Source: Spirochaetota bacterium (GTDB lineage: Bacteria; Spirochaetota; UBA12135; COTS27; JAFLEE01). From it: DNA of 45,305 nt. Shown piece by piece: positions 1 to 45,305 of this stretch. How positions within the stretch are numbered: the first letter of the stretch is position 1; each line of letters starts with the position of its first letter. The notes beneath the pieces were generated by a model. That model ran no database searches, was not told the origin of the DNA, and worked only from the letters and a program-made list of their open reading frames with translations. The stretch spans positions 1 through 45,305 of the forward strand of contig JAFLEE010000037.1 of assembly GCA_017302015.1 (NCBI GenBank), given 5' to 3'. Made by a program: the position numbers and the translations under genes.

Positions 1-66
1 GGCGTTCTTTTCGAAAGCCACGAAATCCAGTGGTTCCTTGTCAGATTTAGTCATAGTCTGATCCAT
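1..66 (-). CDS. N-terminal stub of an unidentified protein, cut by the window edge
   Basis: Reading leftwards from an ATG at 66 gives 22 codons beginning MDQTMTKSDKEPLDF and running off the window edge without a stop. The start is supported by a very strong ribosome binding site, TAAGGAGGTAGG, just upstream on the minus strand (about 69-80). The visible residues are charged and polar with no signal peptide, so the protein is probably cytoplasmic. No family can be named from 22 residues. The codons are noticeably AT-richer than the rest of the window. It diverges from the oxidoreductase on its right, and the short gap between them looks irregular. Confidence 0.55.
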   Translation of the reverse strand, partial: MDQTMTKSDKEPLDFVAFEKNA

Positions 67-112
67 TTCCTACCTCCTTATTGTAGGCAATTGGTGGCTA
101 TGACACACTTAG

Positions 113-754
113 GCTAACAGACCCATCTGGTCGGATGTCGCGTGCCCCTGGTGCTATATCGGGAAGCGCCGCCTCGAGAACGCCCTGAACGATTTCGAGG
201 AGCGGGAGGGCGTGACCCTCGTCTGGCGTAGTTTCCAACTCGATCCCCAGGCGCCCAAGCAGGCCGGCATCCCCGTGGCCGAGATGCTCGCGGAGAAATA
301 CGGGGTCAGCCTCGCCGAAGCGCAGGCCATGAATGAACGGGTGGCCGGCTTGGCCGCCGAGGTGGGGCTCGAGTTCCGCCTCGACGAGGTGCGCTACGGC
401 AATACCTTCGATGCCCACCGCCTCGTCCATTTCGCCGCCGCCCGGGGCGCCCAGGCGCGGATGAAGGAGCGGCTGTTCGCCGCCTATTTCACCGAGGGGG
501 AAGACCTCGGCGACGATGCGGTCCTCGCGCGCCTGGCCGAAGAGATCGGCCTCGACGGCGAGGAGGCGCGGGCGGCGCTTTCAGGCGAGGCGTTCGCGGA
601 CGAAGTGCTCGCCGACCGGGCCCGAGCCGGGGAACTCGGGATCCGGGGCGTGCCGTTCTACCTTATTGACGAGAAACTCGCGATCTCCGGGGCGCAGCCC
701 CTGGCGACCTTCACGCGGGCCCTCGAAAAGGCCTGGGCCGACGCCAAGGGGTGA
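113..754 (+). CDS. FrnE/DsbA-like thiol-disulfide oxidoreductase, start codon missing
   Basis: The open frame runs from just after an in-frame TAG (110-112) to TGA at 752-754. Its first residues include WSDVACPWCYIGKRRLE, the N-terminal strand and CPWC redox motif of the FrnE/2-hydroxychromene-carboxylate isomerase branch of the thioredoxin fold. A helical insertion follows, and then the GIRGVPFYLID segment with the cis-proline that closes the active site. About 210 residues is normal for the family. No ATG, GTG or TTG lies between the TAG and the CPWC motif; the first usable start is GTG at 212, which would remove the active site. Either translation starts at a rare codon (ATC at 125), or the 5' end has been lost by deletion, rearrangement or assembly error. 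No signal peptide is seen, so a cytoplasmic role is likely if the protein is made. Confidence 0.75.
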   Translation, partial: ANRPIWSDVACPWCYIGKRRLENALNDFEEREGVTLVWRSFQLDPQAPKQAGIPVAEMLAEKYGVSLAEAQAMNERVAGLAAEVGLEFRLDEVRYGNTFDAHRLVHFAAARGAQARMKERLFAAYFTEGEDLGDDAVLARLAEEIGLDGEEARAALSGEAFADEVLADRARAGELGIRGVPFYLIDEKLAISGAQPLATFTRALEKAWADAKG

Positions 755-767
755 CCGGTCCGCGCGC

Positions 768-795
768 AAGGGGGCCGTGGCGCCCGCCCCTTTTT
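768..795 (+). terminator. Probable intrinsic terminator after the FrnE-like gene
   Basis: An AAGGGG arm at 768-773 can pair with CCCCTT at 787-792, with GC pairs possible inside the loop, and is followed by a run of five T (791-795). It lies 14 bp after the stop codon at 754 and before the promoter-like region of the next gene. Confidence 0.45.
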
Positions 796-834
796 CGCGG
801 CCTGCCCTGCGCCTCTTCGACCCCGGACTTCGTG

Positions 835-840
835 TAAAAT
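835..840 (+). promoter_or_regulatory. Possible -10 box for the beta-CASP gene
   Basis: A TAAAAT hexamer in the context GTGTAAAAT stands out in GC-rich DNA 60 bp before the ATG at 901. No good -35 box is seen. The methyltransferase/PQQ-propeller intergenic region holds the same TGTAAAAT at 3045-3052. Confidence 0.3.
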
Positions 841-900
841 AGGGCTTCGATCCGGGCGGAGCCAAGCGGCCTCCGGCAGATCCCCTCGGCAGGAGCCCCC

Positions 901-2301
901 ATGAAAATTTCCCTCACTTCCTACGGCGCCGCCCGGGAGGTCACCGGCTCCCGGCACCTCCTCACGGTGGGCGGCAAGCGCATCCTGATCGACTGCGGGT
1001 TCTTCCAGGGCAAGCGCAAGGAATCCGAGGCGAAGAACCGGGAAGTCCCCTTCGACCCGGCGTCCATCGACGCCGCGGTGCTCACCCACGGACACCTCGA
1101 CCATTGCGGCGGCTACCCGGTGCTCGGGAAGAACGGCTTCAAGGCCCCCATCTTCGCCACGGCGCCCACCGCCGAGATCGCAGGCATCGTGATGGCCGAC
1201 TGCGCGCATATCCAAGAGGGCGACGCGCGCTGGCTCAAGAAGAAGGCGGCGAAGAAGGGCCTGCCCGACCCCGGCATCGAACCGCTCTACGACCACGAAG
1301 ACGTGCCCCCCATCGTGAAACTCATGCGCCCCGTGCGCTATGGCGCGCGCACCGAGATCCTCCCCGGGATCTTCCTCACCCTCACCGACGCCGGGCACAT
1401 CCTCGGCTCCGCCATGGCGGTCTTCGAGATCGGGGACGTGCGCTTCGGCTTCAGCGGCGACCTCGGCCGCTGCCATATGCCCATCCTGCGCGATCCCCAA
1501 TTCCCCGGGCAGCTCGACCATTTCGTCTGCGAATCGACCTACGGCAACCGCGTGCACGACGAGTTCGCCACGGCGGAGAACGAGGTCGCCGAGATCGTCT
1601 CCGAGAGCTGGAAGCGCGGGGGGAAGGTGCTCATCCCCGCCTTCGCCATCGGCCGCACGCAGGAGATCGTGTGGCTCCTCCACCGGCTCGTCGACGAGGG
1701 CCGCCTCCCCGCGGACATCGAGATCTGGGTCGACAGCCCCATGGGCATGAACGTCACCGAGGTCTTCCGCAAGCACCCCGAGTGCTACGACGAGGAGACG
1801 AAGCAGGCGTTCACCGACCACCACGAGAACCCCTTCGGCTTCTCCCAACTCCGCTACGTGAAGGACGTCATGGAATCCAAGGCGCTCTCCCAGTCGAACA
1901 AGCCGGCGGTGGTCATCGCCTCCAGCGGCATGTGCGAATCGGGCCGCATCTGCCACCACCTGGCGGCCCAGGTCGGCAACCCCGCCACCACCGTCATGCT
2001 CGTGGGCTATATGGCCGAGCACACCCTCGGGCGCGCCCTGGCGGAGAAGCGCCCCTACGTGCGGATCTACGGCGAGGAATACGCCGTCAAATCGCGCCTC
2101 AAGAACATGAACGCCTTCTCGGCCCACGCCGATAGCCGGGAGACCATCGATTTCATGAAGCCCTTCGACCGCTCTCGCCTCAAGAACGTCTTCCTGGTGC
2201 ACGGCGAAACCCCGGCCCTCGAGGCGCTTCGCGAGAAGGTGGGCGCCACAGGGGTGAAGCAGGTCACCATCGTGGAGCCGCGCACCGAATACGAGGTCTA
2301 G
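901..2301 (+). CDS. MBL-fold beta-CASP metallo-hydrolase (RNA nuclease type)
   Basis: A 466-residue protein with the full layout of the beta-CASP branch of metallo-beta-lactamases, which cleave RNA or DNA phosphodiesters with two zinc ions. The metal motif HGHLDH is at residues 63-68. It is followed by SGDLGR, the FAIGRTQE and SPMG segments of the beta-CASP cap, and the diagnostic SSGMCESGR motif. The RMMBL tail has SAHAD near 407-411 and VHGE at 433-436. It resembles bacterial and archaeal CPSF-like proteins and YSH1-type nucleases, so a role in RNA processing is likely; the substrate is unknown. GGCAGGAG about 8 bp before the ATG supports the start. The stop codon interlocks with that of the convergent methyltransferase (shared CTAG, 2298-2301). 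Confidence 0.9.
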   Translation: MKISLTSYGAAREVTGSRHLLTVGGKRILIDCGFFQGKRKESEAKNREVPFDPASIDAAVLTHGHLDHCGGYPVLGKNGFKAPIFATAPTAEIAGIVMADCAHIQEGDARWLKKKAAKKGLPDPGIEPLYDHEDVPPIVKLMRPVRYGARTEILPGIFLTLTDAGHILGSAMAVFEIGDVRFGFSGDLGRCHMPILRDPQFPGQLDHFVCESTYGNRVHDEFATAENEVAEIVSESWKRGGKVLIPAFAIGRTQEIVWLLHRLVDEGRLPADIEIWVDSPMGMNVTEVFRKHPECYDEETKQAFTDHHENPFGFSQLRYVKDVMESKALSQSNKPAVVIASSGMCESGRICHHLAAQVGNPATTVMLVGYMAEHTLGRALAEKRPYVRIYGEEYAVKSRLKNMNAFSAHADSRETIDFMKPFDRSRLKNVFLVHGETPALEALREKVGATGVKQVTIVEPRTEYEV

Positions 2302-3026
2302 CCGCGTCGGGCGGCGATGCGCACCATCCCCGAGAGCCCGGCGCCCCGCTGCGGCGAGAAACCGCGGGCGGCGAGGGCCTCCACGACCCAGGCGGGATCG
2401 AGGCGCAGTTTTTCGTAGGCGCTCACGCGCTGCTTCCAGCCCGCCCCATCGCGCTCATGGAGGAGGTCGTGGACGGTGACGCGTTCGCCGCCGTACTCGA
2501 GGAAGCAAGTGAGGATGCGCTCCCCGTCGCTGCGTACGGGGATGAAGCGCTCGGCGCCCGAAAGCGCTCGGGTGTAGTCCCGGAAACTGAGGATGAGCTG
2601 TCCCCCCTCGGGAAGCGCCTCGGCCGCCTCCGAGAAGAGCCGCTCGACCTCGGCGCGGGAGGGGAGGTGGGTGAGCGTGTCGCCCATGCACAGGATGGCC
2701 CGCGGCGTTTTCTCCAGGTGCCGACGGAAGTCGAGGAGATCGCCCGCGAGCGCTTTGATGGGGAGGCCTTCGGAGGCCCGCTTGAGTTCATCGAGGAGGG
2801 GGACGCAGGCGTCGATGGCGAGCACCGGGATGCCGCGCCGCGCTAGGGGAATCGCGTGCATGCCGAAGCCGGCGCCCAGATCCACGGCGTAATCCGTGGC
2901 GGGGGCTTCCAGTCCCAGGTCCCGGATTTCTCCCTCCCCGCGGGCGAGGGCGGCCTCGATCCCCCCGGCCATCCAGACGTAGACGGGGCCGAGGTGCTCG
3001 TCGTAATGCGTTCGGGTGGCGGACAT
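2298..3026 (-). CDS. Class I SAM-dependent methyltransferase
   Basis: A 242-residue protein with a Rossmann-type methyltransferase core. VDLGAGFG is the SAM-binding glycine motif, PVLAIDAC supplies the acidic residue that binds the ribose, and a motif IV-like CMGDTLTHL follows. The C-terminal half (LILSFRDY and later) is like small-molecule methyltransferases of the Methyltransf_11/25 type. The frame is open 33 bp further upstream, but the ATG at 3026 is preferred because AGGAGG lies directly before it. No signal peptide is present, so it should act in the cytoplasm. The substrate cannot be read from sequence. It is divergent from the PQQ-propeller gene and meets the beta-CASP gene end to end with a 4-bp overlap. 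Confidence 0.85.
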   Translation of the reverse strand: MSATRTHYDEHLGPVYVWMAGGIEAALARGEGEIRDLGLEAPATDYAVDLGAGFGMHAIPLARRGIPVLAIDACVPLLDELKRASEGLPIKALAGDLLDFRRHLEKTPRAILCMGDTLTHLPSRAEVERLFSEAAEALPEGGQLILSFRDYTRALSGAERFIPVRSDGERILTCFLEYGGERVTVHDLLHERDGAGWKQRVSAYEKLRLDPAWVVEALAARGFSPQRGAGLSGMVRIAARRG

Positions 3027-3040
3027 GGGGCCTCCTTGGA

Positions 3041-3054
3041 GGATTGTAAAATCC
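3041..3054. promoter_or_regulatory. Inverted repeat with -10-like box between divergent genes
   Basis: The 14-bp element GGATTGTAAAATCC has GGATT/AATCC arms around a TAAAAT box. It sits in the 59-bp gap between the methyltransferase (minus) and the PQQ-propeller gene (plus), so it could be an operator or a shared promoter core. No convincing -35 box was found on either strand. Confidence 0.3.
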
Positions 3055-3085
3055 CGCACCCCCTCGAACCAGGACCCCGGTCCCC

Positions 3086-4432
3086 ATGAAAAAACGCAGC
3101 CGAAAGATCCTCATCGCGTGCTTTGTTCTCGCTGTCCTTTCCGTGCCCATCGGCCTCTTTGTCAAAAACTATTTCACCTCCGGCTGGGCCGATCGGGGGG
3201 CCGCGACAAAGCCCATCCCGAAACCGTCCGCTCTGGCGGTCCCCGTGGCCGTGGGCCCGGATGATTGGCCCTCCTACCGGGGCGGCCACCAGGATAATTC
3301 GAGCCGCACCACGGGCATCCGCACCGATTGGCGGGGGGGCCTGCGGCGCGCGTGGGACGTCTCCTACCTCTGCCAGGGAAACGCGAGCACGGCGTGGAGT
3401 TGCCCGGCGGTCCAGGGCCGCCACCTCGTGGTCATGGGCCGGGAGCAGGACCGCGATCTCGTCTTCTGCCTGGAATCCCGCACCGGGGCCCTGCTCTGGG
3501 TTTCGGGCTACGCGGCCACGAACCAAGACAATTACGGGACCGGGCCGAGGGCCACGCCCACCATCGACGGCGACCTCGTCTACACGGTGGGTCGGGGCGG
3601 CGATCTCGTCGCGTGGCGCCTGGCCGACGGCGCTCCCGTCTGGAAACGCAGCCTCGTCGCCGATGGCGGCGCGGAACCCGAATGGGGGTTCAGCGCCTCG
3701 GCCCTCGTTTCGGGAGATCGCCTCTTCCTCCAAGGGGGAAAGGAGATCCAGGCCGTCGCCTACCACAAGAAGACGGGCGAGGTCCTCTGGAAAACCGCGG
3801 GCGGGATCGGCTCTTACAGCAGCCCGGTCTTGGCGGGCTTCGGGGGAGAAGCCTCCCTCCTCGTCCTCCACGGCGAGGGGTTGGCGGCCTTCGCCCCGGA
3901 GACGGGCGCCAAGCGTTGGGAATTGCCCTTCAAGACCGCCAACGGCAATAACATCACCACCCCGGTGGTCGACGGCCCCTGGATCTTCGTCAGCGCCGCC
4001 TATTCCATGGGCGGGCTCGGGATCGTCGCCACCAACGGCTCGGCCCGTATCGCGTGGCGGACGAAGGATCTCCAGGCCCACCATACGGATCCCCAGCTCA
4101 TCGACGGCCATGTGTACGGCTATTCGGGCTTCAGCAAGCAGAACCGGGGCGATTTCAAGTGCCTCGACCTCGCCACCGGGCGCACCCTATGGAAGAGCGA
4201 CGCCATCGGGTGCGGTACGGCCATCCGCGTGGAGGACAAACTCCTCTGCCTCGACCATAAGGGGAACCTCTTCCTGGTGAAGCCCGACCCGAAGGGGCTC
4301 GTGGTCCTCACCGCCTTCCCGAAGGCCATCCCCGGCGTGCAGGAACTCTCATGGACGAAGCCGGTGCTCGCCGATGGGCTGCTCTACCTCCGCTACCGGC
4401 AACGGCTCATTTGCTACCGGTTGAAGGGGTGA
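3086..4432 (+). CDS. Membrane-anchored PQQ-type beta-propeller protein
   Basis: A 448-residue protein starting with a basic tail (MKKRSRK) and a hydrophobic segment at about 8-27, which acts as a signal anchor or uncleaved signal peptide. From DWPSYRGG (60-67) onward the sequence is repeated blades of the PQQ-binding-like beta-propeller (PF13360/PF13570), with recurring units such as TGALLWVSG, DGAPVWKRS, TGEVLWKT and TGAKRWELP. The fold resembles BamB and the quinoprotein dehydrogenases, but the dehydrogenase active-site loops and the cysteine pair are not evident. A periplasmic scaffold or binding role is therefore more likely than catalysis. Proteins opening with DWPxYRG are abundant in Planctomycetota and Verrucomicrobiota. 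The gene is monocistronic and convergent with the AraC gene. Confidence 0.85.
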   Translation: MKKRSRKILIACFVLAVLSVPIGLFVKNYFTSGWADRGAATKPIPKPSALAVPVAVGPDDWPSYRGGHQDNSSRTTGIRTDWRGGLRRAWDVSYLCQGNASTAWSCPAVQGRHLVVMGREQDRDLVFCLESRTGALLWVSGYAATNQDNYGTGPRATPTIDGDLVYTVGRGGDLVAWRLADGAPVWKRSLVADGGAEPEWGFSASALVSGDRLFLQGGKEIQAVAYHKKTGEVLWKTAGGIGSYSSPVLAGFGGEASLLVLHGEGLAAFAPETGAKRWELPFKTANGNNITTPVVDGPWIFVSAAYSMGGLGIVATNGSARIAWRTKDLQAHHTDPQLIDGHVYGYSGFSKQNRGDFKCLDLATGRTLWKSDAIGCGTAIRVEDKLLCLDHKGNLFLVKPDPKGLVVLTAFPKAIPGVQELSWTKPVLADGLLYLRYRQRLICYRLKG

Positions 4433-4511
4433 GACGGGTGGCGCGGGGGACGGCATCGCGCACGCCGCCGATCTCCCCATCCTGATCGAGCGGTGCGCGG
4501 GGCGGTCTCGC

Positions 4512-5366
4512 TCAGGGGATGCCCCCCGCGATCCGCTGGCGCGCCGCGCGGCAAGCCCGGGGCGAGACCAGGAAATGCTTCTTGAAATCGTTGGAAAAAT
4601 AGAACGGGTTCGCATAGCCGAAGCGCAGCGCGATCACATGGAACGGGATGGTACTGCCCTCCACGAGCCGTCTCGCCAGGTGGAGGCGGTGGCGGATGCG
4701 GTACTGGCTGATCGAAAGGCCGAGGCTCCTCCGGAATCGGCGGCTGAGCGTCGAGGGCGAGGTGCCGAGTTCCTCCGCGAGGCGGAGCGCCGAAACATCC
4801 CCGCGCAGATCGTTTTCGAGGCGCGCGCGCGCCCGCGCGACGAGGCGACTTTCCGGGCTGGGTTCCCCCCGTGCGGCGAGGGATAAGCGGGTGAGGATCC
4901 CCTGCTGCAGCGCGAAGAGCCGGGGGAGCGACGGGGCGTCGCCCCGATGGAGGAGCTCGCCGATGGCGCGCAACTCGGTCTCGAGGGGCCAATCCGGCGC
5001 CAATTCCGCGCTAAACGGGCGGTCGAGCCTCAGCGGGTCCAAGGAGCTCGGCAGCAGCGGGCCGGTGATCTCGAGCACGAGCTTGCGGTAGAGCCGCTCT
5101 TCGGTGGTCCAGAAGTCATAGTCCAGGAGAGGGGGGATGGCGATGAAACTCCCCCGCTCGACCCTGCGTTCCGTGCCGTCCTTGCAGCGGAAAGAAAGCC
5201 CCCCTTCCAGGATGAGGCAGAGAATCAGGTAATGGGAACCCTGGCCCCGGTATCGGAAAGCCCCGACGCGCTTGGCCTCCTCGTAGGCATAGGGATGGAT
5301 CGGCCACTCCCCGAGCGCGGGGCTCCAATGCTCAAGCCGATAATGCCGCAGGCCAAGGCGTTCCAA
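4512..5366 (-). CDS. AraC-family transcriptional regulator
   Basis: A 284-residue protein with a cupin-like effector domain at about 20-150 (SHYLILCLILEGG, FIAIPPLLDYDFW) and a C-terminal AraC DNA-binding domain at about 185-275. The latter has two helix-turn-helices: LRLAEELGTSPSTLSRRFRR and the signature IALRFGYANPFYFSNDFKK. The start is a TTG at 5366 with GGAGG placed 4 bp upstream, in a stretch otherwise lacking initiation codons. The gene is divergent from the glycoside hydrolase operon beginning near 5476, so it is the likely sugar-responsive activator of that operon. The AT-rich region between them carries phased AAATAT repeats that could be its binding sites. Confidence 0.92.
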   Translation of the reverse strand: MERLGLRHYRLEHWSPALGEWPIHPYAYEEAKRVGAFRYRGQGSHYLILCLILEGGLSFRCKDGTERRVERGSFIAIPPLLDYDFWTTEERLYRKLVLEITGPLLPSSLDPLRLDRPFSAELAPDWPLETELRAIGELLHRGDAPSLPRLFALQQGILTRLSLAARGEPSPESRLVARARARLENDLRGDVSALRLAEELGTSPSTLSRRFRRSLGLSISQYRIRHRLHLARRLVEGSTIPFHVIALRFGYANPFYFSNDFKKHFLVSPRACRAARQRIAGGIP

Positions 5367-5380
5367 AAAACCTCCGATGA

Positions 5381-5469
5381 CCGATAATTATATGTTCTGG
5401 ATCGAAAATCCTAAAATATCGGTTAAATATGGGTCTAGTCGCACTAAATATTCAAAATTAACGTATGCT
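5381..5469 (+). promoter_or_regulatory. AT-rich control region with phased AAATAT repeats
   Basis: This is one of the most AT-rich stretches in the window. AAATAT occurs at 5414, 5425 and 5446, spaced 11 and 21 bp, or one and two helical turns. Outer arms CCGATA (5381-5386) and TATCGG (5417-5422) form an inverted repeat. No consensus -35 box precedes the TATGCT at 5464-5469, as expected for an activator-dependent promoter. AraC binding is inferred from position. Confidence 0.45.
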
Positions 5470-5475
5470 GATCCC

Positions 5476-7827
5476 ATGGACAAACCAAATCTCAAAACAG
5501 GCGGGCAGTGGTTTCGAGGCCCCATCCGAAGCGTGTCGGTTGGAGGACGCGAGGTTCGGGGGGGAAGGGCTTTCGGGTGGCCCTTCGCAGGATCCCGCGC
5601 AGTCAGTTTGGCCTGCCTCTTCGGTCTCGCCGCCGCGGCCAACCTGCTGCCCAATCCCTCATTCGAACTCGGCGTGGAGGGGCTCGGGTGCACGAAATTC
5701 CTCCGGCTCGACACCAACCCCGGGCTTACGTTCGAAGGCTTGTTCGTCGACACCCAGGAGCATGTCTCGGGGCGGCAAAGCGTCTGCCTCTCCAATCGTT
5801 TCGCCGAAGCGACCGAACTCTCCATGGGGAGCGTCCTCCTCCAGTCCGAGACGAGCTACACCTTTTCGGCCTGGTTGAAGAGTTCGGAGGAGGACACCCC
5901 GTGCTACCTTTCGGTGTATTCGCGTTACCCGACTTGGCGTATCCACGGACGCCATACCCTATCGCTCGGCAGGTCCTGGCGCGCTTACAGCTTCACCTTC
6001 AAAACCGAGGCGGGGTTCTCGAACCTCGCGGCCGGGCTGCGCTTTCTCTGCGGCGTGCGCGATCGGCCCGCAACGATCTGGTTCGATGATTTTCAATTGG
6101 AAGCGGGGGCCTTGACACCCATGCGCGCGACGGGCCTCGAAGCCGCCGTGCGGGGCGCGCCCGCGTATTTTTTCGAGGAAGGGAGGGCAGCCTCGGTGCG
6201 GCTTATGGTCAAACTGGTGAACCACGACGCGGCCGCCGCGAAGGGAACGATCCGCCTCGTCGCCTCGCGCGAGGGATCTCCGGAAGCGGTCCGATCAAGG
6301 GACCTCCCCTTCGAAGTTCCCCAGGGAAGCAGCGTTGAAATGCCCTGCGATCTGCGGTTTCCCGGGTTTGGACGCTATCAAGTGCGCCTCGAGACCCCCA
6401 GCGGCGCCGAGGTGCGGGCCGCCGCGGTCTCCATCGTCGTCGCGGGAAAATATACGGCGCGACCGATTTCTATCCACGGGGATTTCTGCGTGGGCCTCAA
6501 CCTCGACGCCCGATCGGTCAGCCAGCCGGGCTGGATGGCGCTCTTCGGCGAGGGGCGCGTTTCGGCGGGCTTGAAGACCGGCGCGGCCGATGAAACCAAT
6601 CGCGACCTGCTCGCCGCCATGGGTGCGAGGCTCTTGCGGCTTTGGGATACGGGTTTCACCTGGGCCGATCTGGAGCCCGAGGAAGGCCGCTTTGAATGGG
6701 GCCCCATCGACCGGCTGCTTGATTTCAAGGCGCGCACGGGGATCGAACTCCTCCCGGTGCTCGGGGGGATGGATTTTGTGGAACGCGACGGGAAGGCGGA
6801 CTGCAAATTACCGCCCTGGCTGCGCGCGCGCTGCACGGTGAAAGATTTCAGGGCCCTCAAGCGCAAGGCCTATTTACCGCCCCTGGATGCCTGGCGGCGC
6901 TATGTGCGCGCCATCGCCGCCCACGCCAAGGGGCGCCTGCGCGACTATGAGATCATGAACGAACCGAACATCATCTTCCCCTTCGAGGAGCAGGAGGCTT
7001 ACCTGCCCTACCTGCGCGCCGCACGTGAAGAATTAGACGCCGCCGCCCCCGGGTCACGGGTGGTCGGCCCCTGCACGACGAGCGACCTGGGGGGGAAAAT
7101 GCTCCCCTTCTGCGAGGCGATGTTAAAGGCCGGGGCCGGTCGCGACCTCGACGTGCTCTCCTTCCATCCCTATGACAGCCCCGAGTTGGGCTCCCCGAAC
7201 CCGGCGGACCGGACCATCGAATCGGTCCGGGGCATCCTGCGCGACCTGGGCCCCAAGCGCATCCCCATCTGGAACACCGAATTGTATTACCTGCATGAGA
7301 TGCCCCCGGGCACCTCGACCCAGACACGCGGGCTCTACGAACCGCGCCACGCCGCGGCGCGCTTTCTCGTCGATCTGGGGGAGGGCCTCGGCCAATCCGT
7401 CGCCGTCCACGCCAGTAGCCTCTTTCCCGAGGCGGACGTCGCCGGAAGCGCCCCCTCGGAGGCGTTCATCGTCTACAACGTCCTGGCCCGCCATTTCGAG
7501 GGCGCGCGTCCGGTCCTGAAACGCAAGGAGACGAATGGCCAGTGCATCGTCTATGGCTATGAACGCGGCGGCCGAGGGATCGTCGCCGCCTGGGATTACG
7601 GATCCCGGGGCAATCGCCTTGAACTGGGCTCCGCAAGCGCGTTGCTTCGCCGACTCAATCTATTCGGCAATCCTCTTCCCATCCCCTCGGACGGCGTGGT
7701 TTCCGTCGGGCAGGCGCCATCGTATTTCGAGGGGGCGGACCCCGGTCTCGCCCAAGGTCGCCTTCTGGCGATCTTCCGGGAGGCGAAGATTTCGCCGGAC
7801 CCGGGACCCCTCCCGGGCGCCCGGTAG
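5476..7827 (+). CDS. Secreted clan GH-A glycoside hydrolase with N-terminal carbohydrate-binding module
   Basis: About 783 residues. A hydrophobic secretion segment (VSLACLFGLAAAA) is followed by NLLPNPSFELG, the opening of a CBM4/9-type jelly roll, which runs to VWFDD-like strand TIWFDDFQLEAG. A short Ig-like linker leads to a TIM-barrel catalytic domain. In clan GH-A order, the acid/base is the Glu of NEPN (residue 496) and the nucleophile is the Glu of WNTELYY (residue 602). Layout and spacing resemble GH39 or GH5-like enzymes; the exact family is uncertain. The ATG at 5476 is chosen because the earlier ATG at 5377 lies inside the AT-rich control region; no clear Shine-Dalgarno supports either. 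It is the first gene of an operon, with the next start only 7 bp after its stop. Confidence 0.85.
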   Translation: MDKPNLKTGGQWFRGPIRSVSVGGREVRGGRAFGWPFAGSRAVSLACLFGLAAAANLLPNPSFELGVEGLGCTKFLRLDTNPGLTFEGLFVDTQEHVSGRQSVCLSNRFAEATELSMGSVLLQSETSYTFSAWLKSSEEDTPCYLSVYSRYPTWRIHGRHTLSLGRSWRAYSFTFKTEAGFSNLAAGLRFLCGVRDRPATIWFDDFQLEAGALTPMRATGLEAAVRGAPAYFFEEGRAASVRLMVKLVNHDAAAAKGTIRLVASREGSPEAVRSRDLPFEVPQGSSVEMPCDLRFPGFGRYQVRLETPSGAEVRAAAVSIVVAGKYTARPISIHGDFCVGLNLDARSVSQPGWMALFGEGRVSAGLKTGAADETNRDLLAAMGARLLRLWDTGFTWADLEPEEGRFEWGPIDRLLDFKARTGIELLPVLGGMDFVERDGKADCKLPPWLRARCTVKDFRALKRKAYLPPLDAWRRYVRAIAAHAKGRLRDYEIMNEPNIIFPFEEQEAYLPYLRAAREELDAAAPGSRVVGPCTTSDLGGKMLPFCEAMLKAGAGRDLDVLSFHPYDSPELGSPNPADRTIESVRGILRDLGPKRIPIWNTELYYLHEMPPGTSTQTRGLYEPRHAAARFLVDLGEGLGQSVAVHASSLFPEADVAGSAPSEAFIVYNVLARHFEGARPVLKRKETNGQCIVYGYERGGRGIVAAWDYGSRGNRLELGSASALLRRLNLFGNPLPIPSDGVVSVGQAPSYFEGADPGLAQGRLLAIFREAKISPDPGPLPGAR

Positions 7828-7834
7828 GATCCCC

Positions 7835-9868
7835 ATGGACCGGACCATCGAGTGCGCTTCCGATCAGGAGGCGGCCCATTATGTGCCCCCGCCCATCGGC
7901 AACGGGGAACTCTGCCTCGCCCTCGATATGGAAGGAATCCAGCGGCAACGCAAATACGTAAGCGATTATCCTGGGATCTGGTGGGCGGGGCGCCGCTATA
8001 GCGACCGGCTCCAACGGCCTATGATCCCCTACGGCTTCCTCGAGCACGGCATCGCCGAGGCGCCCGTGCGGTGGACGCAGCGCCTGAATCCCGGGCGGGC
8101 CCAGATCGCCACCGACTGCGTGTATCCCGATGGGCAGCGCGTCGAGACGGAGGCCTTCGTGCACGCGGAGCTCCCGATCCTCGCGCTGCGGAAGCGGTCG
8201 AACCGGCCCTACACCCTCCAATTCCTCCTGCGCCGTCCCGGGCCATCCGGAGACGTCCCCGCGCACATGCGGTTTTCCGCCGAGAAGATTGCAAACGGGA
8301 TCGAAATCCGCTACGAAATCGAAGGACTGCCCGAGCGCACGGGGCGCGTCCAATTCCTTTGCGACATGCCCGCCAGGGCCACCCTCGGCGGGGAGCGATT
8401 CAGCCTCGCCACCGACGGGCCCTGCGCGTCTTTTTTCCTCGTCTTCACGGATGCAATGGAGGGAGCCGAAGGAGCCGAGCGGACCCTCGCATCGGCGCGG
8501 CGCGCGTTGGATCTCGGATTCGAGGGGCTGCGGGATTCCCATGAAAAATCGTGGTCGGCCTATTGGGAAGCGTCCCACGTCTCCATGCCGGAGAGCCGGG
8601 AGGCAGAGGTGTACGCCGTCGCCCAGTACCATCTGCGGATCTCCACGACGGCCTGGTCGATCCCCGCGGGGGGCATCTCGAACCATTGGCAGGGCGCCTA
8701 TTACGCCTTCGACGAGTACTTCCCGTTCATGGCCCTGGCCACCAGCGGACGCCTCGGCCTTGCCTCCCGCATCCCGGCCTTCCGGCACAAGATCCTGCGC
8801 AAGGCCCGCCTGCGGAGCTTCCAGCATTGGGGGGAGGAGGACCGCACCGATTTCGGCGCCCGCTACCATTTTATGTGCGACGAGAACGGCGACGAATGCA
8901 CCCCGCCGGGTTATTGGCTCGAGCACATCTTCCAGATGGCGAACGTCGCGCTGTGCGCGTGGGAATACTTTCGCTACGGCGCGGATCGCGCCTTCCTCGC
9001 GGAGAAGGGCTATCCGGTCATGGCGGCCTGCGCGGAGTTCTTCCGGACGCAGGCGCTCTACGAATGTGGCGATGGACGCCTCATCGTGGGGAAATGCACC
9101 GATTTGGAGCGCCTCGGGCCGGCGCGGGAGAACGCGTTCATGACGACCTGCGGCGTCATCGCGACCTTCGAGTCTTCGGCGGACGCGGCGGCTCGGCTCG
9201 GGATCGATGGGGAGAAGGCGGCCGCTTGGCGCGCCCTTGCCGAACGCCTTCGCGCGGGGCTTCCTCGGGAGGACGGACGCTACGTTCCCCATCCCGGATG
9301 CTCCAAAAAAAGCATCTCCGTGCTCGCGGGAACCTTCCCCTACCGGGTGCTCCCCGCGGAGGATCCGGTCCAATGGGCCGCGATCTCGGATTTCATCGCC
9401 AGCGAGAACGAGTACGGGAATATGTACCCGGTGGGGAACTCGGTGTGCGCCTGGTACGCGGGATGGAAGGGACTGACCTTCGCGCGCCTGGGCCGGTGGG
9501 ACGATGCCCATGCGTGCCTGCGGGCCATCGCCGGGGAAGCCAACCGGTTTTCCGAAATCTTCGAAGTGCGGGATCCGCCCATGTGCCCCTGGTTCTGCAC
9601 CGCCGAAGGGACGTATATCCAACTCTTCAACGAGTGCCTCCTCGCGTCGACGGAGGGCGAGATCCGGATCCTCGCTTTCCCCGCGCCAGAGTACGCCTTT
9701 CGCCTCGCCGCCGTAGGCGGAATCCTCGTCGAGGCGGCCTTCGAAGCTTCCCGGCTGTGCCGGCTGAAACTCATCGCCTCGGCGCCCTATGCCGGGAACG
9801 TGATCCTCCCCGATGGCCGGGAAATCCGGGTGGACCTCGCCCGGGATGCCTCGGTCGCGCTGATTTGA
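7835..9868 (+). CDS. Six-hairpin (alpha/alpha)6 glycosidase, family unresolved
   Basis: A 677-residue protein without a signal peptide. The N-terminal part, with PPIGNGELCLALDMEG, is the beta-sandwich opening seen in GH65/GH95-type enzymes. The C-terminal two thirds, with HWQGAYYAFDEYFPFMAL, EHIFQMANVALCAWEYF and NEYGNMYPVGNSVCAWYAGW, follow the (alpha/alpha)6-barrel pattern of the six-hairpin glycosidase superfamily. A C-terminal sandwich ends with ILPDGREIRVDL. Lack of a signal suggests it acts in the cytoplasm on imported oligosaccharides. The frame is open well upstream, but the ATG at 7835 directly after the previous stop begins the recognisable domain. I cannot assign a CAZy family; GH78-like, GH95-like or a new family are all possible. 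Confidence 0.8.
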   Translation: MDRTIECASDQEAAHYVPPPIGNGELCLALDMEGIQRQRKYVSDYPGIWWAGRRYSDRLQRPMIPYGFLEHGIAEAPVRWTQRLNPGRAQIATDCVYPDGQRVETEAFVHAELPILALRKRSNRPYTLQFLLRRPGPSGDVPAHMRFSAEKIANGIEIRYEIEGLPERTGRVQFLCDMPARATLGGERFSLATDGPCASFFLVFTDAMEGAEGAERTLASARRALDLGFEGLRDSHEKSWSAYWEASHVSMPESREAEVYAVAQYHLRISTTAWSIPAGGISNHWQGAYYAFDEYFPFMALATSGRLGLASRIPAFRHKILRKARLRSFQHWGEEDRTDFGARYHFMCDENGDECTPPGYWLEHIFQMANVALCAWEYFRYGADRAFLAEKGYPVMAACAEFFRTQALYECGDGRLIVGKCTDLERLGPARENAFMTTCGVIATFESSADAAARLGIDGEKAAAWRALAERLRAGLPREDGRYVPHPGCSKKSISVLAGTFPYRVLPAEDPVQWAAISDFIASENEYGNMYPVGNSVCAWYAGWKGLTFARLGRWDDAHACLRAIAGEANRFSEIFEVRDPPMCPWFCTAEGTYIQLFNECLLASTEGEIRILAFPAPEYAFRLAAVGGILVEAAFEASRLCRLKLIASAPYAGNVILPDGREIRVDLARDASVALI

Positions 9869-9879
9869 AGGACGGGCCC

Positions 9880-11541
9880 ATGAACCATCGGGATGAACGC
9901 ACGCGCGAATACCGCGATCCCTCCCGGCTCCTCTGGCAGGCCGGCGGCGTGCAAAATGGCGAGGCGCTGCTTCGCGGGGGAAGCGGGCAGGCCACGATTT
10001 GGGCGTCCCCCGGTGCCTTCCTCCCCCCGGGGGCATCGGTGCTCCTCGATTACGGGGTCGAACTCCACGGGGGGATCCAGCTCATCGCCGGCCGCTCGGC
10101 GAAAACTTTTTCGGAGGAGCGCGTCTTGCGGGTACGGGTGCGCTTCGGCGAATCGGTTTCCGAGGCCATGGGATTCCCCGACAATGACCACGCCGTCCAT
10201 GACGCCACCGTCGGCCTGGCCGCCATGGGCGCCACCGAGTTCGGCAATACGGGATTCCGCTTCGTTCGCCTCGACAATCTGGAGTCGGACCGGATCCTCG
10301 AACTTCGCGAGGTTCGGGCCGTCTTCCTCCACCGCCCGATGGAAGCCCTCGGCGCCTTCGAATGCGACGATCCCCTCGTCAACGAGATCTGGCGGACCGG
10401 GGCCTACACCACCGAGCTCTGCTTGCAGGACTATTTGTGGGACGGCATCAAGCGGGACCGCCTGGTGTGGATGGGGGACATGCACCCGGAAATCATGGTC
10501 GCCGCGAGCGTATTCGGGAAACCGGGGGGCGTGGAGCGCAGCCTCGACCTGGTGCGGGATGAGACGCCACTTCCCCGGTACATGAACGGTTTCCCCGCCT
10601 ATTCCCTCTGGTGGATCATCTCCCAGGGCGATTGGTACCGTTTCCACGGCGATCTCGAATATCTCGGGCGACAACGAGCCTACCTCGCGGGCCTCCTGGA
10701 CCATTTCCTGGCCAAGATCGAAACCATCGGGACCCACGACGTCGACGGACTCGGGCGGATCATCGACTGGGCATACGTGGGGAAGGAAGACGCCATCAAG
10801 GGAGGCTTCCACGCCCTCTTGGTTCTTTCCCTGGAGGCGGGAGCGATGCTCTGCGCGGCGTTGGAAGACGAAACGCGGGCCCGCGCCTGCCTGGCCGCAG
10901 CCCGATCGCTTCGCACTAGCGGAACTTTGCGGAGCGCCGCTAAATCCGTCTTGGCGCTCCAAGCCCTCGCCGGGATCCTGGATCCCGTGGAGGCCAACCG
11001 GGCGGGGCTCGCGGTGGAGCCCTTGCGCGGCCTATCGACCTACCCCGGCTTTTACGTGCTCCAGGCCCGCGCCCTGGCCGGGGACCATGGCGGCGCCATG
11101 GACCTAATCCGCGCGTATTGGGGCGGGATGCTTTCCCTGGGCGCGACGAGTTTTTGGGAGCATTTTGACCTGGCTTGGATGGAAGGCGCGGGGCGAATCG
11201 ATGAAATGCCGCGAGACGGCCTGATCGACCTCCATCGTCAGTACGGGGAAGGATGCTTCAAGGGTTGGCGCCATAGCCTTTGCCACGGCTGGGCCAGCGG
11301 GCCGACGGCGTGGCTTTCCGAGCAGATCCTCGGGGTCCGTGTGGTCAGCCCGGGGGCGCGCCGGGTCATCCTGTGTCCGCATTTGCCCGGGTTGAGCCGG
11401 GTGCGCGGGAGATTCCCGACGCCCCTGGGGACCTTGCACGTCGAGTGCGAAAAACGGCCGGATGGAAGCCTAAAGACGCGGTTCGAGGCACCCGAGGGGA
11501 TGGCGGTCGAGATCCGGGCGGACCTCGCGGCCCGTAAGTAA
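9880..11541 (+). CDS. GH78-type alpha-L-rhamnosidase
   Basis: A 553-residue protein, short for GH78 because it lacks most of the extra N-terminal domains. A beta-sandwich with LLDYGVELHGGIQL and FRFVRLD is followed by the (alpha/alpha)6 catalytic domain. DGIKRDRLVWMGDMHPE begins at residue 188 and matches the GH78 general-acid region in a DGxKRDR form. The C-terminal SLCHGWASGPTAWLSEQILG and beta-sandwich are typical of bacterial alpha-L-rhamnosidases (PF05592, PF17389, PF17390). There is no signal peptide, so it likely cleaves terminal rhamnose from imported oligosaccharides. It starts 11 bp after the preceding glycosidase, within the same operon. The frame is open far upstream only because of overlapping GC-rich coding sequence. 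Confidence 0.88.
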   Translation: MNHRDERTREYRDPSRLLWQAGGVQNGEALLRGGSGQATIWASPGAFLPPGASVLLDYGVELHGGIQLIAGRSAKTFSEERVLRVRVRFGESVSEAMGFPDNDHAVHDATVGLAAMGATEFGNTGFRFVRLDNLESDRILELREVRAVFLHRPMEALGAFECDDPLVNEIWRTGAYTTELCLQDYLWDGIKRDRLVWMGDMHPEIMVAASVFGKPGGVERSLDLVRDETPLPRYMNGFPAYSLWWIISQGDWYRFHGDLEYLGRQRAYLAGLLDHFLAKIETIGTHDVDGLGRIIDWAYVGKEDAIKGGFHALLVLSLEAGAMLCAALEDETRARACLAAARSLRTSGTLRSAAKSVLALQALAGILDPVEANRAGLAVEPLRGLSTYPGFYVLQARALAGDHGGAMDLIRAYWGGMLSLGATSFWEHFDLAWMEGAGRIDEMPRDGLIDLHRQYGEGCFKGWRHSLCHGWASGPTAWLSEQILGVRVVSPGARRVILCPHLPGLSRVRGRFPTPLGTLHVECEKRPDGSLKTRFEAPEGMAVEIRADLAARK

Positions 11542-11594
11542 GGCGTGACGGAAAGAATCATCCAAGCTCGCGTAGGCGAATCTGAAGGAAGGAA

Positions 11595-12638
11595 ATGATG
11601 GAAGAAACCATTTGTGCCCCGAAAACCATCCCGTCGGCCCTGGAGGGCTTCTCCAGGCCGCTACGTTTGGGAGAACTCTCCTTGCGCTCCCGCTGGGCGA
11701 TGGCGCCCATGGCCTGCGAGGTCCACGGTGATTTCAAACGCAATGTGGCCTATTACCGATCTCGGGCCGAGAACCATGTGGGCCTCATCATCACCGGCGG
11801 GATCGTGGTCGACCATCCCCTCTCCGGCTATAACGAGCACCCCGACTATCCCCGTTTCGTCGAGGCCCAGTCGGGCCGCCTCCGGGCGATCGCCGAGGCC
11901 GTTCATGGAGCGGGCGGGGCGGTCAGCGCCCAGGTATGGCATCTCGGCACCCAGGTGCCGGGGGGCCTCGGCGCCGTGGCGCGCTCCAAGGACGGAAAAC
12001 CTTTCGCGCGGGAAGCGGAGCCTGAACGGCTCCCGGAACTCATCGAGGCCTATGCGGCCGGCGCGCGCATGGCGAAGGACGCGGGCTTCGATGCGGTGGA
12101 ACTCCACGGGGCCCATGGATACCTCCTCGATGGCTATCTTCGGCGCTGGGGCACCTGGAGCGGCGCTGGAAGCCCGGCGTCGCGCTTCGCCGTCGACGTC
12201 ATCCGCGCCGTACGCGCCGCGGTGGGCCCCCGTTTCCCCATCGGCCTGCGCTTTTCCCAATGGAACGTGGATGACTACGGGGCGCGCTACCTCCATTCCA
12301 CGGGCGAGATGGAGCGCTTCCTCGCGCCCCTGGTGGAGGCGGGGATCGATCTTTTCCACGCCAGTACCCGGCGTTTCTGGCTACCCGCTTTTGAAGGGAG
12401 CCCCCTGACCTTCGCGGGATGGACGCGCCGCATTTCGGGGAAGCCCGTCATCGCGGTCGGCGGGTTCGGTTCGCGCCACGAGGGCGGCCCCGATGTCGAG
12501 GAGACCTATCGTCTCGCGGATCGGCTCTTGGCGGACGGGGAGTGCGACCTTATGGCGGTGGGACGGGGACTACTCCACGATCACGGCTATTGCGAAAAGG
12601 CGCGGGCGGGGAGACTCGAAGAGATGAAGGTTCCGTGA
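11595..12638 (+). CDS. NADH:flavin oxidoreductase, old yellow enzyme family
   Basis: A 347-residue FMN-binding TIM barrel. The N-terminal SFxxPLRLG-like opening (FSRPLRLGELSLRSR WAMAPM), the GLIITGGIVV strand, the active-site HGAHGYLLDGYLRR motif and the C-terminal PVIAVGGFG phosphate-binding loop all match PF00724. These enzymes reduce activated C=C bonds or act on modified ligands using NAD(P)H. AAGGAAGG lies just before the ATG. It is the last gene of the hydrolase operon, 53 bp after the rhamnosidase, which suggests it works on an aglycone or an oxidised or unsaturated sugar product; that role is inferred. The usual C-terminal second domain of the larger family members is absent. Confidence 0.9.
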   Translation: MMEETICAPKTIPSALEGFSRPLRLGELSLRSRWAMAPMACEVHGDFKRNVAYYRSRAENHVGLIITGGIVVDHPLSGYNEHPDYPRFVEAQSGRLRAIAEAVHGAGGAVSAQVWHLGTQVPGGLGAVARSKDGKPFAREAEPERLPELIEAYAAGARMAKDAGFDAVELHGAHGYLLDGYLRRWGTWSGAGSPASRFAVDVIRAVRAAVGPRFPIGLRFSQWNVDDYGARYLHSTGEMERFLAPLVEAGIDLFHASTRRFWLPAFEGSPLTFAGWTRRISGKPVIAVGGFGSRHEGGPDVEETYRLADRLLADGECDLMAVGRGLLHDHGYCEKARAGRLEEMKVP

Positions 12639-12716
12639 TGCACCGCTTCGGCATGGAACCGGAGCCTTGACCGAGGCCCGCCACCGCGCCACCCTGCATC
12701 GGCCCCGCTATTTCGA

Positions 12717-15700
12717 TCAAGAACCCCAAACGCACTCCGGCGCCCGGAGGATCCCCGTAGGAACGAGATGGTACTCCGCCGTGAAGGCTTCCCCCGTCGT
12801 GACCCAACTCGGGGGTCCGTAGGAGGCGGGGAGGAGGGGGATCTGGTGGAGCGGCCCGAAGGTATTGCGCCGAGTGAGAACGGCTTCGACCTTGATCTCC
12901 TCGCCAGAGTCGATGGGAAGAGCGATGTCGACTTCGTAGGGAGGGAAGGCGCAGACGCGGCCATTAACCTTAAGGAGCGCGGCTCCGAAGGCTGGGAAGC
13001 GGAGTAGGCATTTCGGACCCGCCGCAGCCCGTGGGAGAATGCCGAGCCGATAGGTGACTGCACCGGAATAGAAGGGAAGCCCCTGCCCGGAGAGAGGGGC
13101 GGGAAGGAGCTTGTCGGGTAGGCGGCCGAGGGTCGCCACGGCGGTCCCGGTATCTACGCCGAAGTTTCCCAGCAGGTAGATCGCCTCGAGGTTGAGGTCC
13201 GCGCGGAACTCGCAGGAGAGGGCGATCTCGTTTCGACCAAGTTTCATGGCGCCCGGGGGAACGGGGAAACGGCGCAAGGCGATGTCGATCCACCAGGGGC
13301 CTCCCGGTGGGGTGGGCAAGGGGGTTCCGTTGATCGCGACGCGGAAAGCGCCCGGATTTTCCAGGACGAGTTCAATGGGCTGCGTCGGGATCTCCGCAAC
13401 CTCGAATGCATAGCGAAGTTCCAAGGGCCCCTTGGACTGCGGGGGCGTCTTCGCCGCGAACCAGGGTTGGATCATATCCCCGGCGCGATGGGGGAGGCCG
13501 AACCGGTCCCGCGCGAGGCGGTCGATCTTGAGGATTTCATCCCTTGGCGACCAGGGCCCGTCGGTCCGCAACTGGGCATGGTCGAGGACGAGGACATTGG
13601 GTTCATCGAGGGTGTACGCCCACGGCCCGTGGAGGAGGACCGGGGCGTTTTTCCCGGAATCGATCTTTGCGTCTTGCGGCGTCGGTCTTTCCACGGGCGG
13701 TGATTTCTCGGCGCCTTCCATTTCACGGATCACGAAAACGCGCTCGCCCGTGGCGGCCAGTCTCGTCGTGAAATCCACCCAACCCGGCTCGCCGCGGACG
13801 ATGGTGCGCTCCCCATCGCGGCAATTCCATTCCTCCACCGTGCCCCAGACGGGGAGCCTAACGCGCAGGGCCGGGTACTCCTTGGTGCGGTCCATGTTCA
13901 TGATGACGAGATAATCGTCCATCCCGTCGCGGCGCAACTGGGCGAAGACGTCTTTCACGGGGTCGCGGCCATCGTCCACCGAGAGTTCCAATTGGGGGAG
14001 GGCGGTGGGCCGACAGGCTTCGCGGAGGGCCGTTTCGGTGAATGCCACCCGCGCGGCGGAATCGGCCAAGGCGGCTGGCCGGGGGTCCGTCTCTCCCTCC
14101 ACCAGCGCGGGCGCCTCGCCGGCGACGATGAGCTCCCCGCCGGCGCGCCGGAATCGTTCCAGGATCTCGCAGGTGGTGGACCGCAGGGTCGCCATCCCCG
14201 CGATGAGCACCCGCCTGTAGCGCGCCTCGCCCACGCGCAAGAGGGGGGCTCCTTCGGGTGCCGTTTCGATGGATGCATGGCGCGATAGTAGCTCTTCGTC
14301 TCCGTAATCGAAATCGATCCAGCCTCCCTGGAGCCAGTGGAAGACCTGGCGGTACTGTTCCTCAAGCCGGACGAGGCCGGGCTCCTTGGCCGAGAGGTGG
14401 GCGCACCAGCCGGGGTGGATCTGGCACCAGAGGCTCTCCACCGGATTGAGCACGAGGAGTTCGCAGGCCGGCTCGCCCCGGGAGAGGACGACATGGAGCC
14501 GGGAGAAATAGTCCTCCACCGCCCCGTACTCCCGCCACCATCCGGATTGGTGGAGGATGCTGGCCGGGTAATCCCGCTTGGCCTCGCCCTCCATGGTGTA
14601 CCACGAGAGGTGGTGGCAGCGCAGGTTGATCCCGAAGAGGGCCTGCCAATCGCCCACGGCCTTGTGCCCCTCGAAGGTCATTTGCCAGCCCGTGCACCCG
14701 TAGAGTTCGGAGAGCATCCAGGGCTTGCCGAGTTGCCGCGCCGCGGAGGCGAGTTGCTTCACGATCCAATAATTGCGGTTCCCCTCGCCCAGCACGTCGA
14801 TGCCGGGGAGGTCGAGGTGCTCGTAATAGCGCATCACCGAGCCCGACATGGCGACCTGGGCCGAGAGGCTATCCTCGTGGAGGATATGGCCCGTCGCCGC
14901 GAGGCCGTGGCCGCGGCACCAGTCCCGGTAGGGCTCGGCGAAGTTCTTCAGGAAAAGGCGTTGGAGGAGTTCGACGAATTGCCATTTGACGCGGGAGGCC
15001 TTCTTCCCCCCGGGCCTCAGAAATAATTCGGGAAGGCGGTCCTCGAGGGAGTATCCGAAGGCGCCGCGGAACTCGTTGAAGAGTTCGCCGGTGTAGGGCA
15101 CGGCCCAATCCCCGTTTTCCGCGTGGCGGCCGAAGGTGGACATGAGGGTGCCCCGGTGGGGCTCGTCGGTGAAGATGCCCTGGATGGAGCGCCCGAGGCG
15201 GTCCCCGCACTTCTGGCGGTAGCGCTCATGGGTGAGTTCGAGGAACCGTTCCGTCGCCCCGCGCATGAGGGTGTCGACGTAGGTGTATCCGTTATAGAAG
15301 GAACTGCGGTTCATCTCCCGCACGCGGAACGCGAGCACGGTCTTCCCGGCCTCGGGGAGCCGCGGCGCCTGGAAGCGTTCGCACGGCCCCACATCGACCC
15401 CCTCGAGCCCCTCGGCGGTGAAGGCGGCGGCGATCCCCTCCTCCCACCGGAATTCGGAAGCGGGCATGACCTCGAGGCAGAGGTGCTTCATGCGGAACTC
15501 GGGGTGGCGGGTGACGAGGCCCCCCGCCAGGCCGCTGGGCCAGCGGTCTTCGTCGTAGAGCCAGGCTTCCATGCCTTGGGCTTCGCCCTTGTCCGCGCAC
15601 GCGTTGATGAGGCTGAACCACTCCTCCCCCAGGTACTCGGTGACGAGCCCGGTGCGGGAATGCATGAAGAATCCCCCGAAGCCCATCTCCTTCATCACGT

Positions 15701-15839
15701 CGACCTGGCGCAGGAGCTCGCCCTTTTCGAGTTTGCCGTTCCACGACCAGAAGGGCTTCCCGCGCCAGGCGGGGCCGGGGTTCTTGAAGAGGACGTCGAG
15801 TTCGGAGGGCGGCAGGGACCGGGGGAGGGGGGAAATCAT
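12717..15839 (-). CDS. Large GH106-like glycoside hydrolase (putative alpha-L-rhamnosidase)
   Basis: A 1040-residue protein without an obvious signal peptide. The N-terminus has PFWSWNG (29-35), GFGGFFMHSRTGL and WLYDEDRWPSG (93-102), a block characteristic of large GH106 and GH2-like hydrolases of Lentisphaerota, Planctomycetota and Bacteroidota. GIFTDEP (220-226) and LSELYGCTGWQ supply candidate catalytic carboxylates on the barrel. The C-terminal third contains jelly-roll sugar-binding segments (LELRYAFEV, PIELVLENPGAFRVAINGT) as in GH106 and GH2. With a GH78 gene next door, rhamnosidase activity is the best guess, but GH106 membership rests on pattern recognition alone. It lies 102 bp downstream of a GntR/LacI-type regulator on the same strand and is convergent with the flavoprotein gene. 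Confidence 0.75.
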   Translation of the reverse strand: MISPLPRSLPPSELDVLFKNPGPAWRGKPFWSWNGKLEKGELLRQVDVMKEMGFGGFFMHSRTGLVTEYLGEEWFSLINACADKGEAQGMEAWLYDEDRWPSGLAGGLVTRHPEFRMKHLCLEVMPASEFRWEEGIAAAFTAEGLEGVDVGPCERFQAPRLPEAGKTVLAFRVREMNRSSFYNGYTYVDTLMRGATERFLELTHERYRQKCGDRLGRSIQGIFTDEPHRGTLMSTFGRHAENGDWAVPYTGELFNEFRGAFGYSLEDRLPELFLRPGGKKASRVKWQFVELLQRLFLKNFAEPYRDWCRGHGLAATGHILHEDSLSAQVAMSGSVMRYYEHLDLPGIDVLGEGNRNYWIVKQLASAARQLGKPWMLSELYGCTGWQMTFEGHKAVGDWQALFGINLRCHHLSWYTMEGEAKRDYPASILHQSGWWREYGAVEDYFSRLHVVLSRGEPACELLVLNPVESLWCQIHPGWCAHLSAKEPGLVRLEEQYRQVFHWLQGGWIDFDYGDEELLSRHASIETAPEGAPLLRVGEARYRRVLIAGMATLRSTTCEILERFRRAGGELIVAGEAPALVEGETDPRPAALADSAARVAFTETALREACRPTALPQLELSVDDGRDPVKDVFAQLRRDGMDDYLVIMNMDRTKEYPALRVRLPVWGTVEEWNCRDGERTIVRGEPGWVDFTTRLAATGERVFVIREMEGAEKSPPVERPTPQDAKIDSGKNAPVLLHGPWAYTLDEPNVLVLDHAQLRTDGPWSPRDEILKIDRLARDRFGLPHRAGDMIQPWFAAKTPPQSKGPLELRYAFEVAEIPTQPIELVLENPGAFRVAINGTPLPTPPGGPWWIDIALRRFPVPPGAMKLGRNEIALSCEFRADLNLEAIYLLGNFGVDTGTAVATLGRLPDKLLPAPLSGQGLPFYSGAVTYRLGILPRAAAGPKCLLRFPAFGAALLKVNGRVCAFPPYEVDIALPIDSGEEIKVEAVLTRRNTFGPLHQIPLLPASYGPPSWVTTGEAFTAEYHLVPTGILRAPECVWGS

Positions 15840-15941
15840 GGTTGATTGTAGGAAGAATCGGGCCCGTCGGACATGAACGGGAAGCGGGAATCCTTGAATC
15901 CCGGGCGCGATTGAACGCTGCGGAGCGTGGCGGGCGCCGCC

Positions 15942-17030
15942 CTATCCGCTCTGCCGCTCGAGGAGCGCCACCGGCGACTCATCGTGGAGGGCCCCGGGCT
16001 TTCCCGCTCCCAAGGCGAGGATCTTCGCCAGGCACGCCTGCGCGTCCTCGAAGAGGGGGATGGAGACGGTGGTCAGGTTCGGATGGATCTGCAGGCAGAT
16101 CGGCGAATGATTGACGGCCACCACCGCGACCTCCTCGGGCACGCGGATGCCGATGGCGAGCAGATGCTGCACCGCGTCGACGGCGAAGGAATCGGAGGTG
16201 CAATAGAGGGCGTCGAGTTCCCGGAAGGTCTGCGCGGGGATCTCGCGCAGGGTCTGGTGGAAGCTCCCGTAGAAATGCCGGGCCTGGAAGATCCAGCGGT
16301 CCTCGGCGGGGAGGCCGCGGGCGAGGAGGAACTCCCGCCAGCGCTGGAGCCGCAGCGGGGAGGCGCCGGCTTGGATGAACGCGACGCCGATGCGACGCCG
16401 TCCGGCGGCGGTGAGGTGCTCCATGGCCAGGCGCGTGATCTTCGCCTCGTCGTAGAGGCGGGCGGGGATCTCGGCGAGGCGGGGCAGGTGCTGGTTGCTC
16501 CCATAAAAAAGGAACGGCACGCCCAGGGCCTTGAGGGCCCCCTGGACCTCGACCACGAGATCGATGTTGCGGAAGAAGAGGATGCCGGCGAGATTGGGGT
16601 AGCGCAGGAGCAGGTCGGGGAGTTCCGCGCGGAACGCGGCCTCTTTGATGGCGACGACCTCATGTTCCCGGCTGGCGGTGGCGCAGGCGTCCATGGCGCC
16701 GAGGAAAAAATCCACCCGGTCGTAATTGCGGCTATCGAAGCGCTCCGCGAGGTCGAGCACCACGAGGATGCGCCGGCGGCGGCTGCGCGGGGCGACGAAG
16801 GTGCCCTTTCCGTGGAGGCGGTAGATGAGGGACTGGCCCTCGAGGATGTCGTAGATCTTGCGCACCGTCAGGGGGCTGATCTCGTAGCGGCGGGCGATAT
16901 CCCGCTCGGAGTGGAAGAGGCCGTGGACGGGGATCTTTCCCGACTCGATCTCCCGGGTGAGGGCGCGGGCCACTTCCTCGTAGCGGTGGGTTTTGCCGGT
17001 CTTCTTCCCGGAGCGGGGGGTCTTGGCCAT
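15942..17030 (-). CDS. GntR-type winged-helix regulator with LacI-like sugar sensor
   Basis: A 362-residue protein. Residues about 15-80 are a GntR-type winged helix (YEEVARALTREIESGKIP, SERDIARRYEISPLTVRKI, RLHGKGTFVAP). From about 87 on there is a LacI/periplasmic-binding-protein-type ligand domain (RILVVLDLAERF, LYCTSDSFAVDAVQHLL, PEEVAVVAVNHSP, LTTVSIPL). Such GntR-LacI fusions repress sugar-utilisation genes and are relieved by a sugar. The ATG at 17030 begins a typical basic N-terminus; an upstream ATG at 17123 would lie across the divergent promoter. A minus-strand promoter TTGGGG (17070-17065), 18 bp, TAAAAT (17046-17041) would give an almost leaderless mRNA. It likely controls both the GH106-like gene downstream and the divergent deacetylase-like operon. 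Confidence 0.9.
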   Translation of the reverse strand: MAKTPRSGKKTGKTHRYEEVARALTREIESGKIPVHGLFHSERDIARRYEISPLTVRKIYDILEGQSLIYRLHGKGTFVAPRSRRRRILVVLDLAERFDSRNYDRVDFFLGAMDACATASREHEVVAIKEAAFRAELPDLLLRYPNLAGILFFRNIDLVVEVQGALKALGVPFLFYGSNQHLPRLAEIPARLYDEAKITRLAMEHLTAAGRRRIGVAFIQAGASPLRLQRWREFLLARGLPAEDRWIFQARHFYGSFHQTLREIPAQTFRELDALYCTSDSFAVDAVQHLLAIGIRVPEEVAVVAVNHSPICLQIHPNLTTVSIPLFEDAQACLAKILALGAGKPGALHDESPVALLERQSG

Positions 17031-17040
17031 TTCTGGGGCT

Positions 17041-17070
17041 ATTTTATCCCCCTTTGGCGGGAAGCCCCAA
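17041..17070 (-). promoter_or_regulatory. Promoter of the GntR/LacI-type regulator
   Basis: On the minus strand, TTGGGG (17070-17065) and TAAAAT (17046-17041) are separated by 18 bp. Transcription would begin close to 17034, only a few bases before the ATG at 17030. Confidence 0.4.
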
Positions 17071-17072
17071 AT

Positions 17073-17115
17073 TTGACAGGGGGCCATCCGGTGGCCTATA
17101 CTGCTATATAACAGT
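17073..17115 (+). promoter_or_regulatory. Near-consensus sigma70 promoter with overlapping 16-bp operator
   Basis: TTGACA at 17073-17078 and TATACT at 17097-17102 are separated by 18 bp. The palindrome ACTGCTATATAACAGT (17100-17115, one mismatched base pair) covers the end of the -10 box and the expected start of transcription near 17109. This is the classic arrangement for repression and is divergent from the GntR/LacI-type gene. It drives the gene starting at 17129. Confidence 0.65.
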
Positions 17116-17128
17116 TGGAGCACCCGGG

Positions 17129-20100
17129 ATGTTGAAAAGAACCCTCCTTCTTTCGGCGCTTCTGGCCCAGTTGCTTTCCCCGGTCGGCCTGAAGTACGTG
17201 ATCTTCAAACTCGACGATATCGGGGGGAAGCCGGGGTTCGGGTATTGGAACAGCGTGGCCACCACCCTCATTTCCAACCAGATCCACGCCTCCTTCGGCG
17301 TCATCGGCGAGCAGGCCGAACTCTACGGCGACAGCTTCGGCTTCTGGCCCTGGTTCAGCAACGCCCTCACCAACCATATCCAATTCTGGGACCACACCTA
17401 TAGCCACACCGACTGCACGGTGCTCGACGCCGCCGGGCAATGGTGGCAGCACGCCCGCAACCTGAACCTCATCCGGCGCAAGACGGGAACGACCCTCTCC
17501 GGCTACGGGGCCCCGGGCAACACGCTCAACGGCGATACCGTGGGCGTGGTGGACGGCCTGGACGATTGCGATTTCTGGTTCTTCGGGAAATCCAATACCC
17601 TCAAGAAGAACCTGCTGCGCTTGGGCGATATGGAGTTCCCGACCCTCGTCCCGAACTACACTAATTTCCTCACGAATTGGGTGAAGGCCCTGACCAATGC
17701 GAGCAACGCGGGGGCCGATTACCTGGTCCTCCAAGGCCATCCGGGGAGTTGGAACCTGGACCGGTGGACGAATTTCCAGGCCATCCTGGGCTTCCTGACG
17801 AACCAGGGCCTAAGCTTCGTCACGCCCTCCGAATACATCGAGATCAAGACCGCGGGCATGGGCATCTCCAACCTCGCGCCCGAGACCGTCTTCGCCCCGG
17901 GCGACACGGTGAGCGGGCAGGTCACGGGGTCGAACGCCGCTTGGTCGGTGGATCTGTTGGAGGGCACGAACCTCCAGAACCTGGCTTCCGGGTCGGGGGC
18001 CTCCTTCAGCGCCTCCCTCCCGGCGGTGTGCAAGATCACCAATCGGGTGCGGGTTACCGTCCGAAGCCAGGGCTTCACCCATTGCCAAACCCATTCCATC
18101 GTGCCCATCGGCAGCAACGACCTGGCGAGTTCCGCCACCCCCACCGCGACCTCCCAGACCGCGGGCTTCGAAGCCGCCAAGGCCCTCGACCGATCGCTTT
18201 CCAGCGCGTGGCGCCCCTCCGGGGCCCTCCCCCAATCCCTGACCCTGGATTTCGGCGCAACCAAAATACTCGGAGGCGCTTACTTGGCCTGGAAGCCCAA
18301 CCTGCACGCCGACTTATGGCAGCTCTATGGTTCCCTCGACGGCTCGTCTTGGTTCGTCGTGGCCTCCAACGACATCGGCGGCGGCGGTGGGGAGTACGTG
18401 CGCCTGGCCCCCTCGAACGCCCGCTATCTGCGCCTCACCGCCTCGCGGTCGATCAACCCGAACGGGGCCGTGGAACTCGCGGAATACTTCGCCTTCGAAC
18501 TTTTATCGGCCTATACGAACCTCTCCCCCTCGCTCATCCTGGCCGAGGCCGACGCCAGCATCCGGTCGGCAAATCCCAACAGCAATTTCGGTAAGAACGC
18601 CTACCTCGAGGTGCAGAATACCACGGGCCCTCTCGCCCTAGTGCGTTTCGACCTCGGCACCAACCAAGCGGCGTCCCTGGCCCGCGCGAAACTCTACCTT
18701 TACCCGGTAGCCGGCGGGACGGGCGCGAGCACCACGAACATCGCGAAATGGGTGGCGGACAATACCTGGGACGAGACCAACGTCACCTGGAACCTCCGCC
18801 CCGCCCTCGGGAGCACCTTCGGGACCGCCGACCCCTTCGGTTTCCGCGTGGAGTTCGACGTGACCCCCGCGGTGACCAACGCCATGGCCTCGGGCGGGAA
18901 GGTCAGTTTCGCCGTCTGCGGCACCAATAGCGCCTATGTCCGCTACACCAGCCGCGAAGAGCCGGGATACGGCGGGACGCGGGGGCCCACGCTGGAACTC
19001 AGCTACGAGCGCGGCGTGATCTCGCCCGCCACGAATACCAATCTCACCGGCCCCACCGCCTCCTTCACCCGCGCGCCCTCCGGTTCCTTCGCCGTCGGGA
19101 CCCCCGTCGTCTTCTCCAACCTCTCCACCGCGGGGAGCGCCGCCATCACGAATTGGAGTTGGGATTTCGGCAACGGGGCCGCCAGCAATTGGGCCTCGAA
19201 CCTGGGCCTCACCGCGGCGGTGTACACCAATAGCGGCAATTTCACCGCCCGCCTGACGGTCCTCGACGCCAATGGACTCTCGAACACGGTGACCGTCGGG
19301 CCCTTCTCGGCGACGAATCTGGCTGTCGCCCCGACCAACGCGGTCCCCGAGGCGCCGACGAACCTCGTCGCCGCGGAACTCTCCAGCGCCTCGGTGCGCC
19401 TCTCGTGGTCCCATCCGGCCCCCGCCGCCGCGCGCTTTAATCTCTACCGCTCCCTCGATGCCACCAATTTTCTCCCCCTCGCCACGGCCGCCTCGAACGT
19501 CCTCGAGTTCCAGGACAGCGGCCTCGTGCCGTTTACGCGCTACGCCTACCGGGTGACGGCGACGAACGACATCGGCGAGTCGGCCCCGTGCGCCGTGGCG
19601 GCCATCACGCCGGCACGGCGGGCGACCTTGACCCGGGCCGTCGCCACCGTCGATGCCCTCCAAAACCGCGTCGCCATCAAGGTGCGCCTCGAGAAGAATT
19701 GCCCGGAGGCCGCGGCCCTCTCTTTCCGCCTCGCCAGCGCCTCCACCGGTTCGTGGGTCGATCTGGGGGCGGGCGACGTGGAGGGGGCGGTCTCCATCGG
19801 GGCCGGCAAGGGCGCCGAGGCCGCCAGCAACGCTTGGCGGGTGCCCGCGGGCTTCGATGTTTCCCGGAAGGTCGACCTCATGGTCTGCGCCTCGCTGCCG
19901 GGGACGAACGCCGACGCCGTCATCGTGAGCAATGTGGACCTCGGCCTACTCTTCCGCCTCTGCGGCGACCTCGCCCTGGCGTGCGCCGTGAATAGTCCCT
20001 GGCGCGGCCAGGCGGACGGCATCACCTTCGTGAACCTCACCCGAGAGACCACCGCGCGCATCTACTCCGTCTCCGGGAGCTTGGTGGCCGAACTCAAGGC

Positions 20101-20242
20101 GACCGATGCGGGGGCGGGCGACCGGCTGACTTGGAAGCTCGCCTCGGGAGAGAAAACGGTGACCCCGGGGATCTACCTCGCGGTGCTCCGATCCGGGGAA
20201 AAGGATCTCAAGCGCCTCAAAGTGATGGTGTGCCGGCCATGA
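17129..20242 (+). CDS. Secreted NodB-like deacetylase with F5/8C, DNRLRE, PKD, Fn3 and T9SS-like C-terminal domains
   Basis: A 1037-residue secreted protein. A signal peptide (1-20) is followed by a polysaccharide-deacetylase-like domain (about 21-240) with FKLDD (26-30), DHTYSH giving an HxxxH metal pair (89/93), and LQGHPGSW (201-208). Next come an F5/8-type C discoidin domain (about 330-460), a DNRLRE/CBM96-type domain (about 462-627, NTWDETNVTWN), a PKD domain (about 640-725, WSWDFGNG) and a fibronectin type III domain (about 740-828). A linker leads to a C-terminal domain of about 80 residues with ARIYSVSGSLV and PGIYLAVLRSGE, which matches T9SS type A sorting or FlgD-like domains. The sugar target is probably bound through the discoidin and DNRLRE modules. 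The PorV-like gene directly downstream supports type IX-like export. Confidence 0.85.
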   Translation: MLKRTLLLSALLAQLLSPVGLKYVIFKLDDIGGKPGFGYWNSVATTLISNQIHASFGVIGEQAELYGDSFGFWPWFSNALTNHIQFWDHTYSHTDCTVLDAAGQWWQHARNLNLIRRKTGTTLSGYGAPGNTLNGDTVGVVDGLDDCDFWFFGKSNTLKKNLLRLGDMEFPTLVPNYTNFLTNWVKALTNASNAGADYLVLQGHPGSWNLDRWTNFQAILGFLTNQGLSFVTPSEYIEIKTAGMGISNLAPETVFAPGDTVSGQVTGSNAAWSVDLLEGTNLQNLASGSGASFSASLPAVCKITNRVRVTVRSQGFTHCQTHSIVPIGSNDLASSATPTATSQTAGFEAAKALDRSLSSAWRPSGALPQSLTLDFGATKILGGAYLAWKPNLHADLWQLYGSLDGSSWFVVASNDIGGGGGEYVRLAPSNARYLRLTASRSINPNGAVELAEYFAFELLSAYTNLSPSLILAEADASIRSANPNSNFGKNAYLEVQNTTGPLALVRFDLGTNQAASLARAKLYLYPVAGGTGASTTNIAKWVADNTWDETNVTWNLRPALGSTFGTADPFGFRVEFDVTPAVTNAMASGGKVSFAVCGTNSAYVRYTSREEPGYGGTRGPTLELSYERGVISPATNTNLTGPTASFTRAPSGSFAVGTPVVFSNLSTAGSAAITNWSWDFGNGAASNWASNLGLTAAVYTNSGNFTARLTVLDANGLSNTVTVGPFSATNLAVAPTNAVPEAPTNLVAAELSSASVRLSWSHPAPAAARFNLYRSLDATNFLPLATAASNVLEFQDSGLVPFTRYAYRVTATNDIGESAPCAVAAITPARRATLTRAVATVDALQNRVAIKVRLEKNCPEAAALSFRLASASTGSWVDLGAGDVEGAVSIGAGKGAEAASNAWRVPAGFDVSRKVDLMVCASLPGTNADAVIVSNVDLGLLFRLCGDLALACAVNSPWRGQADGITFVNLTRETTARIYSVSGSLVAELKATDAGAGDRLTWKLASGEKTVTPGIYLAVLRSGEKDLKRLKVMVCRP

Positions 20243-20278
20243 GCCCCATAGACCGCATTGCGGGGTGCCGGGAATTGG

Positions 20279-20312
20279 CCTCGATCGGAGCGGGGGCAAG
20301 AAATGATCGAGG
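20279..20312 (+). repeat. 8-bp perfect inverted repeat ahead of the PorV-like gene
   Basis: CCTCGATC (20279-20286) pairs with GATCGAGG (20305-20312) around an 18-nt loop, in the 86-bp gap between the two genes. The hairpin ends about 6 nt before the AAGGAG ribosome binding site (20318-20323) of the next gene, so it could affect mRNA processing or translation. There is no T-run, so it is not a standard terminator. Confidence 0.45.
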
Positions 20313-20328
20313 TCGGTAAGGAGCGAGA

Positions 20329-21324
20329 ATGAAACGAGCGATGCGAACGTTGGGGCGGGTCTCCCTTTCCGTCTTGTGCCTTTCCGTCTTCCTGCACCGA
20401 AGCGCCACTCCGGCAGGTCGGGCGGCTTTTGACGTCCTCCATATCGGCTTCGGGGGCGCCGCTTCCGGGCTCGGCGGGTCGGGAGTGGCCGCCGTGGGCA
20501 CCTTGGAGGGGGTCTTCGCCAACCCCGCTTCCCTGGCATCCCAACCCGCGGGCATCGCCGTACTCGGCTCCTACAATCCGTACCTCGATATGGGCCTATG
20601 GAGCGCCGCCGCTTCCGTGACGAAGGATAAAAGAGGGAGCCTCGCCATCGCGGCCTACGGTCTCTCCTACGGGGCCATGAACGGCGACATCGCGTGGAAC
20701 GGGGATCCGGGGCGGCTCTTAAAATCGGGGGACCTCATCCTCTCAGTCTCCGGCGGCCTGCCATTGGGCGGGCTTCTTGAACTGCCTTTCACCCTGGACT
20801 TCGGCCTCACCGGGAGAGTCGCCTCCCAAGCCCTCGATGAGTCGAGCCTGACCGGCTTGCTTTTCGATGCGGGGATGCTCGCGGGTTTCCGCACCGGCGT
20901 CGGCGTGCTGAGTGTCGGCCTCCAGGGCAGGAACTTCGGCGCGGTCCTCGGCGCCGGAAACGGCGTCGCCCTCCCGACTTCCCTCGCCTCGGGCCTCGCC
21001 TGGCGGATGAACCTGGCGCGGGTCCTCTCCCTGAAGGTCCTCGCCGATGGGGCCTACGAAACGAGCGAAGCCGCCTGGCGGGGCTCGGTCGGGGCCGAGG
21101 CGGGGTTTTTCAGCCTCGCTTTCCTGCGCGGCGGCTATTCGTTCGCGCAAGCCGGGGGCCAGGCGAGCGGGCTCACCCTCGGCATGGGCGTGCGCCTCAA
21201 GGTTTCCACGGTGCAGGTGCGCGTGGACTACGCATTCATCCACCTCGGGGACCTCGGCGGCTCCCAGCATAGCGTCCAACTCGGTTTCGCCATCGAAGCG
21301 CCCCCGGCGGTCCCGGCTCCGTAA
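20329..21324 (+). CDS. PorV/PorQ-family outer-membrane beta-barrel protein
   Basis: A 331-residue protein with a signal peptide (to about residue 30) followed by IGFGGAASGLGGSGVAAVGTLEGVFANPASLA, split here by position at about 37-68. This is the hallmark opening of the PorV/UPF0164/FadL-like family (glycine-rich segment, then NPAxLA). The rest alternates amphipathic strands (SLAIAAYGLSYG, LEGSVGAEAG-like repeats), and the last residues before a Pro/Ala tail (VQLGFAIEA) form a closing strand. In type IX secretion PorV shuttles proteins bearing a C-terminal sorting domain; the gene lies directly after one. AAGGAG precedes the ATG at 20329. PorV-like proteins also occur in bacteria without a proven T9SS, so function is inferred. 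Confidence 0.82.
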   Translation: MKRAMRTLGRVSLSVLCLSVFLHRSATPAGRAAFDVLHIGFGGAASGLGGSGVAAVGTLEGVFANPASLASQPAGIAVLGSYNPYLDMGLWSAAASVTKDKRGSLAIAAYGLSYGAMNGDIAWNGDPGRLLKSGDLILSVSGGLPLGGLLELPFTLDFGLTGRVASQALDESSLTGLLFDAGMLAGFRTGVGVLSVGLQGRNFGAVLGAGNGVALPTSLASGLAWRMNLARVLSLKVLADGAYETSEAAWRGSVGAEAGFFSLAFLRGGYSFAQAGGQASGLTLGMGVRLKVSTVQVRVDYAFIHLGDLGGSQHSVQLGFAIEAPPAVPAP

Positions 21325-21362
21325 TCGGTGGGCGCCTCGTCGACTGGATATCAAAAGGAATC

Positions 21363-22757
21363 ATGATGGAAGCGAACACGCTGCACCCAAACGCCTCTCC
21401 GCGCCGCCCGGGCCGGATTTGGGGCAAGTTTTCCCTCGCCGCGATGGTCCTCGCCGCCGGCCTTTGCGCCCAAGGGGGCGTTTCACTGCTGCCCGACGAT
21501 CCATACCCGCTCTTCCTCGCGTCCATGGGCGGCGGAAAGTCGAGCCTAGTGCCGGTGGAAGGCAAGGCATTCGGGAAGGCCCTGCGCATCGCCGTCGCCG
21601 AAAAGCCCGCCAACCATTGGGATGTCCAATTCGTGGTGAAGAGCGCGGCCGCCGCCCCGGCGGGGTCCACCCTCGCGTTCTGGTTTTCCGCACGATCCCG
21701 CAAGGGCGACGGGCACCTGCTCGCCACGCTCAAGGACAAGGCCGGTAAGGCCGTCTTCCGCAAAGAGTTCACCCCCGGGTCCGCTTGGTCCGATGAGGTG
21801 GTGGGCGGGCCCCTCGCCGCCGCGGTCCAGGCGGGCGAGCTCACGCTCATCCTGACCTTCGGTTGGCAGGTCCAGGAGATCGAACTCGGGGGCTTGGCGC
21901 TCCTCGCCCTCGAAGCCGGCACGAAGGTCGAGGGGTTGCCCCTTCCCCCCCAGGCCCGGGTGACGGCCTCGGGCGCGGCGGGCGTTCCCGCCCCGGCCCA
22001 AGTAGCTATGGCGGAAGCGGAAGAGGAACTTCCGCCCCTCCCCGGGGGGGTGCGGCGTTTCGCCATCTTCAAGTGGGACGATCTCACGGGCCGTCCGGAT
22101 GGGGTGCCGCCCCCGTTCCAGCGGGTCGCCGATTTCGTGGCTTCCAACAAGATGCACGCCTCCCTCGGTATCATCTGCAATAGCCTGGAGAAGCCCAGCG
22201 AGGCGTATTGCCAGTGGATCAAGAAGCGCGCGGTGGAGAACGGCGGGCCCTTCGAGTTCTGGTTCCATGGCTGGGACCATCTCATGACGACCTCCAACGG
22301 CCGAAGCTATACCGAGTTCAGCGGGCCGGATTACGGGAGCCAGAAAACCCATTTCGAATGGGGCGTGGCGGCGCTGAAGGAAAAAACCGGCCTGGCGTTC
22401 CGAAGTTTCGGCTCCGCGGGCAACCAGTACGACGCGACCTCCGTCAAGGTCTTCGAGGAATTTCCCGAGGTGAAGGTGTGGCTCTTCGGCGACCCGAAGG
22501 CGGGCAGTACCAAATTCCTCATCCCCCGGCTGGTGGAAGGGGAGCGGGGCGCCGGACGGCCCGATTACGCGAACTTCATGAAGGGATACCGGTCGAAGCG
22601 CACCGCGGAGGCGCTCCTCATCCAGGGCCATCCCGGCGGCTGGTCCGATGCCCATTTCGGGGAGTTCGTGAAGATCCACGCCCGTCTCGTCAAGGACGGC
22701 TGGGAGTTCGCCACGCCCTACGAGTACTACCAATACAAGTCGAACGAGAGGCCGTGA
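21363..22757 (+). CDS. Second secreted NodB-like deacetylase-family protein
   Basis: A 464-residue protein. A basic stretch and hydrophobic segment (GKFSLAAMVLAAGLCAQG, about 21-38) form the export signal. Residues about 40-185 look like a jelly-roll carbohydrate-binding domain. Residues about 230-460 are homologous to the deacetylase-like domain of the gene at 17129: FKWDD (236-240), WFHGWDH with an HxxxH pair (302/306), SFGSAGNQYD, and LIQGHPGGW (419-427). It lacks the PKD, Fn3 and C-terminal sorting domains. AAAAGGA lies before the two adjacent ATG codons (21363, 21366). It is the third gene of the operon, 38 bp after the PorV-like gene. The activity could be deacetylation or an unknown reaction on the same fold. 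Confidence 0.8.
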   Translation: MMEANTLHPNASPRRPGRIWGKFSLAAMVLAAGLCAQGGVSLLPDDPYPLFLASMGGGKSSLVPVEGKAFGKALRIAVAEKPANHWDVQFVVKSAAAAPAGSTLAFWFSARSRKGDGHLLATLKDKAGKAVFRKEFTPGSAWSDEVVGGPLAAAVQAGELTLILTFGWQVQEIELGGLALLALEAGTKVEGLPLPPQARVTASGAAGVPAPAQVAMAEAEEELPPLPGGVRRFAIFKWDDLTGRPDGVPPPFQRVADFVASNKMHASLGIICNSLEKPSEAYCQWIKKRAVENGGPFEFWFHGWDHLMTTSNGRSYTEFSGPDYGSQKTHFEWGVAALKEKTGLAFRSFGSAGNQYDATSVKVFEEFPEVKVWLFGDPKAGSTKFLIPRLVEGERGAGRPDYANFMKGYRSKRTAEALLIQGHPGGWSDAHFGEFVKIHARLVKDGWEFATPYEYYQYKSNERP

Positions 22758-22781
22758 TCGGTCGGGGTGCGGCCCCGCGCC

Positions 22782-23894
22782 CTACTCGCTTCCCCGCAGC
22801 ACCAATTCTTCCTCCAGCGCGATGCGAACGTCATCGCGGTAGCCGAATCGCATCATGGCGAGTACCTCCTCGCGCATGCACGCTCCGATGCGCTTCAGCG
22901 GCACGCGCACCGCGCTCACGGGCGGGCGGGCGGTCTCGAACTCGGGGAGGTCCTCGTAGGAGATAAAGGAAACACGGTCGCCCATTGGACTGGCCGCTGG
23001 CCTGTCCATCGGCCTGTCCATCGGCCTGTCCATCGGCCTGTCCATCGGCCTGTCCATCGCGCGCAGGGCGCCCAGAAGACGAAGCGACAATTCGGCCTCG
23101 GTGGAGAAGACCGCGTCGAATCTCCTGCGCCCGAGCGCCGCGGCGAGTTCGACCGGGTCTTGTCTCAGGCGCGCATCGATGTTGAAAATGAGCTCGTCGC
23201 CCGTCTCCAGCCCGCGTTTGGTGAGGGTTTCTTTCCAGGTGCGGTGCATGGGGCCCTGCCAGGCCCCGTCGTGCCCGGGCGAGGCGAAGAGGATGCGCCG
23301 CCTGCCGCGGGCGGCGAGGGTTTCGAGGGCGCGCTCGACGCCGCCTCGGGCATCGCTCGCCACAAGGTTGCCCTCGTAGCCGAGGGGGGCGTGGACGACG
23401 TGGGGGTAGCGCTCGCGGCGCATGAGGGCGATGAGGTCCTCGAGGCCCGAATGGGAGAGGAAGAGCACCCCGGCGCCGCCGCGGGTGAGGTCGCTGAATT
23501 GCTTCTCGAGGGGGTCGTCGGGGCGCAGGAGCGGGATCTGGACGCGGCAAGATCCTCCCTCCCCCCCGAGCACGCCGTCCATGATCTCGTAGAACTTATG
23601 CCGTAGCGGCTCGCGCCCGACGCCCCGGAAGAACCGCTCGTTGACGGGCACCTGGAGGTCGAAGCGCGGGCCCTCCGCCGGGGCGACGAGGACGGTGCCG
23701 CGGCCCTGGATGCGCCGGGCGAAGCCGTCCCGGGTGAGGAGGTTCAGGGCCTTGCGGGCGGTATCGCGGCTGACATCGAACTCCGCCATGAGGGCGGTCT
23801 CGCTCACGGTGGCCCCGTCTCCTGCCATGGCGCGCCCGTGGAGGGCCTCGTAGATGCGCCGGTAGGCGGCGAGCCCTCGCTTGGCGGGGGGCAC
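22782..23894 (-). CDS. GntR-type winged-helix regulator with LacI-like sensor carrying an MDRP repeat
   Basis: A 370-residue protein. The N-terminal winged helix (about 8-70: YRRIYEALHGRAM, ALMAEFDVSRDTARKALNLL, RRIQGRGTVLVAP) precedes a LacI-type ligand domain (GVLFLSHSGLEDLIALM, RRRILFASPGHDG, FDAVFSTEAELSLRLL, VSFISYEDLPEF, VSAVRVPLKRIG). Between the last two sensor strands sits a run of five MDRP units (about residues 280-299), encoded by five exact 12-bp repeats. The start is GTG at 23894, only 3 bp after the stop of the upstream hydrolase gene, so the two are translationally adjacent. It probably represses its own operon through the operators near 26816-26844. Confidence 0.88.
   Translation of the reverse strand: MPPAKRGLAAYRRIYEALHGRAMAGDGATVSETALMAEFDVSRDTARKALNLLTRDGFARRIQGRGTVLVAPAEGPRFDLQVPVNERFFRGVGREPLRHKFYEIMDGVLGGEGGSCRVQIPLLRPDDPLEKQFSDLTRGGAGVLFLSHSGLEDLIALMRRERYPHVVHAPLGYEGNLVASDARGGVERALETLAARGRRRILFASPGHDGAWQGPMHRTWKETLTKRGLETGDELIFNIDARLRQDPVELAAALGRRRFDAVFSTEAELSLRLLGALRAMDRPMDRPMDRPMDRPMDRPAASPMGDRVSFISYEDLPEFETARPPVSAVRVPLKRIGACMREEVLAMMRFGYRDDVRIALEEELVLRGSE
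22999..23058. repeat. Five exact tandem copies of a 12-bp repeat
   Basis: GGCCTGTCCATC is repeated five times without change inside the regulator gene. On the coding strand each unit encodes MDRP, so gain or loss of units keeps the reading frame and changes only the length of a surface loop. Confidence 0.95.
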
Positions 23895-23897
23895 GGC

Positions 23898-26801
23898 CTA
23901 TTTCGTCAGGTCGACGAGGGCGCCGAGGATCTGGGCGCGGGCGCCCCGGTAGACGGCCAGGTCGTCGGGGTTGGCGAGGATGGCCTTCGCGGCGTCGTCC
24001 AGGATCTTCTGCGCCTTCGCCGCGGCGTCTTTCGCCTTCGATTTGCCGGCGGTCTCCCGCAGCAGCCAGGCCCAGGAATAGTCCTCGACCCCGTCGCGCC
24101 AGGCTTCCCATCGACGGCTGGGAATTTGGGCCTCGGTGCGGGTGACGTGGGCGGGAGCGCTGTCGCGGTCGTAGATGACGGAGAAGTCGGTGCGCCCGCC
24201 GTCGAAGTCGGTCCAGGCGCTGTTCTCACCCTTCGTCCAGCCGGTATCGGCGTAATCCCAATGCCCGGCCCCGGTCATGCCGTACTGCCAGGCCTGCCAG
24301 AGCAGGCGCCGGTAATGCCCCAGGGGGGGGAACGTCTTGTCGGGGCCCTTGCAGTTATAGGTGTAGAACGATTTGCCGGCCTTCTTCTCGGCGGCGAAAA
24401 AGGCGAGGCGCTTCTCGTCGAGGGTGCCGTCGAGGTGGGGGCACCAGATATCCACGGAGGGGGCGATCTTCTCCATGGCCTCCACGGAGGTGGCGTGGGT
24501 GGGGTCGACGAAGATGCGCGCCTTGGGGTCGGCCTCCTTGAACATGTCCCACACCTGCTTGCCGCCGTTATGGATGAGTTTGTCGTCGGGCTCGTCGATG
24601 GGGTAGAAGGCGAAATCCTCGTATCCGAGGCCCAGCGATTTGCAATGGGCCACCCAATCGGCGACCGCGGCACGCATGGCTACTTTCCACTCGGGCGAGC
24701 CGAGGACGAATTTCACGGGAGACTTGTTGAAATTGCCGAGGGGGCTGCGGATCCCGCTGCCGATATCCCCGAAGGAACTGAAGAACCAGAACTTGCGGAT
24801 GCCCGCCTCGCGGTGGAGGCGGATCGCCTCGTCTATATTGGTGTAGACGGCGGAGAGGAGTTTCCCGCTCTCGTCGAACTTCATCTCGGGCATCTGGGAG
24901 GGATGGAGGACGGCCGTGTCGATATGGTGGGCGGCGAGGTCGGCCAGCGCCGCCTTCGGGTCGGCCTTCATGGGCGCGAAGACCAGGTAGGCCCAGTTAT
25001 AGGTCGCCACCGGGACGGGGCGGGGGAGGGAGACCGGCAGGATCGTGACGGTGATCGGCACCTTGAAGGTTTCCTTCCCGGCGGCCACGGTGATCGTGCC
25101 CGTGTAGGCGCCCGAGTGGCCGTCTTCGCTCTTCACGGTGACCCAGAACGACCGGCTCGTGCCGGGGATCATGGGCACCGCGCCCTCGGCCAGGGGGAGC
25201 GCATCGGGGCGGAAGAGCATGTCGTTGGCTTCCACCCACTCCCCATAGCGCAGGGAGATATTCTTGCGGGGGATCGGGGCGCCCTTGCCCACGAGGTCCG
25301 AAACGGCGACGGTCACCTTGCACTCGGACGTGTCCGCGTTGAAGAGGGCGAAGGATGCGCTCTCCCATTCGCCACGGCCCATGACGAGGGCGAGGTCGGG
25401 GGCGGGGGCGGCGGCGGGGGGGATGTCGAAGACGCCGAAATCCTTCCATCCCCATCCCCCGTGGAGGATCACTTTCTTCCCGCTATGGACGGCCGCGGCG
25501 GCCTTGGCGTTGAGGCCGCCGGCGCGCTGGCGCAGGGCGGCGAGGAGTGCCGGCTCGATCTCGGGTTGTTCGAGTTCCTTCCCGATGGCCGCGAGGTCGG
25601 CCTTCAGGGCGGGGGCCTTCTGCTCGAGGATGGTCCCGAGCGTCGCGAGTTCGCGGCGCAGCGCGGCGATATCGCGCCCGGCCTTGCGCGCCTGGAAGAT
25701 GGAGGCGGAGAGGTCCTTCACGTCGAAGGTGGCGCCGGCGAGTTTCACGGCGGCGGCGTCGAAGTCGCCCTTGATGACCTCGATCTCGTCGGTGAACATG
25801 AAACTGCCGTTGGCCACCAGCGAGACGGCCACGTAGCGCCCCTTGAGTCGCAGATCGTTGAGATGGTGGCGGGTGGCGTACCATTCGCCCCGGTCGGGGA
25901 GCAGCGCGGCCATGCGCCGCCCGGCGTGGTAGAAACTCTTCCCGTCTTCGCTGACGAAGAAGATCGCGTCGGGGAAATTGACCCCGGCGCCCTTGGCGCC
26001 GCCGGCGATGCCGATGGCGAGTTCGCGGATGGGCTCCACGGCGCCCAGGTCGATGATGATCTCCACGCGGCCGGCGTTCACCCATCCCACCGTGCTCTTC
26101 TGGGTCCAATAATAGCCCTCGGTGAAGAGGCCGTCGGTGAGCTGCTTGTCGTCGTCGGGGTCGGTGCAGAGCTTGTAATTCGGCGCCCGCGACATCGTGT
26201 ACTTCTTTCCCTTCGCGAGGTTCACGCCGGGCAGCGGGCCCCGGGCCGGGGCGGCCACCGCGGCGGCCGCCGGGGCCTTGCCCTCCACCAACTCCAAATC
26301 ATCGAACCAGACCGTGCCCGAGGCGCGATGCAGGTAGAGGATGACCGGCAATTCGGCGGCGGACCCGGTGGTGAAGGTGACCGCGACCCGCTTCCACCCG
26401 AAGCTGCCCTTCTCGGGAATCGTGGCGGCCAGGGTCTTGCCGCCGTCACCTTCGATGAAGAGGCGGGCGCTGCCGCTGGCGCCCGCGGGGGCGGGCGCGA
26501 CCGCTTCGGCCTTCATCCAGACGCTCGCCGTGTACTCGGTGGCGGGCTTCACGGCGATCTTGATCCGAACGCTGCTATAACTCTCCACGCTCTTGTGGCG
26601 CAGGGCGAGGGATTGGCGGCCGGTATGGGCCTCCGCATTGTCGACGAAGACCGGGCCCTCCTCGCCCTTGGCGGGGTACATCGACCAACCTTCGGGGTTC
26701 TTGCCGTTTAGCGTCTCGAAACCGCCATTGGCAACCGGGCCCGCCGGGAAGGCAAGGGCGGCGAGAAGGGGGAGGATGGTGGGGAGGAATCGGGCTTTCA
26801 C
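23898..26801 (-). CDS. Secreted DUF4091/GH123-like hydrolase with CBM and discoidin-like domains
   Basis: A 967-residue protein. A signal peptide (1-20) and a CBM4/9-type jelly roll (about 21-175, opening NGGFETLNG, closing VWFDDLELVEG) are followed by a discoidin-like domain (about 193-348: NLAKGKKYTMS, LTDGLFTEGYYW, VEIIIDLGAVEPI). A helical linker (about 360-435) leads to the catalytic part: a beta-sandwich with GRGEWESASFALFNA and then a TIM barrel with the Asp-Glu pair in FYPIDEP (736-737). This pair and the layout match the GH123/DUF4091 group, whose known members are beta-N-acetylgalactosaminidases using substrate-assisted catalysis. The sugar cleaved here is unknown. It has its own strong promoter and forms an operon with the GntR/LacI-type regulator. 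The start is a GTG at 26801. Confidence 0.85.
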   Translation of the reverse strand: MKARFLPTILPLLAALAFPAGPVANGGFETLNGKNPEGWSMYPAKGEEGPVFVDNAEAHTGRQSLALRHKSVESYSSVRIKIAVKPATEYTASVWMKAEAVAPAPAGASGSARLFIEGDGGKTLAATIPEKGSFGWKRVAVTFTTGSAAELPVILYLHRASGTVWFDDLELVEGKAPAAAAVAAPARGPLPGVNLAKGKKYTMSRAPNYKLCTDPDDDKQLTDGLFTEGYYWTQKSTVGWVNAGRVEIIIDLGAVEPIRELAIGIAGGAKGAGVNFPDAIFFVSEDGKSFYHAGRRMAALLPDRGEWYATRHHLNDLRLKGRYVAVSLVANGSFMFTDEIEVIKGDFDAAAVKLAGATFDVKDLSASIFQARKAGRDIAALRRELATLGTILEQKAPALKADLAAIGKELEQPEIEPALLAALRQRAGGLNAKAAAAVHSGKKVILHGGWGWKDFGVFDIPPAAAPAPDLALVMGRGEWESASFALFNADTSECKVTVAVSDLVGKGAPIPRKNISLRYGEWVEANDMLFRPDALPLAEGAVPMIPGTSRSFWVTVKSEDGHSGAYTGTITVAAGKETFKVPITVTILPVSLPRPVPVATYNWAYLVFAPMKADPKAALADLAAHHIDTAVLHPSQMPEMKFDESGKLLSAVYTNIDEAIRLHREAGIRKFWFFSSFGDIGSGIRSPLGNFNKSPVKFVLGSPEWKVAMRAAVADWVAHCKSLGLGYEDFAFYPIDEPDDKLIHNGGKQVWDMFKEADPKARIFVDPTHATSVEAMEKIAPSVDIWCPHLDGTLDEKRLAFFAAEKKAGKSFYTYNCKGPDKTFPPLGHYRRLLWQAWQYGMTGAGHWDYADTGWTKGENSAWTDFDGGRTDFSVIYDRDSAPAHVTRTEAQIPSRRWEAWRDGVEDYSWAWLLRETAGKSKAKDAAAKAQKILDDAAKAILANPDDLAVYRGARAQILGALVDLTK

Positions 26802-26815
26802 GGGGGCTCCTAGAT

Positions 26816-26873
26816 ATACGTATAAGTATATTAGTTATACGTATGTTATAGCCCATGGAATGGCTCCTGTCAA
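26816..26873 (-). promoter_or_regulatory. Consensus sigma70 promoter with paired ATACGTAT operators
   Basis: On the minus strand TTGACA (26873-26868) and TATAAC (26850-26845) are spaced exactly 17 bp. Two identical self-palindromes ATACGTAT lie at 26837-26844 and 26816-26823, centred 21 bp apart, over the expected transcription start and leader. Together they also form a larger inverted repeat (ATACGTATAA and TTATACGTAT). The likely ligand is the co-transcribed GntR/LacI-type protein. Confidence 0.7.
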
Positions 26874-26909
26874 ATTCGAGCCCATTTACCCCATCCGATC
26901 CTAGGTGTT

Positions 26910-26929
26910 GGCGAGGCCAGGGGCCTCGC
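26910..26929 (-). terminator. GC-rich hairpin after the Gfo/Idh/MocA gene
   Basis: GGCGAGGCC and GGCCTCGCC form a 9-bp perfect inverted repeat with a 2-nt gap, 7 bp beyond the stop codon of the oxidoreductase gene. No T-run follows, so it may be a Rho-independent terminator of weak type or an mRNA end-protecting structure. Confidence 0.4.
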
Positions 26930-26936
26930 CGGGAAC

Positions 26937-27992
26937 TCAGGCCGGGCAGAGCCCCATCGCCCAATCCCGGGCCACCACCAGGGAGTCCCGGGCCTCTTCG
27001 GGCGTGCAGAGCACCGTTTTTCCGCCTTTGAGGGCCGCGAGGAAATTCTCGGCCACGGAGAACATGGCGCTCTTCGACGAGAAGACCGGGAGCGTGCTCG
27101 TGGGGAGCGCCTCGCCGCCGTCGTCGCGGAAGAGTTCGGCCGTGCCGGCCCGGTTCATGGCCAGCGGCGCGGGCAGGTCGACCTTGAGGAAGCCCTTCTC
27201 GAAACAGACCAGGCCCTGCTCGCGCCAATCTTTGGTGGAGTTGTAGGGGCTGAACTCGAAGACCCCCGGCACGCCGTTGTCGCCCTCGACCGCGAGGACC
27301 ACGCCGGAGGGATCGACGTATTTCACATGGTAGCGGGCTCCCAAAAGGAAGCGCATGAGGTCGAGTTGGTGGCTATGGGCCCCGGCGAAAGGGCCGTACT
27401 TCGCCCGCGCATCTTTACTCATGCCCGCGAAATCGCCCTCGGGGAAGGGGGCGGTCGGCGGCACCGCGGCGCCCTTGATGAAGGTGCGGTACCCGTTGGC
27501 GATCCAGTCGCCGGCGAGGGAGATGTGCACCTTGGCGTAGCGCATCTTTCCCATGTCGCCGCTTTGCGATGCCTTCTCGATTTGGCCCTTGGCCCACATG
27601 GAGGCGGGATCGCAGCGCTTGTGGTAGCCCACGAAGAGCGGCGAGCCCGTCTTCTTCTGGTGGGCGACGATGCGTTCGGCGGAGGGGACCGACCAGGCCA
27701 GGGGCTTCTCGGAGATGGTCGGGATCTTGGCCGTCATCAGGTCGCAGAGGATGGTCTCGGCCAGGGGGATCGCCGGGAGGATCACCACGGCCGCGTCGAT
27801 TTTTTCATTCTTGAGGAGTTCGGCGTGGGAGGCGTAGGTCTTGGGGATGGCGAATTTCTGGGCCACTTTCTTGGCGAGTTCGAGGTCGCCATCGACGAGG
27901 GCGACGACTTCGACGCCGGGCTGGGCCTGGTAATTGGGGAGGTGGATGCACTGGGCATGCTTGCCGGCGCCGATGAATGCGATGCGGGTCAT
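26937..27992 (-). CDS. Gfo/Idh/MocA-family NAD(P)-dependent oxidoreductase
   Basis: A 351-residue protein. The N-terminal Rossmann fold begins RIAFIGAGKHAQ with VVALVDGD at the second strand. The conserved EKPLAW segment holds the Lys-Pro pair of this family, and AGAHSHQLDLMRFLLG supplies the catalytic-region histidines before the C-terminal alpha/beta domain. Family members oxidise or reduce sugars, inositols and their derivatives, fitting a polysaccharide-utilisation setting. The frame is open far upstream, but the ATG at 27992 has AGGAG 7 bp before it and begins the Rossmann strand exactly. Its upstream region has a 9-bp direct repeat that may be an operator. It is not in an operon with its neighbours. 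Confidence 0.9.
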   Translation of the reverse strand: MTRIAFIGAGKHAQCIHLPNYQAQPGVEVVALVDGDLELAKKVAQKFAIPKTYASHAELLKNEKIDAAVVILPAIPLAETILCDLMTAKIPTISEKPLAWSVPSAERIVAHQKKTGSPLFVGYHKRCDPASMWAKGQIEKASQSGDMGKMRYAKVHISLAGDWIANGYRTFIKGAAVPPTAPFPEGDFAGMSKDARAKYGPFAGAHSHQLDLMRFLLGARYHVKYVDPSGVVLAVEGDNGVPGVFEFSPYNSTKDWREQGLVCFEKGFLKVDLPAPLAMNRAGTAELFRDDGGEALPTSTLPVFSSKSAMFSVAENFLAALKGGKTVLCTPEEARDSLVVARDWAMGLCPA

Positions 27993-28083
27993 GGGAACTC
28001 CTGGAATGGGGGGTGAAAATCGCGCGGGGCCCGGGGCCGGACGCTTGGTAGAGTCTACTCCCCTCCCCCCCGGGGGAGAATGG

Positions 28084-28106
28084 ACAAAACGGTTTATACA
28101 AAACGG
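28084..28106 (-). promoter_or_regulatory. Direct repeat ACAAAACGG at the promoter of the Gfo/Idh/MocA gene
   Basis: ACAAAACGG occurs at 28084-28092 and 28098-28106, 14 bp apart. A minus-strand -10-like TATAAA (28098-28093) lies between the copies, with a weak TTCATT 16 bp upstream. A regulator bound here would cover the promoter. Confidence 0.4.
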
Positions 28107-28152
28107 AGCGGCCCAATGAAGGGCCTCGCCGGGCGCGAAAACCGGGGGTTCC

Positions 28153-28181
28153 TTGCCGGGGGATGGGGGCCCCGCTATATT
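28153..28181 (+). promoter_or_regulatory. Promoter of the ArsC-like gene
   Basis: TTGCCG (28153-28158) and TATATT (28176-28181) are separated by 17 bp, 30 bp before the ATG at 28212. Confidence 0.45.
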
Positions 28182-28211
28182 GGAAGGCACCCGCTCGGAG
28201 GCCCGATCCCC

Positions 28212-28550
28212 ATGAAGCTCTACCATAATCCCCGCTGCTCCAAGAGCCGAGAGTCCCTCGCCCTCCTCCAGAAGAAGAAGGCGCCGGTCGAGGTGGTGGA
28301 GTACCTGGCCCATCCCCCCACCGTCCCCGAACTCCGCGCCCTCTTGGCCGCCCTGGGCATGAAGGCCCAAGACCTCGTGCGCACCGGAGAAGCCCTCTAT
28401 AAAGAGAAGTTCGCCGGGAAATCCCTCACGGAGGCGGAATGGGTGGCGGCCCTGGCGGCCAACCCCATCCTCATCGAGCGCCCCATCTTCATCAATGGCA
28501 AGAAGGCGGTCGTGGGCCGGCCCCCCGAGCGCGTCCTCGAGATCCTCTGA
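28212..28550 (+). CDS. ArsC/Spx-like thioredoxin-fold reductase (glutaredoxin-type arsenate reductase family)
   Basis: A 112-residue protein opening MKLYHNPRCSKS, with the CxxS active-site motif at residue 9, then PILIERPIFINGKKAVVGRPPE, the C-terminal motif of PF03960. Length and motif order match ArsC (E. coli type), YffB and Spx proteins. The arginine triad of true arsenate reductases is only partly evident, and no arsenical pump or ArsR regulator is nearby. A general thiol-redox role is therefore as likely as arsenate reduction. It has a good promoter just upstream and is followed 31 bp later by the DUF3224 gene, probably on the same mRNA. Confidence 0.85.
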   Translation: MKLYHNPRCSKSRESLALLQKKKAPVEVVEYLAHPPTVPELRALLAALGMKAQDLVRTGEALYKEKFAGKSLTEAEWVAALAANPILIERPIFINGKKAVVGRPPERVLEIL

Positions 28551-28581
28551 CGCCCGACGCGCCGCACGAAAAAGGAACCCC

Positions 28582-28989
28582 ATGAAAATCCAGTCCACCG
28601 CGCTCTTCTCCGTCACGTCCTGGGATGAACAGACCTGGGAGGGGAAACCGGCGAAAGAGGTGCAGGGAGAAAAGTTCACCCTGGCCAAGGTCGGCTACGC
28701 CTACGCCGGCGTCCTCACGGGCGAAAGCCGCTTCCAATACCTCATGCATTACCGCGCCGACGGCACGGGCACCTTCACCGGCATCGAGCACTTCAAGGGG
28801 AACCTGGAGGGACGGGAGGGCGAGTTCGTCCTCGCCCACGAGGGCACCTTCGACGCCGCCTCGGTGAAGGGAACGGCCCGGGTGGTCTCGGCGAGCGGGG
28901 GTCTTGCGGGCCTCCATGGCGGCGCCCGGGTGGAATTGGCCGGGCACCAAAGCCAGTATCCCCTGGTCCTCGATCTCGAATTGGGCTAA
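28582..28989 (+). CDS. DUF3224-type small beta-barrel protein
   Basis: A 135-residue protein. The pattern FSVTSWDEQTW near the start, YAGVLTGESRFQYLMHYRADGTGTFTG in the middle (read in two parts) and the ending GGLAGLHGGARVELAGHQSQYPLVLDLEL follow the DUF3224 family, related to the allene-oxide-cyclase-like barrel. The family has no agreed enzymatic role. AAAGGAA lies before the ATG at 28582. There is no signal peptide. It follows the ArsC-like gene closely and is separated from the next gene by a new promoter. Confidence 0.85.
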   Translation: MKIQSTALFSVTSWDEQTWEGKPAKEVQGEKFTLAKVGYAYAGVLTGESRFQYLMHYRADGTGTFTGIEHFKGNLEGREGEFVLAHEGTFDAASVKGTARVVSASGGLAGLHGGARVELAGHQSQYPLVLDLELG

Positions 28990-29027
28990 AAAAACAAAGT
29001 TCCCCGGGCCTCGGCAGGCGCGGTGCA

Positions 29028-29056
29028 TTGAAATTTATGCCCTTACGGGGTACTCT
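29028..29056 (+). promoter_or_regulatory. Promoter of the ferredoxin-NADP reductase gene
   Basis: TTGAAA (29028-29033) and TACTCT (29051-29056) are separated by 17 bp, with transcription predicted about 20 bp before the ATG at 29084. Confidence 0.45.
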
Positions 29057-29083
29057 ACCCTACCCGCGAGGAGCCCTTTTTCC

Positions 29084-29893
29084 ATGCCCGAACTCAACGC
29101 CATCGTCACCCAGCGCATCGATTTCGCCCCCGGCCTCATGATTTTACGCGTCGTGCCCGACGGGTGGGAATTGCCCGAGTTCGTGGCCGGCCAGTTCAAT
29201 GTCCTCGGCCTCCCCGCCACGGCCCCGCGCGTCGCCGACGCCGACCCCGAGAATCCGCCGCCGAAGCCCGATGCCTTCATCCGCCGTGCCTATTCCATCG
29301 CCTCGGCCTCCGTCGAGCGCGAATACATGGAGTTCTATATCGTCCAGGTGAAGAGCGGCGCCCTGACCCCGAGGCTCTTCGCCCTCAAGGTGGGCGACCG
29401 CGTCTGGTTGGGGACGAAGGCCACGGGCATGTTCACCCTCGACCAGGTGCCCCGCGACAAGCACCTCGTCTTCATGGGCACGGGCACGGGCCTCGCGCCC
29501 TACATGTCGATGATCCGCTCCCACCTCGAAGGCGAGGGCGAACGGAAGTTCGCCGTGCTCCATGGCGCGCGCCACTCGTGGGACTTGGGCTACCGCACCG
29601 AACTCTTCCAGATGCAGCGCCTCACGCGGCATTTCGCCTACTTCCCCATCCTCGACGATCCCTCCGGCGAACCCGTCGCGTGGAAGGGCGCCGTGGGCTT
29701 CGTGCAGGATCTCTGGAAGCGCGGCGAGATCGAGAAGGCCTGGGGCTTCAAGCCGCGCCCTGATAACTCCCATGTTTTCCTTTGCGGCCACCCGCTCATG
29801 ATCGAATCGATGAAGGAAATCCTCGTCGCGGAAGGCTTCGCGCTCCACACCAAGCAGGCCCCGGGCCAGATCCACCTCGAAGAATATTGGTGA
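29084..29893 (+). CDS. fpr: Ferredoxin/flavodoxin-NADP+ reductase
   Basis: A 269-residue two-domain flavoprotein that moves electrons between NADPH and ferredoxin or flavodoxin in the cytoplasm. The FAD domain has RRAYSIAS (67-74). The NADP domain has MGTGTGLAPYMSM (from 131) and LCGHPLMIESM before the C-terminus. The protein ends HLEEYW, with a terminal aromatic residue as in bacterial FPR enzymes. A stretch rich in Pro and Asp at about 48-63 is a loop insertion relative to E. coli Fpr. GAGGAG before the ATG at 29084 marks the start; the frame is open upstream. It has its own promoter. Confidence 0.92.
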   Translation: MPELNAIVTQRIDFAPGLMILRVVPDGWELPEFVAGQFNVLGLPATAPRVADADPENPPPKPDAFIRRAYSIASASVEREYMEFYIVQVKSGALTPRLFALKVGDRVWLGTKATGMFTLDQVPRDKHLVFMGTGTGLAPYMSMIRSHLEGEGERKFAVLHGARHSWDLGYRTELFQMQRLTRHFAYFPILDDPSGEPVAWKGAVGFVQDLWKRGEIEKAWGFKPRPDNSHVFLCGHPLMIESMKEILVAEGFALHTKQAPGQIHLEEYW

Positions 29894-30093
29894 AGCCGCC
29901 CCGGCGGCGGCGACACGGCCAGCTCCCGCGGGCGGCCGTGGGAAGGGCGCCTCGGATGCGATTCGGTATATCAGGGTGAAAACGCCCCGGTTCTGGACCA
30001 TGCTTTAGGCTCGGGGGCCGGGTCCGCGGTGATCCGGGGATTTCGGGGATCCATGGGGGTTCCCGGCTCCGGATCGACGCGCCTGGAACGGGC

Positions 30094-30435
30094 ATGGAAA
30101 TCACCGAATCGATCTCGCAGATAGACCTTGAACCTTTGACCGAAGCGGACGATGCCGAGGCGGAAAACGCGATCCTCGAAGTACGCCAAGACCTGCTCGA
30201 TGCGCACGCTGTCGGCGCCCTGGAATGGGCGGTGGACCGGCTCCGGGGTTCCGGGCGTTGCGTCTTCATCGATCTCAACGGGGTCGTCTCCGCGGAGCGG
30301 GCCGCCCTTTCCCAATTGACCGGCCTCTGCCGCAAGGCCCGGGGCGCGGGGGTGGAGCTCTATTTCCTCGGCGTCTACGCCCGCATGGCGGAGCGCTTCG
30401 AATCCGCTAGTTTGGGCGATCGGGTCCTTTCCTGA
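30094..30435 (+). CDS. STAS-domain protein 1 (anti-sigma factor antagonist type)
   Basis: A 113-residue single-domain protein. Following an acidic N-terminal tail, ILEVRQDLLDAHAVGALEWA and CVFIDLNGVVSAERAAL match the STAS fold, in which the DLxGV strand is followed by the phosphorylation loop. At the position normally held by the phosphorylated Ser (DSSG in SpoIIAA) my alignment reads SAER, so the Ser appears to be replaced by Glu. It is the first of three STAS genes in tandem (gaps of 22 and 8 bp). Such proteins bind RsbW-type kinases in partner-switching; an RsbW-type domain is encoded 6 kb away. Confidence 0.7.
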   Translation: MEITESISQIDLEPLTEADDAEAENAILEVRQDLLDAHAVGALEWAVDRLRGSGRCVFIDLNGVVSAERAALSQLTGLCRKARGAGVELYFLGVYARMAERFESASLGDRVLS

Positions 30436-30457
30436 AATTCTCCCCCAGGAGCCGAAC

Positions 30458-30814
30458 ATGAACCAGCGCCTCGCCTCCGTTTGCACCGACGCCTCCAGCG
30501 CCACGTGGATCCTCGTGAAGGTGAACGTGCCGGTCATGGGCGATTTCGCCGCCGTGGCCACCGAGGCGATGCTCCTCGGGCAATTGCGCCTGAAGGGGCG
30601 AAACGCCTACCTCGACCTCTCCGCGGTGGTGGGGATGTCCTCCTTCGCGATGGCAAAATTGTCGCTCTTCAAGAAACTCCTCTCGCGCCAGGGTTTCGAT
30701 TTCACCGTGGTCCACCCGGGGGAGGGGATCGCGGGGATGCTCCGCTTCTCCGGCCTCGGGGAACTCCTCAGTTCCCAGGACCGCGACGCCCTGCCGCTGG
30801 CCGCCTTGGCCTAG
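30458..30814 (+). CDS. STAS-domain protein 2 (anti-sigma factor antagonist type)
   Basis: A 118-residue protein with the STAS order of strands: WILVKVNVPVMGDFA, then AYLDLSAVVGMSSFAMAKL, then FDFTVVHPGEGIAGMLRFSGL. The MSSF segment keeps a Ser at the phosphorylation-loop position, so this is the best candidate for a phosphorylatable antagonist among the three. CCAGGAG lies just before the ATG at 30458. It sits between STAS genes 1 and 3 and is probably co-transcribed with them. Confidence 0.75.
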   Translation: MNQRLASVCTDASSATWILVKVNVPVMGDFAAVATEAMLLGQLRLKGRNAYLDLSAVVGMSSFAMAKLSLFKKLLSRQGFDFTVVHPGEGIAGMLRFSGLGELLSSQDRDALPLAALA

Positions 30815-30822
30815 GACCCGTG

Positions 30823-31188
30823 ATGGCCACCTGGGTCGCGGAACCGGAGTTGGCGAGCGAGAGCGGCCCGCCGTTGGTGAGGATCCAGGGTCCCCTGTTG
30901 AATACGGCGGTGGTCGACGCCGTGGAATCGGCGGCTTGGCGGCTGACCGGGGACGGCAGCAGCCTCTGGGTGGACATGGCCCAGGTGCGCGCGGTGAGCG
31001 AGGGCGCCATCGCGAGGCTGCATTATCTGCGTCAATTGGCCAGGCTCCAGGGCCTCGTGATCCTCCTGCGGTCCTGCGCGCCTGAAATCGCCGAAGCCCT
31101 CCGCCTCGCTTCCCTGGAAGATCTGATGGCGAGCAGCAGCCCGGAAGATTCGTCGCGGCGGTCGCCACCGCCTAACGGACCACCATGA
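30823..31188 (+). CDS. STAS-domain protein 3 (anti-sigma factor antagonist type)
   Basis: A 121-residue protein. VRIQGPLLNTAVVDAVESA, LWVDMAQVRAVSEGAIARL and LVILLRSCAPEIAEALRLASL follow the STAS pattern. The loop reads SEGA rather than DSSG, so the usual phosphoserine is not clearly kept. The ATG at 30823, 8 bp after the previous stop, is preferred over the adjacent GTG at 30820. The last 17 bp overlap the 3' end of the convergent leucine-rich-repeat gene. The C-terminal tail is rich in Ser and Pro. Confidence 0.68.
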   Translation: MATWVAEPELASESGPPLVRIQGPLLNTAVVDAVESAAWRLTGDGSSLWVDMAQVRAVSEGAIARLHYLRQLARLQGLVILLRSCAPEIAEALRLASLEDLMASSSPEDSSRRSPPPNGPP

Positions 31189-32044
31189 CCCCCCGGGCCT
31201 CGAGGGCCGCGGCCTGCTTTGGGTCCACCGGGTTGCCCGTGAGATTCACGTACTCGAGCTCGGGCAATTCCAGGAGCGAAGAGAGGTCGCGCACCCGGTT
31301 CTGGGAGAGGTCGAGGATGCGCAGCCGCTTGCAGGCGGAGAGGAGGAGCAGGTCGGTGACCCGGTTCTCGCCGAGGTAGAGTTCCTCGAGGGAGGCGAGT
31401 TCGCCGATCTCGTCGATGTCCTCCAGGAGATTGCGGCTTAAATCGAGGAGCCGCAGATTGGGGAACAGGCCGATGCCCGCGATGTCTTCGATGCCCATGT
31501 CCGGTTGGATGAGTTCCTCGTACTCGGGCCCGCTGAGGCCGTAATCCACCTCGACCTCGACATGGCCGTATTCGGAGAAGCGCAGGGCCTCGGTGATGGA
31601 GAGGTGCTCGAGTTCCTCGTCGACGACTTCCGCGGTGTCGTTATCCTCTTCGAGGCCCGGCGCGTCCGCGGGGTCGGGTTCCCAAAGTTCTTCCAGGCCC
31701 TCGAGGGATTCGGGCGGGAGGGCCGATGGGGGACGGCTTCGGTCGTAGGCCGCCAGGCCGCGGAGTTTTTCCAGATCTCCGCGCTGGCCCAGGCGCACGA
31801 GGCCGTCCACCCAGGCGCCGAAGGCCTTCACCTTATCGGGGTGGACATGCAGGAGGATCTTGGCCAGGAGGGCGCGCGGCGGGAGCGAGGGGTCGAGGCC
31901 GGGAACCAGGCCGGCGATGCGCACGATGAAACCGGCCTGCCGGTGTTTGCCAGACTCGATGAGCCGCGCGGTCAAGCGCGATAGGAAGGCCTCGTCATAG
32001 AGGGGGGCGAGGGTCGGATCGCGGGGGGACTCGGATCGGGTCAT
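31172..32044 (-). CDS. Leucine-rich-repeat protein (SDS22-like repeats)
   Basis: A 290-residue protein. The N-terminal half is helical (FLSRLTARLIESGKHRQAGFI, LLAKILLHVHPDKVKAFGAWV) and is followed by a strongly acidic stretch. The C-terminal third has four SDS22-type leucine-rich repeats: LFPNLRLLDLSRN, LASLEELYLGEN, CKRLRILDLSQN and LPELEYVNLTGNP. Such repeats usually bind another protein. The ATG at 32044 overlaps the stop of the RNA-ligase-like gene (ATGA). It is therefore the last gene of the histidine-kinase operon, and a role as an output or scaffold protein for that pathway is possible. No signal peptide. Confidence 0.8.
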   Translation of the reverse strand: MTRSESPRDPTLAPLYDEAFLSRLTARLIESGKHRQAGFIVRIAGLVPGLDPSLPPRALLAKILLHVHPDKVKAFGAWVDGLVRLGQRGDLEKLRGLAAYDRSRPPSALPPESLEGLEELWEPDPADAPGLEEDNDTAEVVDEELEHLSITEALRFSEYGHVEVEVDYGLSGPEYEELIQPDMGIEDIAGIGLFPNLRLLDLSRNLLEDIDEIGELASLEELYLGENRVTDLLLLSACKRLRILDLSQNRVRDLSSLLELPELEYVNLTGNPVDPKQAAALEARGVMVVR

Positions 32045-32778
32045 CCCGGGCTCCCCCGGTCGTGGGCCGGCGCCCGGAAGGGATCTGGGTCCAACCCCGA
32101 CCAAATGCCGCGCCGAAGATCCCAGGATCCGTGGGTGGATAGGGGCCCGCAAATATCCCGCGCCTCGTAGCTCATCAGCGAAATGCTTTCGACGGGAATG
32201 GGGAGAGGGTGACGGCGGTGCATCGCCCCCATGCGCTCGGAGAGCGTCTGTGTGGGCCAAACGCCGCCGTAGAGTCCGAGGGTGAGATGGGGGGTGTATT
32301 CCGAGTCCTCCATGTCGTCGGGCCGCCGACCGAGGGCCTCGCGCAGGGGCAGGAGAGCTCCTTCCGGATCGTGGATTTCCAGGAAGGGCGCGGTGGTGAA
32401 ACTGCCCACGCCGCCGATCTGGAGGGTGAAGGGGGTGCGCTTGGAGAGGGAGAGGCGGCGGAGGGCGTCCTCGAGTTCGGCGGGGCCCCAGTCTTGGGGC
32501 TGTCGGGGCGCCGCGCTGGGGAAACCGCAGAGGGTGAGGGTCACGTGGGGTTGGCGACGCCAATCGGGCAAGAGTTTTCCCTCGAAGAGCGGGAGGGCCG
32601 CGGCGATGGCTTGGCGCACGGCGGGCGGATCCAAGGCGATCGCCCAGAAGGCGAAGCGCGGGCGCCCCCGGTGCCAAGCCTTAAAATCGCCGGTGATGCT
32701 GGGGATCGTGGCGGGCACCGCCAGGAAGGACGCGCGGGCCCTTCGGAAGCAAACCGGGGGCTCCCCTTCGCGGGTCAC
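32041..32778 (-). CDS. 2'-5' RNA ligase / cyclic phosphodiesterase superfamily protein
   Basis: A 245-residue protein with the two HxTx motifs of the 2H phosphoesterase superfamily: HVTL at 78-81 and HLTL at 164-167, each inside a beta strand (QPHVTLTLCGF, YTPHLTLGLYGG). Members such as ThpR hydrolyse 2',3'-cyclic phosphates or join RNA ends. The spacing of about 86 residues is in the normal range. The start is a GTG at 32778 that overlaps the stop of the kinase gene (GTGA), and its own stop overlaps the next start, so it is translationally coupled on both sides. A link between a sensor kinase and RNA end metabolism is unusual; the functional tie is unknown. Confidence 0.82.
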   Translation of the reverse strand: MTREGEPPVCFRRARASFLAVPATIPSITGDFKAWHRGRPRFAFWAIALDPPAVRQAIAAALPLFEGKLLPDWRRQPHVTLTLCGFPSAAPRQPQDWGPAELEDALRRLSLSKRTPFTLQIGGVGSFTTAPFLEIHDPEGALLPLREALGRRPDDMEDSEYTPHLTLGLYGGVWPTQTLSERMGAMHRRHPLPIPVESISLMSYEARDICGPLSTHGSWDLRRGIWSGLDPDPFRAPAHDRGSPG

Positions 32779-35700
32779 GGCGCTTTGGCGCGGGAGAGCA
32801 GCGCGAAGAGCGCGTCGAGTTCGAAGGGCTTGGCGAGCACCCCGAAGGCCCCCTTGGCCTTGAGGGCCGCCTCATCGAGGTCGATGCGCCCGGAAAGGAA
32901 GATGGTCTTGAGGCCGGGGCGCAGGGCCGAGAGTTCCTGGTGGATGCGCTCGCCCTTCATGTCGGGCAGCAGCAGGTCGAGCAGCACCACCTCGAAGGGC
33001 TCTTCTTGCATGCGGCGGATGGCCTGGCTGCCGGATTCCACCGCGACGGCCCGATGCCCCTGGGCGACGAGCAGTTCCGCCAGGCTATCGCCGAGGGATT
33101 TTTCATCGTCGACGACCAGGATGCGCATGGATGAGCTCCTTTCGTGTTCCTCGCGGGGGGATGGGGGGCCCGGGAACGGGGCGGAAACGTCCGCGCCCAC
33201 CGGCAAGGAGACGGTGAAGGCCGCCCCTTTCCCCTCGGTGCTCTCGACGGTGATCTCGCCGCCGTGCTCCTGGATGCTGCGGTAGCTCACCGAAAGGCCG
33301 AGCCCGGTGCCCTGGATGGCCAGGTGGTCCCCGGCGAAGGCGCCCTTGGTGGTGAAGAAGGGGGTGAAGAGTTTGGTGCGGGTCTCGTCGTTCATGCCGA
33401 TGCCATCATCGGCGACCTGGAGGAAGACCCGCTCGCCCTCGGCCCAGGTGCGCACGGTGAGCGTCCCCCCGCCCCGGGGCTTCATGGCGTGGCGCGCGTT
33501 GATGACGAGGTTGAGGAGCACCTGCTCCAATTGGCCGACGTCCGCAGCGATCTCGGGGAGCCCGGAAAAGGCGCGCACCACCCGGATATTCTCGAGGCCG
33601 AGCGGCCCCTCCTGGAGTTTGAGGACCGAGTTGACGATCGCCTCGGCTTGGCAGCGCACCTTGCGCGGGGGCTTGGGCCTCGCGAAGGCCATGAGGTTGG
33701 CCACGAGTTCCGCCCCGCGCCGCGTCTGCTCCTGCACGGTGTCGAAGACGCGCTCCATGCGCTCCGGCGGGAGGGGTTCGCCGGGGTGGGCGGGCTTGCG
33801 GGCGGCCAGGCGGATGACGGTGAGGATATTATTGAACTCGTGGGCCACGCCGGCGGCGAGTTGCCCCACCGCCGAGAGGCGCTCGGACTGGACCAATTGC
33901 TCCCGCATGGAGCGTTCGGCCCGCTCGGCCTCGAGGCGGTCGGTCAAGTCGGTGAACGTCGCGACCACGGCCGTGGGGGAGGGGGAGCCCTTCTCGAAGA
34001 GCGGCTCGGTGTTCACGGAGATCCAGCGGCGGGCGCCGCCGGGGAGTTCGACGATGAGTACCACGTCGCGACCCGGCACGCCGCTTTTGAGGGTGGCGAG
34101 GGCGGGCTGCTCCTCAGGCGCCAAGGGTTCCCCATTGGAATGCAAAAGACGCCACCGCGGGTCGAGGTTGACCCTCCCGAGGAGTTCGTCCTCGGAGTTG
34201 AGGCCGAGGATGCGCACGGCGGTGGGGTTGCAAGTGGTGATCTTCCCGTCGGGGCCGTGCACCACCACCCCCTCGGCCATGGCGGCGACGACCGAGCGGT
34301 AGCGCTCCTCCGATTGGACGAGATGGCGCTCGTCTTCCTTGCGCTGGGTGATATCGAGGAAGATCGCGGCCATGGTGTCGGGGCCCGTGCGGAACGCGTA
34401 GACTTCGAAGGCGCCCCGCACGCGCTCGTCCTCGTAGGTGATCCACTCGGTGCTCCAGGAAACCCCGGAGCGGCAGATCTCACGGTAGCGGTCGGCGACG
34501 CCGTTGGGCTCGTTGGCGGGGAAGGCCTCGCCGATCGTCTTGCCGATGTATTGGCGGTTATCGACGCCGAGGATCGCGTCGGCGGCCGGGTTGGCGCCGA
34601 TGAACACCAGGCGATTGCCCGGCTCGAGGCGGTAGAGGTGCATGCCCATGGGCGAGGCCTCGACGATGCTTCGGAATTTCTCCTCACTGTCGCGGACCTT
34701 CTCCTGCATGCGGTACTCGGAACTCACGTCGCGGTAGACGAGCACCACCCCCTCGATGGTGCCCCGGGAATTGAAGATGGGCGCGCCGCTATCGGCGATC
34801 TGGCGCTCGGTGCCGTTCTTCGAGATGAGGAGGGTGTGGTTGGCAAGGCCCACCACTTTCCCGGTCGCCATGACCCGCTCGACGGGGTTCTCGGCGAGTT
34901 GGCGGGTGAGGCCGTTGATGATGCGGAAGACGGCCGTCAGCGGTTGCCCGATGGCCTCGTCCCGGCGCCAGCCGGTGAGGGCCTCGGAGATCGGATTGAG
35001 GTCGGTGACGAGGCCCCGGGTATCGGTGGTGATCACCCCGTCGCCGATGGAATGGAGGGTGATGGCGAGCTTCTCGCGGCTGCGATCGAGTTCGAGGGTG
35101 CGCCGCCGCACGGTCCGCCGGAGCAGGAGCATGAAGGCGGAGACGATGAAGAGGAGGACCAGGAGCGAGCCGACGAGGGCCAGGAGCCAACGGGGCGCGC
35201 GCTGCCACCACGGGCGCTCCTGGCCGTACCATTTCGTCCAGAGTTCGCGGTGCGCGTCGCCGAGGTTCAAGAGCGCGTCCTCCAGGCGGGCGTGGACCTG
35301 GGGCAGATCGCGCCGCACGGCGATGGAGCGCTTGAGCTCGAGGAGCGGGGGTTGGAGGAAGCGCACGCGGCCCTGTTCGAGGCCCAATTGCCGCAGCAGC
35401 GAGGCGATCAGCTCCGCCGGGCCGACGAAGGCATCGACCTTGCCGGCGAGGAGATTGAAGAGGCCGTCGTGGAACGTCTCGCACTCTTGTACCCGGATTT
35501 CGGGATGCTCGAGCAGCGTGGCCCGCGCCTGGCTTCCGCGCATCACCACGGCGGTGCGACCGTGGAGGTCCTCCAAATTATTGAGGTCGCGGGTTTGGGA
35601 GCGGATGACTAGGGAAATGGTCGCCGTCTCGATGGGCGAGGTGAAGAGGTAGCGGTGACTGCGATCGGCGGTGATGGCCATGATGGGGCAGAGGTCCACC

Positions 35701-36008
35701 CGACCCTCCTGGAGGAGTTGCTCTATTTGGTCCCAGGTTGTGACCGATGTCCATTCGACCTCATAGCCGGTCTCGCGGGCCAAAAGGTTGAAGACATCCA
35801 CACTCAGCCCCGATGGTTTCTTGGTGGAGGGATCCAAGTAGGAACTGGGATACAGGTCGGCGAGGATCACCGCTTTGAGGGTCTTCATCGGCGACGCCGG
35901 CGCAAGGATCGTCAAGGACAGGAGGAGGAATAGGAGGGAACACCCCGGAATTCGAGGGGGCCGACCGGGGCGGAAAGGGCAAAAATACCGGGGGGACCTA
36001 TGGTTCAA
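32775..36008 (-). CDS. Hybrid sensor histidine kinase with periplasmic substrate-binding domain
   Basis: A 1077-residue membrane protein. A signal peptide (about 23-40) precedes a SBP_bac_3 periplasmic binding domain (about 43-262), as in BvgS-type sensors, and a transmembrane helix (about 273-297). Three PAS domains follow (about 313-430, 442-555, 567-695). The kinase core has the phospho-acceptor His723 in VAHEFNN, the N-box LLNLVINARH, DDGIG (867-871) and GTGLGLSV. A C-terminal receiver (about 961-1075) has VVDDE, the phospho-acceptor Asp1011 in LLDLLLPD and Lys1060. The TTG start at 36008 fits a minus-strand promoter TTGTCA (36064-36059), 17 bp, TACCAT (36041-36036). A ribosome binding site precedes Met961, so a free receiver may also be made. 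Confidence 0.92.
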   Translation of the reverse strand: MNHRSPRYFCPFRPGRPPRIPGCSLLFLLLSLTILAPASPMKTLKAVILADLYPSSYLDPSTKKPSGLSVDVFNLLARETGYEVEWTSVTTWDQIEQLLQEGRVDLCPIMAITADRSHRYLFTSPIETATISLVIRSQTRDLNNLEDLHGRTAVVMRGSQARATLLEHPEIRVQECETFHDGLFNLLAGKVDAFVGPAELIASLLRQLGLEQGRVRFLQPPLLELKRSIAVRRDLPQVHARLEDALLNLGDAHRELWTKWYGQERPWWQRAPRWLLALVGSLLVLLFIVSAFMLLLRRTVRRRTLELDRSREKLAITLHSIGDGVITTDTRGLVTDLNPISEALTGWRRDEAIGQPLTAVFRIINGLTRQLAENPVERVMATGKVVGLANHTLLISKNGTERQIADSGAPIFNSRGTIEGVVLVYRDVSSEYRMQEKVRDSEEKFRSIVEASPMGMHLYRLEPGNRLVFIGANPAADAILGVDNRQYIGKTIGEAFPANEPNGVADRYREICRSGVSWSTEWITYEDERVRGAFEVYAFRTGPDTMAAIFLDITQRKEDERHLVQSEERYRSVVAAMAEGVVVHGPDGKITTCNPTAVRILGLNSEDELLGRVNLDPRWRLLHSNGEPLAPEEQPALATLKSGVPGRDVVLIVELPGGARRWISVNTEPLFEKGSPSPTAVVATFTDLTDRLEAERAERSMREQLVQSERLSAVGQLAAGVAHEFNNILTVIRLAARKPAHPGEPLPPERMERVFDTVQEQTRRGAELVANLMAFARPKPPRKVRCQAEAIVNSVLKLQEGPLGLENIRVVRAFSGLPEIAADVGQLEQVLLNLVINARHAMKPRGGGTLTVRTWAEGERVFLQVADDGIGMNDETRTKLFTPFFTTKGAFAGDHLAIQGTGLGLSVSYRSIQEHGGEITVESTEGKGAAFTVSLPVGADVSAPFPGPPSPREEHERSSSMRILVVDDEKSLGDSLAELLVAQGHRAVAVESGSQAIRRMQEEPFEVVLLDLLLPDMKGERIHQELSALRPGLKTIFLSGRIDLDEAALKAKGAFGVLAKPFELDALFALLSRAKAP
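33136..33142 (-). promoter_or_regulatory. Internal Shine-Dalgarno before the receiver domain
   Basis: AAAGGAG on the minus strand lies 7 nt before the in-frame ATG at 33128 (Met961 of the hybrid kinase). This would allow initiation of a stand-alone receiver protein of 117 residues from the same mRNA. Confidence 0.45.
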
Positions 36009-36035
36009 AAGGGTGAGCCTGCCTAAGGATGCCCA

Positions 36036-36064
36036 ATGGTATGACGGGAAAGCGGTATTGACAA
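36036..36064 (-). promoter_or_regulatory. Promoter of the hybrid kinase operon
   Basis: Minus-strand TTGTCA (36064-36059) and TACCAT (36041-36036) are separated by 17 bp and would start transcription about 20 bp before the TTG at 36008. Confidence 0.4.
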
Positions 36065-36169
36065 GGGAAACCCGGCGGTCGTGGCTCGGGCTCTCCCGAC
36101 CATCCGTCCTCGTGGAGGCCCCGTGGGGCGAGGACTCGGCGCCCTTGGAATCAACCCTGGTATCTCGGG

Positions 36170-36220
36170 TTGTAGACGTTTGCCCCTTGACCCATAATTA
36201 GGGGTAGAATGGGGTAGGAT
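36170..36220 (+). promoter_or_regulatory. Promoter and tandem 10-bp repeat upstream of the XRE-RsbW-HD-GYP gene
   Basis: TTGTAG (36170-36175) and CATAAT (36193-36198) are separated by 17 bp. Directly downstream lie two tandem near-identical units, GGGGTAGAAT (36201-36210) and GGGGTAGGAT (36211-36220), one helical turn apart over the predicted transcription start. They could be autoregulatory sites for the gene's own XRE domain. Confidence 0.4.
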
Positions 36221-36264
36221 GCGTCTCGGGGCTCCGTCCCGCCAAACGCCCGCCTAAGAAAAAG

Positions 36265-37632
36265 ATGGACCACCAGGAAGCTTTTCGAAAGACGCTCTGC
36301 TCCCTGAGGAAATCCACGGGCCTCAACCAGTTGGATTTCGCGGCGCGGGCCGGGCTTTCCCATAGCTATTATTCCGACCTCGAATCGCCCTCCAAGGCGA
36401 CCAACCCCACCTTCGAAGTGCTCGTGAAACTGGCCGGCGCCCTCGGGTTGGGCCTCACCGATCTGCTTTCCGCGGTGGATTCCACCGTCGATCCGGAGAC
36501 CCTGGGGAAACTCTTCGGCCGCAAGCCGATCCTCTTCCGCCAATTCACCGGGACGGCCGTCGGCGACCGCAACCGCATCGCCGCGGCGGTCACCGACCTC
36601 ATGAAAGAGCGGCATTTCGCCGAGGACGATATCGAGAAGACCCGCATCGCCTTCGGCGAGGTCTACCTGAACGCCGTCATCCACGGGAATAAGAACGACG
36701 CGGGGAAGGAGGTCGTCGTGAGCGCCTTCCTCACCCCCGACGAGGCCCGCATCGCGGTGCGCGACCAGGGAGAGGGCTTCGACGCGACCGCGCTCCCGTC
36801 GTCGGTCGACCGCGACGGGCTCATTCGTCAACTCGACGCCCAAGACCAGACGGCCTTCCTCCACGGCCGCGGCCTCCATATCGCGCGCCTCTACATGGAT
36901 AACGTGCGCTTCGCCGGCAAGGGCAACCTGGTGGAGATCACCAAGTTCAACACCCAACTCGCCGAGATCGACAACCCCATGCTGCGCCTGCAGCGCATGA
37001 CGATCTCGAGTTGGGCCGAACTGGTGGAGTACCGCGACCGCACCACCTCCGAGCACCTCGACCGCCTGCCCCACCTCGTCGAGCGCATCGCCGCGAGCCT
37101 CGCCGGCAAGCCGGGGTTCAAGAGCTACCTCACCCCGGGCTATATCCGCGACCTCAAGACCGCCAGCATCCTCCACGATATCGGCAAGGTGGGCATCTCC
37201 GACACGGTGCTCCTGAAGCCCGGCGCGCTCACCCCCGAGGAGTTCGCCCAGATCAAGAAGCACGTCTCCATCGGCGGGAATTTCCTCGAGAAGATCCGGG
37301 GGGAATGGCGCAGCGCCTTCCCCGACCTCAACAGCTATTTCGACATCGCCGTGAACGTCGCCCTCTACCACCACGAGCGCTGGGACGGCCAGGGTTACGT
37401 CCAGGGGCTGAAGGGGAACGAGATCCCCGTCTCCGCGCGCATCGTGGCCGTCGCCGACGTCTACGACGCCCTCACCTCCGACCGCCCCTACCGCGGGGGC
37501 ATGCCCCACGCCGACGCCTGCGCCTTCATCCGGGAGAAATCGGGCAGCATGTTCGACCCCGCCGTGGTGGAGGGATTCCAGCGCGTCGAGCAGGAACTCG
37601 CCACCGCGGGCGAACTCGCCGAACGGGATTGA
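36265..37632 (+). CDS. Three-domain signalling protein: XRE HTH, RsbW-type ATPase and HD-GYP domain
   Basis: A 455-residue cytoplasmic protein. Residues 6-70 are an XRE/Cro-type helix-turn-helix (LRKSTGLNQLDFAARAGLSH, LVKLAGALGLGLTDLL). Residues about 88-228 are a HATPase_c_2 (RsbW/SpoIIAB-type) domain with the N-box GEVYLNAVIHGN (131-142), VRDQGEGFD (165-173) and GRGLHIARLY (201-210). Residues about 245-445 are an HD-GYP-type domain with HDIGKVG (304-310), HHERWDGQGY (369-378) and DRPYRGG. The GYP signature reads GYV. Known HD-GYP domains hydrolyse cyclic-di-GMP, and RsbW-type domains bind or phosphorylate STAS partners. Combining DNA binding with both activities is uncommon; the order suggests a transcription factor controlled by partner-switching and a second messenger. 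Three STAS genes lie about 5 kb away. Confidence 0.88.
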   Translation: MDHQEAFRKTLCSLRKSTGLNQLDFAARAGLSHSYYSDLESPSKATNPTFEVLVKLAGALGLGLTDLLSAVDSTVDPETLGKLFGRKPILFRQFTGTAVGDRNRIAAAVTDLMKERHFAEDDIEKTRIAFGEVYLNAVIHGNKNDAGKEVVVSAFLTPDEARIAVRDQGEGFDATALPSSVDRDGLIRQLDAQDQTAFLHGRGLHIARLYMDNVRFAGKGNLVEITKFNTQLAEIDNPMLRLQRMTISSWAELVEYRDRTTSEHLDRLPHLVERIAASLAGKPGFKSYLTPGYIRDLKTASILHDIGKVGISDTVLLKPGALTPEEFAQIKKHVSIGGNFLEKIRGEWRSAFPDLNSYFDIAVNVALYHHERWDGQGYVQGLKGNEIPVSARIVAVADVYDALTSDRPYRGGMPHADACAFIREKSGSMFDPAVVEGFQRVEQELATAGELAERD

Positions 37633-37646
37633 TCCAGGCCCCGCGT

Positions 37647-37683
37647 GCCGGCGGCCTTGGCCAGGTCCTCGCCGCGCGCCGGC
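37647..37683. terminator. GC hairpin between convergent genes
   Basis: GCCGGCG (37647-37653) and CGCCGGC (37677-37683) form a perfect 7-bp stem spanning the gap between the stop codons of the XRE-RsbW-HD-GYP gene and the lyase gene. There is no T-run; a bidirectional terminator is only possible. Confidence 0.3.
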
Positions 37684-40600
37684 CTAGTCGAGGCGTCGGA
37701 TCGAGATAGAGGCGAGAGCCGGGTTCCCCGAGGCGCCCCTCCATTCCAGCCTCAAATCCCCGCCATTGCACCGCCCCCCGAACCAGGCGTCGGCCACCTC
37801 GAGGCGCAGCGTCTTCCAGATGCCGCTCGAGCCCAAGGCGACCTTCCCCGCCTCCTTCCAGGCCCCGGGGTTGCCCCGGGAAACCAGCACCGACTCGTCC
37901 GAAGAATCGTAGACGACGCGAAGTTCGCCGCCTCCCTCGTCGAAATAATCCAGGGACAGCGCCACCCGCCGGGCGCGGCCGTTCTTGAAGCCGGGGAATT
38001 CCACCGTGGCGTACATCATGTGGGTGTCCTTGGCGTGGGCCGGGCGAACCACGCTTTCCCAGGCCGCCCGCCCGCCCCTCACGGCGGGGACGTTCTCCGA
38101 TTCGCCGTTCTTCTGGACGACCGCCATCCCGATGGCCTCGACGCGCTTCCCGAGGGTCGCGGAGACGACCGAGGTGCCTTCGGGAAGGGGCCGCGACCTC
38201 GTGGTGCCCTGCCGTTCCCGCACCTGGCTCCGGTCGCCCTCGACGGAAATCCCGTACGGAGTGATGTTCCCGACGAGCGCGCACGGGGCCGCGGCCCGCC
38301 GCAGGATCAGTTCCTTTCCGCCGGAGGGATTGCGCTGGAGCGTGGCGCCCACGAGGGAGAGGCTGCCCCCGTCGACGACGAAGGGCCCGTAGTCGAGGAA
38401 GTTCGCGAGCTCGAAGTGGAGGGCGCCGCCGCGGATGCGGGCGGAAGTCTCGGGTTGGGCCCACAGGAGCGTGTTGTAGAAGCGGGCCTCGGATTTGAAG
38501 GACGGACCGACTTCCACGTATTTTTTGTCGGTGGTGGCCATGCACACGAGTTCGGCGTTGATGAAGTCGAGCCCCTCGGGGGCGCTCGCGTCGATGACGG
38601 CGGAGACCTTGGAACCGTCGGTGCCGTGCCCGAGGATGATCCCCGAGGCGCCCTTGCCGTTCTCCTCCACGAAATGCAGGCCGTAGAGGGACCCGAAGAC
38701 GAAGTTCTGGAATTGGAGTTCGCCCGGGCAATCCCCGAATTGGAAGGCGTCGAGGTTCTCCTTCTGGAACCCCCAGACGCCGGGGTTCCCCTTCAGCATG
38801 TCCTTGGGCTTGTTCTCGGGCCAGGGGGAGCGGCCCCAATAATGGGGGTTGAATTGGGCGTTGCGCACCTCCCCGCCGCGCGAACCCCCGCCGACGGCCA
38901 GGCCCACCTTGAGGGGCGCGCCCGCGACGTAATCGAGGAGGTGGCCGTCGCAGCGGAAAGTCTTGAAATCCAGGAGGTACCAGGGATTGAGGGCGGCGAG
39001 GTTGACGACGTAGATGCCGTGGCCGCGGCCCTGGACGGTGGGCGGGTAGGGGGTGAAGGCGTCGTCCTTCTGTTCCGGGTACATCACCGTCACGCCGCGC
39101 AGTCCGCTTAGGGCCTCCATCGCGATGGCCGGGGGCGCGGCCACATCCCCGCGTCCCGCGAAGAACCTGAGTACGCTGCCCTTGCCGAGGGTATGGTGGG
39201 GCACGTCGTAGACCCCGCGCAATTCCACGCCGGGGGGGATGTGCAGGTTCCCGCGGACCGCATAATTCCCGCCGGGGAGGAAGACGAGGCCGCCTCCCCG
39301 CTTGCCGGCCGCATCGAGGGCCCGCTGGATGGCGGCGGTGTCGTCTTGGGCGCCGTCGCCGCGCGCGCCGTAGGGGGCCTCGGTGGCGACGAAGAGTTCG
39401 GTCCTGGCCGGTTTGCGGGGACGGTCCCCCGGCCAAGCGAGGGCGGGGATTCGGGAAGGCGGCACGGCCTCGTCGCTCACGCGCACCAGGGGGGACCCGC
39501 TCCGGTCCACGGCGCGCTTGCCAGCGGGGAACCGACATCCGGCCACGATGGCAACGCTCACCCCCTCTTCGAGGGAGAGCGCTTCGCCGGGTCCGCTGAA
39601 ATCGCAATCGAGGAAGGAGGCCTGTCCCGCGACGCGCTTCACCCCGCCCTCGAAACGGCAGCGCTGGAAGAGGGCGCTGGAACGGGCGGTGCCGTCGAGG
39701 AGGGCCGCGGCGACGCCCCCCCGGACCGTGGAGCTATGGAGGAGCAAGGCGGCGGTGAACGAAGGGAGCGTCGCGATCCCGTACTCGCTCCCCTCGAAGA
39801 CGCACGCGGTGAAGGCGAGGCCGATGGCGTTGGCATCGACGACCCGCAGCGCGGTGCGGCACCCCTCGATGCGGATGGCGTAATACTGGGCGTTGGGCGC
39901 GCCCTTGGGGGAGGTGAGGATCTCGAACCCCGTCTGGTAGCCGCGCACCGAGATGAAGGAGCCGTACTCCCAATCGCTGCGGAGCATGCGGAGCCCGGTG
40001 CCGTGGTCGAGCATCCACCGGGCATGGGGCCCGCCCTTTTCCGGGGCTCCGGGCAAGCCGCTCGCGCTCCAATAATCGGGGGAGAGGTGGATATTCTCGA
40101 GCCGGCCGATGTCGGTGGTCACGTCGAATTGGATGCCCGTGGAGAGGGGGGATCCGAAGACGCTGCGCACGAAATGGAGTTCGTTCCATTCCGGTCCGAT
40201 ACGGATGCCCTGGTAGGGATTCACGAGGGTGAGGTTCTCCGCCGTGGCGTTATCGCCGCCGGCCTGCTTGATGCACCAGGGGTAGGGGACGATGGCGCGG
40301 GCGTCCTGCTCGGGGTACCAGACGGCGAGGTCTTTCACCCCCGAGGAGGGCTGGAGCAGGAGGAAGGGTTCCCCGTTGGAGTCGCCGCGCCCGGCGAAGG
40401 CCATGAGCACGGTGCCCGAAACCGGCGCGCCATTGGACGGCGAGGCCCACTCGCCGCGCAGGGTCACGGAGGTCGGGAGGGTGAGGGAACCCCGGATGGC
40501 GTAGCGGCCCGCGGGGGCGAAGACCGTGCCCCCGCCGCGTTTGGCCATGGCATCGAGGGCGGCCTGGAAGGGGGCGGTATCATCGCTGACGCCGTCGCCT

Positions 40601-41226
40601 TTCGCGCCGAAATCGCCCACGCGGAAGCCGGAGAGGACCACGTCCATGGTCGGGGCGCGGGTCGCCTCGACCCGCCACGTCGGCGGGGGCGCGGGGATGG
40701 CGGCGGGGTCCTTCCATTCGGTGATGGCGAGGGCGCCCAGGGCGACGTCGGCGTCCCCGGGGAAGAGGATGCGGAAATCGCTCCCATTGCAGCGGCCGGC
40801 GAAGCGGGCGTCCTTCAGGACCACGATGGCCGTCTTCCATTTGTTCGCGCCGGTGAGCGAGACGAGGCCCATGGGCTTGAACGCGCCGGGAAGCTTGGCT
40901 TCGTCCATGGAGTCGTACTCGAGGCGGAGTTCACCCTTTCCCGCGTCGAAATAATCCAGGCGCAAGCGGACGGAGGGCATGGCGCCGGCCTTGAAGGCCC
41001 CGTCGATCACCTTGAAATAGAGATAGCGCCCCGGGGCTTTTCCCGCCACGCAAGCCACGGCGTCGCGCCCTTCGCGGGTCGCGGCGACCCCCCTGCCCTC
41101 GTCCGTTTCGGGCACGAGGGAAAGCCCCCGGGCTTCGGGCGCGGCGCCCAGGATCAGGGAGATTTCGGCGGCGGGCAGGGGCGCGAGGGCGGCGAGGAAA
41201 GCGAGGGCGAGGATCATTCGATTCAT
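37684..41226 (-). CDS. Secreted protein with two pectate-lyase-3 beta-helices between related jelly-roll domains
   Basis: A 1180-residue protein. A signal peptide (1-20) is followed by a jelly-roll-like domain (about 65-170: RLDYFDAGKGELRLEYDS, RFAGRCNGSDFRILF). The first pectate_lyase_3-type right-handed beta-helix starts at about 201 (FRVGDFGAKGDGVSDDT) and a second at about 610 (PYGARGDGAQDDTAAIQ). A second copy of the jelly-roll domain closes the protein (about 1085-1180: LDYFDEGGGELRVVYDS, WFGGRCNGGDLRLEW). PF12708 helices occur in polysaccharide lyases, GH28-like enzymes and phage tailspikes; the catalytic residues cannot be assigned by eye. The ATG at 41226 overlaps the TGA of the upstream hydrolase gene, so the two are coupled. 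Confidence 0.85.
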   Translation of the reverse strand: MNRMILALAFLAALAPLPAAEISLILGAAPEARGLSLVPETDEGRGVAATREGRDAVACVAGKAPGRYLYFKVIDGAFKAGAMPSVRLRLDYFDAGKGELRLEYDSMDEAKLPGAFKPMGLVSLTGANKWKTAIVVLKDARFAGRCNGSDFRILFPGDADVALGALAITEWKDPAAIPAPPPTWRVEATRAPTMDVVLSGFRVGDFGAKGDGVSDDTAPFQAALDAMAKRGGGTVFAPAGRYAIRGSLTLPTSVTLRGEWASPSNGAPVSGTVLMAFAGRGDSNGEPFLLLQPSSGVKDLAVWYPEQDARAIVPYPWCIKQAGGDNATAENLTLVNPYQGIRIGPEWNELHFVRSVFGSPLSTGIQFDVTTDIGRLENIHLSPDYWSASGLPGAPEKGGPHARWMLDHGTGLRMLRSDWEYGSFISVRGYQTGFEILTSPKGAPNAQYYAIRIEGCRTALRVVDANAIGLAFTACVFEGSEYGIATLPSFTAALLLHSSTVRGGVAAALLDGTARSSALFQRCRFEGGVKRVAGQASFLDCDFSGPGEALSLEEGVSVAIVAGCRFPAGKRAVDRSGSPLVRVSDEAVPPSRIPALAWPGDRPRKPARTELFVATEAPYGARGDGAQDDTAAIQRALDAAGKRGGGLVFLPGGNYAVRGNLHIPPGVELRGVYDVPHHTLGKGSVLRFFAGRGDVAAPPAIAMEALSGLRGVTVMYPEQKDDAFTPYPPTVQGRGHGIYVVNLAALNPWYLLDFKTFRCDGHLLDYVAGAPLKVGLAVGGGSRGGEVRNAQFNPHYWGRSPWPENKPKDMLKGNPGVWGFQKENLDAFQFGDCPGELQFQNFVFGSLYGLHFVEENGKGASGIILGHGTDGSKVSAVIDASAPEGLDFINAELVCMATTDKKYVEVGPSFKSEARFYNTLLWAQPETSARIRGGALHFELANFLDYGPFVVDGGSLSLVGATLQRNPSGGKELILRRAAAPCALVGNITPYGISVEGDRSQVRERQGTTRSRPLPEGTSVVSATLGKRVEAIGMAVVQKNGESENVPAVRGGRAAWESVVRPAHAKDTHMMYATVEFPGFKNGRARRVALSLDYFDEGGGELRVVYDSSDESVLVSRGNPGAWKEAGKVALGSSGIWKTLRLEVADAWFGGRCNGGDLRLEWRGASGNPALASISIRRLD

Positions 41227-44200
41227 TTTCCGGACTCCTTGGGGACGCCGAGCGTCACGTTCCATTTCTCCCCGAACCAGGCGCGGTCCAAGGCCGTCAT
41301 CTCGAGGACGAGCGGGGTGTCCTTCGCGATCCCCGGCGTGAGGGTGAACTCTCCGGTTTCTCCGTCGCCGAGGGAAGGGACATCCCGGAGGATCGGGGCG
41401 CGGAAGAGGATGCCGCCGGTGCGGGCGGAGAGGTAGACGCCGCCCTTCCCCGGCTGGCGGGCGGGAGCGAGCCAGGCGGCCTCGCCCAGATTGCCGATGG
41501 AGGCCTTCGCCCGCACCGGCTTGTCCGGGGCGACGACGACGCGGGCGCCGGACTTCACCACCTCCACCCATTCCCCGGTGGCGGAGAGGATGGAGATCCG
41601 GTTGAACTCGGCGTTGAGGTATTTGGGGGGATTGGCGCCATTCAACGGAAGGTTCCCCACGGCCACGAGCGGGGTATTGGCCGAGTCGGTGCCGGTGCCC
41701 GCGCTGCGGACGCCCAACGTTTTTCCCGCGAGGCGGGCCTTGCGCCAGGCATCCTTGCCTTCGTGGAAGCAGAAGTACCAGTAGCCGCCGGGGTGGGCGT
41801 CCCGGTCCACCGTAAGCCATTCGTCGGGGGCCTTGCGCTCGCGCGGCCCCGTGATGCGCTCGGCCCAATCGCGCAAAACCTGGGCGGCGGGGCGGGGGCG
41901 ACCGTCCGGATGCAGCACGCCGAAATCGCTCTTCTCGTTGACCCGGTAGCCGCCCGGCCACCACCAGGGCGAGAGGCCGTTGGCCCCCGCCTCCATCACC
42001 ATCCGGTAGAAGAGTTCGTTGTATTGGCCCTGGATGCGCACGGACTCCTCGTCGGGGGCCATGGCGGTCTCGTTCCACACGCTGCGGCCGAACTCGGCCC
42101 AATAGACCGGCTTGTCCCCGGTGGTGTGGCGCACGTAGCGGGTGATGAAGCCCGCCACGTCGTAACCGTCGGGGTCGTTCTTGATGGTATAGCCCTCGGG
42201 CGAGATGAAATCGACGTGCTTCACCGCGCCGGTGAGGCCGAAATCGTAGGGAAGGGTATTGCCCTGGCGGAAACTGATGAGGTGCTTGGGGTCGGCGCGG
42301 CGCAGGGCGCGGTGGGCGTCGTTCCACAGGCGGCTGGTGAGGTCGTCCATGAAGCGCCGGTAGGCGGCAGAATAGGCGCGCCACTCGCCGGCCTCGGCGA
42401 GTTCGCGGTCCTGGGGGGAACGCACGGTCTGGCCGTCCCCGAGGGCGCCATAGCGCCAGTCGCGGCGAGCGGCGTCGGCGCTGCCGTAGCGTTCCACAAT
42501 CCACTGGTTCCAGGCGCCGTCCCAACGCTTGCGGTTCTTGGGATGGAAGACGTGGTTCCCAGCCTCCCAACTGATATCGTAGGCGAAGAGGGCGGGGTCG
42601 TCGGCCAGGCGCGCCTGTGCGATGAGGTTCGTGGCCAGGCGCTCGTCGAAATCCGTGGGGTTGGCGCCGGAGAGGAAACCGTTGACCTTCAGGCCATGGG
42701 CGGCGCAGCGGCGCATGAAATCCCGCAGGTTCGGGATCTGGCGCAGGCCCCCCATCTGGATGCTCACGAGGTTGATCCCCATCCCCTTCATCTGGGAGAG
42801 GTCGCGCTCGACCACCTCGGGGCAATAGGCGCCGGGGCTCAGCCAGCCCTCGTTATAGGGCCCGGGTTCCAGGGCGGCCGCATCCCGCGGCCAATAGTTC
42901 ATGCCGTGGGGGTACCATTTCTTGCCGGCGCACCAGAAATCGCCGCGTTCCACGGTGACGAAATCCCCAGGGGCGGCGCGCTTGGCCGCCAGGAGCGCAC
43001 CGTCGTGGGCGATGGCATCGATGGATTTCCCGTCCACCAGGAGTTCCGTCTTCACGCGGAAGGCCGGGGCCCCGGGAATCCAAGGGGCGCTGGCGCGGCC
43101 GACGCCGTCCCGGGGGATGCGTACGGGGATCTCCTTTTGGAAGAGGGTCTTGCCGGCGGCCTCCACCGTAAAGCGCACGAGGGCTTGGGCCTCGAGGGCG
43201 CTTCCGTTTTGGATCCAGGCGCCGAGTTCGGCGGGGGCCCCGGGGTCGTAGGAGAAGCGGTCGGCGCCGGCTTCGAAGAGGAAGAGGCCCCGTTGCATCC
43301 GCTTGGTGGCGGCGAGAATCAACTTCTGCGTCAGTTCATCGGACCAGGGGGTCGTGATCATGGCGCAGGCGGCGCCCGGATTGGGGGAGCCGGCGTTGAG
43401 CATGAGCCAAGCCGCCGCCCCGCGTTCTTCGCCATCGCGATCGAGGGCCGTCACGAGGGGAATCCAGCGGAAGAGGTTCGCCCCGGTGAATCCCTGCCCC
43501 TTGGGCCGCGGGTAACAAGAAAGCATCCCAATGGGAGGGGATGGCAAGGCGCCCAGGTCCAACCAGGGGACGTCGGCGGCCTGGAGCGTCTTGATCCCGG
43601 TGAGCGGGTAGACCTTATAGCTCGGGGACATGCCTTCCAGGACCGGCGGCTTGGAGAGCATTTGGCGTTGGACTTTTTCGGAGAGCGGGCCCTTGGCGCT
43701 TCCCACCTCATCGATCCAGAAGCGGTGGCGACCGGGGGCCAGGTTGAGCGGGCCCGCCACGAGGCCGATATTGAAGCGGGCCAGATCGGCCGCGTTCAGC
43801 CCATCCCCGGCCCCGCCGCGCTTTCCCCGGGTGGGGGAATCGTGCCAGAAGGAAAAGCGGCGCAGGGGGATGACGAGGTAGGTCCACTCGGTGCCGATGG
43901 ATGCGGGGCAGAGCCAGCGGGATCCGTCTTTCTCCACGAGTTCCAGCATGAGGCGCGGGGTGGAGGCGTCGCCCTTGGCCCAAAGGCAAAGCGCATTGTC
44001 CTCGGCGGAAAGGCCGCCCTCGAGCGCCGTGTAGAAGGTGGCCCAGCCGCCGAGCTTCGCCACTTCGTAGGCCAGGCAGCGGCCCTTGATGCCGCCGTCC
44101 GCGCCTTTGACCGCCGCCCCGCCGGCCTCGTCGTCGGTGGAGCGTTTCCAATCCAATTCCTTTTCGAAATCCAGGAGCACCCGGCGCGTGGGTGTCTTGG

Positions 44201-45122
44201 AAAGCGCGGCCTCGAGGCCGGCCTGGTCGACCCAGGCGTCGGCGCCATGGACGGGCACCCGGTAGGTGGTTTTGGAGAAGGCCGGTCCGCCGGTGAAAAT
44301 GAGTTTTCCGCCCAATTGCACCCAGGTCATGAGCGGGTCCCAGCCATCGGCGGGATAGGTCTCGCAGCCGGGGACTATATATAGAGAGAATTTTTCGGGA
44401 TCCAAGGCCCCGCCCAGGATCGCTTCGTCCGTGCGCAGCCCCACCACCTTGAGGCCTGATTTCTCCAGGGACTTTTCGAGGGCCGTCGTATCGAGGCCCG
44501 GCTGGCGGTAGATCGCCACGGTGCGAGCCGCCTCGGCGGCCGCGCCCGCAGACTCCCCTCCCAGGGGCACGACGCTCACGCGGCCGAAGCGGCATTGCTT
44601 GGCGTTATTATTGCCCAGGGCGACGCCGCCCCGGGGTATGGGGTCGGGATCGATGGCCTCCAGGGCCGGCCGGCCGTCCACTCGGATTTCGATCTTGCCG
44701 CCGCGGACCTCCACGAGGACCTCGTGCCAGGTTCCCGCGTCGAGTTTCAAATCGGCGGAAGCGAAATTGGGTTTGCGCGCGCCGGCGCGGGTGCGCACCA
44801 ATTCCAATTTGCCCCCGGTGTGGAGCAGGACCATGTAGTGGTTTTCGTCGTCGGCGTGGCGGAAGAAGAGGGTGGCCGTATTCCAGGTTTCCTTCCCCGC
44901 CTCGTCGGTGCGCAGGCGGGCGCTGACTCGGTAATCCTTCCAGCGGATGGACCCGGCGAGGAACTTGCCCGACCCGACGGAGAGAAGTTCCCCATCGGCG
45001 GCGCTCCATTTCCCACCCGAGGCGCGCCAGGCGGCGGTGCCGAGGGACCAGTCGGTCTCGAGGAGCGATTGGGCGCCCAGAGGAACGGTGAGCAGGGCGA
45101 GGAGGAGGGGGATCGTTTTCAT
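41223..45122 (-). CDS. Large secreted clan GH-A-like glycoside hydrolase with LamG/DUF1080-type domain
   Basis: A 1299-residue protein. A signal peptide (1-18) is followed by a concanavalin-like domain (about 20-190: ATLFFRHADDENHYMVLL, LDAGTWHEVLVEVRGG), as in DUF1080/LamG proteins. A glutamine-amidotransferase-like or Rossmann segment comes next (about 205-275), then jelly-roll modules. The TIM barrel begins near residue 739 (WYPHGMNYWPRD). Candidate catalytic Glu residues lie near 850 (DISWEAGN) and near 1009 (VYWAEFGRS), the order expected for clan GH-A (GH5/GH42-like). WNQWIVERYGSADAARRDW resembles GH42-type beta-galactosidases. The ATG at 45122 has AAGGTAGG upstream and a consensus promoter. 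The exact family and substrate are uncertain. Confidence 0.83.
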   Translation of the reverse strand: MKTIPLLLALLTVPLGAQSLLETDWSLGTAAWRASGGKWSAADGELLSVGSGKFLAGSIRWKDYRVSARLRTDEAGKETWNTATLFFRHADDENHYMVLLHTGGKLELVRTRAGARKPNFASADLKLDAGTWHEVLVEVRGGKIEIRVDGRPALEAIDPDPIPRGGVALGNNNAKQCRFGRVSVVPLGGESAGAAAEAARTVAIYRQPGLDTTALEKSLEKSGLKVVGLRTDEAILGGALDPEKFSLYIVPGCETYPADGWDPLMTWVQLGGKLIFTGGPAFSKTTYRVPVHGADAWVDQAGLEAALSKTPTRRVLLDFEKELDWKRSTDDEAGGAAVKGADGGIKGRCLAYEVAKLGGWATFYTALEGGLSAEDNALCLWAKGDASTPRLMLELVEKDGSRWLCPASIGTEWTYLVIPLRRFSFWHDSPTRGKRGGAGDGLNAADLARFNIGLVAGPLNLAPGRHRFWIDEVGSAKGPLSEKVQRQMLSKPPVLEGMSPSYKVYPLTGIKTLQAADVPWLDLGALPSPPIGMLSCYPRPKGQGFTGANLFRWIPLVTALDRDGEERGAAAWLMLNAGSPNPGAACAMITTPWSDELTQKLILAATKRMQRGLFLFEAGADRFSYDPGAPAELGAWIQNGSALEAQALVRFTVEAAGKTLFQKEIPVRIPRDGVGRASAPWIPGAPAFRVKTELLVDGKSIDAIAHDGALLAAKRAAPGDFVTVERGDFWCAGKKWYPHGMNYWPRDAAALEPGPYNEGWLSPGAYCPEVVERDLSQMKGMGINLVSIQMGGLRQIPNLRDFMRRCAAHGLKVNGFLSGANPTDFDERLATNLIAQARLADDPALFAYDISWEAGNHVFHPKNRKRWDGAWNQWIVERYGSADAARRDWRYGALGDGQTVRSPQDRELAEAGEWRAYSAAYRRFMDDLTSRLWNDAHRALRRADPKHLISFRQGNTLPYDFGLTGAVKHVDFISPEGYTIKNDPDGYDVAGFITRYVRHTTGDKPVYWAEFGRSVWNETAMAPDEESVRIQGQYNELFYRMVMEAGANGLSPWWWPGGYRVNEKSDFGVLHPDGRPRPAAQVLRDWAERITGPRERKAPDEWLTVDRDAHPGGYWYFCFHEGKDAWRKARLAGKTLGVRSAGTGTDSANTPLVAVGNLPLNGANPPKYLNAEFNRISILSATGEWVEVVKSGARVVVAPDKPVRAKASIGNLGEAAWLAPARQPGKGGVYLSARTGGILFRAPILRDVPSLGDGETGEFTLTPGIAKDTPLVLEMTALDRAWFGEKWNVTLGVPKESGK

Positions 45123-45129
45123 CAGAACC

Positions 45130-45174
45130 TACCTTAGCATCGGTAAGTTTAGGACGGCCGCTTCGGGATGTCAA
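45130..45174 (-). promoter_or_regulatory. Consensus sigma70 promoter with TACC-N8-GGTA inverted repeat
   Basis: On the minus strand TTGACA (45174-45169) and TAAACT (45151-45146) are spaced 17 bp. An inverted repeat TACC/GGTA (45145-45142 and 45133-45130) lies directly after the -10 box over the expected start, a repressor-like arrangement. It serves the hydrolase-lyase operon. Confidence 0.6.
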
Positions 45175-45198
45175 GGAAGCGCATTGCATCACCAGAAT

Positions 45199-45244
45199 TC
45201 CGGACGAAAGCCCCCCATTGCCTCAACTAAAAATCCGGACGAAA
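45199..45244. repeat. Direct repeat TCCGGACGAAA
   Basis: An 11-bp exact direct repeat at 45199-45209 and 45234-45244, 35 bp apart, lies upstream of the hydrolase promoter in AT-richer DNA. It could be a binding site or a mobile-element footprint; the window ends too soon to tell. Confidence 0.45.
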
Positions 45245-45275
45245 CGGTCGGCTCTTTTAGGAGCCAATCGTGGAA

Positions 45276-45305
45276 ATGGAAAAAAATGGGGCTATGAGCC
45301 TCACC
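45276..45305 (+). CDS. Possible N-terminus of a gene running off the right edge
   Basis: An ATG at 45276 opens MEKNGAMSLT to the window end, with TAGGAG about 12 bp upstream (in-frame GTG at 45270 also possible). Ten codons cannot identify it, and it may be chance. Confidence 0.2.
   Translation, partial: MEKNGAMSLT

Follow-up and report, generated by a model that had tools for sequence, protein, structure and literature searches.

The gene at positions 36265..37632 (+) of the DNA analysed here, a window of 45,305 nucleotides from contig JAFLEE010000037.1 of a Spirochaetota bacterium (assembly GCA_017302015.1), is a real, well-formed and apparently rare fusion of an XRE-family helix-turn-helix domain, an RsbW-type ATPase domain and an HD-GYP domain, built from known parts throughout but in a new combination of domains and with a predicted function. 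The open frame runs without interruption from an ATG at 36265 to a TGA ending at 37632 and encodes 455 residues. A first-pass annotation had placed the three domains in one protein and in this order, which is borne out by three Pfam matches above their gathering cut-offs, namely HTH_3 at residues 14-67 (36304..36465 (+), E 1.3e-9), HATPase_c_2 at residues 105-227 (36577..36945 (+), E 2.7e-18) and HD_5 at residues 277-434 (37093..37566 (+), E 1e-26). All of the motifs that it had quoted are likewise found: NAVIHGN at 136-142, DQGEGFD at 167-173 and GRGLHIA at 201-207 in the ATPase domain, and HDIGK at 304-308 and HHERWDGQGY at 369-378, followed by V379, in the HD-GYP domain.

The GC content at third codon positions (GC3) reaches about 0.90 over the gene, and this bias keeps to one frame across all three domains, which indicates a single coding frame free of frameshifts between the domains. 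An antisense frame (36151-37509) is open as well, and the domain matches lie on the sense frame; a chance or shadow reading frame was ruled out by the three independent profile matches together with the in-frame GC3. Structure was predicted in two separate runs because a mixed full-length alignment had contained misplaced ATPase sequences. The model of the XRE-ATPase part, built from six aligned sequences, reached a mean pLDDT of 69, and in the second model the ATPase region was mostly below 65 while residues 271-440 were mostly at least 90. Given this only moderate model confidence in the ATPase region, the arrangement of the domains relative to one another cannot be read from the models.

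The C-terminal domain belongs to the HD-GYP family by both profile and fold. PA4781 is the closest solved HD-GYP relative (phmmer E 1e-39), and its structure 4r8z is matched by Foldseek with an E-value of 5e-14, a TM-score to the target of 0.86 and 39% identity. Seven of the eight metal ligands of the PmGH set are present (H264, H304, D305, H333, H369, H370 and D398), and the catalytic residues D258 and K308, which correspond to D183 and K225 of PmGH, are retained; H264 and D258 fall just N-terminal of the HD_5 match. The domain departs from the canonical pattern in two places, of which the first-pass annotation had recognised one, the change of GYP to GYV (G377-Y378-V379), and missed the other, the replacement of the eighth ligand, which binds the third metal (E185 in PmGH), by T260. 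The E/D-T-G motif thus reads T260-T-S, which places the domain outside the trinuclear E/D-T-G subfamily. PA4781 (4r8z) and PmGH (4mcw) share with the fusion protein the HD-GYP fold, the core metal ligands and the catalytic Asp and Lys, but they differ from it in having the GYP/GFP proline and, in PmGH, E185, and neither carries an XRE or RsbW domain.

What these two departures may mean for catalysis can be gauged from published PmGH mutants. The P286A exchange did not substantially affect activity and E185A reduced it without eliminating it, while D183A and K225A abolished it (PMC4159591), which suggests that GYV is tolerated and that T260 lowers activity. Taken with a review that describes one-step hydrolysis by two-metal HD-GYPs (PMC8177086), the mutants lead one to expect a weak or one-step enzyme, or else a sensor, and the loss of the E185 ligand makes an HD-GYP of reduced activity or of purely sensory function possible. 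The alternative in which the domain has become a sensor of c-di-GMP and is no longer useful as an enzyme, the bound ligand shifting the dimer and thereby DNA binding by the XRE domain or the choice of partner by the ATPase, must be considered, even if it strikes us as rather unlikely. It would account for the lost E185 ligand, the lost GYP proline and the long branch of the domain described below, T260 and the long branch together being what relaxed catalysis would be expected to leave; moreover, the fold matches include a c-di-GMP-bound HD-GYP structure (DvhD, 9rbz), and a paper on the DvhD system refers in its title to c-di-GMP receptor regulation. However, a pure sensor need not keep the remaining metal ligands and both catalytic residues, all of which are in place, and PmGH variants with the corresponding exchanges, P286A and E185A, still hydrolyse c-di-GMP (PMC4159591).

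The middle domain is a Bergerat ATPase of the SpoIIAB/RsbW type, with all of the motifs of its ATP site intact: the N-box (E132/N136), the G1 box (D167-x-G169-x-G171) and the G2 box (G201-R-G203). The columns of these three motifs are invariant in an alignment with stand-alone RsbW relatives. Those relatives, from Acidobacteria and Omnitrophota, are encoded directly before a STAS gene with a canonical D-S-S-G site, and further relatives of the ATPase in the phylum of the host occur as the last domain of receiver-SpoIIE-type proteins or behind a receiver; a tree of the HATPase domains gave no resolved branching. The NCBIfam equivalog models for RsbW match with E-values of 1e-10 to 1e-8 and below their cut-offs (NF003144 scores 41 bits against a cut-off of 145), so the domain is to be regarded as a relative of RsbW/SpoIIAB rather than as an orthologue. 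Foldseek searches with the XRE-ATPase model returned LvrC, SpoIIAB and RsbW-RsbV complexes, the best PDB fold match being LvrC (9qih). In line with what had been proposed from the motifs, these profile matches, key residues and fold matches indicate that the middle and the last domain are both likely to be competent.

LvrC of Leptospira is a receiver-RsbW protein that has been proposed to act as a regulated anti-sigma factor (PMC13269768). Like the fusion protein, it holds a spirochaete RsbW/SpoIIAB-type domain behind an N-terminal regulatory domain; unlike the fusion protein, it has a receiver in the place of the XRE domain and carries no HD-GYP domain. The classical RsbW/SpoIIAB anti-sigma kinases share the N-box, G1 and G2 motifs and the fold with the middle domain, but they are stand-alone proteins usually encoded beside STAS and sigma factor genes, whereas here the domain is internal and has no adjacent sigma factor gene; the scanned genes of the window gave no match to a sigma factor.

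The host genome (5.4 Mb in 165 contigs, 93% complete) is rich in GGDEF and STAS domains, with 19 and 24 matches, and has about a dozen HD-GYP matches beyond the fusion gene. The spirochaete flagellar protein FlaA (PF04620) occurs in 25 of the 26 genomes made up of the host and its relatives but not in any of 14 control genomes, which marks the host, whose GC content is high, as a spirochaete. Other RsbW-type ATPases are few in the host: one lies behind a SpoIIE-like region (L039) and one is a stand-alone protein of 176 residues (L043), while two further candidates above the cut-off (L040 and L041) were rejected as they read as ordinary histidine kinases. The ratio of 24 STAS matches to about three RsbW-type ATPases looks unusual for partner switching.

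Three STAS genes lie 5-6 kb from the fusion gene (30094-31188). The first (30094..30435 (+), STAS E 1.1e-6), 6 kb away, has an Arg at the phosphoserine position, the second, a STAS-like protein (30458..30814 (+), STAS E 4e-4, below the cut-off), keeps the Ser, and the third (30811..31188 (+), with a provisional start codon, STAS E 9.2e-8) has a Glu, so that in an alignment with the other STAS proteins of the host genome one of the three retains a Ser at this position. The trio is consecutive on the forward strand with no kinase or phosphatase gene beside it, and a leucine-rich-repeat protein (31172-32002 (-)) adjoins it on the opposite strand. Its members are possible, though not obvious, partners of the fusion protein.

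In a second alternative, the middle domain is the main output, acting as an anti-sigma factor and STAS kinase, while the XRE domain only autoregulates the gene and the HD-GYP domain adjusts c-di-GMP on its own or serves as the input. The intact RsbW-type motifs and fold fit such a role, LvrC offers a precedent for a spirochaete regulator whose output is an RsbW domain (PMC13269768), and the same kind of domain in HsbR and CrsR binds RpoS (PMC6482189). Still, neither a sigma factor gene nor a STAS/SpoIIE operon stands beside the fusion gene among the genes scanned, and a protein that bound DNA only incidentally would be unusual in having gained an XRE domain; we therefore regard this alternative as improbable.

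The N-terminal domain is an HTH_3-fold helix-turn-helix of the XRE family, with PDB sequence and fold matches to the N-terminal domains of DdrO, C.BclI and CapH; the fold matches to C.BclI and DdrO have weak E-values and TM-scores to the target of about 0.7. Matches to PHROG and PADLOC are limited to this domain and its immediate surroundings, for which reason an assignment of the gene as a phage repressor or defence gene was rejected. The gene shares its upstream intergenic region with a divergent gene for a hybrid histidine kinase (32775..36008 (-)), to which Pfam assigns SBP_bac_3, three PAS, HisKA, HATPase_c and receiver domains, the solute-binding domain being of the periplasmic type and the receiver C-terminal. 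A repeat search of the region upstream of the fusion gene gave a near-palindrome, ACCCATAATTAGGGGT, at 36190..36205 (no strand; 7 of 8 pairs), as a candidate autoregulatory operator, followed by a third half-site, GGGGT, at 36211-36215. The consensus ACCCNTAATTANGGGT has one exact copy in the whole 5.4 Mb genome, which is the one upstream of the fusion gene; a second operator-like copy (G000:C1) was discarded since it sits within an apparent coding region. The 45 kb window contains 36 palindromes as good as that at 36190-36205, which makes the latter a weak operator candidate that is not statistically strong.

Elsewhere, the window (GC 67%) resembles a carbohydrate-use region. It encodes a large protein with CBM96, F5/8 type C, PKD and fibronectin domains (17054-20239 (+)) and, within 37684-45122 (-), two further large proteins.

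The ancestry of the HD-GYP domain lies among receiver-HD-GYP proteins. Its nearest relatives found are two such proteins of one family and from the same phylum (L009:1030-2142 and L010:1477-2577), of the RpfG/PA4781 type and about 50% identical to it over the HD-GYP domain, and in the tree the fusion HD-GYP is sister to them with a clade support of 95/90. A five-residue insertion that precedes the HH motif is common to all three, and none of them has the GYP proline, the motif reading GYA and GYT in the two relatives, so that the proline may have been lost before the fusion arose. The two relatives have E-T-G, with the E185 ligand retained, and a receiver, where the fusion protein has T-T-S and its XRE-ATPase part. 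The branch of the fusion HD-GYP is long, 1.04 compared to 0.09 and 0.30 in the sister proteins. Given the sister relationship, the receiver of such a receiver-HD-GYP protein was probably exchanged for an XRE-RsbW module, which is the simplest history.

That the combination is unusual, as the first-pass annotation had held, agrees with every search made for it. No second copy of the XRE-RsbW-HD-GYP architecture was found in two overlapping spirochaete sets, of 296 and 393 genomes, in 396 genomes of an acidobacterial phylum, in 31 genomes of the class of L009 and L010, on plasmids or phages, or on viral contigs, including 80 HD-GYP loci. A GTDB scan with one genome per species did not find it either, and the rarity holds for the samples searched, which are not exhaustive, the GTDB scan being limited by its short back-translated patterns. 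XRE-RsbW proteins lacking the HD-GYP domain were also absent from the same genome, plasmid, phage and viral searches, and the literature searches gave no description of the architecture. A candidate RsbW-HD-GYP fusion (L036), whose match reached back to residue 209, proved to be a receiver-GAF-HD-GYP protein. One plasmid match (H5) spans residues 121-445 and is annotated as an HD-domain phosphohydrolase.

Occurrence in this 165-contig assembly only is also what an assembly join, or an accidental fusion confined to this lineage, would produce, with domains that do not act together, and the XRE part has a GC3 of 0.79 compared to 0.92 for the remainder of the gene (Fisher p 0.001), but we give this explanation little credence, because the frame is uninterrupted, the ATPase retains its key residues and the HD-GYP domain nearly all of its own, and the shift in GC3 is modest. 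The 5' ends of genes often differ in GC3. The lower value of the XRE part could reflect a separate source or, alternatively, such a 5'-end effect.

The reading that we favour, although we hold it at somewhat less than even confidence, is that of a cytoplasmic regulator in which an XRE domain and an RsbW-type domain have replaced the receiver, with the RsbW-type domain as input, autoregulation through the XRE domain and breakdown of c-di-GMP by the HD-GYP domain. The protein would most likely work as a dimer. Its RsbW-type domain would stand in for the lost receiver as the input, binding ATP together with either a STAS protein or a sigma factor, and its occupancy would alter how far apart the flanking domains lie. 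The paired N-terminal XRE domains would bind the candidate palindrome that precedes their gene, between it and the histidine kinase gene, and could thereby repress or tune both genes, while the C-terminal HD-GYP domain would use a two-metal site to degrade c-di-GMP, with pGpG as the probable product. Counting against this mechanism are the 5 kb that separate the gene from the nearest STAS genes, two of the three having no Ser to be phosphorylated at that position, the lost E185 ligand together with the long HD-GYP branch, and the weakness of the palindrome.

Precedents exist for the pairwise links that the favoured mechanism would require. In Streptomyces, WhiJ, BldB and AbaA are XRE, DUF397 and RsbW-like proteins that are encoded together (PMC10294661); the XRE regulator and the RsbW-like HATPase act in one pathway, but they are separate proteins, BldB is the partner and there is no HD-GYP domain. 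In Pseudomonas, the HsbR/HsbA/HsbD partner switch feeds c-di-GMP synthesis, an RsbW-type kinase and a STAS protein being tied to c-di-GMP metabolism much as they may be here (PMC6482189), but again through several proteins, with a diguanylate cyclase instead of a phosphodiesterase and without an XRE domain. The stronger proposition, that STAS/sigma partner switching, sequence-specific DNA binding and the hydrolysis or sensing of c-di-GMP all control one another in a one-protein switch, is possible but on balance unlikely in our estimate, and with the architecture in one genome only, the coupling of DNA binding, partner switching and c-di-GMP would stand without support from co-conservation. 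The first-pass annotation had envisaged a circuit within one protein, in which a STAS antagonist and a second messenger together might set DNA binding; this can be reasonably inferred, and goes no further than that, given that no orthologue of the fusion was found, that most of the nearby STAS proteins lack the phosphoserine position and that T260 has replaced the E185 ligand. Whereas the sequences show the three domains, their key residues and the receiver-HD-GYP ancestry of the last one, gating through a dimer, the operator, the choice of partner and true enzyme activity are inferred.

So far, the links known between partner switching and c-di-GMP signalling run via separate proteins. The fusion would unite DNA binding, partner switching and c-di-GMP in one expressible protein, and if the proposed coupling is true, a one-protein switch joins three signalling systems that otherwise reside in separate proteins. 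The fusion makes the gating of DNA binding or of a phosphodiesterase by an RsbW-type domain directly testable, and the combination of GYV with T260 provides a natural test of which HD-GYP features are required for catalysis. For the spirochaetes, such a protein would extend the recent finding on LvrC that RsbW domains serve as the outputs of regulators.
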